From Microbotryomycetes sp. JL201 (taxonomy: Eukaryota; Basidiomycota; Microbotryomycetes), in the NCBI GenBank assembly GCA_033819885.1, contig JAQYUZ010000023.1:124001-188000 (forward strand): DNA of 64,000 nt. Direction: 5' to 3'. The notes below the pieces were generated by a model that worked only from the letters and a program-made list of their open reading frames with translations, did no database searches and had not been told where the DNA came from. Made by a program: the position numbers and the translations under genes. Below are positions 1 to 64,000 of this stretch, piece by piece (the stretch's first letter is position 1; each line of letters starts with the position of its first letter).

Positions 1-2619
1 CCATCAGCCAATCGGCAGCGCATCGGTGCACAGGTCTCGACTTGCGTCAACAGAAGGCTTGAGTACCGCTCGGACGGCTTCCGCATGATCATTCATAGAC
101 CTATTGAGAGGCGACCAAACGTGATATAATGAGCTCGTCAAATCCGCATTGCTATGCTGAGACGGGGTCGCAACAGGTCCGACCAAACTCGTCGCAGAGT
201 GATCTTGTGCCACGAGCGCCTCGGACCGAGCGACGAACGCGTCGATAGCTTTACCGGCACCGACAGCAACGCTGCGTACGAGCAAAGGGTCGAACCGAGC
301 TGCGTCGAGTTCGTTGACGACAGCTCTGGACAGGCCAAGTCCTTCGTTTGCGGTCGGGACAGTGGGAGGACGTGATGTGAAAGAAGCTGAAAGCGACGAC
401 GAGATCGAGAAAGATGACGTGACAGCCTCATTCAGCCGGTTCGTCGAACGAGTCAGGTAGAGAGCCTCGAAAGGCTGGATCGCGCGAAGAACAACGACCG
501 TCTCAGGGCTGCAAGACGATGAACATCATTAGTCATCCGACGATCTGAACAAACAAGGGGTATCAACTCGCCTCTGTTGGAGCTGTGTGTATACCGTGTC
601 TGAATGAACCGCAATCCGTGAAAAGAACTCTTGGAACAATCGTAACAGTCGAGTGTAACCTGTGCTGAAGGTCGATTGAACAAACGGTGAGCCTGCTGAA
701 GGCACGGTCAGCAACGCTGCGTGTACATCCCGAAAAACCAGCAGCTCGCCTTTGACCGCCTCTTTCGCAACGGTCTCGAATGAGTGAGACAGCGACGTCC
801 AAAACAGCGAGCTCGGCTTGTTTTCGAGCACAGCCATTGCTTCGTCTAGGAATGTCTGTTGCGTGCTTTGGTCTCGTTTGAGCTTGAGTACCCTTTCAAG
901 GGTGTATGTCTGCATAATATGTCAGCAATTATACGACGGCAGTGTTGAGATCATAAGAGCAAACGAACCTTGATGCAGATAGAGCTCAATTCGGTCATCA
1001 CAGCCTCCAGCCTGCCCCACAGAACATTTGTCCAGGCCGGCATAGTCGCTGTCGTTGGTTCGTTGCGCGTTCGCGATTTGTACACAAACGCAGCCGCTGC
1101 ATTTGTCGGTTCTGCAAGAAGGTTTTTTCCTTTGAGACAAAGTAATGTTACTGTCATTGCTGCTTGCATACCTTTATGGCCGACTTCTCGTGCAATTGAT
1201 GCCATATCGAAAACGGCTTTGACCTTCCTCGTAACGAGGTCGGTCAGAGAATTGACGAGCGCTTCGACCAGCGCCGGCAGCACAGAAAGGTTGTGGGCTG
1301 TTTGCAGGGACGATGCAAGCAGCGAGTTGTTCTACGTCGAACAGATGATGTCAGATCGCTTGCAAAAAGGTGCGCACATGGCCAAGCTCACAAGCTCATC
1401 CAATCCTCGCTGGACCTCGGATTCCATCTCTTCGACTACTCGTCTCCGAGAGAGCTCAATCGTCGGCACATGGGCAGCAACAACGTCAAGCGCTTTGATA
1501 GATTGTGCGCTTTCCGAGTCTGAAAGTTGTCCGTCTTCTGTGGTGGGTTCCACTTCCGACAGCAAAATGTCTTGTTCGGAAAAGATTTCAGCGACACGCG
1601 TTTCACGATGTAGCCCTAATTACTCACCAAGTTCTGCCAGCGTCAGCGCAGCCTCTGCCATTGCTCTGTCCTTCCTATCTCTGATGTTGGATCCTTTGGT
1701 AGGCGTGTCCGTTGTGGTTTTCGAGTGAATGACGCCCTCGATGTCTGCCATCTGCCCCTGCAACCGTCTGGCGAGGACAAAGAACCTTGAAGCTCGTCTG
1801 CCAAGTAATGACGCGCGCCTCAGTCTCGCCAACAATGTCAATGAGCTTTCGAGTGATTGATATGGTACCGTGATCTTTTTGCGCAGGCTGTTTTGGGCGG
1901 ATGGGGAAATCGTAAGCACGCGGTCGGCTTTGATGCGGCACTCAAGCAAGCAAGGACGCTCTTACTTTGTGACGCCTCCTTCCACTTGTGCAAGCTTATC
2001 CCTGACCTCTGCAAGGTCGCTCTCGAGACCTCCCAAGCTGGCCGCTTGCAACAAGAGCGACGAATGGTGCCTTGTGATCTGGGGGACCGTGCAAGGGCAG
2101 TCAGCGGGGAGAGAGGCTCCTTAGTCGGCTAATGCCGTCGTTCACCTCTTGCTTGAGCTGCCTGTTCAAGTCTTCGACCCCAAAGTTGAGTTTCGCGAGT
2201 GCTTGAGAGACGTCGACTGGTCCGCCGTCCGAGCCCCCGGTGCTGAGTCCTTTCAAGAAGCTGGGAGCTGTGGTCCTGTTTGGATTGTGACCGGGGCCGT
2301 CCTGGTCAATTGCGACCGCAGCAAGCGCGTGTGTGGACGCGCCGTTCAAGGTCGTCGTGTTGTTGCTGCTGCTGCCTGACGGCTGCGGACGTGGGTACGG
2401 CTCGTTGTTCACAATTGAATGGACAAACTCGTTTGGGTCAAATGCGTCGTGCAAGAACGTGGCATACTCTGTCGTGCGACGGACGGTCAGACCTCTGTGC
2501 TCGTCCAAACTTGTGATATGTAGTCAGCGCGCACCCGTGTACGGATCATTCTGCTGAGTATCCTGTTGCTGCTGCTGTGGCTGCAATTTGCCATTGCGCG
2601 CCGTGAGCGCTGTCGGCAT
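1..2619 (-). CDS. COG5: COG5, conserved oligomeric Golgi complex subunit 5 (3' part cut by window edge)
   Basis: Subunit of the COG tethering complex that retrieves Golgi vesicles. The N-terminal Cog5 domain is easy to read: an acidic DAFDPNEFV start, then LNFGVEDLNRQLKQEV, after a splice ITRHHSSLLLQAASL, and in the next exon ITVPYQSLESSLTLLARLRR and FFVLARRLQGQM. Downstream exons lie near 1332-1565, 951-1283, 529-915 and 4-285; the last runs off the left edge, so the C-terminus is missing. I start it at the ATG at 2619 (MPTALTARNGKLQPQQQQQ). That frame reaches the conserved exon only if a 33-nt intron at 2510-2542 is removed. The gene is divergent from ClpX. The family call is from recognised sequence; the first exon is inference. 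Confidence 0.9.
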
Positions 2620-2684
2620 TGACCTTGTCGCAGCCAAAGAGCCGAGATTCGTTGGCTTGCAGATCCACGCTCGCAGGCGAGATC
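2620..2684. promoter_or_regulatory. 65-bp shared region between divergent COG5 and ClpX start codons
   Basis: Only 65 bp separate the two proposed ATGs, so both promoters, and probably both 5' UTRs, must overlap here or reach into the opposite gene. The stretch holds an inverted pair GCCAA (2633-2637) and TTGGC (2652-2656). No TATA box is visible. It rests on both start-codon choices being right. Confidence 0.5.
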
Positions 2685-5294
2685 ATGATCACGTGCCGCT
2701 ACACGGCGCCGCTCCTTGGACGCTCGAGTGTTCCGAAAGCTCACACGACACACTTGTGCCGTCCATTGTCGACGACGAGCGATCGACGACGGTCCGCCGC
2801 CACTTCGGCCAGCGGGATCGACCCCGCCATCAATCGAGGACCCCACATTGGCCTCGGAGGATCATCCAGAGACGGCTACGGGAACGTCCATTCAATCAAC
2901 GCCGGGTCGCTAGCTTCCGATCGGGACAGACACGCGCGCAACCCCAGGCAGGCGAGTATTGTCAACCCTGTTCACGTTCACAGCGTCCGCGCCGACGCCT
3001 AACGCTCAAGTCTACAGCTCGTGCAACATCTAGATCAATTCGTCGTCGGCCAAGATAGAGCCAAAAAGGTGTTGGCGGTTGCGTAAGCACCCGCACGACC
3101 TTGTTGGGCCCCACCTCGGGCTGAATCATGGCAATTTGCCACAGCGTTTACAACCACTATGCTAGAATCAGGCAGCATGATCAGATTATGAAAGACAGAG
3201 CTGTCGCCGCTTTATCAGAAGAAGATGCATCGACGCTCGCCGCTCAAGATTCACCCGTGTCTCCGCTAACGCCACCACCAACACTGTCCGCGTCCCCTCA
3301 CGTCGCCCAGCTACAACCGAGAGACCGTTCTCAAGATTGGACAGGCGTAGAATCGAAGCTCAAGCCTTACGACCGAAAGAACGACCTGCCAAAAGTCGCC
3401 GAGACAGACAATGGCACAGAAGCAACGTTCGCGGAGAGAATTGCCACACATGAAGTGCCGCCATCACAAGAGCATAAATCGAATCCAACGCTGTTCAGCC
3501 CCTCGTACTACCCTGCACCAACACCCTCCCCGACTTTGAAACGTCGACCGAGGCCGTCCTCCGCGACAGCGGCGGCTGGATCAACGTCGGCGAGCGAGGT
3601 CGATCCGTTCGACCCTACCTTGTACAACTCTCCCATTCATGATCAGTATTTGGCGAATAACAAACGCGCGTCTAAACGACCTCGCGCGTCATCCTCCCTT
3701 CATTCTTCAACGCCCAACTCGCAGACGTTGGCAGAATCAGAGCTGTTGACAGACTTCGTAGGTCAGGTCACCGGTTCAAGTCTTCCACCACCTGCTCCAT
3801 ATCCGAGGCCTCAATGGGACATTGAAATTGCAGAGAAAAGCAACGTCTTGTTGCTTGGTCCGTCTGGGTCGGGTAAAACGTTGTTGGCGCGGACGCTCGC
3901 TCGCAGCTTGGACGTACCTTTCGTCGGCGTTGAGGCGACAGGCATGACGATGGCCGGATGTGAGTCTCACAGTGAAGGACGTGAAAATTTGCCTGGTGTT
4001 GACCAATTGACGCACTGGAAAAGACGTTGGCGAAGATGTCGAAACGTGCATCCATAGGTTGCTCGTGGCTGCAGATTGGAACGTCGACAAGGCGAACAGG
4101 GGCATCGTCTTTATTGACGAGGTGGACAAACTGGCACGCAGCGTGTCGGCTTCTCATTCAAAGGACGTGTCGGGAGAAGGCGTGCAACAAGCTCTGCTGA
4201 AAATTCTCGAAGGGACGATTGTGAGCGTGCCAGACAAAGACGGACAGGCCAGTCGCAAGACGAGAGCTCCTCGTAAGTACCGCTTCTTTATTTTCAAATC
4301 GAGATGCTCACTAGCAGAATGTTTTAGCCAAAGAGGCTCATCTCGTCGGTAAGCCTCACAGCGGATCAGTCCAGTTAAAGCTCTGATTCAAGGCATTGCA
4401 CGAATAGATACGACGAACATTCTTTTCATCCTTTCTGGCGCGTTTGTGGGACTAGATAAGATCGTGGCCAGAAGGCTAGAAAAAGGCAGTATCGGGTTCA
4501 CAGCTCGGCTGTCCTCTTCGATCGAACTGGACGCAAGTGGTGCTGCATCCTCACCGGAAGGGACTATGTCGGACATGCTGAACAATGTTGAACCATCGGA
4601 TCTGCAACGATTTGGGTTTATACCAGAGTAAGGCGTTTCGTTTCCTGGGGCGTTTTTCAATGTCTGCTCACCTTTCGAATCGCCCCAAGGTTTCTAGGCC
4701 GAGTGCCTGTCGTTGCTTCACTGCAGCAATTGACAAAGTCGGATTTGCTCAAGGTGTTGACCCAGCCGAAGAACGCCTTGATTAAACAGTTTCAGGACTT
4801 GTTTCGACTGTCAGACGTCGATCTGAGGTGTGCAGACGATCTCGTCACTCCCTGCCCGCTGTACTAATACGATTGACGGAATGATTCTCGGGTCAGGTTC
4901 ACGACTTTGGCTTTGACAGAGATTGCGAGCAAAGCCATCTCGAAAGGCACTGGCGCTCGAGGTTTGCGGGCAATTCTCGAGAACGTGTTGCTTGACCCTA
5001 TGTATGACGTGCCGTGAGTAGCTCGAGTGATCCTCTGCATCGAGCGCGTGTCCGTGTTGACTAGGGCGGATGTGTCGCAGACATTCTTCGATCAAGTATG
5101 TTTTGATTGACAAGGACGTCGTGAAGGGTAGCAAACCGGCGTTGTACTACTCCAGAGGTCAGAAGTTTGTGTATGAAAACGACTATGCGGCAGAGCAAGA
5201 GGTTTTTGAACAGGAACAGCAGAAGGTCAAGGCGGTCGAAATCGAGGATGAGGAGGAAAATTTTGAACCGGAACGACGGAGGGCGACTGCATGA
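2685..5294 (+). CDS. MCX1: Mitochondrial ClpX-type AAA+ unfoldase
   Basis: ATP-dependent unfoldase of the mitochondrial matrix, homologous to ClpX. The first exon (2685-2951) encodes an Arg/Ser/Thr-rich, acid-poor N-terminus ([15 protein letters not shown]) as expected of a matrix-targeting presequence. Then come [27 protein letters not shown], Walker A GPSGSGKT near 3870, AGYVGEDVE after a splice at about 3967, Walker [12 protein letters not shown], the ClpX stretch [17 protein letters not shown] and [17 protein letters not shown]. The zinc-binding domain of bacterial ClpX is not seen, as usual in fungi. Between the ATPase N-terminal strand and Walker A lies a poorly conserved insert of roughly 170 residues. 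Intron 2952-3017 begins with GC, and intron 4349-4380 is only 32 nt; both are needed to hold the frame. Confidence 0.93.
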
Positions 5295-5373
5295 GGGACA
5301 CTCTCTCTTGAACCCAATCTGTCCTCCGTCCCAATGCAATCTGTAGCATATCCACCTTGGTGTCTGCCAGCGT

Positions 5374-6480
5374 TCATTCGATTTCGAGCGTCTTAAGCAT
5401 CTCTTGAAGTGCGTAGAACTGCCGCCAGACTTGCCTACATCTGTAACTGCCATCGTCAAAGCGCGCCTCTTCGGAAAGGGTTCCACGATTAAGCTCACCA
5501 AGACGGTGTGTAACCCATCACAGTCAGCAGCGGGACGGTGAAAGCAGCGGTTGCCATCAGGTCCTTGGTCAATATTGAAACGGTGGCACGAACCCCTCGC
5601 AGGCGATTTTGTGCTCGATTCCGCCACTCAACGCAGTCTCCAGACACCTGAAAGTACCAGCAAATTCTTTGCTTCAAAATCTCACAAGCGCAAGATCAGT
5701 GCAAGTCTGACGTGAAACACTGGCGGTGACATGGAACAAGATCGCGCAAAAGGTTTGACACTTTCGTCGTTCGAATGACGCAAAGGCCGATGCCAAGCGA
5801 GGCGCAACATTTGAATGACGAGAAGCGGCACCCCAGAATGACAATGCTGCAGTCGACGACTGTGGTAGTCGGGATCATCAATACAGCCTGGATCGCGATG
5901 GCAACAGGCCAAGGGGCAGCGAAACGGATTTCTGAAACGCGTGACTCTGATACAGCTCGTTAGAATGCGTGCTTGTGGAACTGAGCTGATTGTGTGCTTG
6001 TGAGGGCTGACTGGTCGCGTCGAGATTTGGGTCGGTGTGGCGGCCGTATCAGGCCGGCCGAGGCGGGCATGAGGACCGGCGCGCGCCTGAGCACATTCCC
6101 GTGAGGTACTGTTGTTCGCCTGGGTCCATGTATCGTGAGCGCCTGTATTGCTGCTGTGCCAGATTGCGACCGCCTTCGCCAGCTGTACCGTCATTGCTAT
6201 ATAGACGAGCGAGTATCGAGTTTCGTTGATTTTCGCCTTGGTTTCGATCAGTCCGCCGTACCAGTCGACGATCTCCTCGTTCAGCCAGTCTGATCTCGGT
6301 CGAGGGCTCCTGCTGATCAGCCGACACATGGCATTGTAGCGAGCTGAGTCGCTTTGGCCGCATAGGCGATCGAGAAGTTTGACGGCCTGAGCGTCGTGGT
6401 TATCAGCTTCATGTGAGCGCTCATGAGATTGACAATCTGCGCTGTCTCTGCTCTTCAGGTTTCTGAATTGGACGGTAGTG
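5374..6480 (-). CDS. Unresolved multi-exon gene, probable membrane protein
   Basis: I do not recognise this product. The last two exons are clear: one encoding LTKDLMATAAFTVPLL and GYTPSW, joined across a clean 64-nt intron (5435-5498, GTGAGC...TAG) to QVWRQFYALQEMLKTLEIE and a stop at 5374. Upstream on the same strand are hydrophobic stretches (PVAIAIQAVLMIPTTTVVD around 5850-5910; RYSLVYIAMTVQLAKAVAIW around 6160-6220) that could be membrane helices in further exons, but I could not join them in frame, and the start is unknown. The layout faintly recalls peroxisomal Pex11-type proteins; I would not rely on that. It converges on ClpX, 79 bp away. The stretch 6481-7454 holds no gene I can support. 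Confidence 0.4.
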
Positions 6481-7454
6481 CAAATAGGGTGCGACGAAGA
6501 CACGGCGACATGGACGACACGGGTTGTCAATAGCCGTGTCCAATCTCGGTATTCGAACTGCCTCTGAAGATCGTACACTGTGAGCAGATTCCGCAACAAA
6601 CCATTGCTGCGTCCGCGCTCGCGAGATGCATGCTGTTGCAGAGCAAGCCCCAAGACGGCATGCAGAAATTTTCAGTGGCACGAGAGACAGGGGTTTGACT
6701 GCCGTTCAAGGTGTCAGTTTCACCAAATACCCTAGTATTGTCAAGAAAGTGTGATTGAGTAGGTGGCTGGTGCCGCGAGCGACTTGCAAGCGCGTATGCA
6801 GGCTCTGAAGCGAGCGACGGGGGCGCGGCACGGCGCGGCGGTCCCGCTCGCAGGCACGCTCGTCCTTCTCCCAACGCGGCCCCAATATTGAATGGACGAC
6901 GAACCTGACAGTAGAAACCAACGTTGCATGATCACCCGAGTGTACAACTCTAGGTCAGTCGCCATGTGTCATCCCGGCCCTGCTCATCGTAGTGCAGAAA
7001 CCCGCGCCAGGAAAACGAAAACTGACGCGCACTGGGTCTCGCCGATGCAGCACCGCATCACTGGCAGTTCCAACGTTCCTACAGCGACAGGGGATCGACG
7101 AAGACAGGCCCCCCTAACTGGCCCCACTCTGCCTGCACCCTGATCCGTACGCTCGCCGTCCGCGCCGAGGAGTCCAACATTGCCTCTTGAGCGATTGCGC
7201 CTGTGTACTTCGATTCTCGCTCAGTCAAAACTGTTTGACAACCTGCAACAGATCAACCTGGCTGATCTGTCTAGCTCACGAATGAGCTGCTCACCTGTCC
7301 GACCATAACAAGCCGCGTAGTTGCATTCTCGTGCGTCATTGCGTCGCGCCCGTTGGCCGTCGGCACGTGCCCGCAGTCCTGTTCCTCGAAAAATCCCTCA
7401 AAACATAAAAACCACCTTCATTCTGATCTGACAACAATCAAATTTGACAATACA

Positions 7455-10092
7455 ATGGTCGCCCTCAAAGTCGCCCTACCACACATCAACCTCTCTCGAA
7501 ACAACTCGCCCTCGCGTTCTGCCTCGACACCCCTGACGACGCCGACCTCGAAACAGTCTTCACCGCTGTCATCATCCAGACCAGCGAGCGAAGAAAATCT
7601 CAAGGCGCCCGTCGTGTCCCCCGTCATTGTCGATGAACCCGCTCAGATGGACGACGTCGCGAAACCAGAACCTTCTCGCAGTGGCAGGCCCGGTTTCGGA
7701 GCTTTCGGCGCCGCACTCAGGCGCACGGCCTCTGGCAAAGTTCCAACATTGGGACTCGGCTCATCGACGCCGATCAATGCGCCCTCGCCGACAGCGCCCA
7801 CGCCAGCTCAGATAGGGACTGCCAACACGAAGCCTTTGTCGCGACCGGCGTCGGACACGGTCACGGGACTCGTTCCGCTGCGATCTCATTCGCTCAAGCC
7901 AAAGGTACGCTCGCAGTCGACCGACAGGCGTGCTTTGCCTGCAACGGCCGTGCCGGCCCACGCCACTGGCTCGTTGCAGCAGTCCGCGTCACAGCCGCCT
8001 CTCTCGCGGACAAAGATCAATGGCTCCGGCGCCACGGCCGCCAATGGCCCATCTGGCGGTAAACGCTCGCCACCCATGTCGGCAAGCGGAACCGTCACGC
8101 CTTCGTTCGGCGCAACTCGAGCGCCCGCTTTGCACAATCTCGAAGAGTCGTACGTCGGTAAAGTCAGCCTTAAACTCGGCGAAGCGGTCAACAAGATCTT
8201 TTTGCCGGGAGCACCGACGGATGTCGCTTTCAAAGGTCGACCAGCGCCCAAAATTGTCAAGACGGTCGAGTTTGCCGAGATGATCTCGCAGTGAGTGCTG
8301 CACTGATTGGTCGGAGAGGCTAGCTTGAATTGACTGTGTATGTGGCAGGGAATTGCAAGCTGCATTGCACGACACCTACTTGTTGCGCACTTTGCTCCGA
8401 TCATCCGTATCAAAGTCGCTCTCGCTATTTCTGACAAGACTCACGACGCTCCTGCTACCGACGGAAGCAATGGGTCCGCCACCCATGACCGGCAAGGAGG
8501 CCGATACCATTTCGCCAGCGCTCAGGTTCAACTTGCAAATTGTCCAATGCGCATACCAGGTCAAGCGTGCCCTGCTGCGCGCATCTCATGCCCCCGCGCC
8601 TTCGTTCGTCGGCGACGCACTGCGACCGTGGGCCGAGAAGCTTGGCGAGGTCATGGCAAGAGTCATGAATCCGCTTATTACGAGCATCCGCATCTCCGTA
8701 TCGCTCATCTGTGGCAAGGCCAGACTTGGCGAAAGTGCAGACACCATCTCAGGGTCAAGTATAGCCAGCGGTGCGTCAACGCCGACACTGGGCGTTTCTT
8801 CCAGCCATCATAAACATGGCGGTGTCAGATCGCTCGCGCCTACGATCTCTCGCCCGTCGACACCTCAAGGCCCAGCCTTACAAGGACCGGCGTGGTTGCG
8901 CGAACTGTCTGGAATTCTCGAGGGCACGGCCAAGATGATCTCAAGACTCGACTGTGGCGCGGACGCGGACAAGTGGCTCGTGAGCGTGGCGACCCACACT
9001 GTTTGGAAGGGCATGTTGTCTTTGGCCGCTCGCAAGATGCCAGACAACGAAGAACAGCAAGGCGCAGTTCTCACTTCGTCTCACTCTGGTTCGTCCGCTT
9101 CGACTGGATCGTCAAAACCAGGCTTGTTCAAGTCGACGAAACGCAACGCGTCACCGCCAGGCGGCGGTTCCCCTCCACTGCACGCGGCTCACTTGCCTCA
9201 GTCGACCACGTCATCGACATCGCCGTCGGACGTAGCCTTTGTTCGATTGATCGGCGAGCTCGAGCTGCTTGAGCAGCGACTTCAGCTCTTTATGCACGTT
9301 CTGTCGTCTCAGCCCCGCGTCGATCCGTCGACGCTGCACACGGGTTGTCAAGACGTTTCGAAATGCGGTCTGTGCAAGACGGGTCGTCAATTCGACGCAG
9401 AAAGCTCTGATGATGAAGACGTTGAAGAGATTGCTCAAGCTGGAGGTTTGGCGCAGTACGCCATGAGAGAGGCGATGCAAGCTTTGTCGGCCATGATCAT
9501 CGTTGTGAGGGCGAGCAGGCAGGTTGACGTTTTGAGGGAAGCGATCCTGTTGGACGGCTTTGCGGGAGAGGGCCAGGCGAGAACGACGGACGACAAGCCA
9601 TCTGAGTTGACGCCTTTGACTCCGATGGCGCTCATCAATGGGACTGCGCCTGCCGTCAACGACACTGCTGGCGGATCGAATGCAGTTCCCAACAAAACTC
9701 TCGACGCGCCCGTCTTTGTCTGTCCGACTCTGGCCCGAGCTCTCGCCGAGGTGCCTGTTCTGATTCTTCTCCACTTGCTCGCCTCTCGATTGCCCACGTC
9801 CATCCCTTTCAAGTTGCCTCACGAGTTGTGGAACATTGATTGGCGATCTTACGAAAAAGAACTGCGGACGTTCCAAGCTGGGGAAGAATGGACTCCAGAA
9901 GTTGCGTGGGAGATGGCGACTCAAGTCAACAACGTGTTTGAGGCGATCAAGACTGACGACAAGCTGAAGCTGAACGAAAAAGAATTGGCGAGAATCGAAT
10001 GTCTCAAAATTGCGATCGAGAAACAAGCTGGGATAGACGTAGAAAGCGTTGGACTTGGTGGAGGCAGTGGAGTGCAAAAAGTTGGGAATTAG
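7455..10092 (+). CDS. Conserved hypothetical protein, Ser/Thr/Pro-rich N-terminus with helical C-terminal region
   Basis: Two exons, 7455-8290 and 8349-10092, joined by a 58-nt GTGAGT...CAG intron whose removal gives CAG-GAA-TTG (Q-E-L) in frame; about 859 residues. The first roughly 220 residues are low-complexity and rich in Ser, Thr, Pro and Ala. A compact region starts at about residue 230 (LEESYVGKVSLKLGEAVNK), spans the splice (KTVEFAEMISQELQAALHD) and continues as amphipathic helices to the end, with four closely spaced cysteines or histidines near HTGCQDVSKCGLCKTGRQF and a conserved-looking PFKLPHELWNIDWRSYEKEL. I know of no function. Weak resemblance to proteins annotated as hypothetical in other basidiomycetes is a recollection, not a search. 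The start is the first ATG of the open frame in the expected context. Confidence 0.8.
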
Positions 10093-10387
10093 ATTTTGAT
10101 TGACTGTTTTGTACAGCAGAGGATCTGCCTGATGTTTACTTAGTTGTGGTTCACCACGTACTCCAAAGACTTTGACTTTTTTCTTTGAAACGAACTCGCT
10201 TTTTCGTTTGTACATGTATGTCAGATAATTGGATTGTGCAACGTTCTCGGTGAGCGCGATGTATTAATAAGAATTTAATGCACATAGACCAGTACTGCAT
10301 ACTGCACTATGAGAAAAATGCCCTCGAGCTTGGACCAGCCAACCTGCTCGAGATGAACCTGTCCACGGAGGAAAGCTGTAGTTGGTC

Positions 10388-11623
10388 TCAATATATCTTT
10401 CTCATCGTCTCGTAACCCCCGCTTAAAGCCTGTCGATCTTGCTCAGAGCTGGCACTCATATTGATGAATCTGACACCTCCTTGTGGCGGTGGTGTTTGAT
10501 GTCTGCTGTTGCCGGTCGTTCTTGGCGAATGATGTCGACGTTGGTCATGAAATGAGGTTGCTGAGTAAGGAATAGTCGGAGAATGTTGTGCAGAATGACT
10601 CCTTGACTGCTTGTGATGAGAAGGCGGGGGACTCGAGTGTAAAGAACGATGCGACCGCAGACTCGAATGACCGTGGCGGTCACGATGACTACTGACAGAC
10701 TTTGATCGTACGAGACAATCACTCGATTGACTTCGTCTCGGATTGTCGGAATAATAGTCCGGTTGTGACAACGAGTTTGAGGTCCGTAGCACGCTCGGTG
10801 TTTGATCAGTATCGTTTTTGCGAGGTCGACGAGGCGCGGGTGGTCTGCTCGTGAAACCTAGTCCGATCAAATCGGTATTGGCGTACGTCTTGAGGGCTTC
10901 GGGCGTTGGTTTTTGTAGTGGCAAAGGCAGGTCCGGGGGTGGCGGGCGCGCCCCGGCCTTCGGGCTGTTGAAAGCAGAGAAAGAGCTCGGCAAGGGCGAA
11001 AGTTGCTGTATTGTTGCAGGTGGTGAAGGGTACTGAGCAGGAGACGCCATTACAGGCTGCGTTTGAAGCCAGGCATCTTGGCACGAAGCCCGAGGCGGCG
11101 TCGGATCGAGGAATGGCGAGCCAACCTGAGGCGAATAATGTTGGTAGGAGGGATATTGAAAGTTCGGCAACATCGCATTACTCTAAGAAAGACCATGTCA
11201 AGCATTTGCTCAAAGGGGCAAAGGTGTGAAAACACTTACGAGTTCGGGTGACGCAAACTCGTTTCCTGCATCACCTTTAGCACTGCACGACGAGAAGGCA
11301 GAATCTGGCCACTCGACTCCACCGAGTGAGAGATCAGGCGAGGTTGGGAATGACGAGTAAGACATGCTCGGTGATGCCATGTATGCTTCAGCTTCGGCCC
11401 GGGAGACGGCCGCCTCTGATGCTCGAAGGGCTTCTAGAATCATTTGATCGTAGCCGACACTCGAGGGGGCATTGGTGTCGTACATCCATAGCGACGAGCT
11501 GTCGGGACAAGAGCGCGCTATGTTGTTCAGAGAACCATGATCGAGTGGCGCCACGTTCAGATGAGCTTGTTCGAACGGGGCAAAGTCGTTCTCGCCCTCG
11601 TGTCCTTTAGAGCTTCCAAACAT
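10388..11623 (-). CDS. Low-complexity protein A with C-terminal F-[IV]-N-x-S...DR motif
   Basis: Exons 11623-11240 and 11182-10388, intron of 57 nt (GTAAGT...TTAG) joining FASPEL to SNAMLPNFQ; 392 residues. The protein is rich in Ser, Pro, His and Gln, with a basic His/Arg/Ser tract (residues about 260-350), and ends with GVRFINMSASSEQDRQALSG. The same ending pattern closes the next gene on the same strand (12436-13818), so the two are probably old tandem paralogues. I recognise no enzyme or DNA-binding domain. Composition suggests a regulatory or scaffold protein, which is inference only. It converges on the hypothetical gene ending at 10092; the 295 bp between them contain nothing I can name. 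Confidence 0.75.
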
Positions 11624-12036
11624 GCGAGAAGGTTTGAGCTGACAGTCGCTCGTCGGAAGCGTGCTTGCGAACGATATGCACAGTATAGGACAAGTCTTGG
11701 TCAAAGCAAGCGAGGGAACGAGAGGGACGAGTCCGTCGCGAAAGATTGCACATGACAATTCGACGCGAGCGTGTGAAGTGCGGCGTGGACGACGGCGACA
11801 ATATGCCTCGCAGCATCATCGGCAAAATAAAAGTCGACCGCGGTCCCGAGATAGGTCCCTCACGAGGCAAAAGTTCCGTAGCGATATCCGCAAAGAGAAG
11901 GTCGTACTTGTGCCACGAGCGCCAGAGAAGACGTCATAGGCATCTCGGAGACCGTGGAAACTGCATGTCGGACTCGAGATCGTCGTACATGCAGGCGCAA
12001 GTAATTTTCGATCGTACTTTTTTGTTAATGAAAATG

Positions 12037-12070
12037 CAGGCACAGGCACGCGCACACGCGCACGCGCACG
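12037..12070. repeat. Short CACGCG-type simple repeat
   Basis: An imperfect run of CACGCG and CAGG/CACGCG units in the 812-bp gap between proteins A and B, upstream of A. It could form alternating purine-pyrimidine DNA. Nothing else in the gap (11624-12435) looks like a gene. Confidence 0.6.
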
Positions 12071-12435
12071 AACACGACAGACAGGCGAGGCGTGCACAGC
12101 CCTCAGTCTTGTATCTCGGGGCTCTGAGCTTTTTCCGTGGATAGTTGTATGACGTGGGGCATGATGAGCTTGAAAATCCTGAGCAAATGCGGCTTTTGCT
12201 TTCCCGGAACGGCCCCGGAGTTTCTGTGGCGCTCGCCGCGAGGGCTCGCTCTTGGCACTCGTCCTTCGCGGAGTGAACAGAGAGTCTAGAATGGGAGAAA
12301 GCAGGGTATCGACTGCAGGTGCGGGGCTACTATGGCTACATGAATCTGATCACTACAAGGAAAAACCTTGAAACCTTGACGAACTCCCGAAAATCTCGGC
12401 CCCGACACACCCTCGACGACCCGACCAGACACAGC

Positions 12436-13818
12436 TCAGCTCTTCTGCTGCTCGCCAGCTGCAATCTTTGCTGCCAGCGCTGCCGCCCGCTTCTTTCCTT
12501 TGACTCCTGACGAGCGTGCGAGCAGCTTGACTCTGTCCTCAGCCGAGGATGAAGAAAAGTTGACAAACTTGAGTCTGTTTTTGCCTCCATTGAGAGGGTT
12601 GCGTGCAGCAGGACTCGGCGGCGGTGACAGATAAGCTTCCGCGGTGGCTGGTGACGGCGTCGCTGGTGGTGGCGGTCCGTTATAAAATTCTGGCGATGGC
12701 TCGAATCCGTGGAACGATCTCGGCGTGCTCGGCGAGTATGGATGACTAGCTAACCTGTATGGCGAGCCGGCGTATTGCATGCCTGGATTTGAGCTTGAGC
12801 GCCTGAGCTGCGCTGGCGATGACGACGGCGCATAAGTCGGACCGCGCACTGGCGTTGTCGGCATTTCCGTGTACGCGACTCGATGACTTGGCGACAGATA
12901 CTGCGGCGAGGCTGGCAGCCCGCTCGCACTGACTACATGTACGCTCGAAGGTATTTGACCTTGGAGCGCCGGCGCGGAATTAATGCGTGGCCGATATGTG
13001 GCCTGTGAGAGCTCGAGAGCGGGGGCGAGTGCCGTCATGTCATATTGCGCAGCCGAAGCCGAATTTGCAACCGAGTAATCGTCAAAGGTGCTTGGCACGA
13101 ACGAATCCGACAATGCAGGTGACGGCAGCGGCTGTCGCCAGAGTAACAAGGTTCCAAGTAGTGTCAGCGAGCGTGCGCGCGCGCAAGAGGATTGACCGGA
13201 AGGAGCAACATTCGGAGCACAATGTGTGTCATGTGCACACTGCATCGGCGATGATCAAGTCATTCAAGTGATTATGTAGCCACTCACAGATACATGTGAT
13301 GGCACGCCGAGGTACATGGTGTCTTGCGCGACGAGTTGAGGTGCACTCCCCCGCCTGCCAAAGCTCGAAGCCCCGGCGGCGGCGATGAGCGGGAGCTCGG
13401 GCAAGGTGCTCCGGCGCGGCATAGCATCGACGATGGGCGCCTGAGTGCGTTGAGTATAATATGTTTCCACATCACACTCGCTGCCGGCGTCATCAAACCC
13501 TGTCTGGCTCAACAGCGGCGTGATTGAGCTCGTCTGCGAGGTCGACGGCAGCGACAAGTGCGAGGCAGAGCCAACCGGAGTTTGGTAGAATGACGAAGCC
13601 GGGCTCGCCGAACCAGACTGGAAGCTGTAGTTGTCGTTCACATAGTGCTGTCCGCTGAAATCGTGCTCGAGCGGCGGCGAGGGCAACGGTGGCAACAGCT
13701 CCTCGATCGCCTCGCACTGGTCGCGAGGCTGGCTCCACTTTGCGCTTGTCAAGTCGGTCACACCCCACTGCAGGGCTTGATGTTGCCAATTGTCGTTGTG
13801 TGATATCATGGTCTGCAT
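12436..13818 (-). CDS. Low-complexity protein B, paralogue of protein A by its C-terminal motif
   Basis: Exons 13818-13288 and 13131-12436, joined in phase 0 across a 156-nt intron (GTGAGT...ACAG) to read GVPSHVS-PLPSPALSDSF; 408 residues. It is rich in Ser, Pro, Ala and Tyr (repeated SPxY and PSPxxP pieces). Near the C-terminus it carries RLKFVNFSSSSAEDRVKLL, which matches protein A's ending at the F-[IV]-N-[MF]-S and DR..L positions, followed by a Lys/Ala-rich tail (GVKGKKRAAALAAKIAAG). No domain of known function is visible. The start could be at 13818 (MQTMISHNDNW) or 13809. The long empty region upstream would fit a heavily regulated gene, but that is inference. Confidence 0.75.
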
Positions 13819-16748
13819 CTCTTGGCAGACCGAGGTCGTGTAGAAAGAAAGAGTGTTCCGCTCGGAGCTCAGTTTCACTCCGGCACCTCCAGATGAAAGT
13901 AAGGGTCATCCCTGCGGACAGGGTTTTCTCCGCCGAAGAAAACCACGAACTAGTTTTCACGGCTATCACGACTAGAAGATCGAGCTTTGTCTGCGCACCC
14001 GGCACGAGCATGGACCTTCGCGAAGGCTCCGAGTGTTCAATTGAGCTCGGCGACGAATCCGGAAGGTCCGCTACGAAAACTCAGAGCTTTACCGCGAACT
14101 GTCCATAGCAAGGCTGTGCTAGCTTCAGAATACCAGAGTGCATGCTTGACACTACTGATCCTTTTTCTATGCCGATTTTAACTATGACTGGCTTTCAGTC
14201 GGCTGTAATACGAAACAAGTCTCACAGCCAAGCGGGGCCGTTTATCGAGATCAGAAGATCAGGCAGTTGTTTCATAAGAATTGAGAGGATGTAGCGCAGT
14301 AGGCCAGGTACAGACGAGGCACGAGTGATCTGCAAGACACCGGCAGACATCGTCGTGAGCAGCGCACTCAAAGCGGCCAGCTTGGGCCACATGGAATCAT
14401 TTGATCGCTCGGTGGTCCGTTAGGGACGGGAGGATTTCATTTAGATTGCTCCCGCGTTTGTCATCGGACTGGTAGAAATCATTTTCGGCGACTGACTTGG
14501 TGTTCGAATCTGCTACAGCGTATCGCCGACAGACTCCGATCTTATCAGGTGCCGCATACGCGTGTTTCGGGCAGTACTGTACCTGCGGCAATAATATGCC
14601 CGACTGCTTTGCAGTCAAAAGAGCTGAAAAGGCTCACGAATCAATCTACGAGCGAGAACACGATGTCCTGCAGGCAGGGCCCAAACGAAACGCAAAAGAA
14701 TCTTGTATCAATCAAGCTGAGATGGCCGTTTCATTGACACAAGGACTAATGTTGACCAACTCCAAGCAGCATGCGTCGGCTTCATGCGCATATGTCGTGC
14801 TGCATCCGCCACCGCATTCGGTTCGTGGATTTCTTTACCTGCAGCTGCGAGCGGACGCGGTCACATCGCAAGCCAACCCTCATTGAAGGTTGCTGTGCAC
14901 GTACAGTAGCTCCATCTGCTGCGAGCCTTGGTCCGCGGCAAAATCATGTTTGTCATATTCGGCCCGAACCGCGAGCCACGAGCTAGAGGCTCTGCGAGCT
15001 GAGAAGAAGATAACCTCGCACGTGACCGGAGCAGGGTTCACTGCATTCTTCTCGCATCCTGTCGTATCCTGATTTGCACCATGTCGCAAATGTACGGCTG
15101 CTCCCGCCTCTCTGCTCTTGGTTACAGTCATTTTGTTTCCGATAAAGCTTCGCACGGATTTTCACCAAGCAAGTGGCGTTCGTCGAAATTTCGCAGTCCG
15201 CGCCACCACCGAAGCCTGAAAACCGTCGTACGATCGAGGAGACGCTAGCGAACGTTGTCCTGATCTTTGCAGACGTTCCTCTGACACCCTCAATCGACCC
15301 GCTGCGTACAACCTTTGGGTTCGGCAATGCCACTGATTCGCTTGGGCTTGTCTGCAATGAAATTACACCGTTGCCTAGGTTCAAAAGGGCTAGATTTAAG
15401 AGCGAGACGGAAAGAATTCGCTAGTCTCCTGCTAACCTCATCCTTGACAAAACCGCCTGCAGACGGAAACGGGCGTAACGCCACGGGCGGCCCGTTCTGC
15501 AGCCCGAAACATTGAAAAGAGCGAGATGGCGAAGCTCGGCGTAGGCAACATACTGACAAGATGGTGTTTGTTCCCCTGCCTTGCGCCACTCGGCTGCTTT
15601 CTTTTGATGCAACCAAAGCCACCTGGCCTGATCGGTCGTCATGTTTCAGGCTACGACGCTTTCTAGAAGGGTCATTGCTGATTCTGTCAACGACTCGGCT
15701 TGAGGTCACTCCCCTTGCTTTGCAGATCACATGGACGAGCTTTTCATGTAGTGTTGCAATTTGTAGATCCCGGTTGATGCCCACCGCTGTCGTGTGCGCG
15801 TGCGACCGGCCATTCGCCATACCATTGATATGACTGATTTGCTTTCGCCAGGGTATACGATGTCGGCAAACGTATCTTGACATGACGGAAATACAAGGTT
15901 TCGCTGTGCGAGAAGATGAGGACGAAAGGGTATTCAAGTGTCGCTGAGCCGACTGACCGGGCCTGCATTAGCAACCGCTCACATATCAAATGCCATAGAG
16001 CTTGCACTTGGCCGTTACAATGGTTAGTGGCTTGTTCGATACCGGCGTCCGCTTCAAATGGCAAAGAATGCCCATCTTTCCTTCTCCGGCTGTCGGCGGT
16101 GTGTCTCAGTTCGCAAAGTGGCACTTTGGACGGGTGGAGAGCTGCAGGGTTGTTGTTGAGTGATCGCTGGCATCGTTCGCATTTACGCTGGACATAGCAC
16201 AGCCCGTCGGAGCTGTCAGTGCGAAAGATGCCGAATCGAGCTGCTTCGAGCAAGGCGCAGATGGTACGTGGCAGTGGGTGTGGCGGACAATTGACGGGAC
16301 TGCGAAGACAGTCTGCTGCGGATTTCATAGACGGCCTTGTCGATCGCGCCCGGCAGTGACACCTCGAAAGGTTTCAGTGTGATTGTTGTGTCTGTCTCTG
16401 CTCTCGATCAGACCACCACCTCGCTCTCATACGTCAGTCGGCGCGCGTTCGCTACATCCAAATTCTGTCTCGTGTAATCGAGCGACTGAAACAGCACTCG
16501 GCAGCCTTTCACGAATAGCAGCAGCGGCCAAAACGCATTGCCCTCCCGCCGCGTTTCTATTCAGGCGCACTCGCTTCTTCTCGCGTTCTTCTGCCACTTG
16601 ATCGAGGCAGAGCGTGCACCCGTTACAAGGTCGATCCCGCGCACTGCTCCAACTCTTGCCCATCATTCCTCTGCGCACATCAACCGAAGCTTTGCGCTTG
16701 TCGCTTGCGCCGCCTGGCCTGTCGCCCTTCAGCGCCGCGCCATCGACA
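13819..16748. other. 2.9 kb without a supported gene
   Basis: Open frames here are short, change frame without usable splice sites and resemble no family I know. The region lies between the 5' ends of two divergent genes (protein B and the thioredoxin-like gene), so it may be a large bidirectional regulatory region or hold a non-coding RNA. One frame at 15173-15424 has protein-like composition, but I could not extend it. Confidence 0.5.
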
Positions 16749-17782
16749 ATGCAGACTTCGATCCAACGGATACACTCGCTCCAAGAGTTTAAGCAAGTGG
16801 TGCGTGCTCTACAGACCAGACAGAGACTCGGCAGGTGGCGGATCGCGCTTGCTCGCCTTTGCCACCGGCACTCGCACGGATTCGACCGTGAAACACCATC
16901 CTGACATGAGTCCTCCTTGTCTATGTTATAGGTGGCCAACCCTGCACCTTGTGTGATCGAGTTCACAGCCGATGATTCCCCGTCCTGGTCAGTCAATGCG
17001 CCGACTTTGTGCTTCAATGGCACGGCATGCACGCACTGCAACACCATGCTTCTGCTGATGCAACAAAGGCTGCTGCTGTGTGTGCATGCCGTCCATTGGC
17101 TTGCTCTGGACCTGGCAAATGTCTTGCCCCGGGCACTGCTGCGCCGAGTCGGATCCGCTGACGATCGACGTCTGCTACACAGCACATACATGTCGCAACA
17201 ATATCACAGACTCGCACGAATGTATCCAGAGCTGGCGTTTTACAGCGTTGATGGACAAAGGAGACCAGTAAGTCGGCAACTGACGGAAGCGAACGTCGCT
17301 CTGCAAAACCTGCACAGTCAACACATAACCAAGCAAGTTTACCAATAAATCACAATCAACTGACCATTGCTGTCCACTCGGTCGTCCTGCAGGAAATCGC
17401 ACTCGAGGCAGGCATTGTCGTTTTGCCGACACTTACTTTTTTCGACAATGGAGTATTTGAGGACGTCGTCGTCGGTGAAGACGCTCGAAACTTGAAACAA
17501 ACAATGTCTTTGTTCTGCCCCACGCCCGTTTCGAGTCCGGGCGCATCTTCCGTAGCAACTTCGTCAGACGCCCAAACACCAAACTCGATCTACGGTGGAT
17601 TGACGAGCCACAGTAACCTCGCTTCTAATCACCATCTTTCAGACAAGCACGGCGCAGACGCGTCGCAGCAGTCATTCTTTCAATTCGATCCGTGGTCATC
17701 CCCGAACGATCATCCGTCAGAACGAACGTCGTACGCCGACTACGACTCTTCTCACATGGAGCATCTCCGAGTAGCTCGATAG
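16749..17782 (+). CDS. Thioredoxin-fold protein with degenerate active site and C-terminal extension
   Basis: Four exons: 16749-16796, 16932-16987, 17183-17267 and 17393-17782, giving 192 residues. The joined sequence follows the thioredoxin fold: SLQEFKQ, then CVIEFTA (beta strand 1), RLARMYPELAFYSVD (helix and strand), RRPEIALEAGI, VVLPTLTFFDNG with the cis-proline, and EDARNLKQ. Where thioredoxins have CGPC, this model reads SPSC (residues 32-35), so only the second cysteine remains and ordinary dithiol chemistry is unlikely. Intron 2 is 195 nt, long for this genome, so a missed micro-exon could change the active site. About 90 residues of Ser/His-rich tail follow the domain. It may be a redox-inactive binding protein; role unknown. 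Confidence 0.65.
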
Positions 17783-17972
17783 CTTATCGACAGCTCTCCG
17801 CGTTATCTCTTTGCCTTCGATTGTACATAGCCGAGCAGAGCAGTCTCTGGGATTTGGGACCAAGTCGTTAACCTTATGGCATTCTTCTTTATTGTTGTTT
17901 CATTATCACGTGAGGCATCGCAATTAATTTCATTACGCATCCTATCCGTTGTGTTCTCGCGCATTCATGTGT

Positions 17973-19500
17973 TTACGAAGCTGCCGCCTTTCTCGTCTTG
18001 TCCCACCACTGACTGTCCCAAGCACCCGTCACCTCAATCCCAAGGTTTGCGCAAATTCTCCTTCCCTCCTTGACCCGCTCTGCCTCATCATCAACAGGTA
18101 ACTTTAGACCGGTGTTCTTGATGAATCCTGCAATGTTTGTTTGCTTTCTAACTTGCTCGAGTACGTAAATCGCAGACAACAGTGACGTGTCGTGATAGTA
18201 CGAGTGTCCTTCTGGCAACTCTTTCGCGACCGGGTAAGGATTGTTGACCAAATCGGGACAAGACTCGTAATTTTTGACAGAATCGGGGTCGATGATGAAA
18301 GGGTGAATCGGTACGTGATTAAAAGGTTGTTGAGCCTTTCAAACGAGATTTGTTCAGTCGATAAGATGCTAAAAGTAATATTCTGGTAAGCAGGCACCAG
18401 CTTACAGCTTTGGCAGGTTCGTCATCCAGCAAGACGGTTCTTTCGGGTCCCCAACCAGGTCGAGCGTCCCAAATCTGACCGAGGTCTTTGCACGTTTCGA
18501 CGTTGATTGTAAATTCTTGAGCAGTCAAACCCAAATTCTCTCTCGTCCATACGAGACTGAGCGCTTCGCCAGGTAAAGCTTGCCAAGGCAACCCTCGCGA
18601 CGTCATCTGATGGTGTCGAGCTCGTTCGAACGGCACGGCACCTAGCGCTTCCAACAACGCAAGAACGTTGTAGCTCGCCGCTGAACTAAACACGATCGTC
18701 TCCCACAACCGACGACCATCCAGACCGGCTCCACAAGCATACTGAAGAAACGTAGACGCGTATGGTCGCACCCAAGGTCGGTTCGAGTGATTTTTGCCCG
18801 TCTTCATGCGACACAGGAGCGTATTGTTGAGGTCAAGAATCAATTGTGGCGGCAAAGCGTCGGCGTTGTCATCAGGCAAAGTCATCGAAGGTTTGCTCGC
18901 CATAGCCAAGTATTCTTCCGTCGGCGGGGGTGGCGAACCGGATGCTCTGGCCCATTTCTTGCGACGCTCGAACGGTACGGGCTGTCCCGGGCTGCCTTCT
19001 CTCGTTCTTGTTGTATCTCCTTTCCTTCGGTCGTGCCCAGGTCCCCACTGTGCTCTCTTCTGCAGCTGTCTCTGCAATTCTCGTCCACGCTCGTCGCCCG
19101 TTATCCAAGGAGGTGGAGGTGACTCGTACCCTCGTTCACGTTGATCTCGAAACACTCTGTCGTCCTCACGTCGAGCTTTTTGACGTTCTTGCCTCGCTTG
19201 CGCACGACGAGTGTTGCGTTCTTGTCGTTTAGTCAGCACATGATCATGACCGTTCAGCTCGTCAGAGTCTTTTTGAGAGTTGCCAGAGTCGGGACGCTCG
19301 AAAGAAACCGATCGACGCAGTCGTGATCGAGTAGTTGAAGGAGACCTCGATCGAGAATCTCGCGTTTGTTCTTGCAGTCGCGCTCGTGATGGTTCAAATG
19401 GCACTGACCAGCCAGAAGCACCAACAGCTTCCCGGTTACCCCAGGCCATATCATTGCGATCGACTCGGTTTGCTGGAAAGACCGAGTCTTGCAAAGTCAT
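17973..19500 (-). CDS. FCP1/NIF-type phosphatase-domain protein with altered DxDxT motif
   Basis: Exons 19500-18406 and 18335-17973 (70-nt intron) give 485 residues. The N-terminal half is charged and Arg/Glu/Ser-rich. From about residue 215 comes an FCP1 homology (HAD-type) domain: LILDLNNTLLCRM, RPWVRPYASTFLQYA, ETIVFSSAA, QMTSRGLPWQ, KDLGQIWD, TVLLDDEPAKA, then AQQPFNHVPIHPF after the splice. Active members of this family carry DxDxT; here it reads D-L-N-N-T, so the nucleophile is kept but the second acid is Asn. I therefore expect weak or no phosphatase activity, as in other fungal NIF-like proteins that show an Asn at this place. Substrate unknown. It converges on the thioredoxin-like gene, 190 bp away. 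Confidence 0.85.
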
Positions 19501-19631
19501 GTGACTATTTACCCAGGGGAAAAAGCTCAGTCACGTGTCTCAAAAATTGTCAGCGGCACGTACGACTGTTGTGCGTACGATCTGTCATGGTTTCGTTAGT
19601 CCGCACATACAATACAAAAGGAGTAGAGGCC

Positions 19632-20048
19632 TCACGAAGAATAAGCTCCGCCGTCCCAGTCCATTCTGTAAGGTGGGTGCAGGGGATTGGGTGGACCATG
19701 CGCACTGTGGTATTGTTGATGGTGCATCGGATTCGCAGCAGGTTCTTCGTGCTGTCTCGGGTGAGCGGCGGCGCCAGCCGAATTGTAGTACATTTGCCAA
19801 GAGAATGGCGGTCTCGGACCTTGCCAGGTCGTCCAGTCCGTCAACACACCTAGTTGGTCATGCCGAGACGTCCATACATCGTAGTGAGCATGCTGCTGTG
19901 CAGGAAACGGCGGCGGTCGAGCTCGGGCTTGCTGCGGCCGCACAGCCCCTCTGTTCGTGTATGGTGCTGACGACGGTCGTTCGAGAGCTCGAGCACGTGT
20001 ACGTGCTGCCTGGTCTGCCGTCTTGGGCCCCTTCTTGCGCTTGGCCAT
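19632..20048 (-). CDS. Small basic hypothetical protein
   Basis: Single open frame of 138 residues starting MAKRKKGPKTADQAARTRAR: a strongly basic N-terminus, then a Pro/Gln/His/Tyr-rich body (PPRMDWDGG-like end near 19640). I recognise no domain. It is read in the same direction as its neighbours, 210 bp after the end of the large CxxC protein and 131 bp before the start of the FCP1-like gene. Composition differs from random frames by its compact KRKK start and absence of stops, but without homology the call stays tentative. An upstream exon is possible, because the open frame extends to about 20129. Confidence 0.5.
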   Translation of the reverse strand: MAKRKKGPKTADQAARTRARALERPSSAPYTNRGAVRPQQARARPPPFPAQQHAHYDVWTSRHDQLGVLTDWTTWQGPRPPFSWQMYYNSAGAAAHPRQHEEPAANPMHHQQYHSAHGPPNPLHPPYRMDWDGGAYSS

Positions 20049-20258
20049 GCTTGACGACGCACGGGTCCAGCTCCGAAGCATGAAAGAGCAAAAAGAAGAT
20101 TCCCAAAAAGTCCATGCAGACACGTCCACCAGTACAATTCATCCGTCATCACCTGCGATCGTGTATTCCATTCTGTGCGCGCCTTTGCGCCTGAATCGTA
20201 AGAGCTAGTACAACAATTTCTCGTCTCCGCGCTCGGGCCACTACCTCCGCTCTGACAA

Positions 20259-23200
20259 TCAAGGGTGCCCTTCAAACGTCTTTTTTCTGACCCTCTCTAA
20301 AGCTTCTAACGCTGTCGTGTGTGCGCTCTTCTCCATCTTTCGTCGACGAAGCACATTCGGAGGCGGGTCGCCGTGGTAGTCGTCTTCGCTCTTGACCGGC
20401 TTGACCCACACTCTCAGACAATCGACATCTGCGCAAGCGGGAAAAAATTGTCAGTCCGTTGGTGTCTCCAAGTTTCCCATTGCTTTGTCATCTCGAGCAA
20501 TCAAGGCGTGTGTCGTGGCGAAACGCACATTGAGGAGGAAAATGAGTTTGCCGACCAGGTGGAAACGCCGTCGGGTCCGCTTGTGGATACTTGCTCAAAT
20601 ACTCGTCCAACGTCATGTATCCTCTCCTCGCGACAGCTTGAGTCATCCTTGATTCATTTTTGAACACTGACAACAAGAACGTTGCATTGACGGAAGGGTA
20701 AGGCGCCAGTCCGGCCAACGAGCGTTCTTCGTTAGTGAACGCTAATTCTCCCTTGATCTTGCGCAAAGTCGCTTCGCCGAGCAAGTAATGAGCGTCGTAT
20801 TGGTTGCCGGTCGTAGCATAAGGTGCAAACGCGGCGAAAAACAAGACGCCCGTGTTGAGATCGTGTTCGACGATCGCAAACGCATTGATGTTGGCAATCT
20901 GTCGTTCCGGCTCGGCTGATGCGTCGTGCTTCGACTTCTTGTTCTTGGCAAACTGCAACGTCAAGAACCTTCGCATCTCTCGCTTGCCTTCGATGTCCTG
21001 ATACCACATCACCAGTTGGTCAGGGATTTCGTCAAGTCAAAGACAGTGCGGTCTTGGCGTGACTCACCTCGTGTAGCATCGGCGCAACCAAATTCCAGGC
21101 ATCGACGGTGGTGCGTTCAGCTTGCGCGAACGTTCGAGCCAGACCATCGCCCCTCGACAAGTGTTCTGGCCGACAAAGTGCTCCTAGTCGGGCTTGAACA
21201 AACAATTCCCTGCATTTGGCTTCGAACTCGGGCAACAAGTCTGGCGGGATGTGTGCGTTGCGATAGACCTCGCTGTACCGTTGCCGCTCGTGTCAGAGAC
21301 CGAGTGGCAAAGAGGTTTTGCTGTGGTAAACTCACAACGAAAGTTCATCTAGAGCAGGACTCCGGGTATGTGGCAAGACGCACGTTTTGCGACCAGGTGG
21401 AAATAGCTCTTTGCTCCTCCACCTCCCGGGCGTCAGGCGACCTCCGCCACCACCGCCTAGTATCGGTCTTGCGGCATCAGCTCGTGAACCGAAAAGGCGG
21501 ACGCAAGACACTTACAATCTGAACAAGGCTTGTACAGAGCGTCGCACCTCGTGCAAATCACTTCGACTGTAAATTTGCCCGGGCCGGTCGGCGTGTGACC
21601 TGTGACGGTACCTGTGCCGACGACCCTGCTGCACACGTCACAAATGACTGCGTCCTTTTTGACGTTCAGCGGTAATCTGTCTGGCAAAACGACTTGTTCC
21701 AGATTGTCGTCGCCGTCTTCAAGTTTGACACCTTCTAGCATGTCAACGGCGGCCGAGAACGTATCATGATACGTTTTAGATTCGAAAGCCAACGTACTGG
21801 CCGAAGGCACTGGCGTCGCTGATTTCATTCGTTGCTTCGTTGAAGACATGGAAGGTTCTCTGACCGTGTTGCCGTCACCGTCTCCGTCAAACGCGTCCGT
21901 TGCTTCATCAATTGTTTCGACAGGCGAGCACGTCAAACAAGTGATGAAACTTTTTGGTACCAAGTTTTCAACTTGACCTCGCAGGACCAAGCGAGCCAAA
22001 GGGTCACCACACGTTCGACAAGCAGAGTTCATGTCGATCAAAGCCTTTTTTGAACCTCCAGCTCGACCTCCTCTGCCGACAACGACGGTTGTTGACGAAG
22101 ATGACCGGCCCGTAGACCCGTTGGTCAAGCCGACAGCTTGTTTTAATTTGAAAGGCCCGCCAATCGTTGTCGAGCTAATGCCGGCAGGTCCGGTCGGAAT
22201 GATGGCCGGTCCGAGAGGCACTGTTTGGTTCAAAGGAGAAGCGACAGGAGTGGCTGGGCTAGTGACCATGTTTGAACGTTTGGCTGCCGCGATGGCCAAT
22301 ATTCTAGTCTCTTCGGGAGACATGTCTTCGAGACTGCGCGCGGCGCTAGCAACAGAGTGAGGAGATCTGTCGGCGGATAGAGGTGACGAAGTGTTGGAAT
22401 TTGTTTGAATGGTAGCAATGACGGGAGACGCCTTTGAGGGCTGCTGAGACGAAGTCCACTGCAAGTTGGACGATTGCCGCCTGAGAATGTCAGGCCGAGC
22501 CTGAGCCGCAGATGGATTCGAACCAGGCAAGCCCATGGTTGTCGCGGTTGGCGAGACTGACGAGACGGTCTCCTGCAAGGGCGATGGCAAAGGTGGCGAC
22601 ATGAGTGGCCAGTGAGAGGCCGAAGCTGGGCCGAGTGCGAGCGCGATTTGCCTTTGCTGGTCAGCGAGCCACTCTTGCTGCTTCTGGTGTTGGCTGCGCG
22701 CATGCTGGACTTCGAGCTCGTGAAGGTACGACAAGTTGGCCGACGTATGAAACTGATTGGACGTTGGCGTCGGCTGGAAGGGCAGTGGCGGTTCAACAGA
22801 GAGCGACAGCAAGGCTGCTTCGAACGATGCTTGGCCTGAACGTTCATGGTGGCCGGTGCTTGTCATGCCTTGTGCTGAGGATTCGAATTCTGCACTCATG
22901 GGTGATGATGCAGCCATGCCTACGCCGCCAGTCAGTTCGTAGGGCACGTCTTCGAGCGGCGGCAGCTCTGCGTTTGAAGTGGCGCCGAGCCACTCGCGCA
23001 CGCCCTTGTGCCTGTCGGTGCTTGAGGTGGAAGTGGCGAGGGCGTGTAATGAATGGCTTGGACCTGGTTCAGTTGTTGCGGCGGCCCAGATCCGGTTGAT
23101 CGTGTCCTGGTGGTGATAGCTCTGCTCGTGCAGCAAGTGGTTGGGTGGGGATGGGCGAGACATGGCTGCGCCGGGGAGCAGATGGCTGTTGCTGTTGTCG

Positions 23201-23885
23201 TGACTGTCCGAGTGTTGGTTTTGCGAGAACGAGGTTGGGTTTGCCGAGTCGAAATTTGTCCACATCGAAAGGTCGTGGTCGTCGTTCGAGGCGTGTGCTG
23301 GAGCAAACAATGATGAGGATTGGGGCAGGAGCGTGTTTGGAGTGTGTTGGGCGATGCCATGACCGGCTGGCCAGGATGAGTGAGGATGATGCCGAGGCCA
23401 GGCGGGCGAGGCATTCGTGACTTGTCCAGAATGCTGGGCCTGCAGCAAGGCCCACGCTCGTGCGAGCTGATTGTTGACGGACTGCCAGGCCGGAGGGGCA
23501 GACAATTCGTGTCAGTGACTGTGTCTCTGATGACGGGCTTCGAGTGATGGCCCGCAGCAATGTGCAGTGCAGTGCGCGGCGCGGCGCGGCGCGGCGGCGA
23601 GGTGTGGGGGAAGACGGATCCAACACTCACCGGCGCTGTGCTCGTGTATGCGGCCGCGGCAGGGCCAGTGCCCCATGTCAAGTTGTACAGGTTTGGATCG
23701 ACAGCAGCGGCGGGGGCGGGCCAAGGTGTTGCGTCGTCTTTGTCGTCTGGCCGGCGCTCACTCGGCGGCAGGCCGCTGCCGCTGCCGATGCCCCGACTCG
23801 CGTGCGTCCATGCCTCACTCATTGCATCAGTCCTCGCACTCGCACTCGGTCCTCCGTCTGGCCGACAGACCGCGCCAGAGTGCAT
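20259..23885 (-). CDS. Large CxxC zinc-binding-type protein with CSDCGGGGG / KELFPPGRKTC region, six exons
   Basis: Exons 23885-23631, 23481-21516, 21456-21336, 21272-21068, 20997-20556 and 20428-20259 give 1052 residues (1031 if the ATG at 23822 is used). A long Ser/Gln/Pro-rich N-terminal half is followed by CxxC pairs: CRTC...CLTC, CDVC...CTRC and CSDC. The second exon seems to stop at 21457, but a GTAAGT donor at 21515 and an acceptor at 21457 remove that stop and produce CSDCGGGGGRLTPGRW, then KELFPPGRKTCVLPH, which looks like a conserved block. The C-terminal part (about 300 residues) is acidic-basic mixed and globular, including NINAFAIVEHDLNTGVLFF and GYMTLDEYLSKYPQADP. I recall similar fungal proteins of unknown function. 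Zinc binding is inferred from cysteine spacing; role unknown. Confidence 0.8.
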
Positions 23886-24286
23886 GAGCCGGAAAGGCCC
23901 CGTGCCCGACGTCAGTCAATCCACTCCTTTCGCCTCGACTCAGTCCGGCTTCGAGCGCCCGGCCGTCTGCGGGAACAAGGCGCACTCTGGGTAAATGCGG
24001 GGGGCCAAACTCGTCCCATTTATTCCCGCGGAAATCACTATACCAAGACGCAAGCACACACTCAAGATCCACGCTGCCATGCCCACATATGCCTCTCTCG
24101 CCAAGGTATGGGGCAATAAAGATGAACTGAATTCAATCATCATCATGAGGCACCAAGACAGTCGCATTGCAATGCACGATCGTCAATCCTTTCAACATTT
24201 ACACAAAAATTGTGGCACTGTTGACTAGCACAGCCTTGACGCGCAATGCCAACTCGCTTGACCAAGCCAACGGATCGAGCAAGCAT

Positions 24287-25070
24287 TTAAGCGGCGATCG
24301 TGACCTCGACCTCGACGCCAGACTCGATCGACATGGACGTCTGTTCAGATGGCGACAGAATGACACCAGCAAACAGCATGAACAAAAAATTAGCTCTGAA
24401 AAATTAGCATGTGCAAAAATGCTTGTGCGACTGACGATCTGCTTGACAACCTCGGCAGGCGAGGTCAGGTCGATCAAGCGCTTGTGAACGCGCATCTCGT
24501 ACGTGTCCCAGGTCTTGGAGCCCTCACCGCAAGGCTGGCGTAGTGAGAATGCAATAGTCAGACACGAGTTCCGTGAGATTGAACGCCCAGAACGCAGTGA
24601 CTTACCGTCTTGCGGGTGGTGATCTTCAAGACCTTGGTGGGCATGCGAACGGGGCCCTTGACATGCAACTCCTTGTCCTTGGCACGGTTGACAAGGTCAG
24701 AGCAGACTGCGAACGGCCGTTCCCCAAAGTCAGCAGAGCGGTTCAAGCAATGACAATAGGTTGCCAAGGTCAAACATAATGGATGCACAGCCACCTATGC
24801 AAGCAACAGCATGTACGACACGTGGGCTCGGTCGACAGCACAACGAGCCGCTTCCAAGTTTTCCGGGCGATCTGGACGGAGCTCTGCACTGCAGCGCCGG
24901 TACGCTCGTGTGTGCCCAAGACATCCGAATACATCTAATCAGAGAGCGCTGCACTCACCCTTCTCCAAGTTGCGGACGTTGCGCGAGGTGAGCGTGATGC
25001 GGATCTTGTGGTTCTTGGGCGCGGCGGCACCAGCCTCAAAGTCCTTGGAATCCTTAGCGACGTAGCTCAT
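24287..25070 (-). CDS. RPS20: 40S ribosomal protein S20 (uS10)
   Basis: Four exons, 25070-24959, 24706-24606, 24534-24436 and 24340-24287, give 121 residues, the usual length. Diagnostic stretches are [54 protein letters not shown] and the acidic end [10 protein letters not shown]. It sits in the head of the small subunit. Intron 1 is 252 nt, long beside this genome's usual 50-70 nt; ribosomal protein introns can host snoRNAs, but I see no convincing C/D or H/ACA boxes in it. The gene is divergent from the kinase gene, with 372 bp between start codons. Confidence 0.97.
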
Positions 25071-25442
25071 GTTGTTGACTTTGTGTCAAGTTGGATCAAC
25101 ACGGCCAGAAGGTGACTAAGGTGGAAAAGAAGCAGCAACGGACGGAGCGCGTCTTTTTTCGGTTCGGCAAGAACAGGAGGCCGTTGCATGTCTCGGCGGC
25201 TGATGATCCAACAGCTTGAAGGAAGAAAATTCCAAAAAGCCAGCAACCTGCTCTGTCATGTCGTAAACCGACCAAGTGCATCCGCAGCAGTCGGGCTCCA
25301 CCGTGCAGCCGGCCGACCCTGAAACGTTCTATGATTTGGACTGCACGACTGACGGACCGAGAGCAACGCGGAACTGCCACGCGTCTCACTTTGACCTGAC
25401 AGTGCATGTGAGCAGTCGTTCCGTCCGCTGAGCGGTTGGCTG

Positions 25443-28376
25443 ATGGTCATGTGACTTGCTCGAGTTTGAGGGGGAAACACTGATCCACGGTGACGTAATT
25501 GCAGGTCATTGGCGCGGCAGGACCCGCCATCGTTTGCGCAACGGTCAACTCAGAGTCAGACGTCAGACCACTCAGCCGCGCTGGCGCCATCCGAGTTGCA
25601 TGTCCGGCCGCCGTCGCCGCAGGCCGCCAGCGCTCGCAAACCGCTGCCGTTCCCGCTCGTGGACCCGTACACGGACCCAACGTTCGAGCTGTACGACCCT
25701 CATGGCTTCAACTTGAAGCGCCGACCGAGCACGCGCTCGACGAGCACTGCATCGACCGTAGACGGACCCCAAGCGCAGCAGTCGTCACAAACAAACGCCA
25801 AGCACGGCATTGTGGCGACGGCGAGCGTCTCGAGCAGCGTCAAGGTCGACATTGATCTTGCGAGCGAGCCCATTGGCGATGCCGTCTCAACACAAGAGTC
25901 GTTTGCGATGCAGGTGAGACCAGCACAGTCTGCACAAGGCTGCCAGCGCCCTAACACTTGACCTCGCATAGACCTCACCCATCATGTCACCGTCACACGC
26001 CGCGACTTCGCCTATAGACATCTCGGCAAGCCCGTCATTCAGAGCCATGTCCGTCCCAAGCTTGAGCCACGAGGAACCGATTCCAGAAGGCATCGCCGTC
26101 GGCGCGCCACAGCCTCAGTCGTTCGGCAGCAGAGCTCCTCAACATGCATCGCTCGGACAAGGAGCTCCACCTCGCGCTCTCTCTGCCCTCAACAAGCTCA
26201 GGATAGGCTCGAGTGGCTCATTCAAACCAAACTCACCCTCGCCGCAACCAGTCGACTCGCCACTGTTTGCGCCGGGCTACTTTACGCCGTCGCCCTCGGG
26301 CTACAAGACGCACTCCAGAGCTCCGACGAATGAATCAACTGCGTCGACTCTTAGTTCGCCGGTCGACCAACCACGCTCGAGAACGTCGTCCATGTCGACA
26401 AGCACGGGCATGAGTCCAGCTGCTTCGTTCCTATCTTCCTTCTCGCGAGACAACTCGGTCAACATGTCTGGCCGGTTCTCTGCTTTACTGGACGGTGACG
26501 ATGAAGGGTTCATAGTCGCAGGATACACGCTCGGTCGGGTGCTTGGCCACGGCGGATTCGGCATCGTGCGCGAAGCGACAAAGAACGGACCCGGGCCGGG
26601 CGCCGGAGACAAGGTTGCCGTCAAGATTGTCAAGCACAAGCAAACGCCTTTGGCAGAGCCAGTTACCGACCCGCTCAAACGTAGTGTCAGTGGATACCGG
26701 ATTCCAAGAGACAGGCGCGCCAGTCTCGTGCAAGAACGACATCGTAGCACGTCCTCGCCCGTACCTGCACACCTAAGAGGCGATGGAGGATCAGCAATGG
26801 ACGCCGATGGAGACGCGTCGCAGCTGTCGGCGTCGATCGGCGCTCTGCCTTCGGCGGTGCCACCACCACCCGCAGAGCAGCAAACCCTCGTCGAAGCTCT
26901 ACTCCAGCGCGAACTAGACCTTTGGCGCCAATTGCCCCCGCATCCTCACATAGTCCAGCTGATCGGAACTCACAAATCCGAAGACTATACATATGTTTTC
27001 ATGCCGCTTTGCGAGGGTGGCAACTTGCTCGACTTTGTCAATGCCGGTGGCAACGTCAGGCGACGCTCCCACTCGCGTACAACATCATCAGGCGGTAGTT
27101 CAAACACCTCGATCGGTATCCTGGGCATGTCAACGATGACAACTGTTGAAGAACATAGGCAGAATCCGAAAGGCTTGCCATTAGACATGGCGCGCATCAT
27201 CTTTGCCCAGATCGTGGAAGGGCTGCACTACTTGCATCAAGAAGCGGGAGTTACCCACAAAGATATCAAGCTTGACAACATTCTGTGCGACGAATGGAAA
27301 GCCGGCGTTAATGGCACTTGGAAGATTGCAGATTTCGGTCTGGCAGAATCTGCTAGTTCCGGGTCGGCCCTCCAAACGGCAACAAACGCCGCCACCGAAA
27401 GCCTCAAGTCCAAGGGCGTCACCCTCTCCAAACGTCGGCATCCTGTACAAGCAGGCACTCCCCTCGCCGCCCTTTCACGAGCGAATTCGCTTTCGCGGCC
27501 CGGTTCTGCGAAAAAAAGCGACAATCCTTTGCCCGTCATGGACTTGATTGACGAGCATCTACACCCGGCTGGCTCTCTACCCTATTCTCCTCCTGAACAA
27601 ATGAAGAGTCCGATCCCTTTGTTGGACCCATCTGTCGACATTTGGGCACTCGGATGTGTCTTGTACGCCATGATTGAAGGCTCCTTACCGTTTCAAGACG
27701 AATTTGAACCCAGACTGAGGACAAAGATAATCAAAGGCCAGTGGACTGTGCCTTCGAGGTTGCGGCCGGAGGAAGAAGGAGGACCGTTGGGAGAGGAAGA
27801 GGCGAGGTGTCTCGAAGTGTTGAGAGGATGTTTGGAGGTTGATGTGACAAAGAGGTGGACGATTGTCGAAATCAGGAACAGTAGATGGCTCAAATGGAGG
27901 GGGTCAGTTGTGCTTTCGATTATTGGCTGCGCACGAGGGCTGATTCTTGTTCTCCAAAACAAAGGCCAAGCGAGCAGCCTCGTGGTCGAGCTTCAAGGCG
28001 AGGCAACGTACACGTGTTGACTCCGACAGAGTCTCAGTCTGGCTCGAGAGGACATTCGTCGTCCCAATCTCGATCGCGTCAACGTCGTACTCAGCCAAGG
28101 TCAACTTCACGATCCTCTTCGCACGTGAAACATCGCGGAGTCGATGATAGAACTCGCAGTCTAGAGATCAGAGAAGAAGAGAGAGAGGAGCGCAAGATGA
28201 GATGGGACAGGAGTCGCGATTCGGCGAGGTCGACATCGACGAGCAGTCGAAGCACTTCGAGCTCGCGCAATAGGTCCATGGAACGAGGCTCACATCATTC
28301 GAGCTCAGACTCGTTGAACCTGCGAGACGTCAGCAGAGAGACGGAAAGGCTCGGGCGATTATACGAGCCATATTGA
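25443..28376 (+). CDS. Serine/threonine protein kinase with long N-terminal region and inserts
   Basis: Exons 25443-25450 (an 8-nt start exon, tentative), 25505-25913, 25972-27902 and 27965-28376 sum to 919 residues. A Ser/Pro-rich N-terminus precedes the kinase domain: glycine loop GHGGFGIV, VAVKIV lysine, RELDLWRQLPPHPHIVQL, HKDIKLDNIL catalytic loop (Lys in place of the Arg of HRD), DFG in KIADFGLAES, and SLPYSPPEQ with DIWALGCVLYAM. All catalytic residues are present, so it should be active. About 80 residues are inserted between the VAVK lysine and helix C, and about 70 between DFG and the PPEQ segment. After the domain comes an Arg/Ser-dipeptide-rich tail (residues about 790-919) like those of splicing-related proteins. 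I cannot name the subfamily. Confidence 0.88.
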
Positions 28377-28830
28377 GCGGCCAACCCGCGCCATGCCAGA
28401 GGCGAGTTCCTTTGCGCACCTTTGTCATACTCTGCAATCTCGCGAAATTGATATGTCTTAAAAAAAAAGAAGACAAACTCTTTTTGTAATGTTGACTACG
28501 TTTCAAAACTTTCGCCGAAAATCGCCAGAAAACAGCTCCTCGCGGATTTGGCGCACAAAGTCCGCGGCATGAATGGATGCTCGTTAGCTTTTTTTCGGCA
28601 CATCAGCAGCTTTGACGGGTCCTTACATAGGACTGCTGCGCGCCGAAAGCTATTCACCTTCTGTCCTTTGCGCTGCAAGCTCCTAGCACTTACCAAAGTG
28701 CACGAGGTCGAAGATTCAACGTTCTGACATTCGTTGACTAGTCTGTGACGCTTTGATGTATGTATTGGGCAGAAGCTACGGCTTGTACGCGTCGTAATAA
28801 GGAGCCGACTCTTGGAAATCATTCAGTACC

Positions 28831-30767
28831 ATGCCGCGTGTCATCGGACTTGGTCAAGGGACTCAAGCTGTGCCGCCACTTGCGCATCCGAATCACGCGA
28901 CCGTGCAATCGCAAACCAACCAACAACAAGTTGAAAGCCGATCTCGCTCTCAACTTCAACTGAAACCACCTCCCAACAAACGTCGTAAAGAACAAACACG
29001 TGCAGGCGACAATGCTCGAACGAACAGGTTGTTGGGTGAAGCTCGTGACGAAATCAGAAGGTTGACAAAGTTGTACGAATTGCTTCAAGTGAGGTTGATT
29101 GCCAAAGGCTTGGATCCGGTTGAAGAGATTACGCGTTTTCACATTCAGTTGGACACCATGGGCAATTTGGCAAACGCGCAGGCTAAACCCCAACAGAATT
29201 CCGCATCCTGGTCTTCTTCAACATCGTTTCCGAATCCTGTCAGTTCAACAGAGCTTGCACTCGAAGGATCGTTGAACATGTTCAATCCGCCGATGGCGAT
29301 GCGACATCCAGCTGTGGCGAGATTGGCGAACGAGTATCTTACGGCCACGCCGGCGGTACCTCAGAGGTCATTAGGTTTTCACGGTCAAGCGGGCGACATT
29401 ACCGTCACACCTCTGTTAAGTGCTGTGCCTTCGCCTTTAGCATCTTTGCCGCCCCCTCAAACCTCGGTTCTGCCCTCGACGCCATCAACTGTTCCGACAT
29501 TGAAGCAAGGACTACCTTTGACCTCGTACACTATGGGCTTGATACCTCGCAAGACTCGAAAGTTTGACAGAAAAGCGTTCAAAGTCAAAGGCAAGTCTGT
29601 GATGATGGCAGGGTCGCCAACAGACGCCAACATACCTCTGCAAGGCATCGACACGATCGCCAACAAGAATCTATCCTCCTCTTCGGTTCTTTTGCCTCCC
29701 TTTGCGATGACGAGTGCCAGTTTGCCAGTGACCAGTCGTCCATTGTTGCCGCCATTGAGGATCAGCAATCACTTGCCCGACCTAGAACCTTATCCACCTC
29801 ACTCACTCGCGAATACGAATCAAACTGGAGATGCAGCTATGGAAAGCGCACAAACTCTGCTTCAACTGTCATCGGCATCATCTAGCGGAGGCAGTGGTCA
29901 TGATTTGCCTTTGGGCGTTGACCCTGATGGCGGCAGCCATCACAATGCCCAACCTGCTCGTGATGGTAACAGACCTCAACAAGCTTCTTCAGCGTGCTTG
30001 TCAAATGTAGGCGATTCTGCAAGTCCCAGGGAAACCTTGCCAACATTGCCGTCGAGCGTCACCGAATCTGCAACTGCTCCTTCGAAACCAAACTCGTACC
30101 AGTTTCCTCGTCTGCCTCGACTCGAAATTCCATCACCTCTGACACGTGAATGTGACGATTCGAAAGATGCGACAAGCTCTTCTGAACACGACATGCAAAG
30201 TTCTACCACGACCTCTGCCGTCCCATTGTCCGCTTGGATCAGAGGATCTGCCGTCGACCAAACATCAATGCCTTTCAGTCAAACGCCCTCTTCCTCGAAC
30301 GTTCCGGCCATCAATACCGTTCACAGACTATCGAACGATAGGATTCCATCTCAGATGACTTTGAACCGGTACTCCAAACCTCTGACGCCTCTCTCTACTC
30401 GATCGTTGTCGGCTTCACCTTCAAAAGACCAATCGGCAGTCTCTGAGGGGTTTAATCCATTGTTGCCAATGTTCACGTTCGATCCAAAAGGTCAACCTTT
30501 GTCTCGTTCGAGTAACGACACCAAACATGAAAACAAGTTCAAGTTGAAACCATTAGAGGCACCTCGAAAAGGTCGTCCTTGTCACCGTTGACATCGTCAA
30601 CTGGAGCTTTTGCTGGCTCAGGCTCGGGATCAGAGGATGGTTCGAACGTCGAGAAAGGATTGGGCCCTTTGACTGAGGAATCACATCCATTGAAAGCTAT
30701 CGAATCCGTCAAAGAGCAACAAGAACAAGGGTCATTGCAACATAGTTCAGATGCAGAGCAAGGTTGA
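28831..30767 (+). CDS. Hypothetical protein with N-terminal basic coiled coil
   Basis: Exons 28831-30571 and 30622-30767, with a 50-nt intron (GTCGTC...TCAG) that joins APRKG to SGSEDGS and avoids the stop of the first exon; 628 residues. After a Gln-rich start, residues about 50-110 form a basic helix and likely coiled coil (NKRRKEQTRAG ... EARDEIRRLTKLYELLQVRL). The rest is Ser/Thr/Pro-rich with no recognised domain, apart from a basic patch RKTRKFDRKAFKVKGK near residue 240. The basic-plus-helix start is reminiscent of bZIP-like proteins but lacks a clear leucine heptad, so I make no such claim. Confidence 0.7.
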
Positions 30768-30933
30768 TCTAAGAAAAGTAGTGAAGAAATAACAGAGAGA
30801 AATTCAGATTCCTTTGAAAATGCTAGTTCAAGAGGCAAGGAAATGAAGTTTGAGGTTCTTTTTTGCAATCGCCTAAACTCGTTGTGGTGAGGACTTGTTT
30901 GCATTCTTGGACGTGCACAGCGACTCGTCAACT

Positions 30934-31671
30934 CTATTGTTTTGGGATTGAAGAGCAAGTCAGGGCCGTTCCAGGTTCATTTGCCGTGACAACGCACGCC
31001 CAAGACAGAGCAAACACCAGGCAGGTAATCAAGTAGAACAGGGCAGCATCGACGGTCTGATAGACGAGAGCTGCGAAATCGAGCTCAACGGGTTTTTGAC
31101 AAAGACTGGCATTTTGGTAGGACAGCTCACCTGCGCTGAAAGCACACCACAAGTACAGAATCACGTGCGAGAGGTGCGCTTGGTGAATTGAGGAGTTTTG
31201 CAGTCCGGGCATGGGAAACTCCAAGACCAGAGTCAAAGAACCATTGACCTTTAAGCAAGCTTTTGAGCATATTATCGTCGTCCAAGACTCGGCAAGCACT
31301 TACGACATTGACGATTTGCCAAATCGGTTTATCTACGATCGTCTTGACGAAAAACTCGACTCGTGAAGAAGGCCTTTCGGAAGCGAATGATTTCAGTCGC
31401 TCACCACGACTTGATAGAGGTGCACGAGACTCACACGAGTCCGGCAGGGCCGAGTCGACCCCCTACGAAATCCCAGAAAAATTTTCGATACAAGACGCCC
31501 CAAACACCCGCCCAAATGACGTCTGTTTCCGCCGACGGACGAGATGCGAACAGACAATGAGGGTCGCTCTTCTTGGCTACACTGTGTGACACAAGAGTAC
31601 GAATCTCACTTACACGCTCCACAGGTCAATGCCATCAGACGACCCAGCTCGTGCCAGACGAGTTTGCCCAT
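30934..31671 (-). CDS. Small multi-pass membrane protein (basidiomycete family, DUF7727-like)
   Basis: Five exons, 31671-31614, 31522-31435, 31373-31304, 31248-31131 and 31070-30934, give 156 residues. The model reads MGKLVWHELGRLMALTCGAY, VIWAGVWGVLYRKFFWDFVGG, VDKPIWQIVNVVNGSLTLVLE, HLSHVILYLWCAFSA and TVDAALFYLITCLVFALSW: four hydrophobic segments with the YRKFFWDFVGG signature. I recall this layout from a small basidiomycete membrane-protein family, I believe Pfam DUF7727; that number is from memory. Function unknown. Every splice is forced by frame and by the match to the remembered family. It converges on the coiled-coil gene, 166 bp away. Confidence 0.85.
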
Positions 31672-32136
31672 TTCCTAGTCTTGAGCGCCCAGCGCCCGTT
31701 CAATGTTTCGAATCTCAGGCGTATGTACGTCAACCTGCGACAAAGACTGCTCGATTTGTGCTCAGACTGGACCCGCCAGTAAAATCGGCGAAAGAGGAGG
31801 AAGCAAAAAGAAGCCGCGTCACCTGTTGATGCTTTATCTGAGCGGGCGAATATCTCAAGCGGTGCATGTATGCAGGTCTCTTGCTTCATGACATGTATTA
31901 CAAAAGAAAGAGACACACAAATCCGAAAACAACCCGCGTGAGAAGATTCAGAACCGAGGGATCGAGCAACCGGCGCAGAAGTGATGAAACAGTGAGTCGC
32001 CAGACAAGGGTAGCCTGCCAAACGTACGCATGGCACCGCAGAGAATACACAAACGAGGACTCTTTGACGCGTCTGGAAAGATGGAATGCATTGGTCCGGA
32101 AGATCGTGGACGTCTATGTTTTTGCGTCAGCGTGAA

Positions 32137-33846
32137 TCATAGCAACGAGTCCATTCGTCGACCTGATAAAGCACGCGTACGCAAGGAGAGCAGGACCATC
32201 AGAATGTGATAAACAACAAAACGGAACCTCCAAAGGTGACTTACAAACTTCAAGAACGGCAGCGACGACTTCTAGACTGAGCTCGCGCAAGCTCGCATTC
32301 TCTGCCGTCTCTCCCGGTTGTGGGGCCATTTCCGACCTGACGAGCCTGTTGATTTCTGCCAGATTTGCGGATTCTGCGCTGGCGGCACTCGACCCTGCGC
32401 CGATTCCTTTACTTTGTGCGCCGTACCTGATGACGCCAAATGGCCACTGGCTGTATTCCGCCAAGAGTTCGTCGCATTTAGCGAAAGCTGCTTCACGCGC
32501 GTCATAAGACAAGTGAACGAGCGCGTTCTCGAGCACATTGGCCGCGAAAGCGCAGCAAACCATCGCGACGGCTCGAACAGTCCGGTATCTGACGTTTTCG
32601 CCGTACAAGTTCGAGGTTGGGACGGCGGCTGTTCGAGTTGTGAGGATGCTGAGTGTCCGCCTGAGCACGTCCTCTTTGAATGTCGGGTCGGACACGGGAT
32701 GCGTCGCCATGTCAAACAGCAAAAAGTTGCGTTTCTCTGTGCGCAGGACTCCCTTGTCGACAAGACCTTTCGCCAGACGTTCTCGGACTTGTTTGAGCTG
32801 GTACCCGATCTTCATGACATTCCACGTCTCGCCTGTTTGACCATGAACGCGTCATTGCGTGTAGCGTCAGTAAGTATAGGACAGCGCTCGCTCCTCGAGA
32901 TTTCAATGCTGACCTGACATGAGGTCGATCCAAGTGCCGACACTCATGCGCTCCGACACCTTCATCATTTTCAAAGCCTCGTCCAGCAAGACTTCACCCG
33001 TGAGCCTGTCGTCAACAACTTCGATGTACCTGGCACACCACGCGGATGAGCAAGGGATCCCATTTGAACGCGATCTTTGCTTAGAATGGCCATACCTGTC
33101 TGCGAGCGGAAACCGTCTCCGGTTTGGATCTCTGACCATGGCGACTCTGTGACGGAGTGCGAGTTCGAGGATGATGCAACCTCTGAGCGTGTACGAAATG
33201 TTATCGTTCCAGAATGAGAGATAGCCCTGATGATAGAGACAGTGTCCCGGGTGTCAGCTGAGGCGAGTCTCGAGTGCACGAGTGCGCGCGCGTCCCGAGT
33301 GTTGAGCGAGGCGAGATGCGAGCGATGGGACGCCCGAGGTGACTGCGTGCAGTGACCGAGGCAGGAGTTTCTGAACAAACTGCCATAACCTGGCGGCCGC
33401 GCGTGCGGGCAGAGTGCGTATGCTCTACTTGGACGTGCTCGGTTCCCCCGCCGTTCCGTCGACGCGCTCAGTTCACGGGCTGTACTGACCTGCTTGTCCT
33501 TGAGTCCGAGCAGCAGGACCTCCTCCATCAATGTCAACTTCGGCATCATGCGCTCCTCTTCCGTCTCGAGGTCTCGCTCGTCGTACGCAACTCTGTGCCC
33601 GCCGCCGCCGCCTGCCGAGCGCGCTCCTGCTCCAGCGCCGGCCGACATGGGCGATTGCGGCCTCGAGCTGGAGGCAGACGACGATAGCCCGCCTGCTGTC
33701 AATGGCTTGGAGGCCGAAGCTGATGCGCCGTTGGCGAGCGTGGGCGAGTGCGGGCCACCACCACCGCCGCCATTGTTGTACTCGCCCGCACCCGCTCCTC
33801 CACCAGCACCACGCCGGCGTGACAAGCCTGTCGTCGTCGACGCCAT
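32137..33846 (-). CDS. VPS74: VPS74 / GOLPH3 Golgi PI4P-binding adaptor
   Basis: Adaptor that binds PI4P on Golgi membranes and keeps glycosyltransferases there by linking them to COPI. Exons 33846-33490, 33226-33096, 33029-32914, 32832-32245 and 32162-32137 give 405 residues. Clear GPP34 stretches are [83 protein letters not shown] and the terminal CRRMDSLL. The first 85 residues are a Gly/Ala/Ser-rich disordered stretch longer than in yeast. Intron 1 is 263 nt. It is divergent from CCT6, with 170 bp between start codons, which probably serve as a shared promoter. Confidence 0.96.
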
Positions 33847-34016
33847 CTCGTCGTCGTCGTGCTGTCGCGCGACAAGGCTCGCAGTGGTTGCCAGGAAAGC
33901 CAATTCAATGCGTTAGAACGCGTTCTATTGCGAATTTTGGCTCCAAATGCTGAATAGCCGCGACGCGCTTCTGCACTTGCTAACTTGTCGTCCGACGCGC
34001 CACTTGAGCAACCAAC

Positions 34017-36503
34017 ATGCAAGTCAAGTATCGAACGAAACAAGTGTACTCTTATTGACCAGTTTGCGCGTGCCAGGTCGGCGCTCGAGCTGCTCAATCC
34101 AAAGAGCGAGAGCATCAGGCGCAACCAGGCGTTCACGATCAATGTGAGCCTGTTTGCGCGAACGCCACTCCCTCACCAAGCCCGTCAACTTACAACGAAT
34201 CAATTGTGCCGCAGGTCACTGGCGCCATCGGCCTCGCCAATGTCGTCAAGAGCAACTTGGGTGAGCCAACTCGGAAAACGAAATGCTCCCATCCGGCACC
34301 AAGCCAGCTCCTGCGCACTAGTTTGTCAGCGCTGTCATGAGCTGGTGACCCCGTCAACGCGTTGGGGTGGACTTTCACACGTTCGACAGCAACGTTGCGT
34401 CGCGACCGCGCGTGTGCGCCTGCAACGCCGACGGCACAATGTTCTACACGCACAAGTACATGCGCGACGACTGACTCTACTTTGACGCTGCGCAGGCCCC
34501 CGTGGCACCCTCAAGATGCTCGTCGACGGCGCAGGTCAGCTCAAGATGACAAAGGACGGCAAAGTGCTCCTGTCAGAAATGCAGATCCAGGCGAGCACAT
34601 TCACGACTCCTCGCAGCTGACGACACAGCTGACAGACTGTTTATCTGCGCCGACGTGCTATCAGAACCCGACAGCGGCGTTGATTGCTCGAACGGCGGTG
34701 GCTCAGGACGAGACGACTGGCGACGGCACCACCAGCGTCGTCTTGTTGGTCGGTCAGTTCGCAAAGCGGTTTACCTCTTTATGCTCGAGGCCTCTGTGGC
34801 TGACAGTTCTGGTCTCCAGGCGAACTGCTCAAGCAATGTGAGCGCTACACGCAGGAAGGCGTCCACCCACGAGTGCTCGCAGACGGCGTCGACGTCGCAA
34901 AGAATGCCTTGAGCGACTTCCTGGAGCAGTTCAAGGTGCCTTTCGAGGCCGGCACTACACCGGCCCACGAGACGCTTGTCAACGTCGCATACACGTCACT
35001 TGCCACCAAGGTTCACAAGACTTTGGCCAAGAGTCTGGCGCAATCGGTCGTCGACGCTGTCCTGGCCATCAGACGAACAAAGACCGCAGATTCGGTCGCG
35101 AGCAAGCCATCAGAAGGCGTGACGGCTGGCGAAGGCGCTCAGGAGTTTGAGCCAATCGATCTGCACATGGTCGAATTGATGAAGATGCAACACATGACGG
35201 ACGTCGACACAAAACTGATCAAGGGACTCGTTCTCGACCATGGACCAAGGCATCCGGACATGCCGAAGCGACTGACAAACTGCTTCATCTTGACCTTGAA
35301 CGTCTCGCTCGAATACGAAAAGACGTGAGTTGCGCTTCTGATTTCTTTCAGCTGAGCTTCAATCATACCAAAATTGACATTGCCCCGTCGTTTTGCAGCG
35401 AGGTCAACTCTGGTTTTTTCTACTCGTCCGCAGAACAGCGAGAAAAGCTCGTCGAGTCGGAGCGCAAATTTACAGATGCCAAAGTCAGAAAGATCATCGA
35501 GCTCAAAAAGCTCGTGTGCGATCAACAACTGGACAAGGACGGCAACGAGATTGGCGAAAAGAAAAACTTTGTCGTCATCAACCAAAAAGGCATCGATCCA
35601 TTGAGTTTGGACATGTTGGCCAAGCAAGGAATCATGGCTTTGAGGCGAGCAAAGAGAAGGAACATGGAGAGGTTCGCAACGTTCCCCTTTCTAGCATAGA
35701 TTGGCCAGAGCTGACCTTGTCATGCAGGCTGCAACTCATCTGCGGCGGCACTGCTCAAAACTCTGTCGACGACATGACTCCGGACGTCCTGGGTCATGCC
35801 GGTCTCGTTTACGAGCACACTCTCGGAGAGGAAAAGTTTACGTTTGTCGAAGAGGTCAAAGATCCCAAATCGGTCACGTTGTTGATCAAGGGTCAGTCTC
35901 GGAGCCTCTTCAAGGGGAGAAAACGCTCACTCGTGATGTGCCGCCAACAGGTCCTAACGCTCACACAATCTCCCAAATCTCGGACGCCGTGCGAGACGGC
36001 TTGCGCTCAGTCAAGAACGCCCTCGAAGACAAAGCGCTCGTGCCCGGTGCGGGCAGCTTTGAGATCGCAGCACACAACCACTTGGTCGAAGTCGTGAAAA
36101 AGAACGCCAAAGGTCGCGCAAAGTTGGGCGTTCAAGCTTTTGCCGATGCTCTGCTCGTTATTCCGAAAACGTTGGCCACGAACGCGGGTTTGGACGTTCA
36201 AGATACGATCGTCGCTTTGCAAGACGAGGCGAGTGAGGGACACGTTGTCGGTTTGAATTTGGCGACGGGCGATCCTTTGGACCCAGTGACGTGAGTTCTG
36301 AAATGCGCCAGTGAGAGTGTAAGAACGAGCTGACGAGCCGTTACGGGGTGCTTCTTATGTACAGAGAGGGCATTTGGGACAATGCGCGAGTCAAGAGGTT
36401 GATGATCCATTCGAGCGCCGTCATTAGCTCAAATTTGTTGATCTGCGACGAGATGATGCGAGCAGGTCGACGAATGGGCGGTGGTGGTGGTGGACCTGAA
36501 TAG
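34017..36503 (+). CDS. CCT6: CCT zeta subunit of the TRiC cytosolic chaperonin
   Basis: Ten exons sum to 575 residues: 34017-34027, 34077-34143, 34215-34260, 34496-34590, 34665-34752, 34820-35324, 35399-35671, 35728-35891, 35951-36290 and 36365-36503. The product folds actin, tubulin and other cytosolic clients as one of eight TRiC subunits. Signatures: [17 protein letters not shown] at the N-terminus, [36 protein letters not shown] (ATP site), [40 protein letters not shown] and LNLATGDPL. The first exon is just 11 nt (M-Q-V-K). The intron at 34591-34664 starts with GC (CAG|GCGAGC); no GT near it keeps the frame from EMQIQ to NPTAALIAR. Confidence 0.98.
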
Positions 36504-36722
36504 ACTGGCGTCGCGTCTGCGTCTGCTATGATCTGTTTGTCGACTTCGCATGATAGATTACTGTTGAAAAGAACGAAGGCAAAAGTTCTAGGATTGGTTC
36601 CGACCCGATGACATTGTTTCATTTCCATAACGAGTAGCAATGCACATTCTACATGTCACTTTGGCGAGAGATACGGACACGACGCGCCTCGACGCGTGTT
36701 GAACTCGTTTCGTCCGGACGAC

Positions 36723-37626
36723 ATGGCCAATGAGACACCGCGGGCTTCAAAAATTGTTTCTCAGCCTCCAGCGACATTGTCTCGCTCATCATCTGCGCGT
36801 CCGTCGTCGTCGTCGACGGCCGCGAAACCGCCGTACATCTCTACCGAAACTGGCAACCACATTTCTCGCAAAGCCTTCATAGCAGGATCACAAAATATCA
36901 TCATCGGAGGCAAAACAGTCATCGAACCTGGCGCAGTGGTCAGAGGAGATCTGAGACGAGCTCAATCAACTTCGTCCTCGTCCTCGTCCACGCAAGCTGG
37001 ATCGAGTGCTGGAGTGGTCATGAGCATAGGCAAGTATTGCATGTTCAGAGAGGGTTGCGTCATCAGGCCGCCTTGCAAGACTTACAAGGGGTCAGTCGGG
37101 TCTTGAGCCTGGGAGGGAAGTGGCCCGAGCGCGCTTGTATTGACAAATCTCGCTTACGGCAAGGACCTTCTCATACTATCCTATGAAGATTGGTGACTTT
37201 GTCACGATCGGGCAACATTCAGTCGTCGAAGCGGCTAGTCTCGGCACTGGCGTCCAAGTTGGCAAAAACTGCATCATCGTAAGCCTAGATTTCCCCTACG
37301 ATCGCCACGCAAGACGGGTCAGCCACTCACGTGAATAAAACGCTTCGCAAAGGGACCTTTGGCCATCATCAAAGACTTTGCCAAGATCGCGGACAATAGC
37401 GTTGTCGGAGCAGGCGCGATTGTGCCCAGCATGTGTGAATGGGCAGGGTCGCCAGGTGGGTCAATCCTGGCAGACAGTCGAAATATGTTTGTCGCATCCG
37501 CATATTCCTGTCGCTCATCACAAACTCTGTGTACCAGCGAGACCCGTCGTACGGTTGCCTGAATCGACGCCAGAGTTGGTGGAAGCGCAGGCAAAGATGC
37601 AATATGCGGCGTTCAAACCTGTCTGA
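36723..37626 (+). CDS. DCTN5: Dynactin p25 subunit (left-handed beta-helix)
   Basis: Exons 36723-37090, 37164-37278, 37353-37455 and 37538-37626 give 224 residues. Dynactin p25 forms part of the pointed-end complex that links dynein to endosomal cargo. The sequence shows hexapeptide turns of a left-handed beta-helix: NHISRKAFIAGSQNIIIGGK, VIEPGAVVRGDL, SIGKYCMFREGCVIRPP, KIGDFVTIGQHSVVEAA, VQVGKNCIIGP and DNSVVGAGAIVPS, ending LPESTPELVEAQAKMQYAAF. A Ser/Ala-rich stretch of about 40 residues precedes the helix, and a Ser run (STSSSSSSTQAGSS) is inserted after the second turn. Family call from pattern recognition; another hexapeptide protein is less likely because the order matches p25. Confidence 0.86.
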
Positions 37627-38072
37627 ATGGTCATACGCGAGAGCCATGTCATGTCAGCGAATACGCAGCGCGAACAGTTCGACATATGTTGTAGAGGCAG
37701 ACGTCATAAACAACGCATGCTGCTTCAGGACGGCGGATCACAGAGTCCAAGATCATGGGGATTGTGCTGTGTCTCAGAGGTGGAAAGCTCCGGCGAGGAT
37801 CGTCGACGAAGGGGAAACAGACACTGGAGGACGGGAAACGAAATGCCGCGTGGTGGGCATACCGCATAAGGGCCGGAGAAGCATGACGCCAATTATAATC
37901 AATCTGTAAAGCGCACCGCGGCAAAAACTACTTGCAATCAACCGCATTATGAATGTAGATGCACCGTACTGAGCAAGCTGTGAGGTTTCAGGTCGACTAT
38001 TTCTGGGCCCCACACGGCCTCCACATGCCAGGCCTTGCCCTCTTCTTCTTCCTGTCGCGCGCGTCTCCAGCC

Positions 38073-39526
38073 ATGGCCACATCAGTACAGATCGGAGACA
38101 AGTCCTACCCTCGACCTGGTTACGGAGCAATGGGTGAGTTGCTGCACATGAATCATTGGACCCGACGCGGCGACTGAGGGCAATGCGAGCTGACGTAGAT
38201 CGACCTGCACGCAGGTTTGTCTGCATTCTACGGGACGACTGATCGCGAAGAAGCAAAAAAGACGCTGCGCAAAGCAATTGATCTGGTCAGCTCAGAGTTG
38301 CAGCATGGGACCGCTCGCCGCGCTCACACTCCGTCGGTGCAAAGGGGGTCTCGATCTGGAATACTGCCGACATGTATGGCAAAGGCGAGAACGAGAAGCT
38401 TATTGGTGAGGTGCTGGCAAACAAGGAGGACCGCGACAAGTGAGGTCGTACGCGCTCAGGCACTGGAAGTCTAAAACTGACACCTGCTTAAGAATCTTCC
38501 TCATCTCGAAATGGGGAAACAAATGGGGTGAAGGAATAGAGTTCTTCAAAGTCGATGGATCGCCAGAGTTAGTGCTTCACAGACCAGCCGACAACAAATT
38601 TGTGACAAAAGTATTGTACTGCTCAGATATTTCAAGAAAGCTATCGATGCTTCGATCGAGCGCCTCGGCTTCACGCCAGATGCTTACTTACTGCACCGCA
38701 TTGATAAGGATGTGTGAGCCCGGCGACCATTGTTTGTGATCAACAGCTCAGTGCCGATTCGCAGTCCGGTCGAAGAATCGGTGCAGGCAATGGAAGCCGC
38801 ACGCTCTGCCGGCAAAACGAAATACATTGGCTTGTCCGAGGTAGGTCTACTCGCGGCTCTAGCTGACCATAGCTGATCGGAGGCTATCAGTGCTCGGCAG
38901 ACACCCTGAAGCGCGCCAACAAGGTCGCCAAGATTGATTTCATCGAGATCGAGTACTCACCGTGGACGCTCGATTTTGAACAGAATGGCGTGCTTCAGTT
39001 GGCGAGAGAGCTTGGCATTATTGTTCTCGCTTACTCACCGCTCGGTCGAGGCGAGTCGTTCTGATCCCTCTCGCAGATCGCAGTTCTGACGTCTCTTACG
39101 CAGGCTTTCTCACCGGTAAAGTGAAACCCTCAGATCTCGAGAAGGGCGACTTCCGCAACGCACTACCTCGCGTACAGCAAGATGTACTCGAGCACAACAT
39201 GAAGATTGTGGCTGAGCTCGAAAAGATTGCCAAGGAGAAAGGCTGCGAAACCAGCCAACTTGTTCTCGCGTGGCTCATGGCGCAAGGAGACAACATTGTA
39301 CCTATTCCAGGAGTGAGCTGCACACTACAAGAAGCTGCGTGACTCCTCTCATTGACACCCGGTTCGATCTCAGACCACTTCTGCCAAACGTCTCGAAGAG
39401 AATTTTGCTTCGCGCGAGGTCAAATTATCGTCTGACGACGAAAAGCGCATTCGCAAAGTCATCGAGGATAACAGACCTAAAGGCACGCGCTACACTGAAG
39501 CTGGCATGAAGTTTCTCGACGAGTAA
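38073..39526 (+). CDS. Aldo-keto reductase, tandem copy 1
   Basis: NAD(P)H-dependent carbonyl reductase of the (beta/alpha)8 AKR superfamily, nearest in style to fungal pyridoxal-reductase/YakC-type members. Readable exons encode KSYPRPGYGAMG, LSAFYGTTDREEAKKTLRKA, SIWNTADMYGKGENEKLIG, IFLISKWGNKWGEG, ERLGFTPDAYLLHRIDKD, SAGKTKYIGLSE, FIEIEYSPWTLDFEQNGV, IIVLAYSPLGR, GFLTGKVKPSDLEK and NIVPIPG. In the catalytic tetrad the Tyr, Lys and His are present, but the usual Asp (D-T-A) is Asn (N-T-A). First of three tandem copies on the same strand; the first exon of each is exactly 61 nt. The last exon ends at the TAA at 39524-39526. Confidence 0.9.
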
Positions 39527-39837
39527 TGCAGCGGTCGCTCACAAAGATAAAGTTGACAATAATTGCGAAGCTTGGGACCCGAAATGAAATGATGACGAAC
39601 AAAGTAATCATTTCCTTTGATGAGATGCATCGAACGGAGCGGACTGTGGTTGCGTCACCGGACGTCCGCGCCTCCACACGCTCATGGCTTGTCCGATACG
39701 GGCGCTCCTCGCATGTCCGATGCGCTTCTCGCATGTCCAGCAGGCCTTCACAATGACGTTGGATGCAATTTCAGCCTCTTTCCTACCCACCTCTTCATTC
39801 TCCTTCCCGTTCTCCAACCTCGATATCGGTTCACAAC

Positions 39838-41281
39838 ATGACCTCACCTCTCGTTCTTGGACTGAAAACATTCGCTCGGCCCGGCTTTGGCGCCATGGGC
39901 GAGTCCATCGCAGTTCTTGGGTTCGATGATTTGCCACATTCTGATTTCTCCTGTTCAGGCTTGTCGTCAGCCTACAACACCGTTGATCGCGATGAAGCCA
40001 AGAGAGTTCTGCGTCAAGCGATCCAATTGGTATGCAGCAGTGGCCATTTGGTCCGGGGAGTTGACGAGGCTTTACTGATCGTCCTTCATATTGTGACGGC
40101 AGGGAGTAACGATCTGGGACACTGCTCCTATGTATGATTATCTTTGGCGAGAGGCCTTTTGGGAGGCTCACCCAATTGCTTGCAGATACGGACAAGGGGA
40201 CAATGAAAAGTTGATCGGCGAAGTCCTTGCGGAGGAGCAAGATCGTGCCCGAGTGTTCCTAATCACGAAATGGGGCGTTCGTACGACGAGCGGATTCGAA
40301 GCTGACGGTTCTGCAGAGTCAGTCGTATCGTTGTGCTGCATGAAACTGACTCATCACTGAGCGCCTTCGCATTGGCACAGATACTGCCACAAATCGATCG
40401 AGGAGTCTATTGACCGACTCGGGTTTACCCCGGATGCCTATCTGTTGCATCGCATCGACAAGAACACGTGAGATACTTACCCTGGTCCTCCTGAAACCCA
40501 CTCACGAACGACGCGCAGGCCAATTGAAGAGTCGGCCAGAGCAATGGATGAGGTCCGCAAAGCAGGCAAAACAAAATACATTGGGTTGTCCGAGGCGAGT
40601 CAAGTGTTCTGTCGACTATACGTTCGACTGACTGTGCCAATCAGTGCTCGGCAGAAACTCTGCAACGTGCAAGTCAAGTTGCCAAGATCGACTTCATCCA
40701 AATTGAATATTCGCCATGGACCCTGGACTTCGAGCAAAACGGAGTGCTCGCGCTCGCAAGGAAGCTCGGTACAATTGTCCTAGCATATTCGCCTCTCGGA
40801 CGTGGTAAGCGACATGTCGTGCTCTTCGCCAACGAGCCAACCTTCTCGTGGCATGCAGGGTTTTTGACCGGAAAGGTCAAACCGTCGGACCTCGAAAAGA
40901 CAGACTGGCGCAACTCTTATCCACGGGCTCAGCAAGACGTACTCGAGCACAATATGAAGATCGTGGCCGAGCTCGAAAAGATTGCTAAGGAGAAAGGCTG
41001 CGAAACCAGCCAACTTGTTCTCGCGTGGCTCATGGCGCAAGGAGACAACATTGTACCTATCCCAGGAGTGAGCTTCACAATACTAGCGACCGAGCGACGT
41101 CTTTCATTGACGCCCGTTCCGATTTCAGACGACTTCGGCAAAACGACTCGAAGAAAACTTTGCCTCGCGTGAGGTCAGCTTGTCGCCAGACGACGACAAG
41201 CGCATTCGCAAGGTCATTGAGGAAAATAGACCGAAAGGGACGCGCTACAATGAAGCTGGCATGAGAACTCTTGACGCATGA
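39838..41281 (+). CDS. Aldo-keto reductase, tandem copy 2
   Basis: Paralogue of the copy at 38073-39526, with the same exon order: FARPGFGAMG, LSSAYNTVDRDEAKRVLRQA, VTIWDTAPIYGQGDNEKL, VFLITKWGVRT, DRLGFTPDAYLLHRIDKN, AGKTKYIGLSE, FIQIEYSPWTLDFEQNGV, GFLTGKVKPSDLEKTD, NIVPIPG and TTSAKRLEENFASREV. This copy keeps the canonical Asp (D-T-A) of the AKR tetrad along with Tyr, Lys and His. Intron 1 (39899-39958) starts with GC (ATGG|GCGAGT), where copy 1 has GTGAGT and copy 3 has GTCAGT. It also has an intron inside the TAP-IY codons that copy 1 lacks and copy 3 shares. Ends at TGA 41279-41281. Confidence 0.9.
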
Positions 41282-41852
41282 GCGGCATATCTGAGTCCAA
41301 ACGACTTTCGGCCGTCGATGTTCCCGCCATACATTCCACACTCTCATTATCGGCCGATTGAAGGCGATACAACGCTGAAATACAATGAGGTTTATTCAAA
41401 AATCACAATGAACGCTCGAACAGCAGTTTGAGGTGCCGAAATGACCCAGCTGGATTGACCTTTGGCGGGGGTTGGGCGACAGTGGTCAAATTCTTCTGAA
41501 TGGCAGTGACTCGTCCCTACCGGTTATCCTGACTTGACGTGTTGACAAAGTCAGCCATTACGCAACTCTGATTCGGATTGGTTTGAACTGGAATCCGAGC
41601 CTCGCACGACCCTCGCCTGGCAGGCTCGGTGTTGCCAGCTGCCAGGCCGAAAGGCCGCCGCGTCAGCTCCCGGCATCCGCTTCGTGACTGACAAGTGGAA
41701 TTGACGCGGCAAATATTGATACTCCAGAGCTGAGCCTCCACCTCGAGCAAGGGCCTCCACTTTGAAAAGCAATAAATAGGTTCGGCAACGATGCTTCATG
41801 CTTCTTCCTTACCATTCATTCGCAAGAACAACTGTGGCTGGAACTGGAGAAT

Positions 41853-43388
41853 ATGCCCGCGACTATCAAGATCGGAAACAAGGTATACCCTCGGCCTGGC
41901 TATGGTGCTATGGGTCAGTGCAATCGTGGACAATCGTAGAAAACGTGTTATTCTGGATGCAAGGGCGGATTACTGAGAGAAAGGAATATAGGGCTCTCGT
42001 CTTTCTACGGCACGATTGATCGTGAAAAGGCGAAAGAAACCTTGCGTCATGCTATTGAATCGGTAAGTCTGCATTGCGGAGCCAATTTTAGTCAGGAGCT
42101 CATGTATTTTTTCAAACTTGAAGGGGGTTACCATTTGGAATACCGCATCTATGTCAGCTTCGGGGAAAAAGGGTCGGTTGCGGCGCTGGATGATTCTAAC
42201 CTACCGTGGCCTGTACGTTGTAGGTACGGGGAAGGCGACAATGAACGTTTAATCGGAGAAGTGTTGGCAAACGCAGAAGAAAGAGAAAAGTAGGCAGCCG
42301 GCCTACCTCACTCCCGCGCGGGCCACTGACTTGGGTTCTTGGCATACTGCAGGATTTTTGTCATCTCAAAATGGGGAATCACGTGGGAGGACGGCTACAA
42401 TGTTGATGGATCTCCGGAGTCAGTACATCATCTTGCTCCTTGACAAGATCGCAGTCAAGTGACAAGTTACGGCCGGGCAGATACTTCCATCAAGCAATCA
42501 ACGCCTCTATTCAACGTCTCGGTTTCACGCCTGACGCATACTTGTTACACCGCATGGATAAGACACGGTGAGTTATAGCCGAACGCTTCCGACTTTTAAC
42601 CTCACTTTCATTCTCGGATTCAGCCCGATAGAAGATTCCGTCAGAGCAATGGACGAGGCGCGTCAAGCGGGCAAGACCAGGTTCATCGGATTGTCCGAGG
42701 CGAGTTGGTCTTCGGAAGGGCGAGCCCGACCTGACCTGACCTATTTGATCTCAGTGTTCCCTCAAGACGCTCGAAAGGGCTGTTGGAGTGGCCAAGATCG
42801 ATTTTATCGAGATGGAATACTCACCATGGACCCTTGACATTGAGCGGAACGGCGTTCTCGCTCTGGCCAAAAAGCTGAATATCATCGTACTTGCATACTC
42901 GCCTCTGGGTCGAGGCAAGTCGCCGCGTTTCTGAAAAGCGAGAGGATGAGCTGATGGAAGACCATCAGGTTTTCTGACGGGCAAGGTGAATCTGGCAGAC
43001 CTTGAAGCTAATGACCTGCGTCACACCATTCCACGTGTCCACGCCGACGTGTTCGAGCACAACATGAAACTTGTTGAGGAGTTCGACAAGGTTTCGAAAG
43101 AAAAAGGGTGCCAGACGAGCCAGATCGTGCTAGCATGGTTGATGGCCCAGGGCGACAATGTTGTGCCTATCCCTGGGGTAGGTTTGCATCTCGGAATTCC
43201 AACACCTTGTGCTCAGTGTCATGTTTCGGCAGACGACGTCGCCGCAGCGTGTCGACGAAAACTTTGCGTCGCGCGAGATTGTCTTGTCAGCCGATGACGA
43301 AAACCGGATCCGCAATATCATCAATAATAACAGGCCCAAGGGGGAGCGCGTGGCTGCCGAGCACGCACATTTTTTCGATCAGGACTGA
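41853..43388 (+). CDS. Aldo-keto reductase, tandem copy 3
   Basis: Third and most divergent tandem AKR: MPATIKIGNKVYPRPGYGAM, LSSFYGTIDREKAKETLRHA, VTIWNTASMYGEGDNERL, IFVISKWGITWEDG, QRLGFTPDAYLLHRMDK, AGKTRFIGLSE, FIEMEYSPWTLDIERNGV, IIVLAYSPLGR, GFLTGKVNLADLEAND, NVVPIPG, ending with a Ala/His-rich tail unlike the other two. Like copy 1 it has Asn for the first tetrad Asp. The intron splitting ASM-YG (AT|GTCAGC...TAG|G) is at the same place as in copy 2. An AT-rich AATAAATA at about 41769 may serve as its promoter element. Substrate unknown. Confidence 0.88.
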
Positions 43389-43740
43389 GCGAGCCGCGGG
43401 TCGAGTGCCGATTGACCCGTCAAAACCCGACGTCGCACGATGGTTTTTGCGGCGTAGCCCTGACAACTGGATTCGTGCCGAATTTGAGAATTGTGTTGCG
43501 TAACGACGCCGCCGAAGTGTTGCACTGCAAGTCCAGTTCCCGACAATTTCCACAATTGAGCCTGACGTAGGAGCGTATTATGAAAATGTCGGGCTTTGTC
43601 TAATATGTCTGATACAACTCAGAGGGGTACTTGCGGTCGTGAGGAAATGCAGTCGGTTCATCGCGGAGGGCCAATGATCGGCCGGTGCCTCGTGACTTGC
43701 TCACCTGAGCGTGTACGCTTTCCTTTCACCTCCGACAACC

Positions 43741-46700
43741 ATGCTGCCCGCATCACGTCGCCTCGTTGGGCGACATTTGCTGGCGCGAGCATCGTCGTCA
43801 CCTCGCGTGTGCGCCGCGGCGAGCGCGCGCGTGCTTGTGCCACCGTTCGCCGCCGCGCGCGCGTTGTCGTCAAACTCGAAACAGAATGCCCACGCAACAG
43901 ACTTGCACAAGCCGCCGTCGCCAGTAGACCAGTTCGCGACCTCGAACAATGCGTACTACGCCGAAGAAATGTTCAAGCTGTGGAAGCAGGTCAGTGCAGA
44001 CGCTGCGTCCCCGCCCGAGCGTTCGCGGAAAACGATTTGCGCCACTCGACAGGCGCCCTCGCGCGACCTCGGTTGACGCTAGCAGGACCAAGTGTTGTCT
44101 TTGCCCATATCCGAGCCAGTACACCACCGGTCAAAGTCTGTCGACGAGAGAAAGCGCTACCGGAACGTGGACTCGTGACGTCCTTGACGGCGTCGCGCAG
44201 CAACGAACCGCGAACCACACATTCGTGCCATCTGCGCCTTTTCGTCTCGAAACAATCACTGACATCTCGGTCGACGCGCTCGTCTGACAGGATCCTTCGT
44301 CGGTGCACCCATCATGGGCCACCTACTTTGCCGGCCTCGAAAATGGTCTGCAGTCCGAAGACGCATTCAGGCCACCACCTGGTCTTGTTGCACAAATCGA
44401 AGGCGATGCGCCAGTCGCACTCGGCGCCGGCGCCGGCTCAGCCGTCGAGGATCACATGAAGGTCTGTTCTTGCAAACGTGTCGTGGTTTTGGAGTTCCGA
44501 ACTCATTCAGGGTTGCTGCGCTCTTCGGTCGGATAGGTCCAATTGCTCGTCCGCGCCTTCCAAGTGCGAGGTCATCACATTGCCCAGCTCGATCCGCTCG
44601 GCATCAACTCGCCTGACCTCGACTCAACCATGCCGCCAGAGTTGACGATCGAACATTACGGATGGAGCGAAAAGGATTTGGACAAAGAGTTTGAGCTTGG
44701 AGCAGGTATCCTGCCACGATTCAAAGAAGCTGGATTCGAAAAGATGACGCTCCGCAAAATCATCGAGACTTGCAAGCAAATCTATTGTGAGCGCGCTGCG
44801 CGGTTTTCAGTGGTTGAGATGGCAGCTTATTCTCCAATCTGTCAGCTGGATCCATTGGCGTCCAGTACATTCATATCCCTAATCGCGACGAATGCGACTG
44901 GATCCGCGAGCGCGTTGAAATTCCTCAGCCGTGGAAATACACGACCGAAGAGAAGCGCATGATCCTCGATCGTCTGATCTGGTCTGACTCTTTCGAGCGT
45001 TTCATCGCATCCAAGTACCCCAACGAGAAGCGCTTCGGTCTCGAGGGCGCGGAGTCAATGATTCCCGGTATGAAAGCCCTCATCGACAGGTCGGTTGAGC
45101 ACGGAGTCAGGTCAATCGTCATGGGCATGCCTCACCGTGGTCGATTGAACGTGCTTGCTAACGTCATCCGCAAGCCGACGGAGGCCATCTTGGCAGAGTT
45201 CAAGCCGTCGGACAACCCCAATGAAGAGGCTGCGGCCGACGTCAAGTACCACTTGGGCGCCAACTACGTGCGACCAACGCCGTCGGGCAAGCGCGTATCT
45301 CTGTCGCTCGTCGCCAATCCTTCGCACTTGGAAGCCGAAGATGGTGTCGTCCTCGGCAAGACAAAGGGCATTCAGCACTTCGAGGGCAACGGCGACCGTG
45401 GCTCAGCCATGGGCTTGCTTCTACATGGAGACGCCGCATTTGCTGGACAAGGTGTTGTTTATGAGACGATGGGTTTCCATGATCTGCCGAACTATGGCAC
45501 GGGCGGAACGATCCACTTGATCGTCAACAACCAGATCGGTTTCACCACGAACCCGTCACAAGGACGCTCGACACCCTACCCGTCCGACATTGCAAAGTCG
45601 ATTGACGCCCCCATCTTCCACGTCAACGGAGATGACGCCGAGGCTGTCACGTTCGTTTGTCAACTGGCCGCAGACTGGCGCGCCAAGTTCAAGAAGGACG
45701 TCGTAATCGACTTGATCTGCTACCGACGACACGGACACAACGAGGGTGATCAACCCATGTTTACGCAGCCCAAGATGTACGACGTCATCAAGAACAAGAA
45801 GACGACGCTCGACGTGTACACCGACTCGCTTGTCAAGGAGAACTCGTTCACGAACGAGGAGACCGAGAAACACAAGAGCTGGGTTTGGGGATTACTTGAG
45901 AAGTCGTTCGAAGCATCAAAAGAGTACAAGCCCACGTCTAAGGAATGGCTCTCTAGCTCATGGGACGGTTTCCCGTCGCCTCGCGAATTGAAGGAGAACG
46001 TGTTGGATGCAAGACCAACGGGTGTCGAGCTGGACACGCTCAAGCGTGTTGGCGAGAAGATCGCGACGTACCCCGACGGTTTTGAGGTTCACCGCAACCT
46101 GCAGCGCATCTTGAAGGCTCGCGGCAAGTCGGTTGCCGACGGCGAAGGCATTGACTACTCGACAGCCGAGGCTCTTGCGTTCGGTACCCTTGCCATGGAA
46201 GGCGTTCATGTCCGCGTATCCGGCCAAGACGTTGAGCGTGGCACCTTTTCTCAACGGCACGCCGTCTTGCACGACCAAAAAACGGACGAGCAATACATGC
46301 CGCTTGCGCACCTTTCGGAAGATCAGGCTGCCGTCACGATCTGCAACTCTTCATTGTCAGAATTCGGCGTACTCGGCTTCGAGCTGGGCTATTCGCTCGT
46401 CGACCCGGCCTTGTTGACGATTTGGGAGGCACAGTGTGAGTGCGGCTGGTCCGCCTCCGAGATTCGCGTTGACCTTTGACGTGCTCCTCAGTTGGTGATT
46501 TCGCCAACGGCGCACAAATTATGATTGATCAGGTCAGTGATCTCCGTGGGCGAAATAAGCCGGCGCTGATGATCTATCCGCCCACCAAAGTTTATCGCTT
46601 CGGGAGAGAAGAAGTGGCTTCAGCGATCAGGTCTCGTTTTGTCACTGCCTCACGGTTACGATGGTCAAGGTCCGGAGCACTCGTCCGCCCGCATCGAGCG

Positions 46701-47605
46701 ATTCTTGCAACTGTGCGACGATCACCCATTCCACTATCCAACGCCAGAGAAGCTTGCACGACAGCATCAGGACTGCAACATGCAGCTCGTCTACCCTTCA
46801 ACACCTGTAGGTGCCGGAGGATTGCCCGGATGCTTGCGCGCGTGCTGACAAAATCTTGTGCAGTCCAACATTTTCCATGCGCTTCGAAGGCAGATCAACC
46901 GCGATTACAGGAAACCTCTTGTCGTCTTCTTCTCGAAGAACTTGTTGCGACATCCGCAAGCAAAGTCTAGCTTGGCCGACATGGGTCCCGACACGCACTT
47001 CCAGCGATATATTCCCGAGCCCGAACCGGAAGGGTTTGGCGCACCTGAAGATGTCAAGCGACATATTGTAAGTGTCGTTGGCTCCGTGATGCGTGTTTTG
47101 AGCTAATCACATTGGGATCACGTTGGGATTACAGCTCTGCTCTGGCCAAGTGTACTACACGTTGTTGGCAGAGCGTGAGAAGCGCGGCTTGCAGTCTGTC
47201 GTTGCCATCTCTCGCATCGAGCAACTATCACCTGTTCCTTATGACCTGATCACGCCCCACCTTGACCGATATCCCAACGCCAGTGAGTGTCTCCGGTTCG
47301 GATACTCGTTGCTGCATGTATTGAAAGGTGCCTCTCCGCCAGCGCTCTATCATGTCCAAGAAGAGCCTATTAACGGTGGCACATGGCAATACTTCCAACC
47401 TCGCATCGAGACGGCAATGCGCGAGACAAAACATCACGCTAACCGACGCATCTACGTCGCCGGTCGCGAACCTGTCGCGTCCGTCGCGACTGGTTCAAAG
47501 GCAGAGCACCAACGTGAGATTGCCAGGTTTTTGGACCAGGCTTTCGATTTGGACGCGCACGCTCAGAACCACGGTAAACAAACTCAGAATGAGAGCCAAC
47601 AGTAG
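43741..47605 (+). CDS. KGD1: 2-oxoglutarate dehydrogenase E1, mitochondrial
   Basis: Thiamine-diphosphate-dependent E1 of the TCA-cycle 2-oxoglutarate dehydrogenase complex. An Arg/Ala/Ser-rich presequence ([20 protein letters not shown]) opens the protein, followed by [76 protein letters not shown], the cofactor-binding [18 protein letters not shown] with [49 protein letters not shown] and QEEPINGG. Eight or so exons; the main one spans about 44855-46435. Intron 1 (43990-44290) is 301 nt. Near 47284 I prefer a 55-nt intron giving [13 protein letters not shown] over read-through. Minor local differences in my joins are possible. Confidence 0.97.
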
Positions 47606-47838
47606 ACAGCCCGTCGTCTTATTTGTCTGGCAGCTTTTCTCTTTCTTCTCTCGTGCTCATGACAATTTCACACACACACACATTTGGCAGTTTTTCCATT
47701 TGCGATTGATGCGCAGGGGATGTGATCTTGTTGGATTTTTCGCTACAACAGAGGTCAAGCGGACGAGCTTTCGGTCTATCTACTTTAAGGTGTGAAGCCA
47801 GTCATAAGGTGTGAATCCAGCCATATGCACGCGCCAGA

Positions 47839-49465
47839 TCAATCCAATCCATCGGGTTCAGTGTAGTATGAAGCTGACCCCGTGCCTGAGCTGGACGTCA
47901 ACTCTGGTTGTAAAAAGTCGCTCAGCGTCAATGGTCGAATCTTGAAAGTCTGTTGATATCACATTCCGGAAATGTTAGTATCTCCCGATGAGGATCAGAG
48001 AGCACTGCAGGGAGACTGACTCCAGCTTTGACGGCATCGAGGTCAACTTGACCGTCAACTTGATGTTGCCTCATGTATTCACGTATTGGAACCATTGCAG
48101 CGTTGCGGCATACTTCTTTGAGATCCGACCCAGACATGCCGTCCGTTCTCCTCACGAGTTGATCGAGCTGGAAAGACGGATCCAATTTAATGTCTTGGAG
48201 CATCTGCTCGCGCCAGAAAGTCGAAGCGTGAGAAGACAGCACGGTCGAGCAAGATAGGTAAAAAACTGACAATGTTGAGAATGTTGCGTCTCTGAGTCGC
48301 GTCCGGCAACTTGATGGAGAATCGTTTGGGCATGCGCCTCAAGATGGCCGCATCAATATCATTAGGTCGGTTTGTCGCACCGAGGACGAGTATCCGAGTG
48401 TCGTCGTTGGTTGACAAGCCATCCCAAAGACTAGTCGTAAAACAATCAGCTCTGTCGAATAGGCAACGGCTCTCGTGCTCACGTCATGAACTCTGCTTTC
48501 CTGCGGACGGTGAATTCAAGATCAATTGCCGCATTCACCTTTGATTGCGCCTTCTCACATCATGTTGGTAACTTCATGGTCACTTCTGCTTCTCTCGCGC
48601 ATAAATGAGTCAATCTCGTCGATGAAGATGATGGACGGCTGGAGTTTTCTTGCCAGACTGAACAGGCCGGCGACGAGCTTGTTCGATTCGCCAAACCACT
48701 TGTCTGTCAGTGATGACACTTTGACATTGATGAACGTCGCGCCGCTCTCTTTCGCCAGAAACTGTCGGATGACAGATTCGGTTCAGTGGCACTGGTCGAT
48801 CGCGACGGGAGTCAACTTACTTTTGCGAGCATCGTTTTGCCGCAGCCTGGCGGGCCGTAGAGTAAAACGCCCTTTGGTGCTCCGAAGAGGCCTGCAGCCG
48901 ATTCAAACACTTGCGGATAGCACAGCGGAAAGATGACTGCCTCGCGCAACTGATTGATGATCGGGTCCAGCCCTCCAATGTCTGCGCGAGCACAGCTCAC
49001 GGTCAGAGACAAGCACGAATCAAAGAAAGACTGAATCGTGCCACCTGCCTTTGAAGTTTGTCGTAATGTCGTCTGGATGAACGACTTCGGACGCCATCGC
49101 CTCTTCGTGCTCGTTCAAGTCGAGCTTTGCCAGATCGAGGCCGAGTTTGCTCAGCGCCTTCTTGCTCTTTGACTTTTGCTCCTTGCGCTTAGATTGCTGT
49201 GGGTCGAGCGAGCCCATGACGGCCTGGACATGGTCGGCGAGACGGGCGCACGTGAAAACGCGGTCAGCACGCCCGTACACAGGCAATATGGGTGCTCAGG
49301 AATGTGGAACTTGCCTTAAATGCTACGTAGAACAGCACCTGAGACGCTGCAAACAGAGCCACGTCCGTCACAATCTTGCGCGTCCTGCGTCGCGCGACCG
49401 TATGTCAGCCAATGCGCAATACGGAGCGTCCGATTGTGGACTTACTGAGGTGATATCGGCGCCAT
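47839..49465 (-). CDS. MSP1: MSP1/ATAD1 outer-membrane AAA+ extractase
   Basis: AAA+ ATPase anchored in the mitochondrial outer membrane that pulls out mislocalised tail-anchored proteins. Exon 1 (49465-49446) and exon 2 (49384-49315) encode MAPISPQTRKI plus the membrane segment [15 protein letters not shown]. Then come a Lys-rich linker, [20 protein letters not shown], Walker [28 protein letters not shown], Walker [55 protein letters not shown], and a tail ending YYTEPDGLD. Two introns use GC donors: 49224-49314 (AAG|GCAAGT) and, less certainly, one beginning at 49048 (AAAG|GCAGGT), chosen because it restores the exact family spacing before DIGGLD. Confidence 0.95.
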
Positions 49466-51012
49466 GACTTTTTGCGGCGGCGAGTTGGATGAGGCGTGAC
49501 GCCACAAATGAGGATTCGGGTGTCGGGTGTTTTTGCCGGTCTGATGAGTACACATTGGATGTATGATCTCGCCGAAATTTTCAGGGTCAAAAAGTATTCT
49601 CGTCTTGTTTGGTAGCTCTCGATGGCGCTGCTTCGGTGTGCTGACGGCTGTAATTTGCCACTGAAGCCCCGACAGAGACGCGCAACAGCTTTTTAGGCCG
49701 ATGCTATATTGGATTGCACGTATGTTTCTGTACTTCTGGATGCGAGACTAACAACCGCCGCCGCCACCACTTCTGACCAGTCAAGCCACCGCTTTTTGCA
49801 TCCCAAGCAGGTGACGGGCGCTATTGCAGAGCGGCAGCAGAAGCGATTGCTGCATTCAGCACACAAAGTTCGTCAACGTTTACTTTGCGCAATCCGTTCT
49901 GGAATCGAGCCGCGACAGTCTATGAGTCATGGTTGCTCGGGAGTTCGAGTCGACAGCGCGGCTTGTTTTGAAGTTGGGCCGTACATTCTTGATTTTTGGC
50001 TATCCTTAGGCAGCGCCCGAGCATTATTGCCAAAACTCGATCGCGCACATGTTATCGCATGTATGATTCATGCTAGCGATACTGTCAACGTGCAGCATTT
50101 CAGTGGCCTCACTTTCAATAGTAGTCTCCGCAGTTTTAAAGCCCGGCGGAGGCGGCGGCCCGACAAAACGCCGGCTGCATCTTGCCTGAACACAAGCAAA
50201 CCCCGTGCTTGGTGTTTGACTTCCATGATACCACAGTTGTCACCAGTGCTGTAGGGTGCTATTGTATAGTGTACATGGAGTTCTCCAGAGTGCAAGATAT
50301 TCGCCCCAAGTGGGGTCCTCCAGTACACCCGAAATCCTGCTGTACTGCATTTGAGCGAGATTACGACTCAGGGGCTATTTTTGGTGCTTTGCAGGCCAAA
50401 GATGAGCCGTCTAGCGAGTGCGTACGGCGGTACATCCAAAGTCCAAACAGCGGTCGAGTCGCAGGTCCGATCGCGCGGGGGAGCCAAGCCCCCGTCGCTC
50501 AAATAAATTCAAAGGCCCGGGGTCGTCAGAGGGGCTCAAAGTACAGCAACGACTTGAGCGGAACGCCCAGTTCCGTACAGCAACTAGAACTTGCACATGC
50601 GATGTATGCCTGCCTTTCGGCTCGTAAACGTTTCTTTGGCATCGGCCAGATTGTGACGGATGGACAATGTGCTTTTGCGCGAGATTCTGATGCGTGATAT
50701 GCAGCGAGATTGGTGCTCACGGGCGTCTGCGCGACGTGCGCAGCACGCACTCGTCGGTACAGTGGAGAAAGAGCGACCGGACTTTTGGTCGGGCTCGATC
50801 GCCCGCGCGAAGCCCGACGCGTACTAGCCCTGCGAAGCCCTCAAGTACGCCCTGCACGACTATTGCCCCACGACAAACACTATTGCTGCGCTCTGGGGCA
50901 CCAGAACTTGCCCATAAAAGGTTGGGGCCTTGTTCTGCATCTTCTTCCTTTCCTCATCCCCCTTCCCGCTCCTGCTCCCCTCTCTTTGGTGCAAAGGGGC
51001 AAGGCACCCAAG
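49466..51012. other. 1.5-kb region between divergent MSP1 and transporter genes
   Basis: No gene supported. A perfect 6-bp inverted repeat CGGGGG...CCCCCG (50476-50481, 50489-50494; 7-nt loop) lies in it, and a TATA-like element near its right end. An open frame at 49709-50254 is long by chance and has no protein-like features. Confidence 0.5.
50913..50920 (+). promoter_or_regulatory. TATA-like element upstream of the transporter
   Basis: CATAAAAG lies 93 bp before the proposed ATG of the MFS transporter, a normal distance for a fungal TATA box, followed by a pyrimidine-rich stretch (50938-50990) typical of fungal 5' leaders. Confidence 0.45.
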
Positions 51013-53459
51013 ATGACGACATACAGGACACAATCCGAGTCGAGCTTGGCCAAGTACGAGTCTGGCAGCACCGGCATCGCGGAGCTGTCGCGAGGTGCAC
51101 CAAAGAGGACATTTACTCTCAAGTCGAGCGTCGCAGACTCGCACGCAAAAACTGTCGCTGCTCTGGACGCTCCAGATGCACCAAAAGAGGTCAACAACTG
51201 GTACACCTACTGGATTGCAGCATCCATCACTTTTGGAGCTATCGCCTGTAGGTGCCAGAGGATCGGACAAGACCCGCAGAATTGACAAGCTGACTGGCAC
51301 GGGGTTCGGCAGACGGATACGACACTGGCTTTTTCGGAGGCACGATCGCTCTCGACTCGTTCAAAGAGAAGTTTGGCACTGCAGACGATCCAAATGTCTC
51401 GGCCAACTTGGTCTCGCTGTTCCGTGAGTCCCGCCCAATCAGCGTTTTTGGCTCGATGCTGACTTGTCGGATCTACAGAGGCCGGTAGTTTCTTCGGTGC
51501 AGCATGTCAGCTTCCCATGACGAACCGTCTTGGCCGATGGTGGTCAATTGTCATCTCCAACATCCTCTTTATTGCTTCTGCCTTCCCTCAAACCTTCGCG
51601 AACGGCTCGGTCGGCGTCATGATGTTTGGGTACGTGACATATTCGTCGGAAGCGTCCCTCATTTGCTGATGTGCATCATTAGCCGCTTCCTTGGTGGTTT
51701 CGCCATTGGTATCTCCTCTCTGGTCGTGCCCCTGTACTTGAGTGAATTCGCGCCACCGACGATCAGAGGCCGTCTTGTTGGATTTTTTGACATCGTATGT
51801 CGTCCTCGCTGTGTCTGAAATGAGCGGCTCTGACCACTTCTTGACAGGGCATCCAAATTGGCACGCTAGCCGGATTCTGGATCAACTACGGCCTCAGCAT
51901 TACGGTTGCTCCTGGAACTTTCCAATGGCAATTCCCCATTGTCGTCCAGTTCTTCCCAGCAGCCATCCTCGCAGTCGCAATGTTCTTTGTTCCCGAGACG
52001 CCGCGCTTCTTGATGTTCAAAGGCGTCAGTCCTATCCCAATTTGAGCCGGCAGCTGGCAGCCGAAGCTAAATGTTCGTTTCCACTGTACAGAAACACGAA
52101 GAAGCAGAACGCGTCCTTTGCAGGCTTCGCAAGCTTCCAATTGACCATCCTTACCTTCAATGGGAGCTCAAGCAAACTCAGGCTCAAGTCGAAGCTGAAG
52201 AACTTGTTCGCAACGGTGACAACGAGTTTACGCTGGTCAAGCAATTGTTCAAATCTCGTGGCCACCGCTACCGTACCTTTTTGGGCATGGGTCTCATCAT
52301 GCTCAAGACGTTCTCCGGAGTTCAAGGTCCGTCTGGACGATTGTTTTGAGTCTACAGAGCACTGATCATATCTTGAGCAGCTGTCAACTATTACTCGCCG
52401 CGCATCTTCAAGGTCTGTCCTTCCCGGTGAACCAGTCTCGGCATGCTCGGCTGACCCTCGCGCGTCAACAGCAACTCGGCTTCAAAGGTACCAAGGGATC
52501 GCTCTTTGCTACTGGCATCTATGGCACAGTCAAGGCGGTGTTCACAGTCATCTTTGGCTTCTTCGTGAGTAGCCTGCAGCGTACTCTGGCTTCTTGCAAG
52601 GCTAACCACAAGCTCGATAGATTGTCGACCGCGTCGGCCGTCGTATCCCGCTCATGGTCGGCTCCGTCGTCGGCTCTGGTTGCTTGTTCTTCATTGGTGG
52701 TTACCTGACTGCAGTTGGTCCTCGTGATGGCACCGGCACGTCCATCGCTCCCGGCGACTATGCCGCGATCACCGCAATCTTCCTCTACGCCGCCTGGTAC
52801 TGCCTCGGCTGGAACTCTGTTCCCCTCACATTGATCTCTGAGATCTTTACTATGCGTTTCAAGCCAGTGTCAATGACATGCTGCTTGGTGAGTCGCTCGG
52901 AGCTCAGAAGGCGTTCGAGCCGGCGCTGACCCGTTTCGGCGCCAGATGTGGCAATGGCTGTGCACTTTCGCCATCGTACGCATCATGCCAGTTGCCCTCA
53001 ACAACGTGGGCTCGCGGGCGTACTTTATATTCGCCTGTAAGTCGAAAAATCTGGAAAAATCGAAAAAATTCGAAAAAATTCGAAATATCCATTCAAATGC
53101 CCATAGATATCCTGACATGCTTCTTGTACAGGCACCTTCTTCTGCGCGCTGCCCTACGTCTATTTCCTGATCCCAGAGACGAAAAACTTGCCTTTGTCCG
53201 TTCAAAGTCTATTCTGGCCCCTGTGCTTCTTACTGACTGCTTCTTCATGATCAACAGGGAGGCAATGGACCACCTCTTTGGTGTTGCCGAGCTCACGGAC
53301 GCCGAAAAGGCCGTTATGGGCATTTCAGACAAGCCAACGGGCCAGGTGGCGCACGTCGAACACGCAAGCCTCGGCGCTGCTCTGTCTCATGCGGGCCGCA
53401 CAAATGAAGTCGAGGTGATGGCTCCCATCTCCGAGGCCAACTACGAGAAGCGTCACTAG
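51013..53459 (+). CDS. MFS sugar/quinate-type transporter
   Basis: Plasma-membrane sugar:proton-symporter-type carrier with about 12 membrane helices spread over some ten exons. Typical motifs: ITFGAIAYGYDTGFFGGT in helix 1, FGAACQLPMTNRLGRWW, the helix 4-5 stretch RFLGGFAIGISSLVVPLYLSE, IRGRLVGFF, FVPETPRFL, a QAVNYYSPRIFK helix 7, FIVDRVGRRIPLMVG, the WNSVPLTLISEIF helix 10, and the PETKNLPLS motif near the end. The N-terminus is a 65-residue soluble Ser/Ala-rich stretch. The intron before TFFCALPYVYF contains repeated 10-bp A-rich units and marks the edge of a duplicated segment (copy at 55160-55723). Substrate cannot be told from sequence; quinate, glycerol or hexose carriers are all possible. 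Confidence 0.92.
53041..53084. repeat. Tandem 10-bp A-rich repeat in a transporter intron
   Basis: Three to four imperfect copies of CGAAAAAATT. The duplicated 3' segment at 55160 begins inside the same unit, so the repeat probably helped the rearrangement. Confidence 0.75.
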
Positions 53460-54068
53460 GCTGCAGACGCCGTTTCTTGGTTTCGAGTTTGGGCTGGTAC
53501 TGTTTCTTTCTTAGGGTCAATAGGATTGTGTCATTGACAGGTAGATATGTATTCATTCGAGGATTACCCGTACACGGTTTGGCAGTGTCGCTGAACTACA
53601 GACTTGTCCCTTGTCCTCCTTTTGCTACCGCCCCCGCTCTGGGTGCTCGAGAGCGAGTATAGAGATTTCGGTACTCGTTTGTACATTTGACCGAATCATG
53701 CAACCGGACGACCTGGTAAATGGGCTATAACAAAGAGACTTTGTCCTTCTTCTCCTTTCGTCAATTTGGGGCCTCAGGCACGGCGCTCTACACCAATGAC
53801 GTACGGTTCAGACTGTAATTTCAGGAAACTGCGTCTGTAACAGTTATGCGGGATGCTCATATGCAACACATATATACGGGATCTGCCGTCAGTAAGTGCC
53901 ACCATGAGGAGGGCATGGAATGGGTGTTTGACTGTGTACTTCGAGATCACGGTCTCGGCGAAATGTATGAAGACCGCTCCGACCACACCAGTAGATCTCT
54001 ATTTTAGCTCGCTGTGTGCTGTGACGCCGATTTGTTCTTGAATCTACACAGGTGTATACTTGAGAGAG

Positions 54069-54076
54069 GTATATAA
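54069..54076 (+). promoter_or_regulatory. TATA box upstream of an unassigned ORF
   Basis: GTATATAA, a strong TATA match, stands about 65 bp before an open frame at 54133-54582. It may be the live promoter of that frame or a leftover of a lost gene. Confidence 0.45.
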
Positions 54077-54132
54077 GCGCAACTGAGCACTCTACAGCAG
54101 CCGAAAGACCACGCGCGTCGCCCTTTCAGTTC

Positions 54133-54582
54133 GTGCCTCATTCTCTGATATCTCTCATCCTTCTGACTGGCGATTTCAAGCAAATTTCGCCGCTCTCTCG
54201 TCCAAATTGGTTATCGAATATCCCTCTGAAGGAGGTTCTCATCGCCACCATGCAATGTCTCGACGTCGATAATGGGTCGCAAGAATTGATTGTTGGTCTG
54301 GTGAAGGTATCGCATACCAAGCTCTCCGAAGTACACATAATGAAACTGTGGATTGCGAGCGCCAAATGGGAGAAGCTTGGAGCTCCGATCCTCTTTCATG
54401 TGTTCTGCGGACGCCTTGTCGAGGACCGACAGTCTCGTTCATGGTTCGCCGACGGTACCTCACCTTTTGACACCGAGCTCAAGATTCCTGAGCAGTCCAT
54501 AGCATCTCTCAACTCGGGGCAAAACACGTCGCTCCAAATCGTCTCCTTCTTGAGAATAACTGGGCAGGGATATGAGACGTGA
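54133..54582 (+). CDS. Unassigned open reading frame, possibly first exon(s) of a small gene
   Basis: About 149 codons without a stop, ending in a good splice donor (GAGAC|GTGAGT near 54580). The first in-frame ATG is near 54251 (MQCLDVDNGSQELIVG), so if real the protein either starts there or has an upstream exon. Readable parts such as KLSEVHIMKLWIASAKWEKL and LVEDRQSRSWFADG have protein-like composition. I recognise no family. A following frame (54606-54845) is Lys/Arg-rich and may or may not belong. It lies between the transporter and the partial transporter copy, in the window's least conserved-looking region, so it may be lineage-specific or decayed. Confidence 0.3.
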   Translation: MPHSLISLILLTGDFKQISPLSRPNWLSNIPLKEVLIATMQCLDVDNGSQELIVGLVKVSHTKLSEVHIMKLWIASAKWEKLGAPILFHVFCGRLVEDRQSRSWFADGTSPFDTELKIPEQSIASLNSGQNTSLQIVSFLRITGQGYET

Positions 54583-55159
54583 GTTCCACCAAAATGTCAG
54601 GGCAAAAGCGCGTCGTCAGGCCTGCAAGTGGGTCTGATGTCATAAAGGCCGGGAACGAAACACAGATTGAAAGTATGCCTGGCATTCCAGCCAAGGATAG
54701 AGCCACAGACTGTCGTTCAAATATAATGACGCGGGCGCCAGAGCGAAAAACTGCAAATAACAGGCACACACGAGCCACACGAAGCAAAATTCGAGACAAG
54801 ATCAAACAGGAATCAAGCTTTTGCAAAGTTATGATCATCAAATGAGCATTCACTGTTTGAGCTTGACGTTAAGGACGAGAGCGCCCCGCCAAAGTCGGTG
54901 TCATTGACGGCTGAGCAGCAGACGCTTCCTTGCGCGAATCGGATGCGCCGGGAAGCAATGCAGTCGACTGGTTGCTGAGAGGAGTGACTGTTCGAAGGTT
55001 GTATCGGACATGACTGGTAGATTCAACCGGCTGCAGTGGCGGACAGGGGTGGGTCATGCCGATGAATCCGGCATGGCTCTTGTTAACTTTCGGTATCGAA
55101 GGCTCTCATTAAGAGCTGCCGCCGTCTGACTGTGACTTGCCAATCTGCAAGGTCAAACA

Positions 55160-55723
55160 TCGAAAAAATTCGAAATATCCATTCAAAATGCCCATAGATA
55201 TCCTGACATGTTTCTTTGTACAGGCACCTTCTTCTGCGCGCTGCCCTACGTCTATTTCCTGATCACAGAGACGAAAAACTTGCCTTTGTCCGTTCAAAAG
55301 TCTATTCTGGCCCCTGTGCTTCTTACTGACTGCTTCTTCATGATCAACAGGGAGGCAATGGACCGCCTCTTTGGTGTTGCCGAGCTCACGGACGCCGAAA
55401 AGGCCGTCATGGGCATTTCGGACAAGCCAACGGGCCAGGTGGCGCACGTCGAACACGCAAGCCTCGGCGCTGCTCTGTCTCATGCGGGTCGCACAAATGA
55501 GGTCGAGGTGATGGCTCCCATCTCCGAGGCCAACTACGAGAAGCGTCACTAGGCTGCAGACGCCGTTTCTTGGTTTCGAGTTTGGGCTGGTACTGTTTCT
55601 TTCTTAGGGTCAATAGGATTGTGTCATTGACAGGTAGATATGTATTCATTCGAGGATTACCCGTACACGGTTTGGCAGTGTCACTGAACTACAGACTTGT
55701 CCCTTGTCCTCTGCCCGCTCTGG
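55160..55723 (+). pseudogene. Partial copy of the transporter's 3' end
   Basis: This stretch repeats 53070-53642 (last intron parts, final two coding exons and 3' flank) with about ten differences in some 560 bp, so it is recent. It holds TFFCALPYVYFLITETKNLP, then the C-terminal soluble tail ending SEANYEKRH and the same 3' flank to GTCCCTTGTCCTC. Nothing matching the first roughly 450 residues of the carrier lies upstream, so it cannot make a transporter. Differences include Pro to Thr in the PETK motif and a one-base change in intron length, neither in the acceptor sites. A transcript is possible if it captured a promoter, but I see none. Confidence 0.9.
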
Positions 55724-56439
55724 CTGGCTTCCGTCGACTCTGATGATTCAAGGCCGAGAGCTTTCCGCCTCAGTCTGAAATGGCAAGTTCCAGTTGCCTA
55801 CCGCGGCTCGATCATGATCTGCGAATGGCTATATCTGCCAACGACGGTATCTGCGAACGGCGGTAGCACTTATGACCGCTTCCGCGCCTCTGGAGGTGCA
55901 TTCTCGAGGCAGAAAGCGTCTTGCATGGTCAAAACCAAATATTAACACACATTCAAGTAGTTTTTTTGTGCGTGAGCTTGCACCTGACTTTCGCAACTTT
56001 GTATCTGTCGACCACGATTCCGGTTTCGTTGCAAGTCATGCAAGTGACATGGTGATCACTGAAGTGTCGGATAGAATGAAGGCGGTTGCAAGCAACAGCT
56101 GCGTACCAGGCTTGCCCGTGGACAGCAGTGACGAATAAGTGATTTGCGAGGCGAGACAGGTTCACATGTGTCATGTGTCTGTGCAAGCTATTGTAAGATC
56201 TTCTCTGTCGGCAGCGTTCATGTCGCGTATCAATTTGACAATGGCGCTTGTATTCTCGTATAAGCAACGCATGCATCGAGAACGGACGAACGGAAACTAT
56301 ATATTCGGTTGCACCGCTTCTGTCCAAGACTCCTAGGTTTTACTCCGCCTTTGTCCCTAGCGTAGCAGCGCAACAGCTGTCTTGTTCCAAAGAACCACCT
56401 CGCGCACTTCCCACAGCTAGCATTCCCGACACATCGACG

Positions 56440-57369
56440 ATGGAACTCGAATCTGCTTCGGCGTTGAGCCACGTTGCCAAGCTCGGCAAGGCGACCGAGT
56501 TCTCGCGCTGGTCACAGAAGATGCGCCTGTACTTTGAAGGTCATGAACTGTGGCCTGTCGTATCTGGACAAGAGCTTGCACCCTCGGAGACTGCATCGGA
56601 AGAAGAGCGCAAGGCGTGGCAGTGGAAGGAAACGAGCGCGCAGTGGACGATCGTCAACATGATCGAAGCGCCCGTTCAAGACGTCGTAATCCACTGCGAA
56701 TCGGCCAACGACATGTGGGATACTATCGAACAATGGAGTCAAGACAACGGAGCTGCCAAGGTTTTTGACGTCTTGTCCGAGCTTCTCACCGTGCGCTGCA
56801 ACGCCATGACAAAGGTCAAATCTCATTTTCAACATGTTAAAGACCTCTCTAAAGACCTGTCGGAGCTCGGATGTGCCGTGTCGGACAATGTGCTGGCCGT
56901 CATCCTCCTTCACTCCATCCCTCAGCATTGGATTACGACCAAGACTGTCGTCGAATCCATCCAGTCGTTCAACGAGTTGCCAACGTCTGATCAACTGGCC
57001 CAAACTATCGTCTACAAGATTGAAGAGTACCGTCGTCAGAACAAGGAGCACGACGTCCAGTCCGAAGTTCAAGACGGCGACACGGCCGATGGCGGTTCGC
57101 CACAGCAAGAGACCAAAATGCGCACACCTCGTGGACCTCCCAAGTGCTATAACTGCGGTAGGATCGGACACGTGTCGGCGTACTGTCGTTCTCCAAGGCG
57201 CGGTGGAGGAAGGCAGTGGCAAGGATCGCGCGGGGGCAGCGGATTCGGACGTGGTCAACATCGCGAAGAGCAGCCTCAGAACGGTCACGATCACGACACG
57301 TCGGGTCAAGTTGATGTGACGGTTCGTCCTGAAGAGCACACCACCGTTCAAGTAACCCACGAAGAGTAG
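56440..57369 (+). mobile_element. Copia-type (Ty1/copia) gag ORF, gag part only
   Basis: A 309-codon open frame from the ATG at 56440 encodes a UBN2/retrotransposon-gag-type domain (SRWSQKMRLYFEGHELW, ESANDMWDTIEQWSQDNG, LLHSIPQHWITTK), a CCHC zinc knuckle CYNCGRIGHVSAYC and an Arg/Gly-rich nucleic-acid-binding tail. The gag frame looks whole. No protease, integrase, reverse transcriptase or terminal repeats are visible within the window, so it is either an isolated fossil of a copia element or a gag taken over as a host gene. A TATA-like CTATATATT lies at 56297-56305, about 135 bp upstream. HSP78 ends 122 bp downstream on the other strand. Age cannot be judged without terminal repeats. Confidence 0.85.
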
Positions 57370-57491
57370 TGTCTTGCGCGATTTTCTTCTTTTACATAAA
57401 ACGCTTGATTGAAACAACACGGATTTTCTCGTTACAAACAAATCACTAACGAGTGAGAGCGGTGACTACGGATTTACACATGCTATAGCAT

Positions 57492-60225
57492 TCAAGCGTC
57501 CTGAATATCCAATTGACCTGGCTCGACAAGCTCGGGCTCGTGCACATCGACAACTTCGAGCGCGTCGCCGGCAGAGTTGAGCCTGACGCGAGCAACGTCT
57601 CCATCCCTGATCGTACCCTTGAGCAAAGCCGACGCTAGAGGCTGACGAACTTGTTTGGCAATCAGCCTGTTGAGAGCTCGAGCGCCCCATCTAGGCTGAT
57701 AACCTTCCTTGGCCAACCAATCTCGAGCGCCTTGCTCGACCAACAACTCGACCCTGCGCTCGGACGTGTTCAAAGCGTGTTGAACTTCGCGCAACCTCAA
57801 GTTGACAATTTCTGAAATGCTCTGAGGCGACAACGAATTGAAAACGATTTGTTCGTCCAGCCGATTCAACAGTTCAGGTGGGTACAATGACCTGACCCGT
57901 TCGAGAACTGCTTCCTTGGCAGTCTCGGTGACTGTGCCATCATTTCGTGTAGACTCTTCATGCATGAGAATGTCGCTGCCAATGTTGGACGTCAAAATGA
58001 TGACTGTGTTTTTGAAATCGACTTTGCGACCTTGAGAGCTGAAACAGAGGGAAATTTGTCAGCTTTTTCCGCAATCACGCCGAAAATGCTCGGAAATGAG
58101 ACGTACTCTGTCAGGGTGCCCTCGTCCAGGACTTGGAGCAGAATGTTGGCCACTTCGGGCGCCGCCTTTTCGAATTCGTCAAACAAGACGATCGAGTACG
58201 GGTGGCGGCGCACAGCTTCAGTCAGGGCGCCCGCGTCTTCGAATCCAACATATCCAGGCCTGCTCACAGTAGAGACGTCAGTATACTGGAATTCGATCCA
58301 GTCAAATGACCAACTCACGGAGCTCCAATCAACCGCGAAACGGTATGTTTGTCATGGTATTCGCTCATGTTAATCGTGATCAGGTTTTTCTCTTGTCCAG
58401 TCAACTCGACGGCGAGCGCCTTGCTGAGCTCCGTCTTTCCTACACCGGTCGGGCCGAGATACAGGAACGAGGCGATCGGTCGTTTGGCCGAGTGCAAGCC
58501 GGCGCGAGAAAGACGAATCGCTTCTGAAACGGCCGAGATGGCATGGTCTTGACCGACGACGCGTTCGCGTAAAATGTCTTCGAGCTGCAACAATCGCGCT
58601 CGATCTCCGCGGAGCAAGGTCGACACGGGAATGCCGGTGGCCTGCCAACAGAATGCCAAATTGCAAATGTCAGCGATACGTGAAAAGGCTGAAACAATGA
58701 GGACCGATGACTGACCTTTGCGACGACTTTTGCCACATCGGCACTTGTCACACGACCCGAATCGGTGCCCTCACCGTCCTCTGGGATTTTGCGCTCCAGG
58801 TTTGGAATTGTTTCATACCTCAACCGGCTTGCTTCGTCAAATTTGCCTTGCCTCTGGGCTTCTTCCAATTCAAATCTTCTGCGTTCAAGCTCTTCCCTCG
58901 CCTGTTGAATCTCCTGACTCTTGGCTCGTTCTTGGCGCCAGGTCGACTCCATCGCTTTTGCTTTTGCCTCGAGTTCTTTTACCTCGTTCTCGATCACTTC
59001 GCGCCGTGACTTGGACACTTCGTCTTGGTCCTTGCCAAGTGACGACAACTCGATTTGCAATTCTGTGATGTGTCGTTCGAGTGCCTCTAGCTCGTCTGGC
59101 TTTGACTCGCGCGCAAGTCGAACGGTCGCACATGCCTCGTCGACCAAATCAATAGCCGAGTCTGGTAGATTGCGCTCGGTAATGTATCTGTTGCCCGAGA
59201 CGGCTGCTGTCACGAGTGCCGCATCTGACACGGCGACCGAATGGTGGATCTCGTATTTGTGCTTCAAGCCGCGCAAGATTGTGATTGTTTGTTCTACTGT
59301 TGGCTCTTCGACGAGCACAGGTTGAAATCGACGTGTCAACGCTGCGTCCTTTTCGATCGTTCGTCTGTACTCTTCGAGTGTGGTAGCGCCTGCGAGTCTC
59401 AGACCTCGCGCGAGGGCCGGTTTGAGCATATTGCCGGCGTCGAGGGAACCTTCTGCCTTGCCAAGTCCGAGTAATTGGTGTATCTCGTCGATAAAGATGA
59501 TGGCGTGATCTTTCTCGTCCTCCATGTCTTTGATCAAGTTTCTAACTTTTTCTTCAAAGGAGCCACGGACAGCGGTACCTCCCATGATTGAGCCGAGGTC
59601 GAGCGAGATGATGCGCATATCTTTCAATGACTCTGGCACTTCGCCCGCGACGAGTCGCTGTGCAATGCCTTCGATGATTGCCGTCTTGCCAACACCGGCG
59701 GGGCCTGCCAGGATCGGATTCGACTGTCGGGCAAGGGTGGGTCAGCACAAGTGTCTGTTACTGGCACGAGTGGAGATCTCTCCAGCGGACGAACCTTTGT
59801 TCTGCGGCTGAGGATCTGGAGCGTGCGTTTGATTTCCTCGTCCTGTGGCGCGGCAATCAATTCAAGTCAGACTTGAGTTGGGTGAGCCAGCGTCGGGATG
59901 GGCTTACCCTGCCAATGACTGGATCTAGTTTGCCTTCCTTTGCGAGCGCGGTCAAGTCGACGCCGTGTTCCTTGAGGGCGGCGCCTGGCTCGCGCGCCTG
60001 CTGGCCACCAAAGATGTTGCCGATTGGGAACCCTCCTTGGCCGTTCGGGGGTCTCGGTGGATAGTTTGGAGCTCTATGGGAGTGTGAGGATGACAAGGGC
60101 CGGGCTTGCTGGCATTGTCGCAGTGTTGGTCGTGCTGGTGGCAATGACGTCGCCGAGCGCAACACCCAATGTGTGGTCGGAACAGTGCGCCGTCTGGCTG
60201 CTGTGAGCATCTGTCGTTGCAGCAT
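57492..60225 (-). CDS. HSP78: HSP78, mitochondrial ClpB-type disaggregase
   Basis: Two-ring AAA+ chaperone of the mitochondrial matrix that rescues aggregated proteins with Hsp70. The N-terminus ([20 protein letters not shown]) is a basic presequence, followed by a Pro/Gly stretch instead of the Clp_N domain, as in yeast Hsp78. AAA1 has [32 protein letters not shown] and [12 protein letters not shown]; a coiled-coil middle domain follows ([20 protein letters not shown]); AAA2 has [64 protein letters not shown] and [14 protein letters not shown]. It ends LDIQDA. About seven exons. Divergent from the STB6-like gene, 181 bp between start codons. Confidence 0.96.
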
Positions 60226-60406
60226 GCTTGTGCGTACGGGGGTTTGAGCAAGAGCGTGCGCCAGTCAAGCGCGACAAATCCACAAGGCCGATCATTCTCG
60301 CACCTTCCAGCACCGTCCATACTACCCTGAACACGACCGGAACGAGCGTCATCACGGGTATGGACAGCGAGCAGACCACATAGAGCCCTTGTGCTAGCCT
60401 GCAGCC
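60226..60406. promoter_or_regulatory. 181-bp divergent promoter region, HSP78 / STB6-like
   Basis: Both start codons flank this stretch, so it must drive both genes. I see no clear heat-shock element array (repeated GAA/TTC) and no TATA box in it. Confidence 0.4.
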
Positions 60407-63400
60407 ATGGACGACAGCACTGCAGCAGGTCACGTGCTCCTGCTGCCGACTCTGCCGTCGTCAACGGCATCAACGCGTCAGCCATGGCACCCGTACTGGC
60501 AACCAACCGGCACGACAATCACCCTCAGCGGTTACCAGCTGTGGGCAGTCGAGCAGAGGCGAGCAACACGCTGGCGAGACCGTGCAAGCGAGGCTGACAC
60601 GCAACAAGTGCCGCAGGGTCACCGACAGGCACTCTATCTTGCCAGTCATTATCGTCCTCACAGGCGAAACCACTGATCAGGCAAGTTGCATCGCACAGGC
60701 GCCAGAATCTCCCTCCGCTTCCTTCGGTGATCCTTTGCGCTAACGTTCATCCCACATCAAACCAGATCGAGGTCGACGAATATAGTTTCGCTGCAGCATC
60801 ATCTCTGACCCCAGACGAGCAGCACCAAGCATGGTCTGACCTTCGAGCAGTTTTCAAAGCTTCAAACGCGCGCATCACTCAGGTCAGCTGACGAAGCTGT
60901 GCATTGAAAGTGCAGATGACACTCACGCTCACTTGGCCATATTCAAGGCTCGCGACAGCTCAGGTCACTTGCCACTGACAGCCCTGCCATCTCTCGACCC
61001 AAGCTTGTCGGTTGTGCAACTACCCGGTGGCAACTATCGCAAAGCAGCACCTCTGCTTTATACAAATATCAATCTACGCAGGCACGCTCACAAGCTCGCC
61101 ATCTCTAGCTCTTACTGACATCTGCTCTTGGGACAGGCTCGGTCTCGGCGGTCGAAGTGCCCTCAGGCTAACGGCACCGACGTCAGTCTCGTGCTGTCGT
61201 TGCACAGCGACGCAGTGCCCTGATCATCGCATTGCTCTCGCAGTGGGGCACAGCAACTCAACTTTCGACAGACTTACAAACTACAGGCCCCAGCCCGCAA
61301 TTCGTCCAACAGCGACCACAATTCGTTTGAAACTACCGTGCTTGATTTTGTCCAGCTTGTTCAACACGCCCTAAGCTTGTTCGGCCTCGGCCCCGTCGTT
61401 CATCACGCAAGTGATACGACTGTACCATCTACCGTTCACGGCATCCATACTTCCAATCCACTTGCTCGTCAGGTCCTCGACGCGCTCAACACGTCACTTT
61501 CAGAACCCCTCGAGCTGCAAAAACCTTTGCTGGACGATGGCGATGGCCTGCTCTGTGACATTACGCTAGGCGCCCTTGCCGTCTTTAAAGAAGAGTTTGC
61601 TGGTCCGATCTTGCACGTGCCGGCCGTCGATCAATCGGCCATGAGCTCGGCCGTGCTCAGCTCGCTACTCAGTCTCGTCATTGGGACAAAGGCGAAGATG
61701 CTTGCGCTTGGAGCGTCAGGCGTGAGCTTACAAGTTCATTCCGCCAACGATTTACAATGCGAGGGCTAACATGTCGTCTCGCGCAGGTGCCTCGTGATCC
61801 CTTCAGCAGACGCGAAAAATTTCTTCGATCTGTCCGTGCGTTTCAGGTGAGGTGGACCCGTGGCGCAGACAAGAACTAGAGCTTCTCTGACGCCCGCTCA
61901 TTCTACGTAGCACATGTATCGCATTTCGCCAGTGGCTTCCGTCTTGACTCGCTCTTTCCTCCTGGCGCTCGGTAAGACGTATTCACGTTCGCGAGGCGAA
62001 GTCGGCGGCGGTGCGAAAGCGAAAGTATCCAGGGCTTTGAGAGGCAAGTTAGATGCAGGCTTGTCCACTCTCGGAGCTGCGGCAACGAGCGTAACGTCGA
62101 GCGCGTCGACAAGTGGAGCACTGAAAGACGATGATTTCGCGAATTCGTCTCTGACTGCAACGACCGGCATATCGAGCAAGACCCTCGGTGCAAGCCGTCA
62201 GAACGGAGCTGGTGACGACGCGACAGAGACAAGTAACCTCGAAACTTTTCTGAACGAGGTCGCGAAAGGAGGGGCAGGCAGGACCGTCGCTCGTTTGTGG
62301 GGACTGCGAGAAAGTCGCAGAGATCGCCGAGAGGACGAGCGTGATACAGAAGGCATCAGAGAAGGGCTGAAATTGAGGCGCAAACGAAATAACGAAAGTG
62401 GACGAGATCAAGACACGGACGGTGAAGGTACTGAACCAGGAGCGACGACGAGCGAAGGCGAATCGACAGTTCACGGGTTTGGTCGAAATGTGTTTAAAGG
62501 CGTCAAGCAGCGCGCCGGAAGAGCAGGTCGCTTGCTCGGAGACAATCTCGGGTGGGACATGAAATTATTTTCGGTGTTTGCTTCCCCGATGCTGATGTTG
62601 AATGCTCGTTCAGATTCACAGAGAGCCACTTGACTTCGGTGCCTAACACATCCCATAGAGACCTGAACAAGCTGGCGCCCAGCATTACAATCTCGTAAAT
62701 TTGCCCGCTTCGCGCACCAGAGCATCGACTGATTTTGTGCCGATGTAGCTCGGACAAGAGCAATTCTCGACACACTTCAATCGACGTCGACAGTCACCCA
62801 TCTCGTTCTGGCTCGCTTGCTACCCGTCTCGCGTCAGCATTGACGGCCGACGCCGGTCTAACGGCAAGCGTTCGCCATCGCTTGTCGCCGTCGCCCAATC
62901 ACAGGTCTCGCTTCTCTTCATTGGACGCGAACGACGACTCTGAAGTATGCGACGCACCACGTGTCACATTGCCTCGTAGGGTTGTCAGCGACATGCCAGG
63001 CGACCTGCCTACGCTTGCCACGCTCGGATCCGCGATCGATCTGGACGAAAAAGTCACAGACCGTGAACGTTTCCGATTGAAGAGCACGGCAGGATATGTC
63101 AAGCTAGAGCGCAGACATACTTTCAATATTCTACAAGATGCGCCAGAGCCTTCGCAGGTGCTTTCAAGGTTTGTCGTGGTCGAGGTTAGCTTGAGTCTTA
63201 CTGTTGCTCATCTGGACTTTTGGACTCACGCGCAGGAAACGTCTCGTGCTCGATGTCAACCTACGATCGACATATCACAAACTCCGTTTTCGAGAGCAAG
63301 ACCTTGCCGACATGGTTTCGGCCTTGCAGGCAAGTTTTTGTTATTCGGCAAATCGTCTTTGAAAAAGTCGGGATCTGACCATGAATTTCTGCTTCTGCTT

Positions 63401-63782
63401 CTCATTGGATAACCATTAGACGATTCGAGATTCGTTCGATAAAGCGATCGCCTCGATCGAGCCTCTGGTCAACAAGAAGGCTCAAACTTTACTCGTCTTG
63501 TCCGACTCTGCTTCGTCCTTGACGACTCGAGCCGAAACGTATTCTCAACCTCAGTCGACAGTGTCAAAATTATCAATAGGCACATCGAGGTTGTCGTACG
63601 CTCAATCAGTCGTTGACGAAAAATTGGTCGACGTTGTTGATTTTGACAAGCTTTTAAGATCAAAGGTAGGCCCAGGTGGTACGATTGACAAAGGTGTCAG
63701 AGGCGTAAGTAAGACAGAGAGTGGATTGAGATCGTTTGTTTCGAGCTTTGAATATTGGAAGGCTTGGTTTGGATGGGGTTGA
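60407..63782 (+). CDS. STB6/STB2-like protein, predicted Sin3-associated, with many GC-AG introns
   Basis: About ten introns. Joined exons read WHPYWQPTGTTITLSGYQLW, VEQRVTDRHSILPVIIVLTG, DEYSFAAASSLTPDEQHQAW, SLDPSLSVVQLPGGNY, NINLRRLGLGGRSALRLTAP, LDFVQLVQHALSLFGLGP, DDGDGLLCDITLGALAVF and VPRDPFSRREKFLRSVRAF, an order I know from fungal STB6-type proteins; the yeast STB2/STB6 pair was found as Sin3 binders. The second half is charged and helical (KRLVLDVNLRSTYHKLRFRE, TIRDSFDKAIASIEPLVNKK) and ends FEYWKAWFGWG. Four donors are GC: 60559, 60681, 61082 and 63330. Exon joins near 62570-62750 remain open. Function inferred from family only. Confidence 0.8.
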
Positions 63783-63868
63783 CGCTCGTACTTGCAACGC
63801 GAACTTGTTGTAAAAACGAATGCATGCACACGCGACAGAGCAGGATGCAGAGTTTGGCACAATAGATC

Positions 63869-64000
63869 TTAATCGTACGGTGACAAGGACGCCGCACCGT
63901 ACGCGCTTCCTTCCAACCCTCTGCACACGATCGCAAACTCGTTGACCGCTTGTCTGACTTGTTTGCCCGTCCTCGCACTGTACATCAAGACTTGTAAAGT
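63869..64000 (-). CDS. C-terminus of an unidentified gene, cut by the right edge
   Basis: An open frame enters from the right edge and ends at TAA 63869-63871, reading LQVLMYSARTGKQVRQAVNE, FAIVCRGLEGSAYGAASLSPYD. The 43 codons have protein-like composition and the stop lies 87 bp from the end of the converging STB6-like gene, the tail-to-tail spacing seen elsewhere in the window. Product not recognised. Confidence 0.5.
   Translation of the reverse strand, partial: TLQVLMYSARTGKQVRQAVNEFAIVCRGLEGSAYGAASLSPYD

Follow-up and report, generated by a model that had tools for sequence, protein, structure and literature searches.

The GT dinucleotide that opens an intron is among the most constant signals of eukaryotic genes. 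Introns with GC-AG ends are themselves a known class: U2-type examples occur in fungi, animals, and plants (PMC7072748), and the rest of their donor sequence keeps nearer to the consensus (PMC2490688). Fungal annotations assign a mean of 1.009% of introns to this class (PMC7072748). Meyerozyma guilliermondii has about 6.67% 'major non-canonical' splice sites (PMC7072748), and two basidiomycete yeasts have one GC-AG intron each in bglA (PMC9142197). The portions of the literature on GC-AG introns available to us describe no fungus with a share near 10%.

Iwata and Gotoh reported GC-AG shares of 39.6% in Aureococcus anophagefferens, 22.2% in Micromonas pusilla, and 7.7% in Chlorella sp. (PMC3033335). 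The U1 5' end is canonical in Aureococcus and Micromonas; the cause is termed an "enigma", with RNA modification or U1 proteins under suspicion (PMC3033335). The GA-AG introns of Eurytemora affinis and Oikopleura dioica likewise mark lineages that accept another base at position +2 (PMC7072748).

The introns described here, from the fungus Microbotryomycetes sp. JL201, have the same ends as the known class and the same closer fit to the remaining donor consensus. Judged from predicted gene models, GC donors appear to make up about 8-10% of introns, several times the fungal average (PMC7072748) and similar to the share in Chlorella sp. (PMC3033335). The three algae are the most G+C-rich species of their study (Aureococcus, 69.5%; Micromonas, 65.9%; PMC3033335), whereas the DNA analysed here has a G+C content of 50-57% along its length, about 54% overall. 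Three features appear to be new: a GC share this high in a fungus whose G+C is moderate; a GC majority over GT in the best donor context; and a steep dependence on position +3. The dependence on +3 and on the full context, measured here, was not encountered for the GC-AG-rich algae in the available parts of that study (PMC3033335).

The window is the whole 64,000-nucleotide stretch analysed, positions 124001-188000 of its contig in a genome of 17.15 Mb (92 contigs). Its gene content is eukaryotic and compatible with a fungus. Introns were predicted by a gene finder that combines coding statistics with donor, branch, and acceptor models on both strands, self-trained on these data alone. It permits GT and GC donors and AG acceptors only. 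The input of 290,844 bases comprised 28 sequences: the window plus 27 further loci from this genome, of which 7 were fetched for chaperonin matches and 20 were 10-kb stretches placed arbitrarily on four contigs. A locus overlapping another (L007, overlapping L004) and the U1 locus (L009) were excluded. A single donor matrix serves both GT and GC, and weak sites are missed, so calls are biased toward GC donors in strong contexts and toward negative correlations among positions. Each of the 67 GC introns called, and 120 random members of the 604 GT introns, was then forbidden in turn and the drop in score, or loss, recorded in nats; introns with a loss of at least 3 nats are termed confident. 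Support for the predicted introns comes from coding statistics, homology, and paralogues. The introns are numerous and short in the window and the sampled loci, with a median length of 62 bases.

A sequence-only reading of the window had named nine GC-AG introns. All nine have GC at the donor and AG at the acceptor, the MSP1 pair (48982-49048 and 49224-49314) on the minus strand. The gene finder predicted them unprompted with identical ends, along with ten further GC introns. The predicted GC-AG introns of the window are:

60559..60616, plus strand: GAG/GCGAGCAA, in an 882-aa gene called 'STB6-like' in the earlier reading; loss 4.8, lower-scoring GT route.
60681..60765, plus strand: CAG/GCAAGTTG, same 882-aa gene; loss 2.8, weaker.
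61082..61136, plus strand: CAG/GCACGCTC, same 882-aa gene; loss 4.3, lower-scoring GT route.
63330..63419, plus strand: CAG/GCAAGTTT, same 882-aa gene; loss 5.7; also found in the genome pattern scan.
2952..3017, plus strand: CAG/GCGAGTAT, in a ClpX-like gene (Pfam AAA_2 and ClpB_D2-small); loss 4.3, lower-scoring GT route.
34591..34664, plus strand: CAG/GCGAGCAC, in CCT6 (CCT zeta); loss 5.6, lower-scoring GT route; homology-supported junction.
39051..39103, plus strand: in aldo-keto reductase (AKR) copy 1; loss 7.8; at the same position copy 2 has GT and copy 3 has GC.
39899..39958, plus strand: in AKR copy 2; loss 2.7; GT in copies 1 and 3 at the same position.
40595..40644, plus strand: in AKR copy 2; loss 3.8; GC in copy 3 and GT in copy 1 at the same position.
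42700..42754, plus strand: in AKR copy 3; loss 5.6.
42915..42968, plus strand: in AKR copy 3; loss 7.1.
48982..49048, minus strand: AAG/GCAGGTGG, in MSP1; loss 15.6, the highest of the 67; lower-scoring GT route; homology-supported junction.
49224..49314, minus strand: AAG/GCAAGTTC, in MSP1; loss 3.4; junction in a weakly aligned segment.
509..571, minus strand: not named earlier; loss 6.6.
693..749, minus strand: not named earlier; loss 5.9.
27970..28037, plus strand: doubtful, the preceding predicted exon having only 5 bases; loss 5.0.
10731..10794, minus strand: weak and doubtful; loss 2.4.
17115..17182, plus strand: weak and doubtful; loss 0.7.
33227..33291, minus strand: weak and doubtful; loss 2.2.

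Frame and conservation had been said to force the GC donors. Seven of the nine named introns lose at least 3 nats when forbidden; those at 39899-39958 and 60681-60765 lose 2.7 and 2.8. The further statement that no nearby GT donor keeps the frame went too far: five of the nine have a lower-scoring GT route, and the 60-nt intron at 39899-39958 lies in open frame.

Homology supports two of the junctions directly. The CCT6 junction is seamless against 'EMQIQHPTASLIA' of solved CCT zeta, and the junction of MSP1 intron 48982-49048 is seamless against 'TFQDIGGLDPL' of solved Msp1-family sequences. The junction of the other MSP1 intron falls within a membrane segment that aligns weakly with the Msp1 family, where homology gives no decision. 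The paralogues supply a different kind of evidence. Three tandem AKR genes have common intron positions, and their donors in copies 1, 2, and 3 (residues in copy 3 numbering) are: GT, GC, and GT at residue 20; GT, GC, and GC at residue 152; and GC, GT, and GC at residue 205. (The copy 2 GT at residue 205 was missed by the finder and taken directly from the sequence.) These patterns indicate that GT and GC are interchangeable at homologous introns.

Over the whole sample the finder called 671 introns, 604 with GT and 67 with GC donors (10.0%). GC donors begin 19 of 133 introns in the window, 41 of 451 (9.1%) in the 20 arbitrarily placed stretches, and 7 of 87 in the chaperonin loci and their flanks. 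The loss reaches 3 nats for 44 of the 67 GC introns and for 92 of the 120 sampled GT introns; scaling the latter to 463 GT introns gives a confident GC share of 44 in about 507, or 8.7% (95% interval, 6.4-11.5%). The earlier expectation of far more GC donors than about one in a hundred is thereby borne out in the sampled genome. GC introns are also widely spread, on several contigs: of the 124 gene models with introns, 47 contain at least one, and 33 contain a confident one.

Part of the 23 GC calls with losses below 3 nats look wrong. False calls may number perhaps 10-20 of the 67, with few expected among the confident ones. Judged by how these families usually read, GC junctions look correct in HSP60 (locus L005), in an acyltransferase (L017), and in a Clf1-like gene (L019 g2), where the junction is the third of three; the first two calls in that gene (losses 1.5 and 0.8) look wrong.

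Such low-scoring errors raise the question of an artefact of gene models or sequence errors. GCRAGY words are common (1354 in the sample, both strands), and a crude count of donor hexamers followed by a branch motif gave 0.089 for GC against 0.032-0.112 for 14 other dinucleotides and 0.243 for GT, a small GC excess attributable to the frequency of GCRAGT elsewhere. The gene finder, and genome counts with a distance control (below), took the place of that tally. When 14 other dinucleotides were each started as decoy donors at a prior of 0.10, they finished with 0-11 introns, whereas GC kept 66-68. With the prior held at 0.10, 11 other dinucleotides yielded 7-22 introns each, 0-4 of them confident; GC yielded 67 and 44. 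Word abundance does not account for this, as TC, with 1435 motif words, gave only 2 confident calls. These runs confirm that GC introns exceed chance and lie far above decoys. Together with the GT/GC swaps at homologous AKR introns, the two seamless conserved junctions, and the genome-wide distance controls, they make an artefact very improbable.

In length, branch motif, and acceptor, the GC introns are ordinary. A CTRAY branch motif is present in 81% of the 67 GC and 65% of the 604 GT introns, although the finder itself scores this motif. Their donors are nearer to AG/GYAAGT at the remaining positions. The 44 confident GC introns all have G at +5 and A or G at +3; they have G at -1 in 84%, A at -2 in 66%, and A at +4 in 91%, as against 50%, 37%, and 67% of the 604 GT introns, which have +5G in 96%. 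When donors are ranked by matches to U1 at six positions (-2, -1, and +3 to +6), the GC share rises steeply: 6 of 94 with 0-2 matches; 9 of 279 with three; 17 of 216 with four; 25 of 71 with five; and 10 of 11 with all six. Confident GC introns in these classes number 0, 2, 15, 20, and 7, and GT introns 88, 270, 199, 46, and 1. Position +3 has the sharpest effect: a quarter of GT introns (149 of 604) have +3C, and a single GC intron does (1 of 150 +3C donors).

The same preference was seen in counts that are free of finder bias and restricted to AG/GYRAGT with exact CTGAC. Throughout the genome, 8-base donors followed by CTGAC at 18-48 bases were counted; the two GC patterns were controlled by a wrong distance of 118-148 bases, and the GT patterns by reversing the pattern. 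AG/GCAAGT was found 186 times, against 51 at the wrong distance (excess about 135), and AG/GCGAGT 205 times, against 67 (excess about 138). AG/GTAAGT was found 41 times with 14 in the reversed control, and AG/GTGAGT 147 times with 18, for excesses of 27-41 and 129-147 (the lower ends after the reversed-pattern control). A few matches are doubled, as the counts take in contig C21, an apparent inverted duplicate. From these excesses, about four-fifths of donors are GC in the perfect context AG/GYAAGT, and about half are GC with +3G. This suggests that, at the best-matched donors, the splicing machinery hardly separates GC from GT.

Base composition outside predicted genes provides a yardstick for these ratios. 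TA is scarce there (2896, versus 7138 CA), and GCA:GTA is 2255:919. GCAAGT outnumbers GTAAGT by 53:13, so the GC:GT ratio in AG/GYAAGT (about 3.3-5 to 1) lies near the balance outside genes. GCGAGT:GTGAGT is 47:12, and GT donors with +3G, which keep about half of the sites, exceed this mutational balance; position +2 is therefore not fully neutral there, and some preference for T is left. On the simplest view, it makes little difference in AG/GYAAGT whether +2 is T or C, their ratio being set by mutation, and in weaker contexts, above all with +3C, T is maintained by selection.

A different account would have selection act against the most complementary donors: a donor fully matched to U1 would come off too slowly, and a +2C would weaken an over-strong site. 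Only one of 604 GT introns has six matches, where column shuffling predicts 10.0 (P 0.0004), and the spread of U1 matches among GT introns is narrower than in all 5000 shuffles (variance 0.76 versus 1.17). Mean predicted U1 duplex energies likewise fit, at -4.4 for GC introns, -5.5 for GT introns, and -8.3 for GC introns whose +2C is replaced by T in silico. However, part of the correlation is mimicked by the finder's missing weak introns, and the GC:GT ratio in the perfect context hardly exceeds the balance outside predicted genes, which makes selection for C unnecessary. We consider this account unlikely.

The reading that we favor, and consider probably correct, is that these are ordinary U2-type introns with GC donors, removed in the normal course of splicing through a lowered threshold of U1 pairing combined with mutation favoring C. 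The threshold for pairing of the 5' splice site with U1, and then with U5 and U6, would be lower here than in most eukaryotes. With C at +2 facing A7 of U1, this one mismatch would do no harm provided that positions -2, -1, and +3 to +6 pair, but would be harmful if +3 also is mismatched. Once the threshold is passed, it would matter little whether +2 is T or C, and their ratio would drift toward the mutational balance; TA being scarce, that balance favors C before A in this genome. In its strictest form the proposal has the spliceosome of this lineage blind to U versus C at +2 if the other positions pair, with +2 near-neutral and set by mutation in the best sites, and with a +3 mismatch restoring the demand for U; to this form we give about an even chance.

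A variant U1 RNA, or another snRNA, might instead pair directly with GC donors. There is a precedent of sorts, in that a variant in one U1 isoform has been proposed for the GA-AG introns of the copepod and the tunicate, where the accepted base is different (PMC7072748). Here no U1 variant was found. The one U1 gene detected scores 31.1 bits (family gathering score, 69.5), spans the whole model, starts AUACUUACCUU, and has an Sm-like site; its 5' end is the canonical AUACUUACCU, with A at position 7. A DNA search of the genome (E up to 10) returned no second copy, only the self-match, although a diverged copy could escape it, and no gene with a 5' end fitted to GC donors, of the kind proposed for GA-AG species, was found beside the canonical AUACUUACCU gene. 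Moreover, a dedicated U1 should accept GC donors with +3C too, and these are 1 of 150. A dedicated snRNA thus seems quite improbable. Changed snRNAs more generally were rejected as the cause: the ACAGAGA box of U6 is intact, as is the U1 5' end. The earlier suggestion of relaxed U1 recognition in this lineage agrees with the spread of GC introns over the sampled genome and with their tracking of U1 pairing; it finds no counterpart at the 5' end of the one U1 gene detected.

Since both the 5' end of U1 and the U6 box are canonical, the change that lowered the threshold would probably lie in a U1 snRNP protein or in snRNA modification. Placing it in a U1 snRNP protein is possible, though unproven. 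The sequence-only reading had proposed inspecting U1 and U1-C for lineage changes; U1 has none at its 5' end, and U1-C differs from human U1-C at two of the residues that contact the 5' splice site backbone, Thr11 (Val here) and Tyr12 (His here). In the human U1 structure Thr11, Tyr12, Thr14, and His24 of U1-C bond with the donor backbone (PMC4383343). Human U1-C adjusts affinity for several mismatched sites, and the human U1 snRNP has a higher affinity for +2C than for +2A donors (PMC4383343). Two points speak against U1-C as the cause: +2C is not named among the mismatches that human U1-C favors, and in yeast, replacing residue 11 or 12 of U1-C by alanine leaves growth unaffected (PMC4383343). 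Residues 11 and 12 are a lead only. The search for LUC7 gave a single locus.

Regulated splicing of particular genes had been offered as a second explanation, with GC donors marking regulated or alternatively retained introns. A link between GC donors and alternative splicing is described for human, nematode, and Arabidopsis (PMC2490688), and the 'STB6-like' gene has GC donors in 4 of its 11 introns. (That name has no backing from Pfam, the one collection searched, where the protein has no match at E up to 0.001.) For this gene alone, the probability of at least four GC introns is 0.018 at the overall rate, or 0.052 at the window rate, before correction for choosing the gene. But when the 67 GC labels were shuffled among the 671 introns, some gene had at least four in 66% of 5000 shuffles (P 0.66), so the cluster is within chance and not special. 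GC introns are dispersed over 47 of 124 models; their lengths do not differ from those of GT introns; and multiples of three make up 32.8% of GC and 30.3% of GT introns. Regulation as the general meaning of these donors is improbable.

A small genome of moderate G+C with common GC donors offers a system for learning what determines the +2 rule; for two algae, Iwata and Gotoh had no answer to that question (PMC3033335). There is also a practical consequence. A gene predictor confined to GT donors would get at least one intron wrong in 27% (33 of 124, confident GC introns) to 38% (47 of 124, any GC intron) of the intron-bearing models.

Among the 671 introns (604 GT, 67 GC) predicted in the 28 sampled sequences, the most frequent donor is GTCAGT, found in 92, and GTAAGT ranks only sixth. 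A cytosine at intron position +3, a mismatch to U1, is present in 149 of the 604 GT donors.

Donor-like words were also counted on the sense strand of the predicted coding exons of this sample, with expectations derived from trinucleotides. Two GTGAGT words were observed against 18.6 expected, and three GTAAGT against 6.1. Neither GCAAGT (88 observed; 84.6 expected) nor GCGAGT (67; 55.4) is depleted. Cryptic GT donors thus seem to be avoided in exons, whereas cryptic GC donors are not. Part of the shortage of GT words may arise because the gene finder labels them as donors.

Two individual loci were noted:

Window 37959-43388: tandem array of three aldo-keto reductase genes that have intron positions in common but varying donors.
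Genome contig C63, 52479-52661: U6 snRNA gene, with an insert at 1548-1614 of the sampled locus L032.

The aldo-keto reductase trio offers a natural series in which to study GT/GC turnover. The U6 insert, 67 nt long, lies immediately 3' of ACAGAGAA, adjoining the catalytic box; it begins with GTAAGA and ends with TTAG. Because the U6 consensus is unbroken once these 67 nt are removed, the insert resembles a spliceosomal intron.

Genome-wide matches to the donor pattern (AG/GYRAGT with a downstream CTGAC branch site) include several on contig C21 that form mirror-image pairs, one member on each strand; the two positions of a pair, such as 19047 and 199806, sum to 218,853. This contig therefore appears to be a single large inverted duplicate, either biological or an assembly fault.

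One further feature concerns the window:

Window 56440-57369: predicted protein without introns.

On inspection by eye, this protein looks similar to a retroelement gag.
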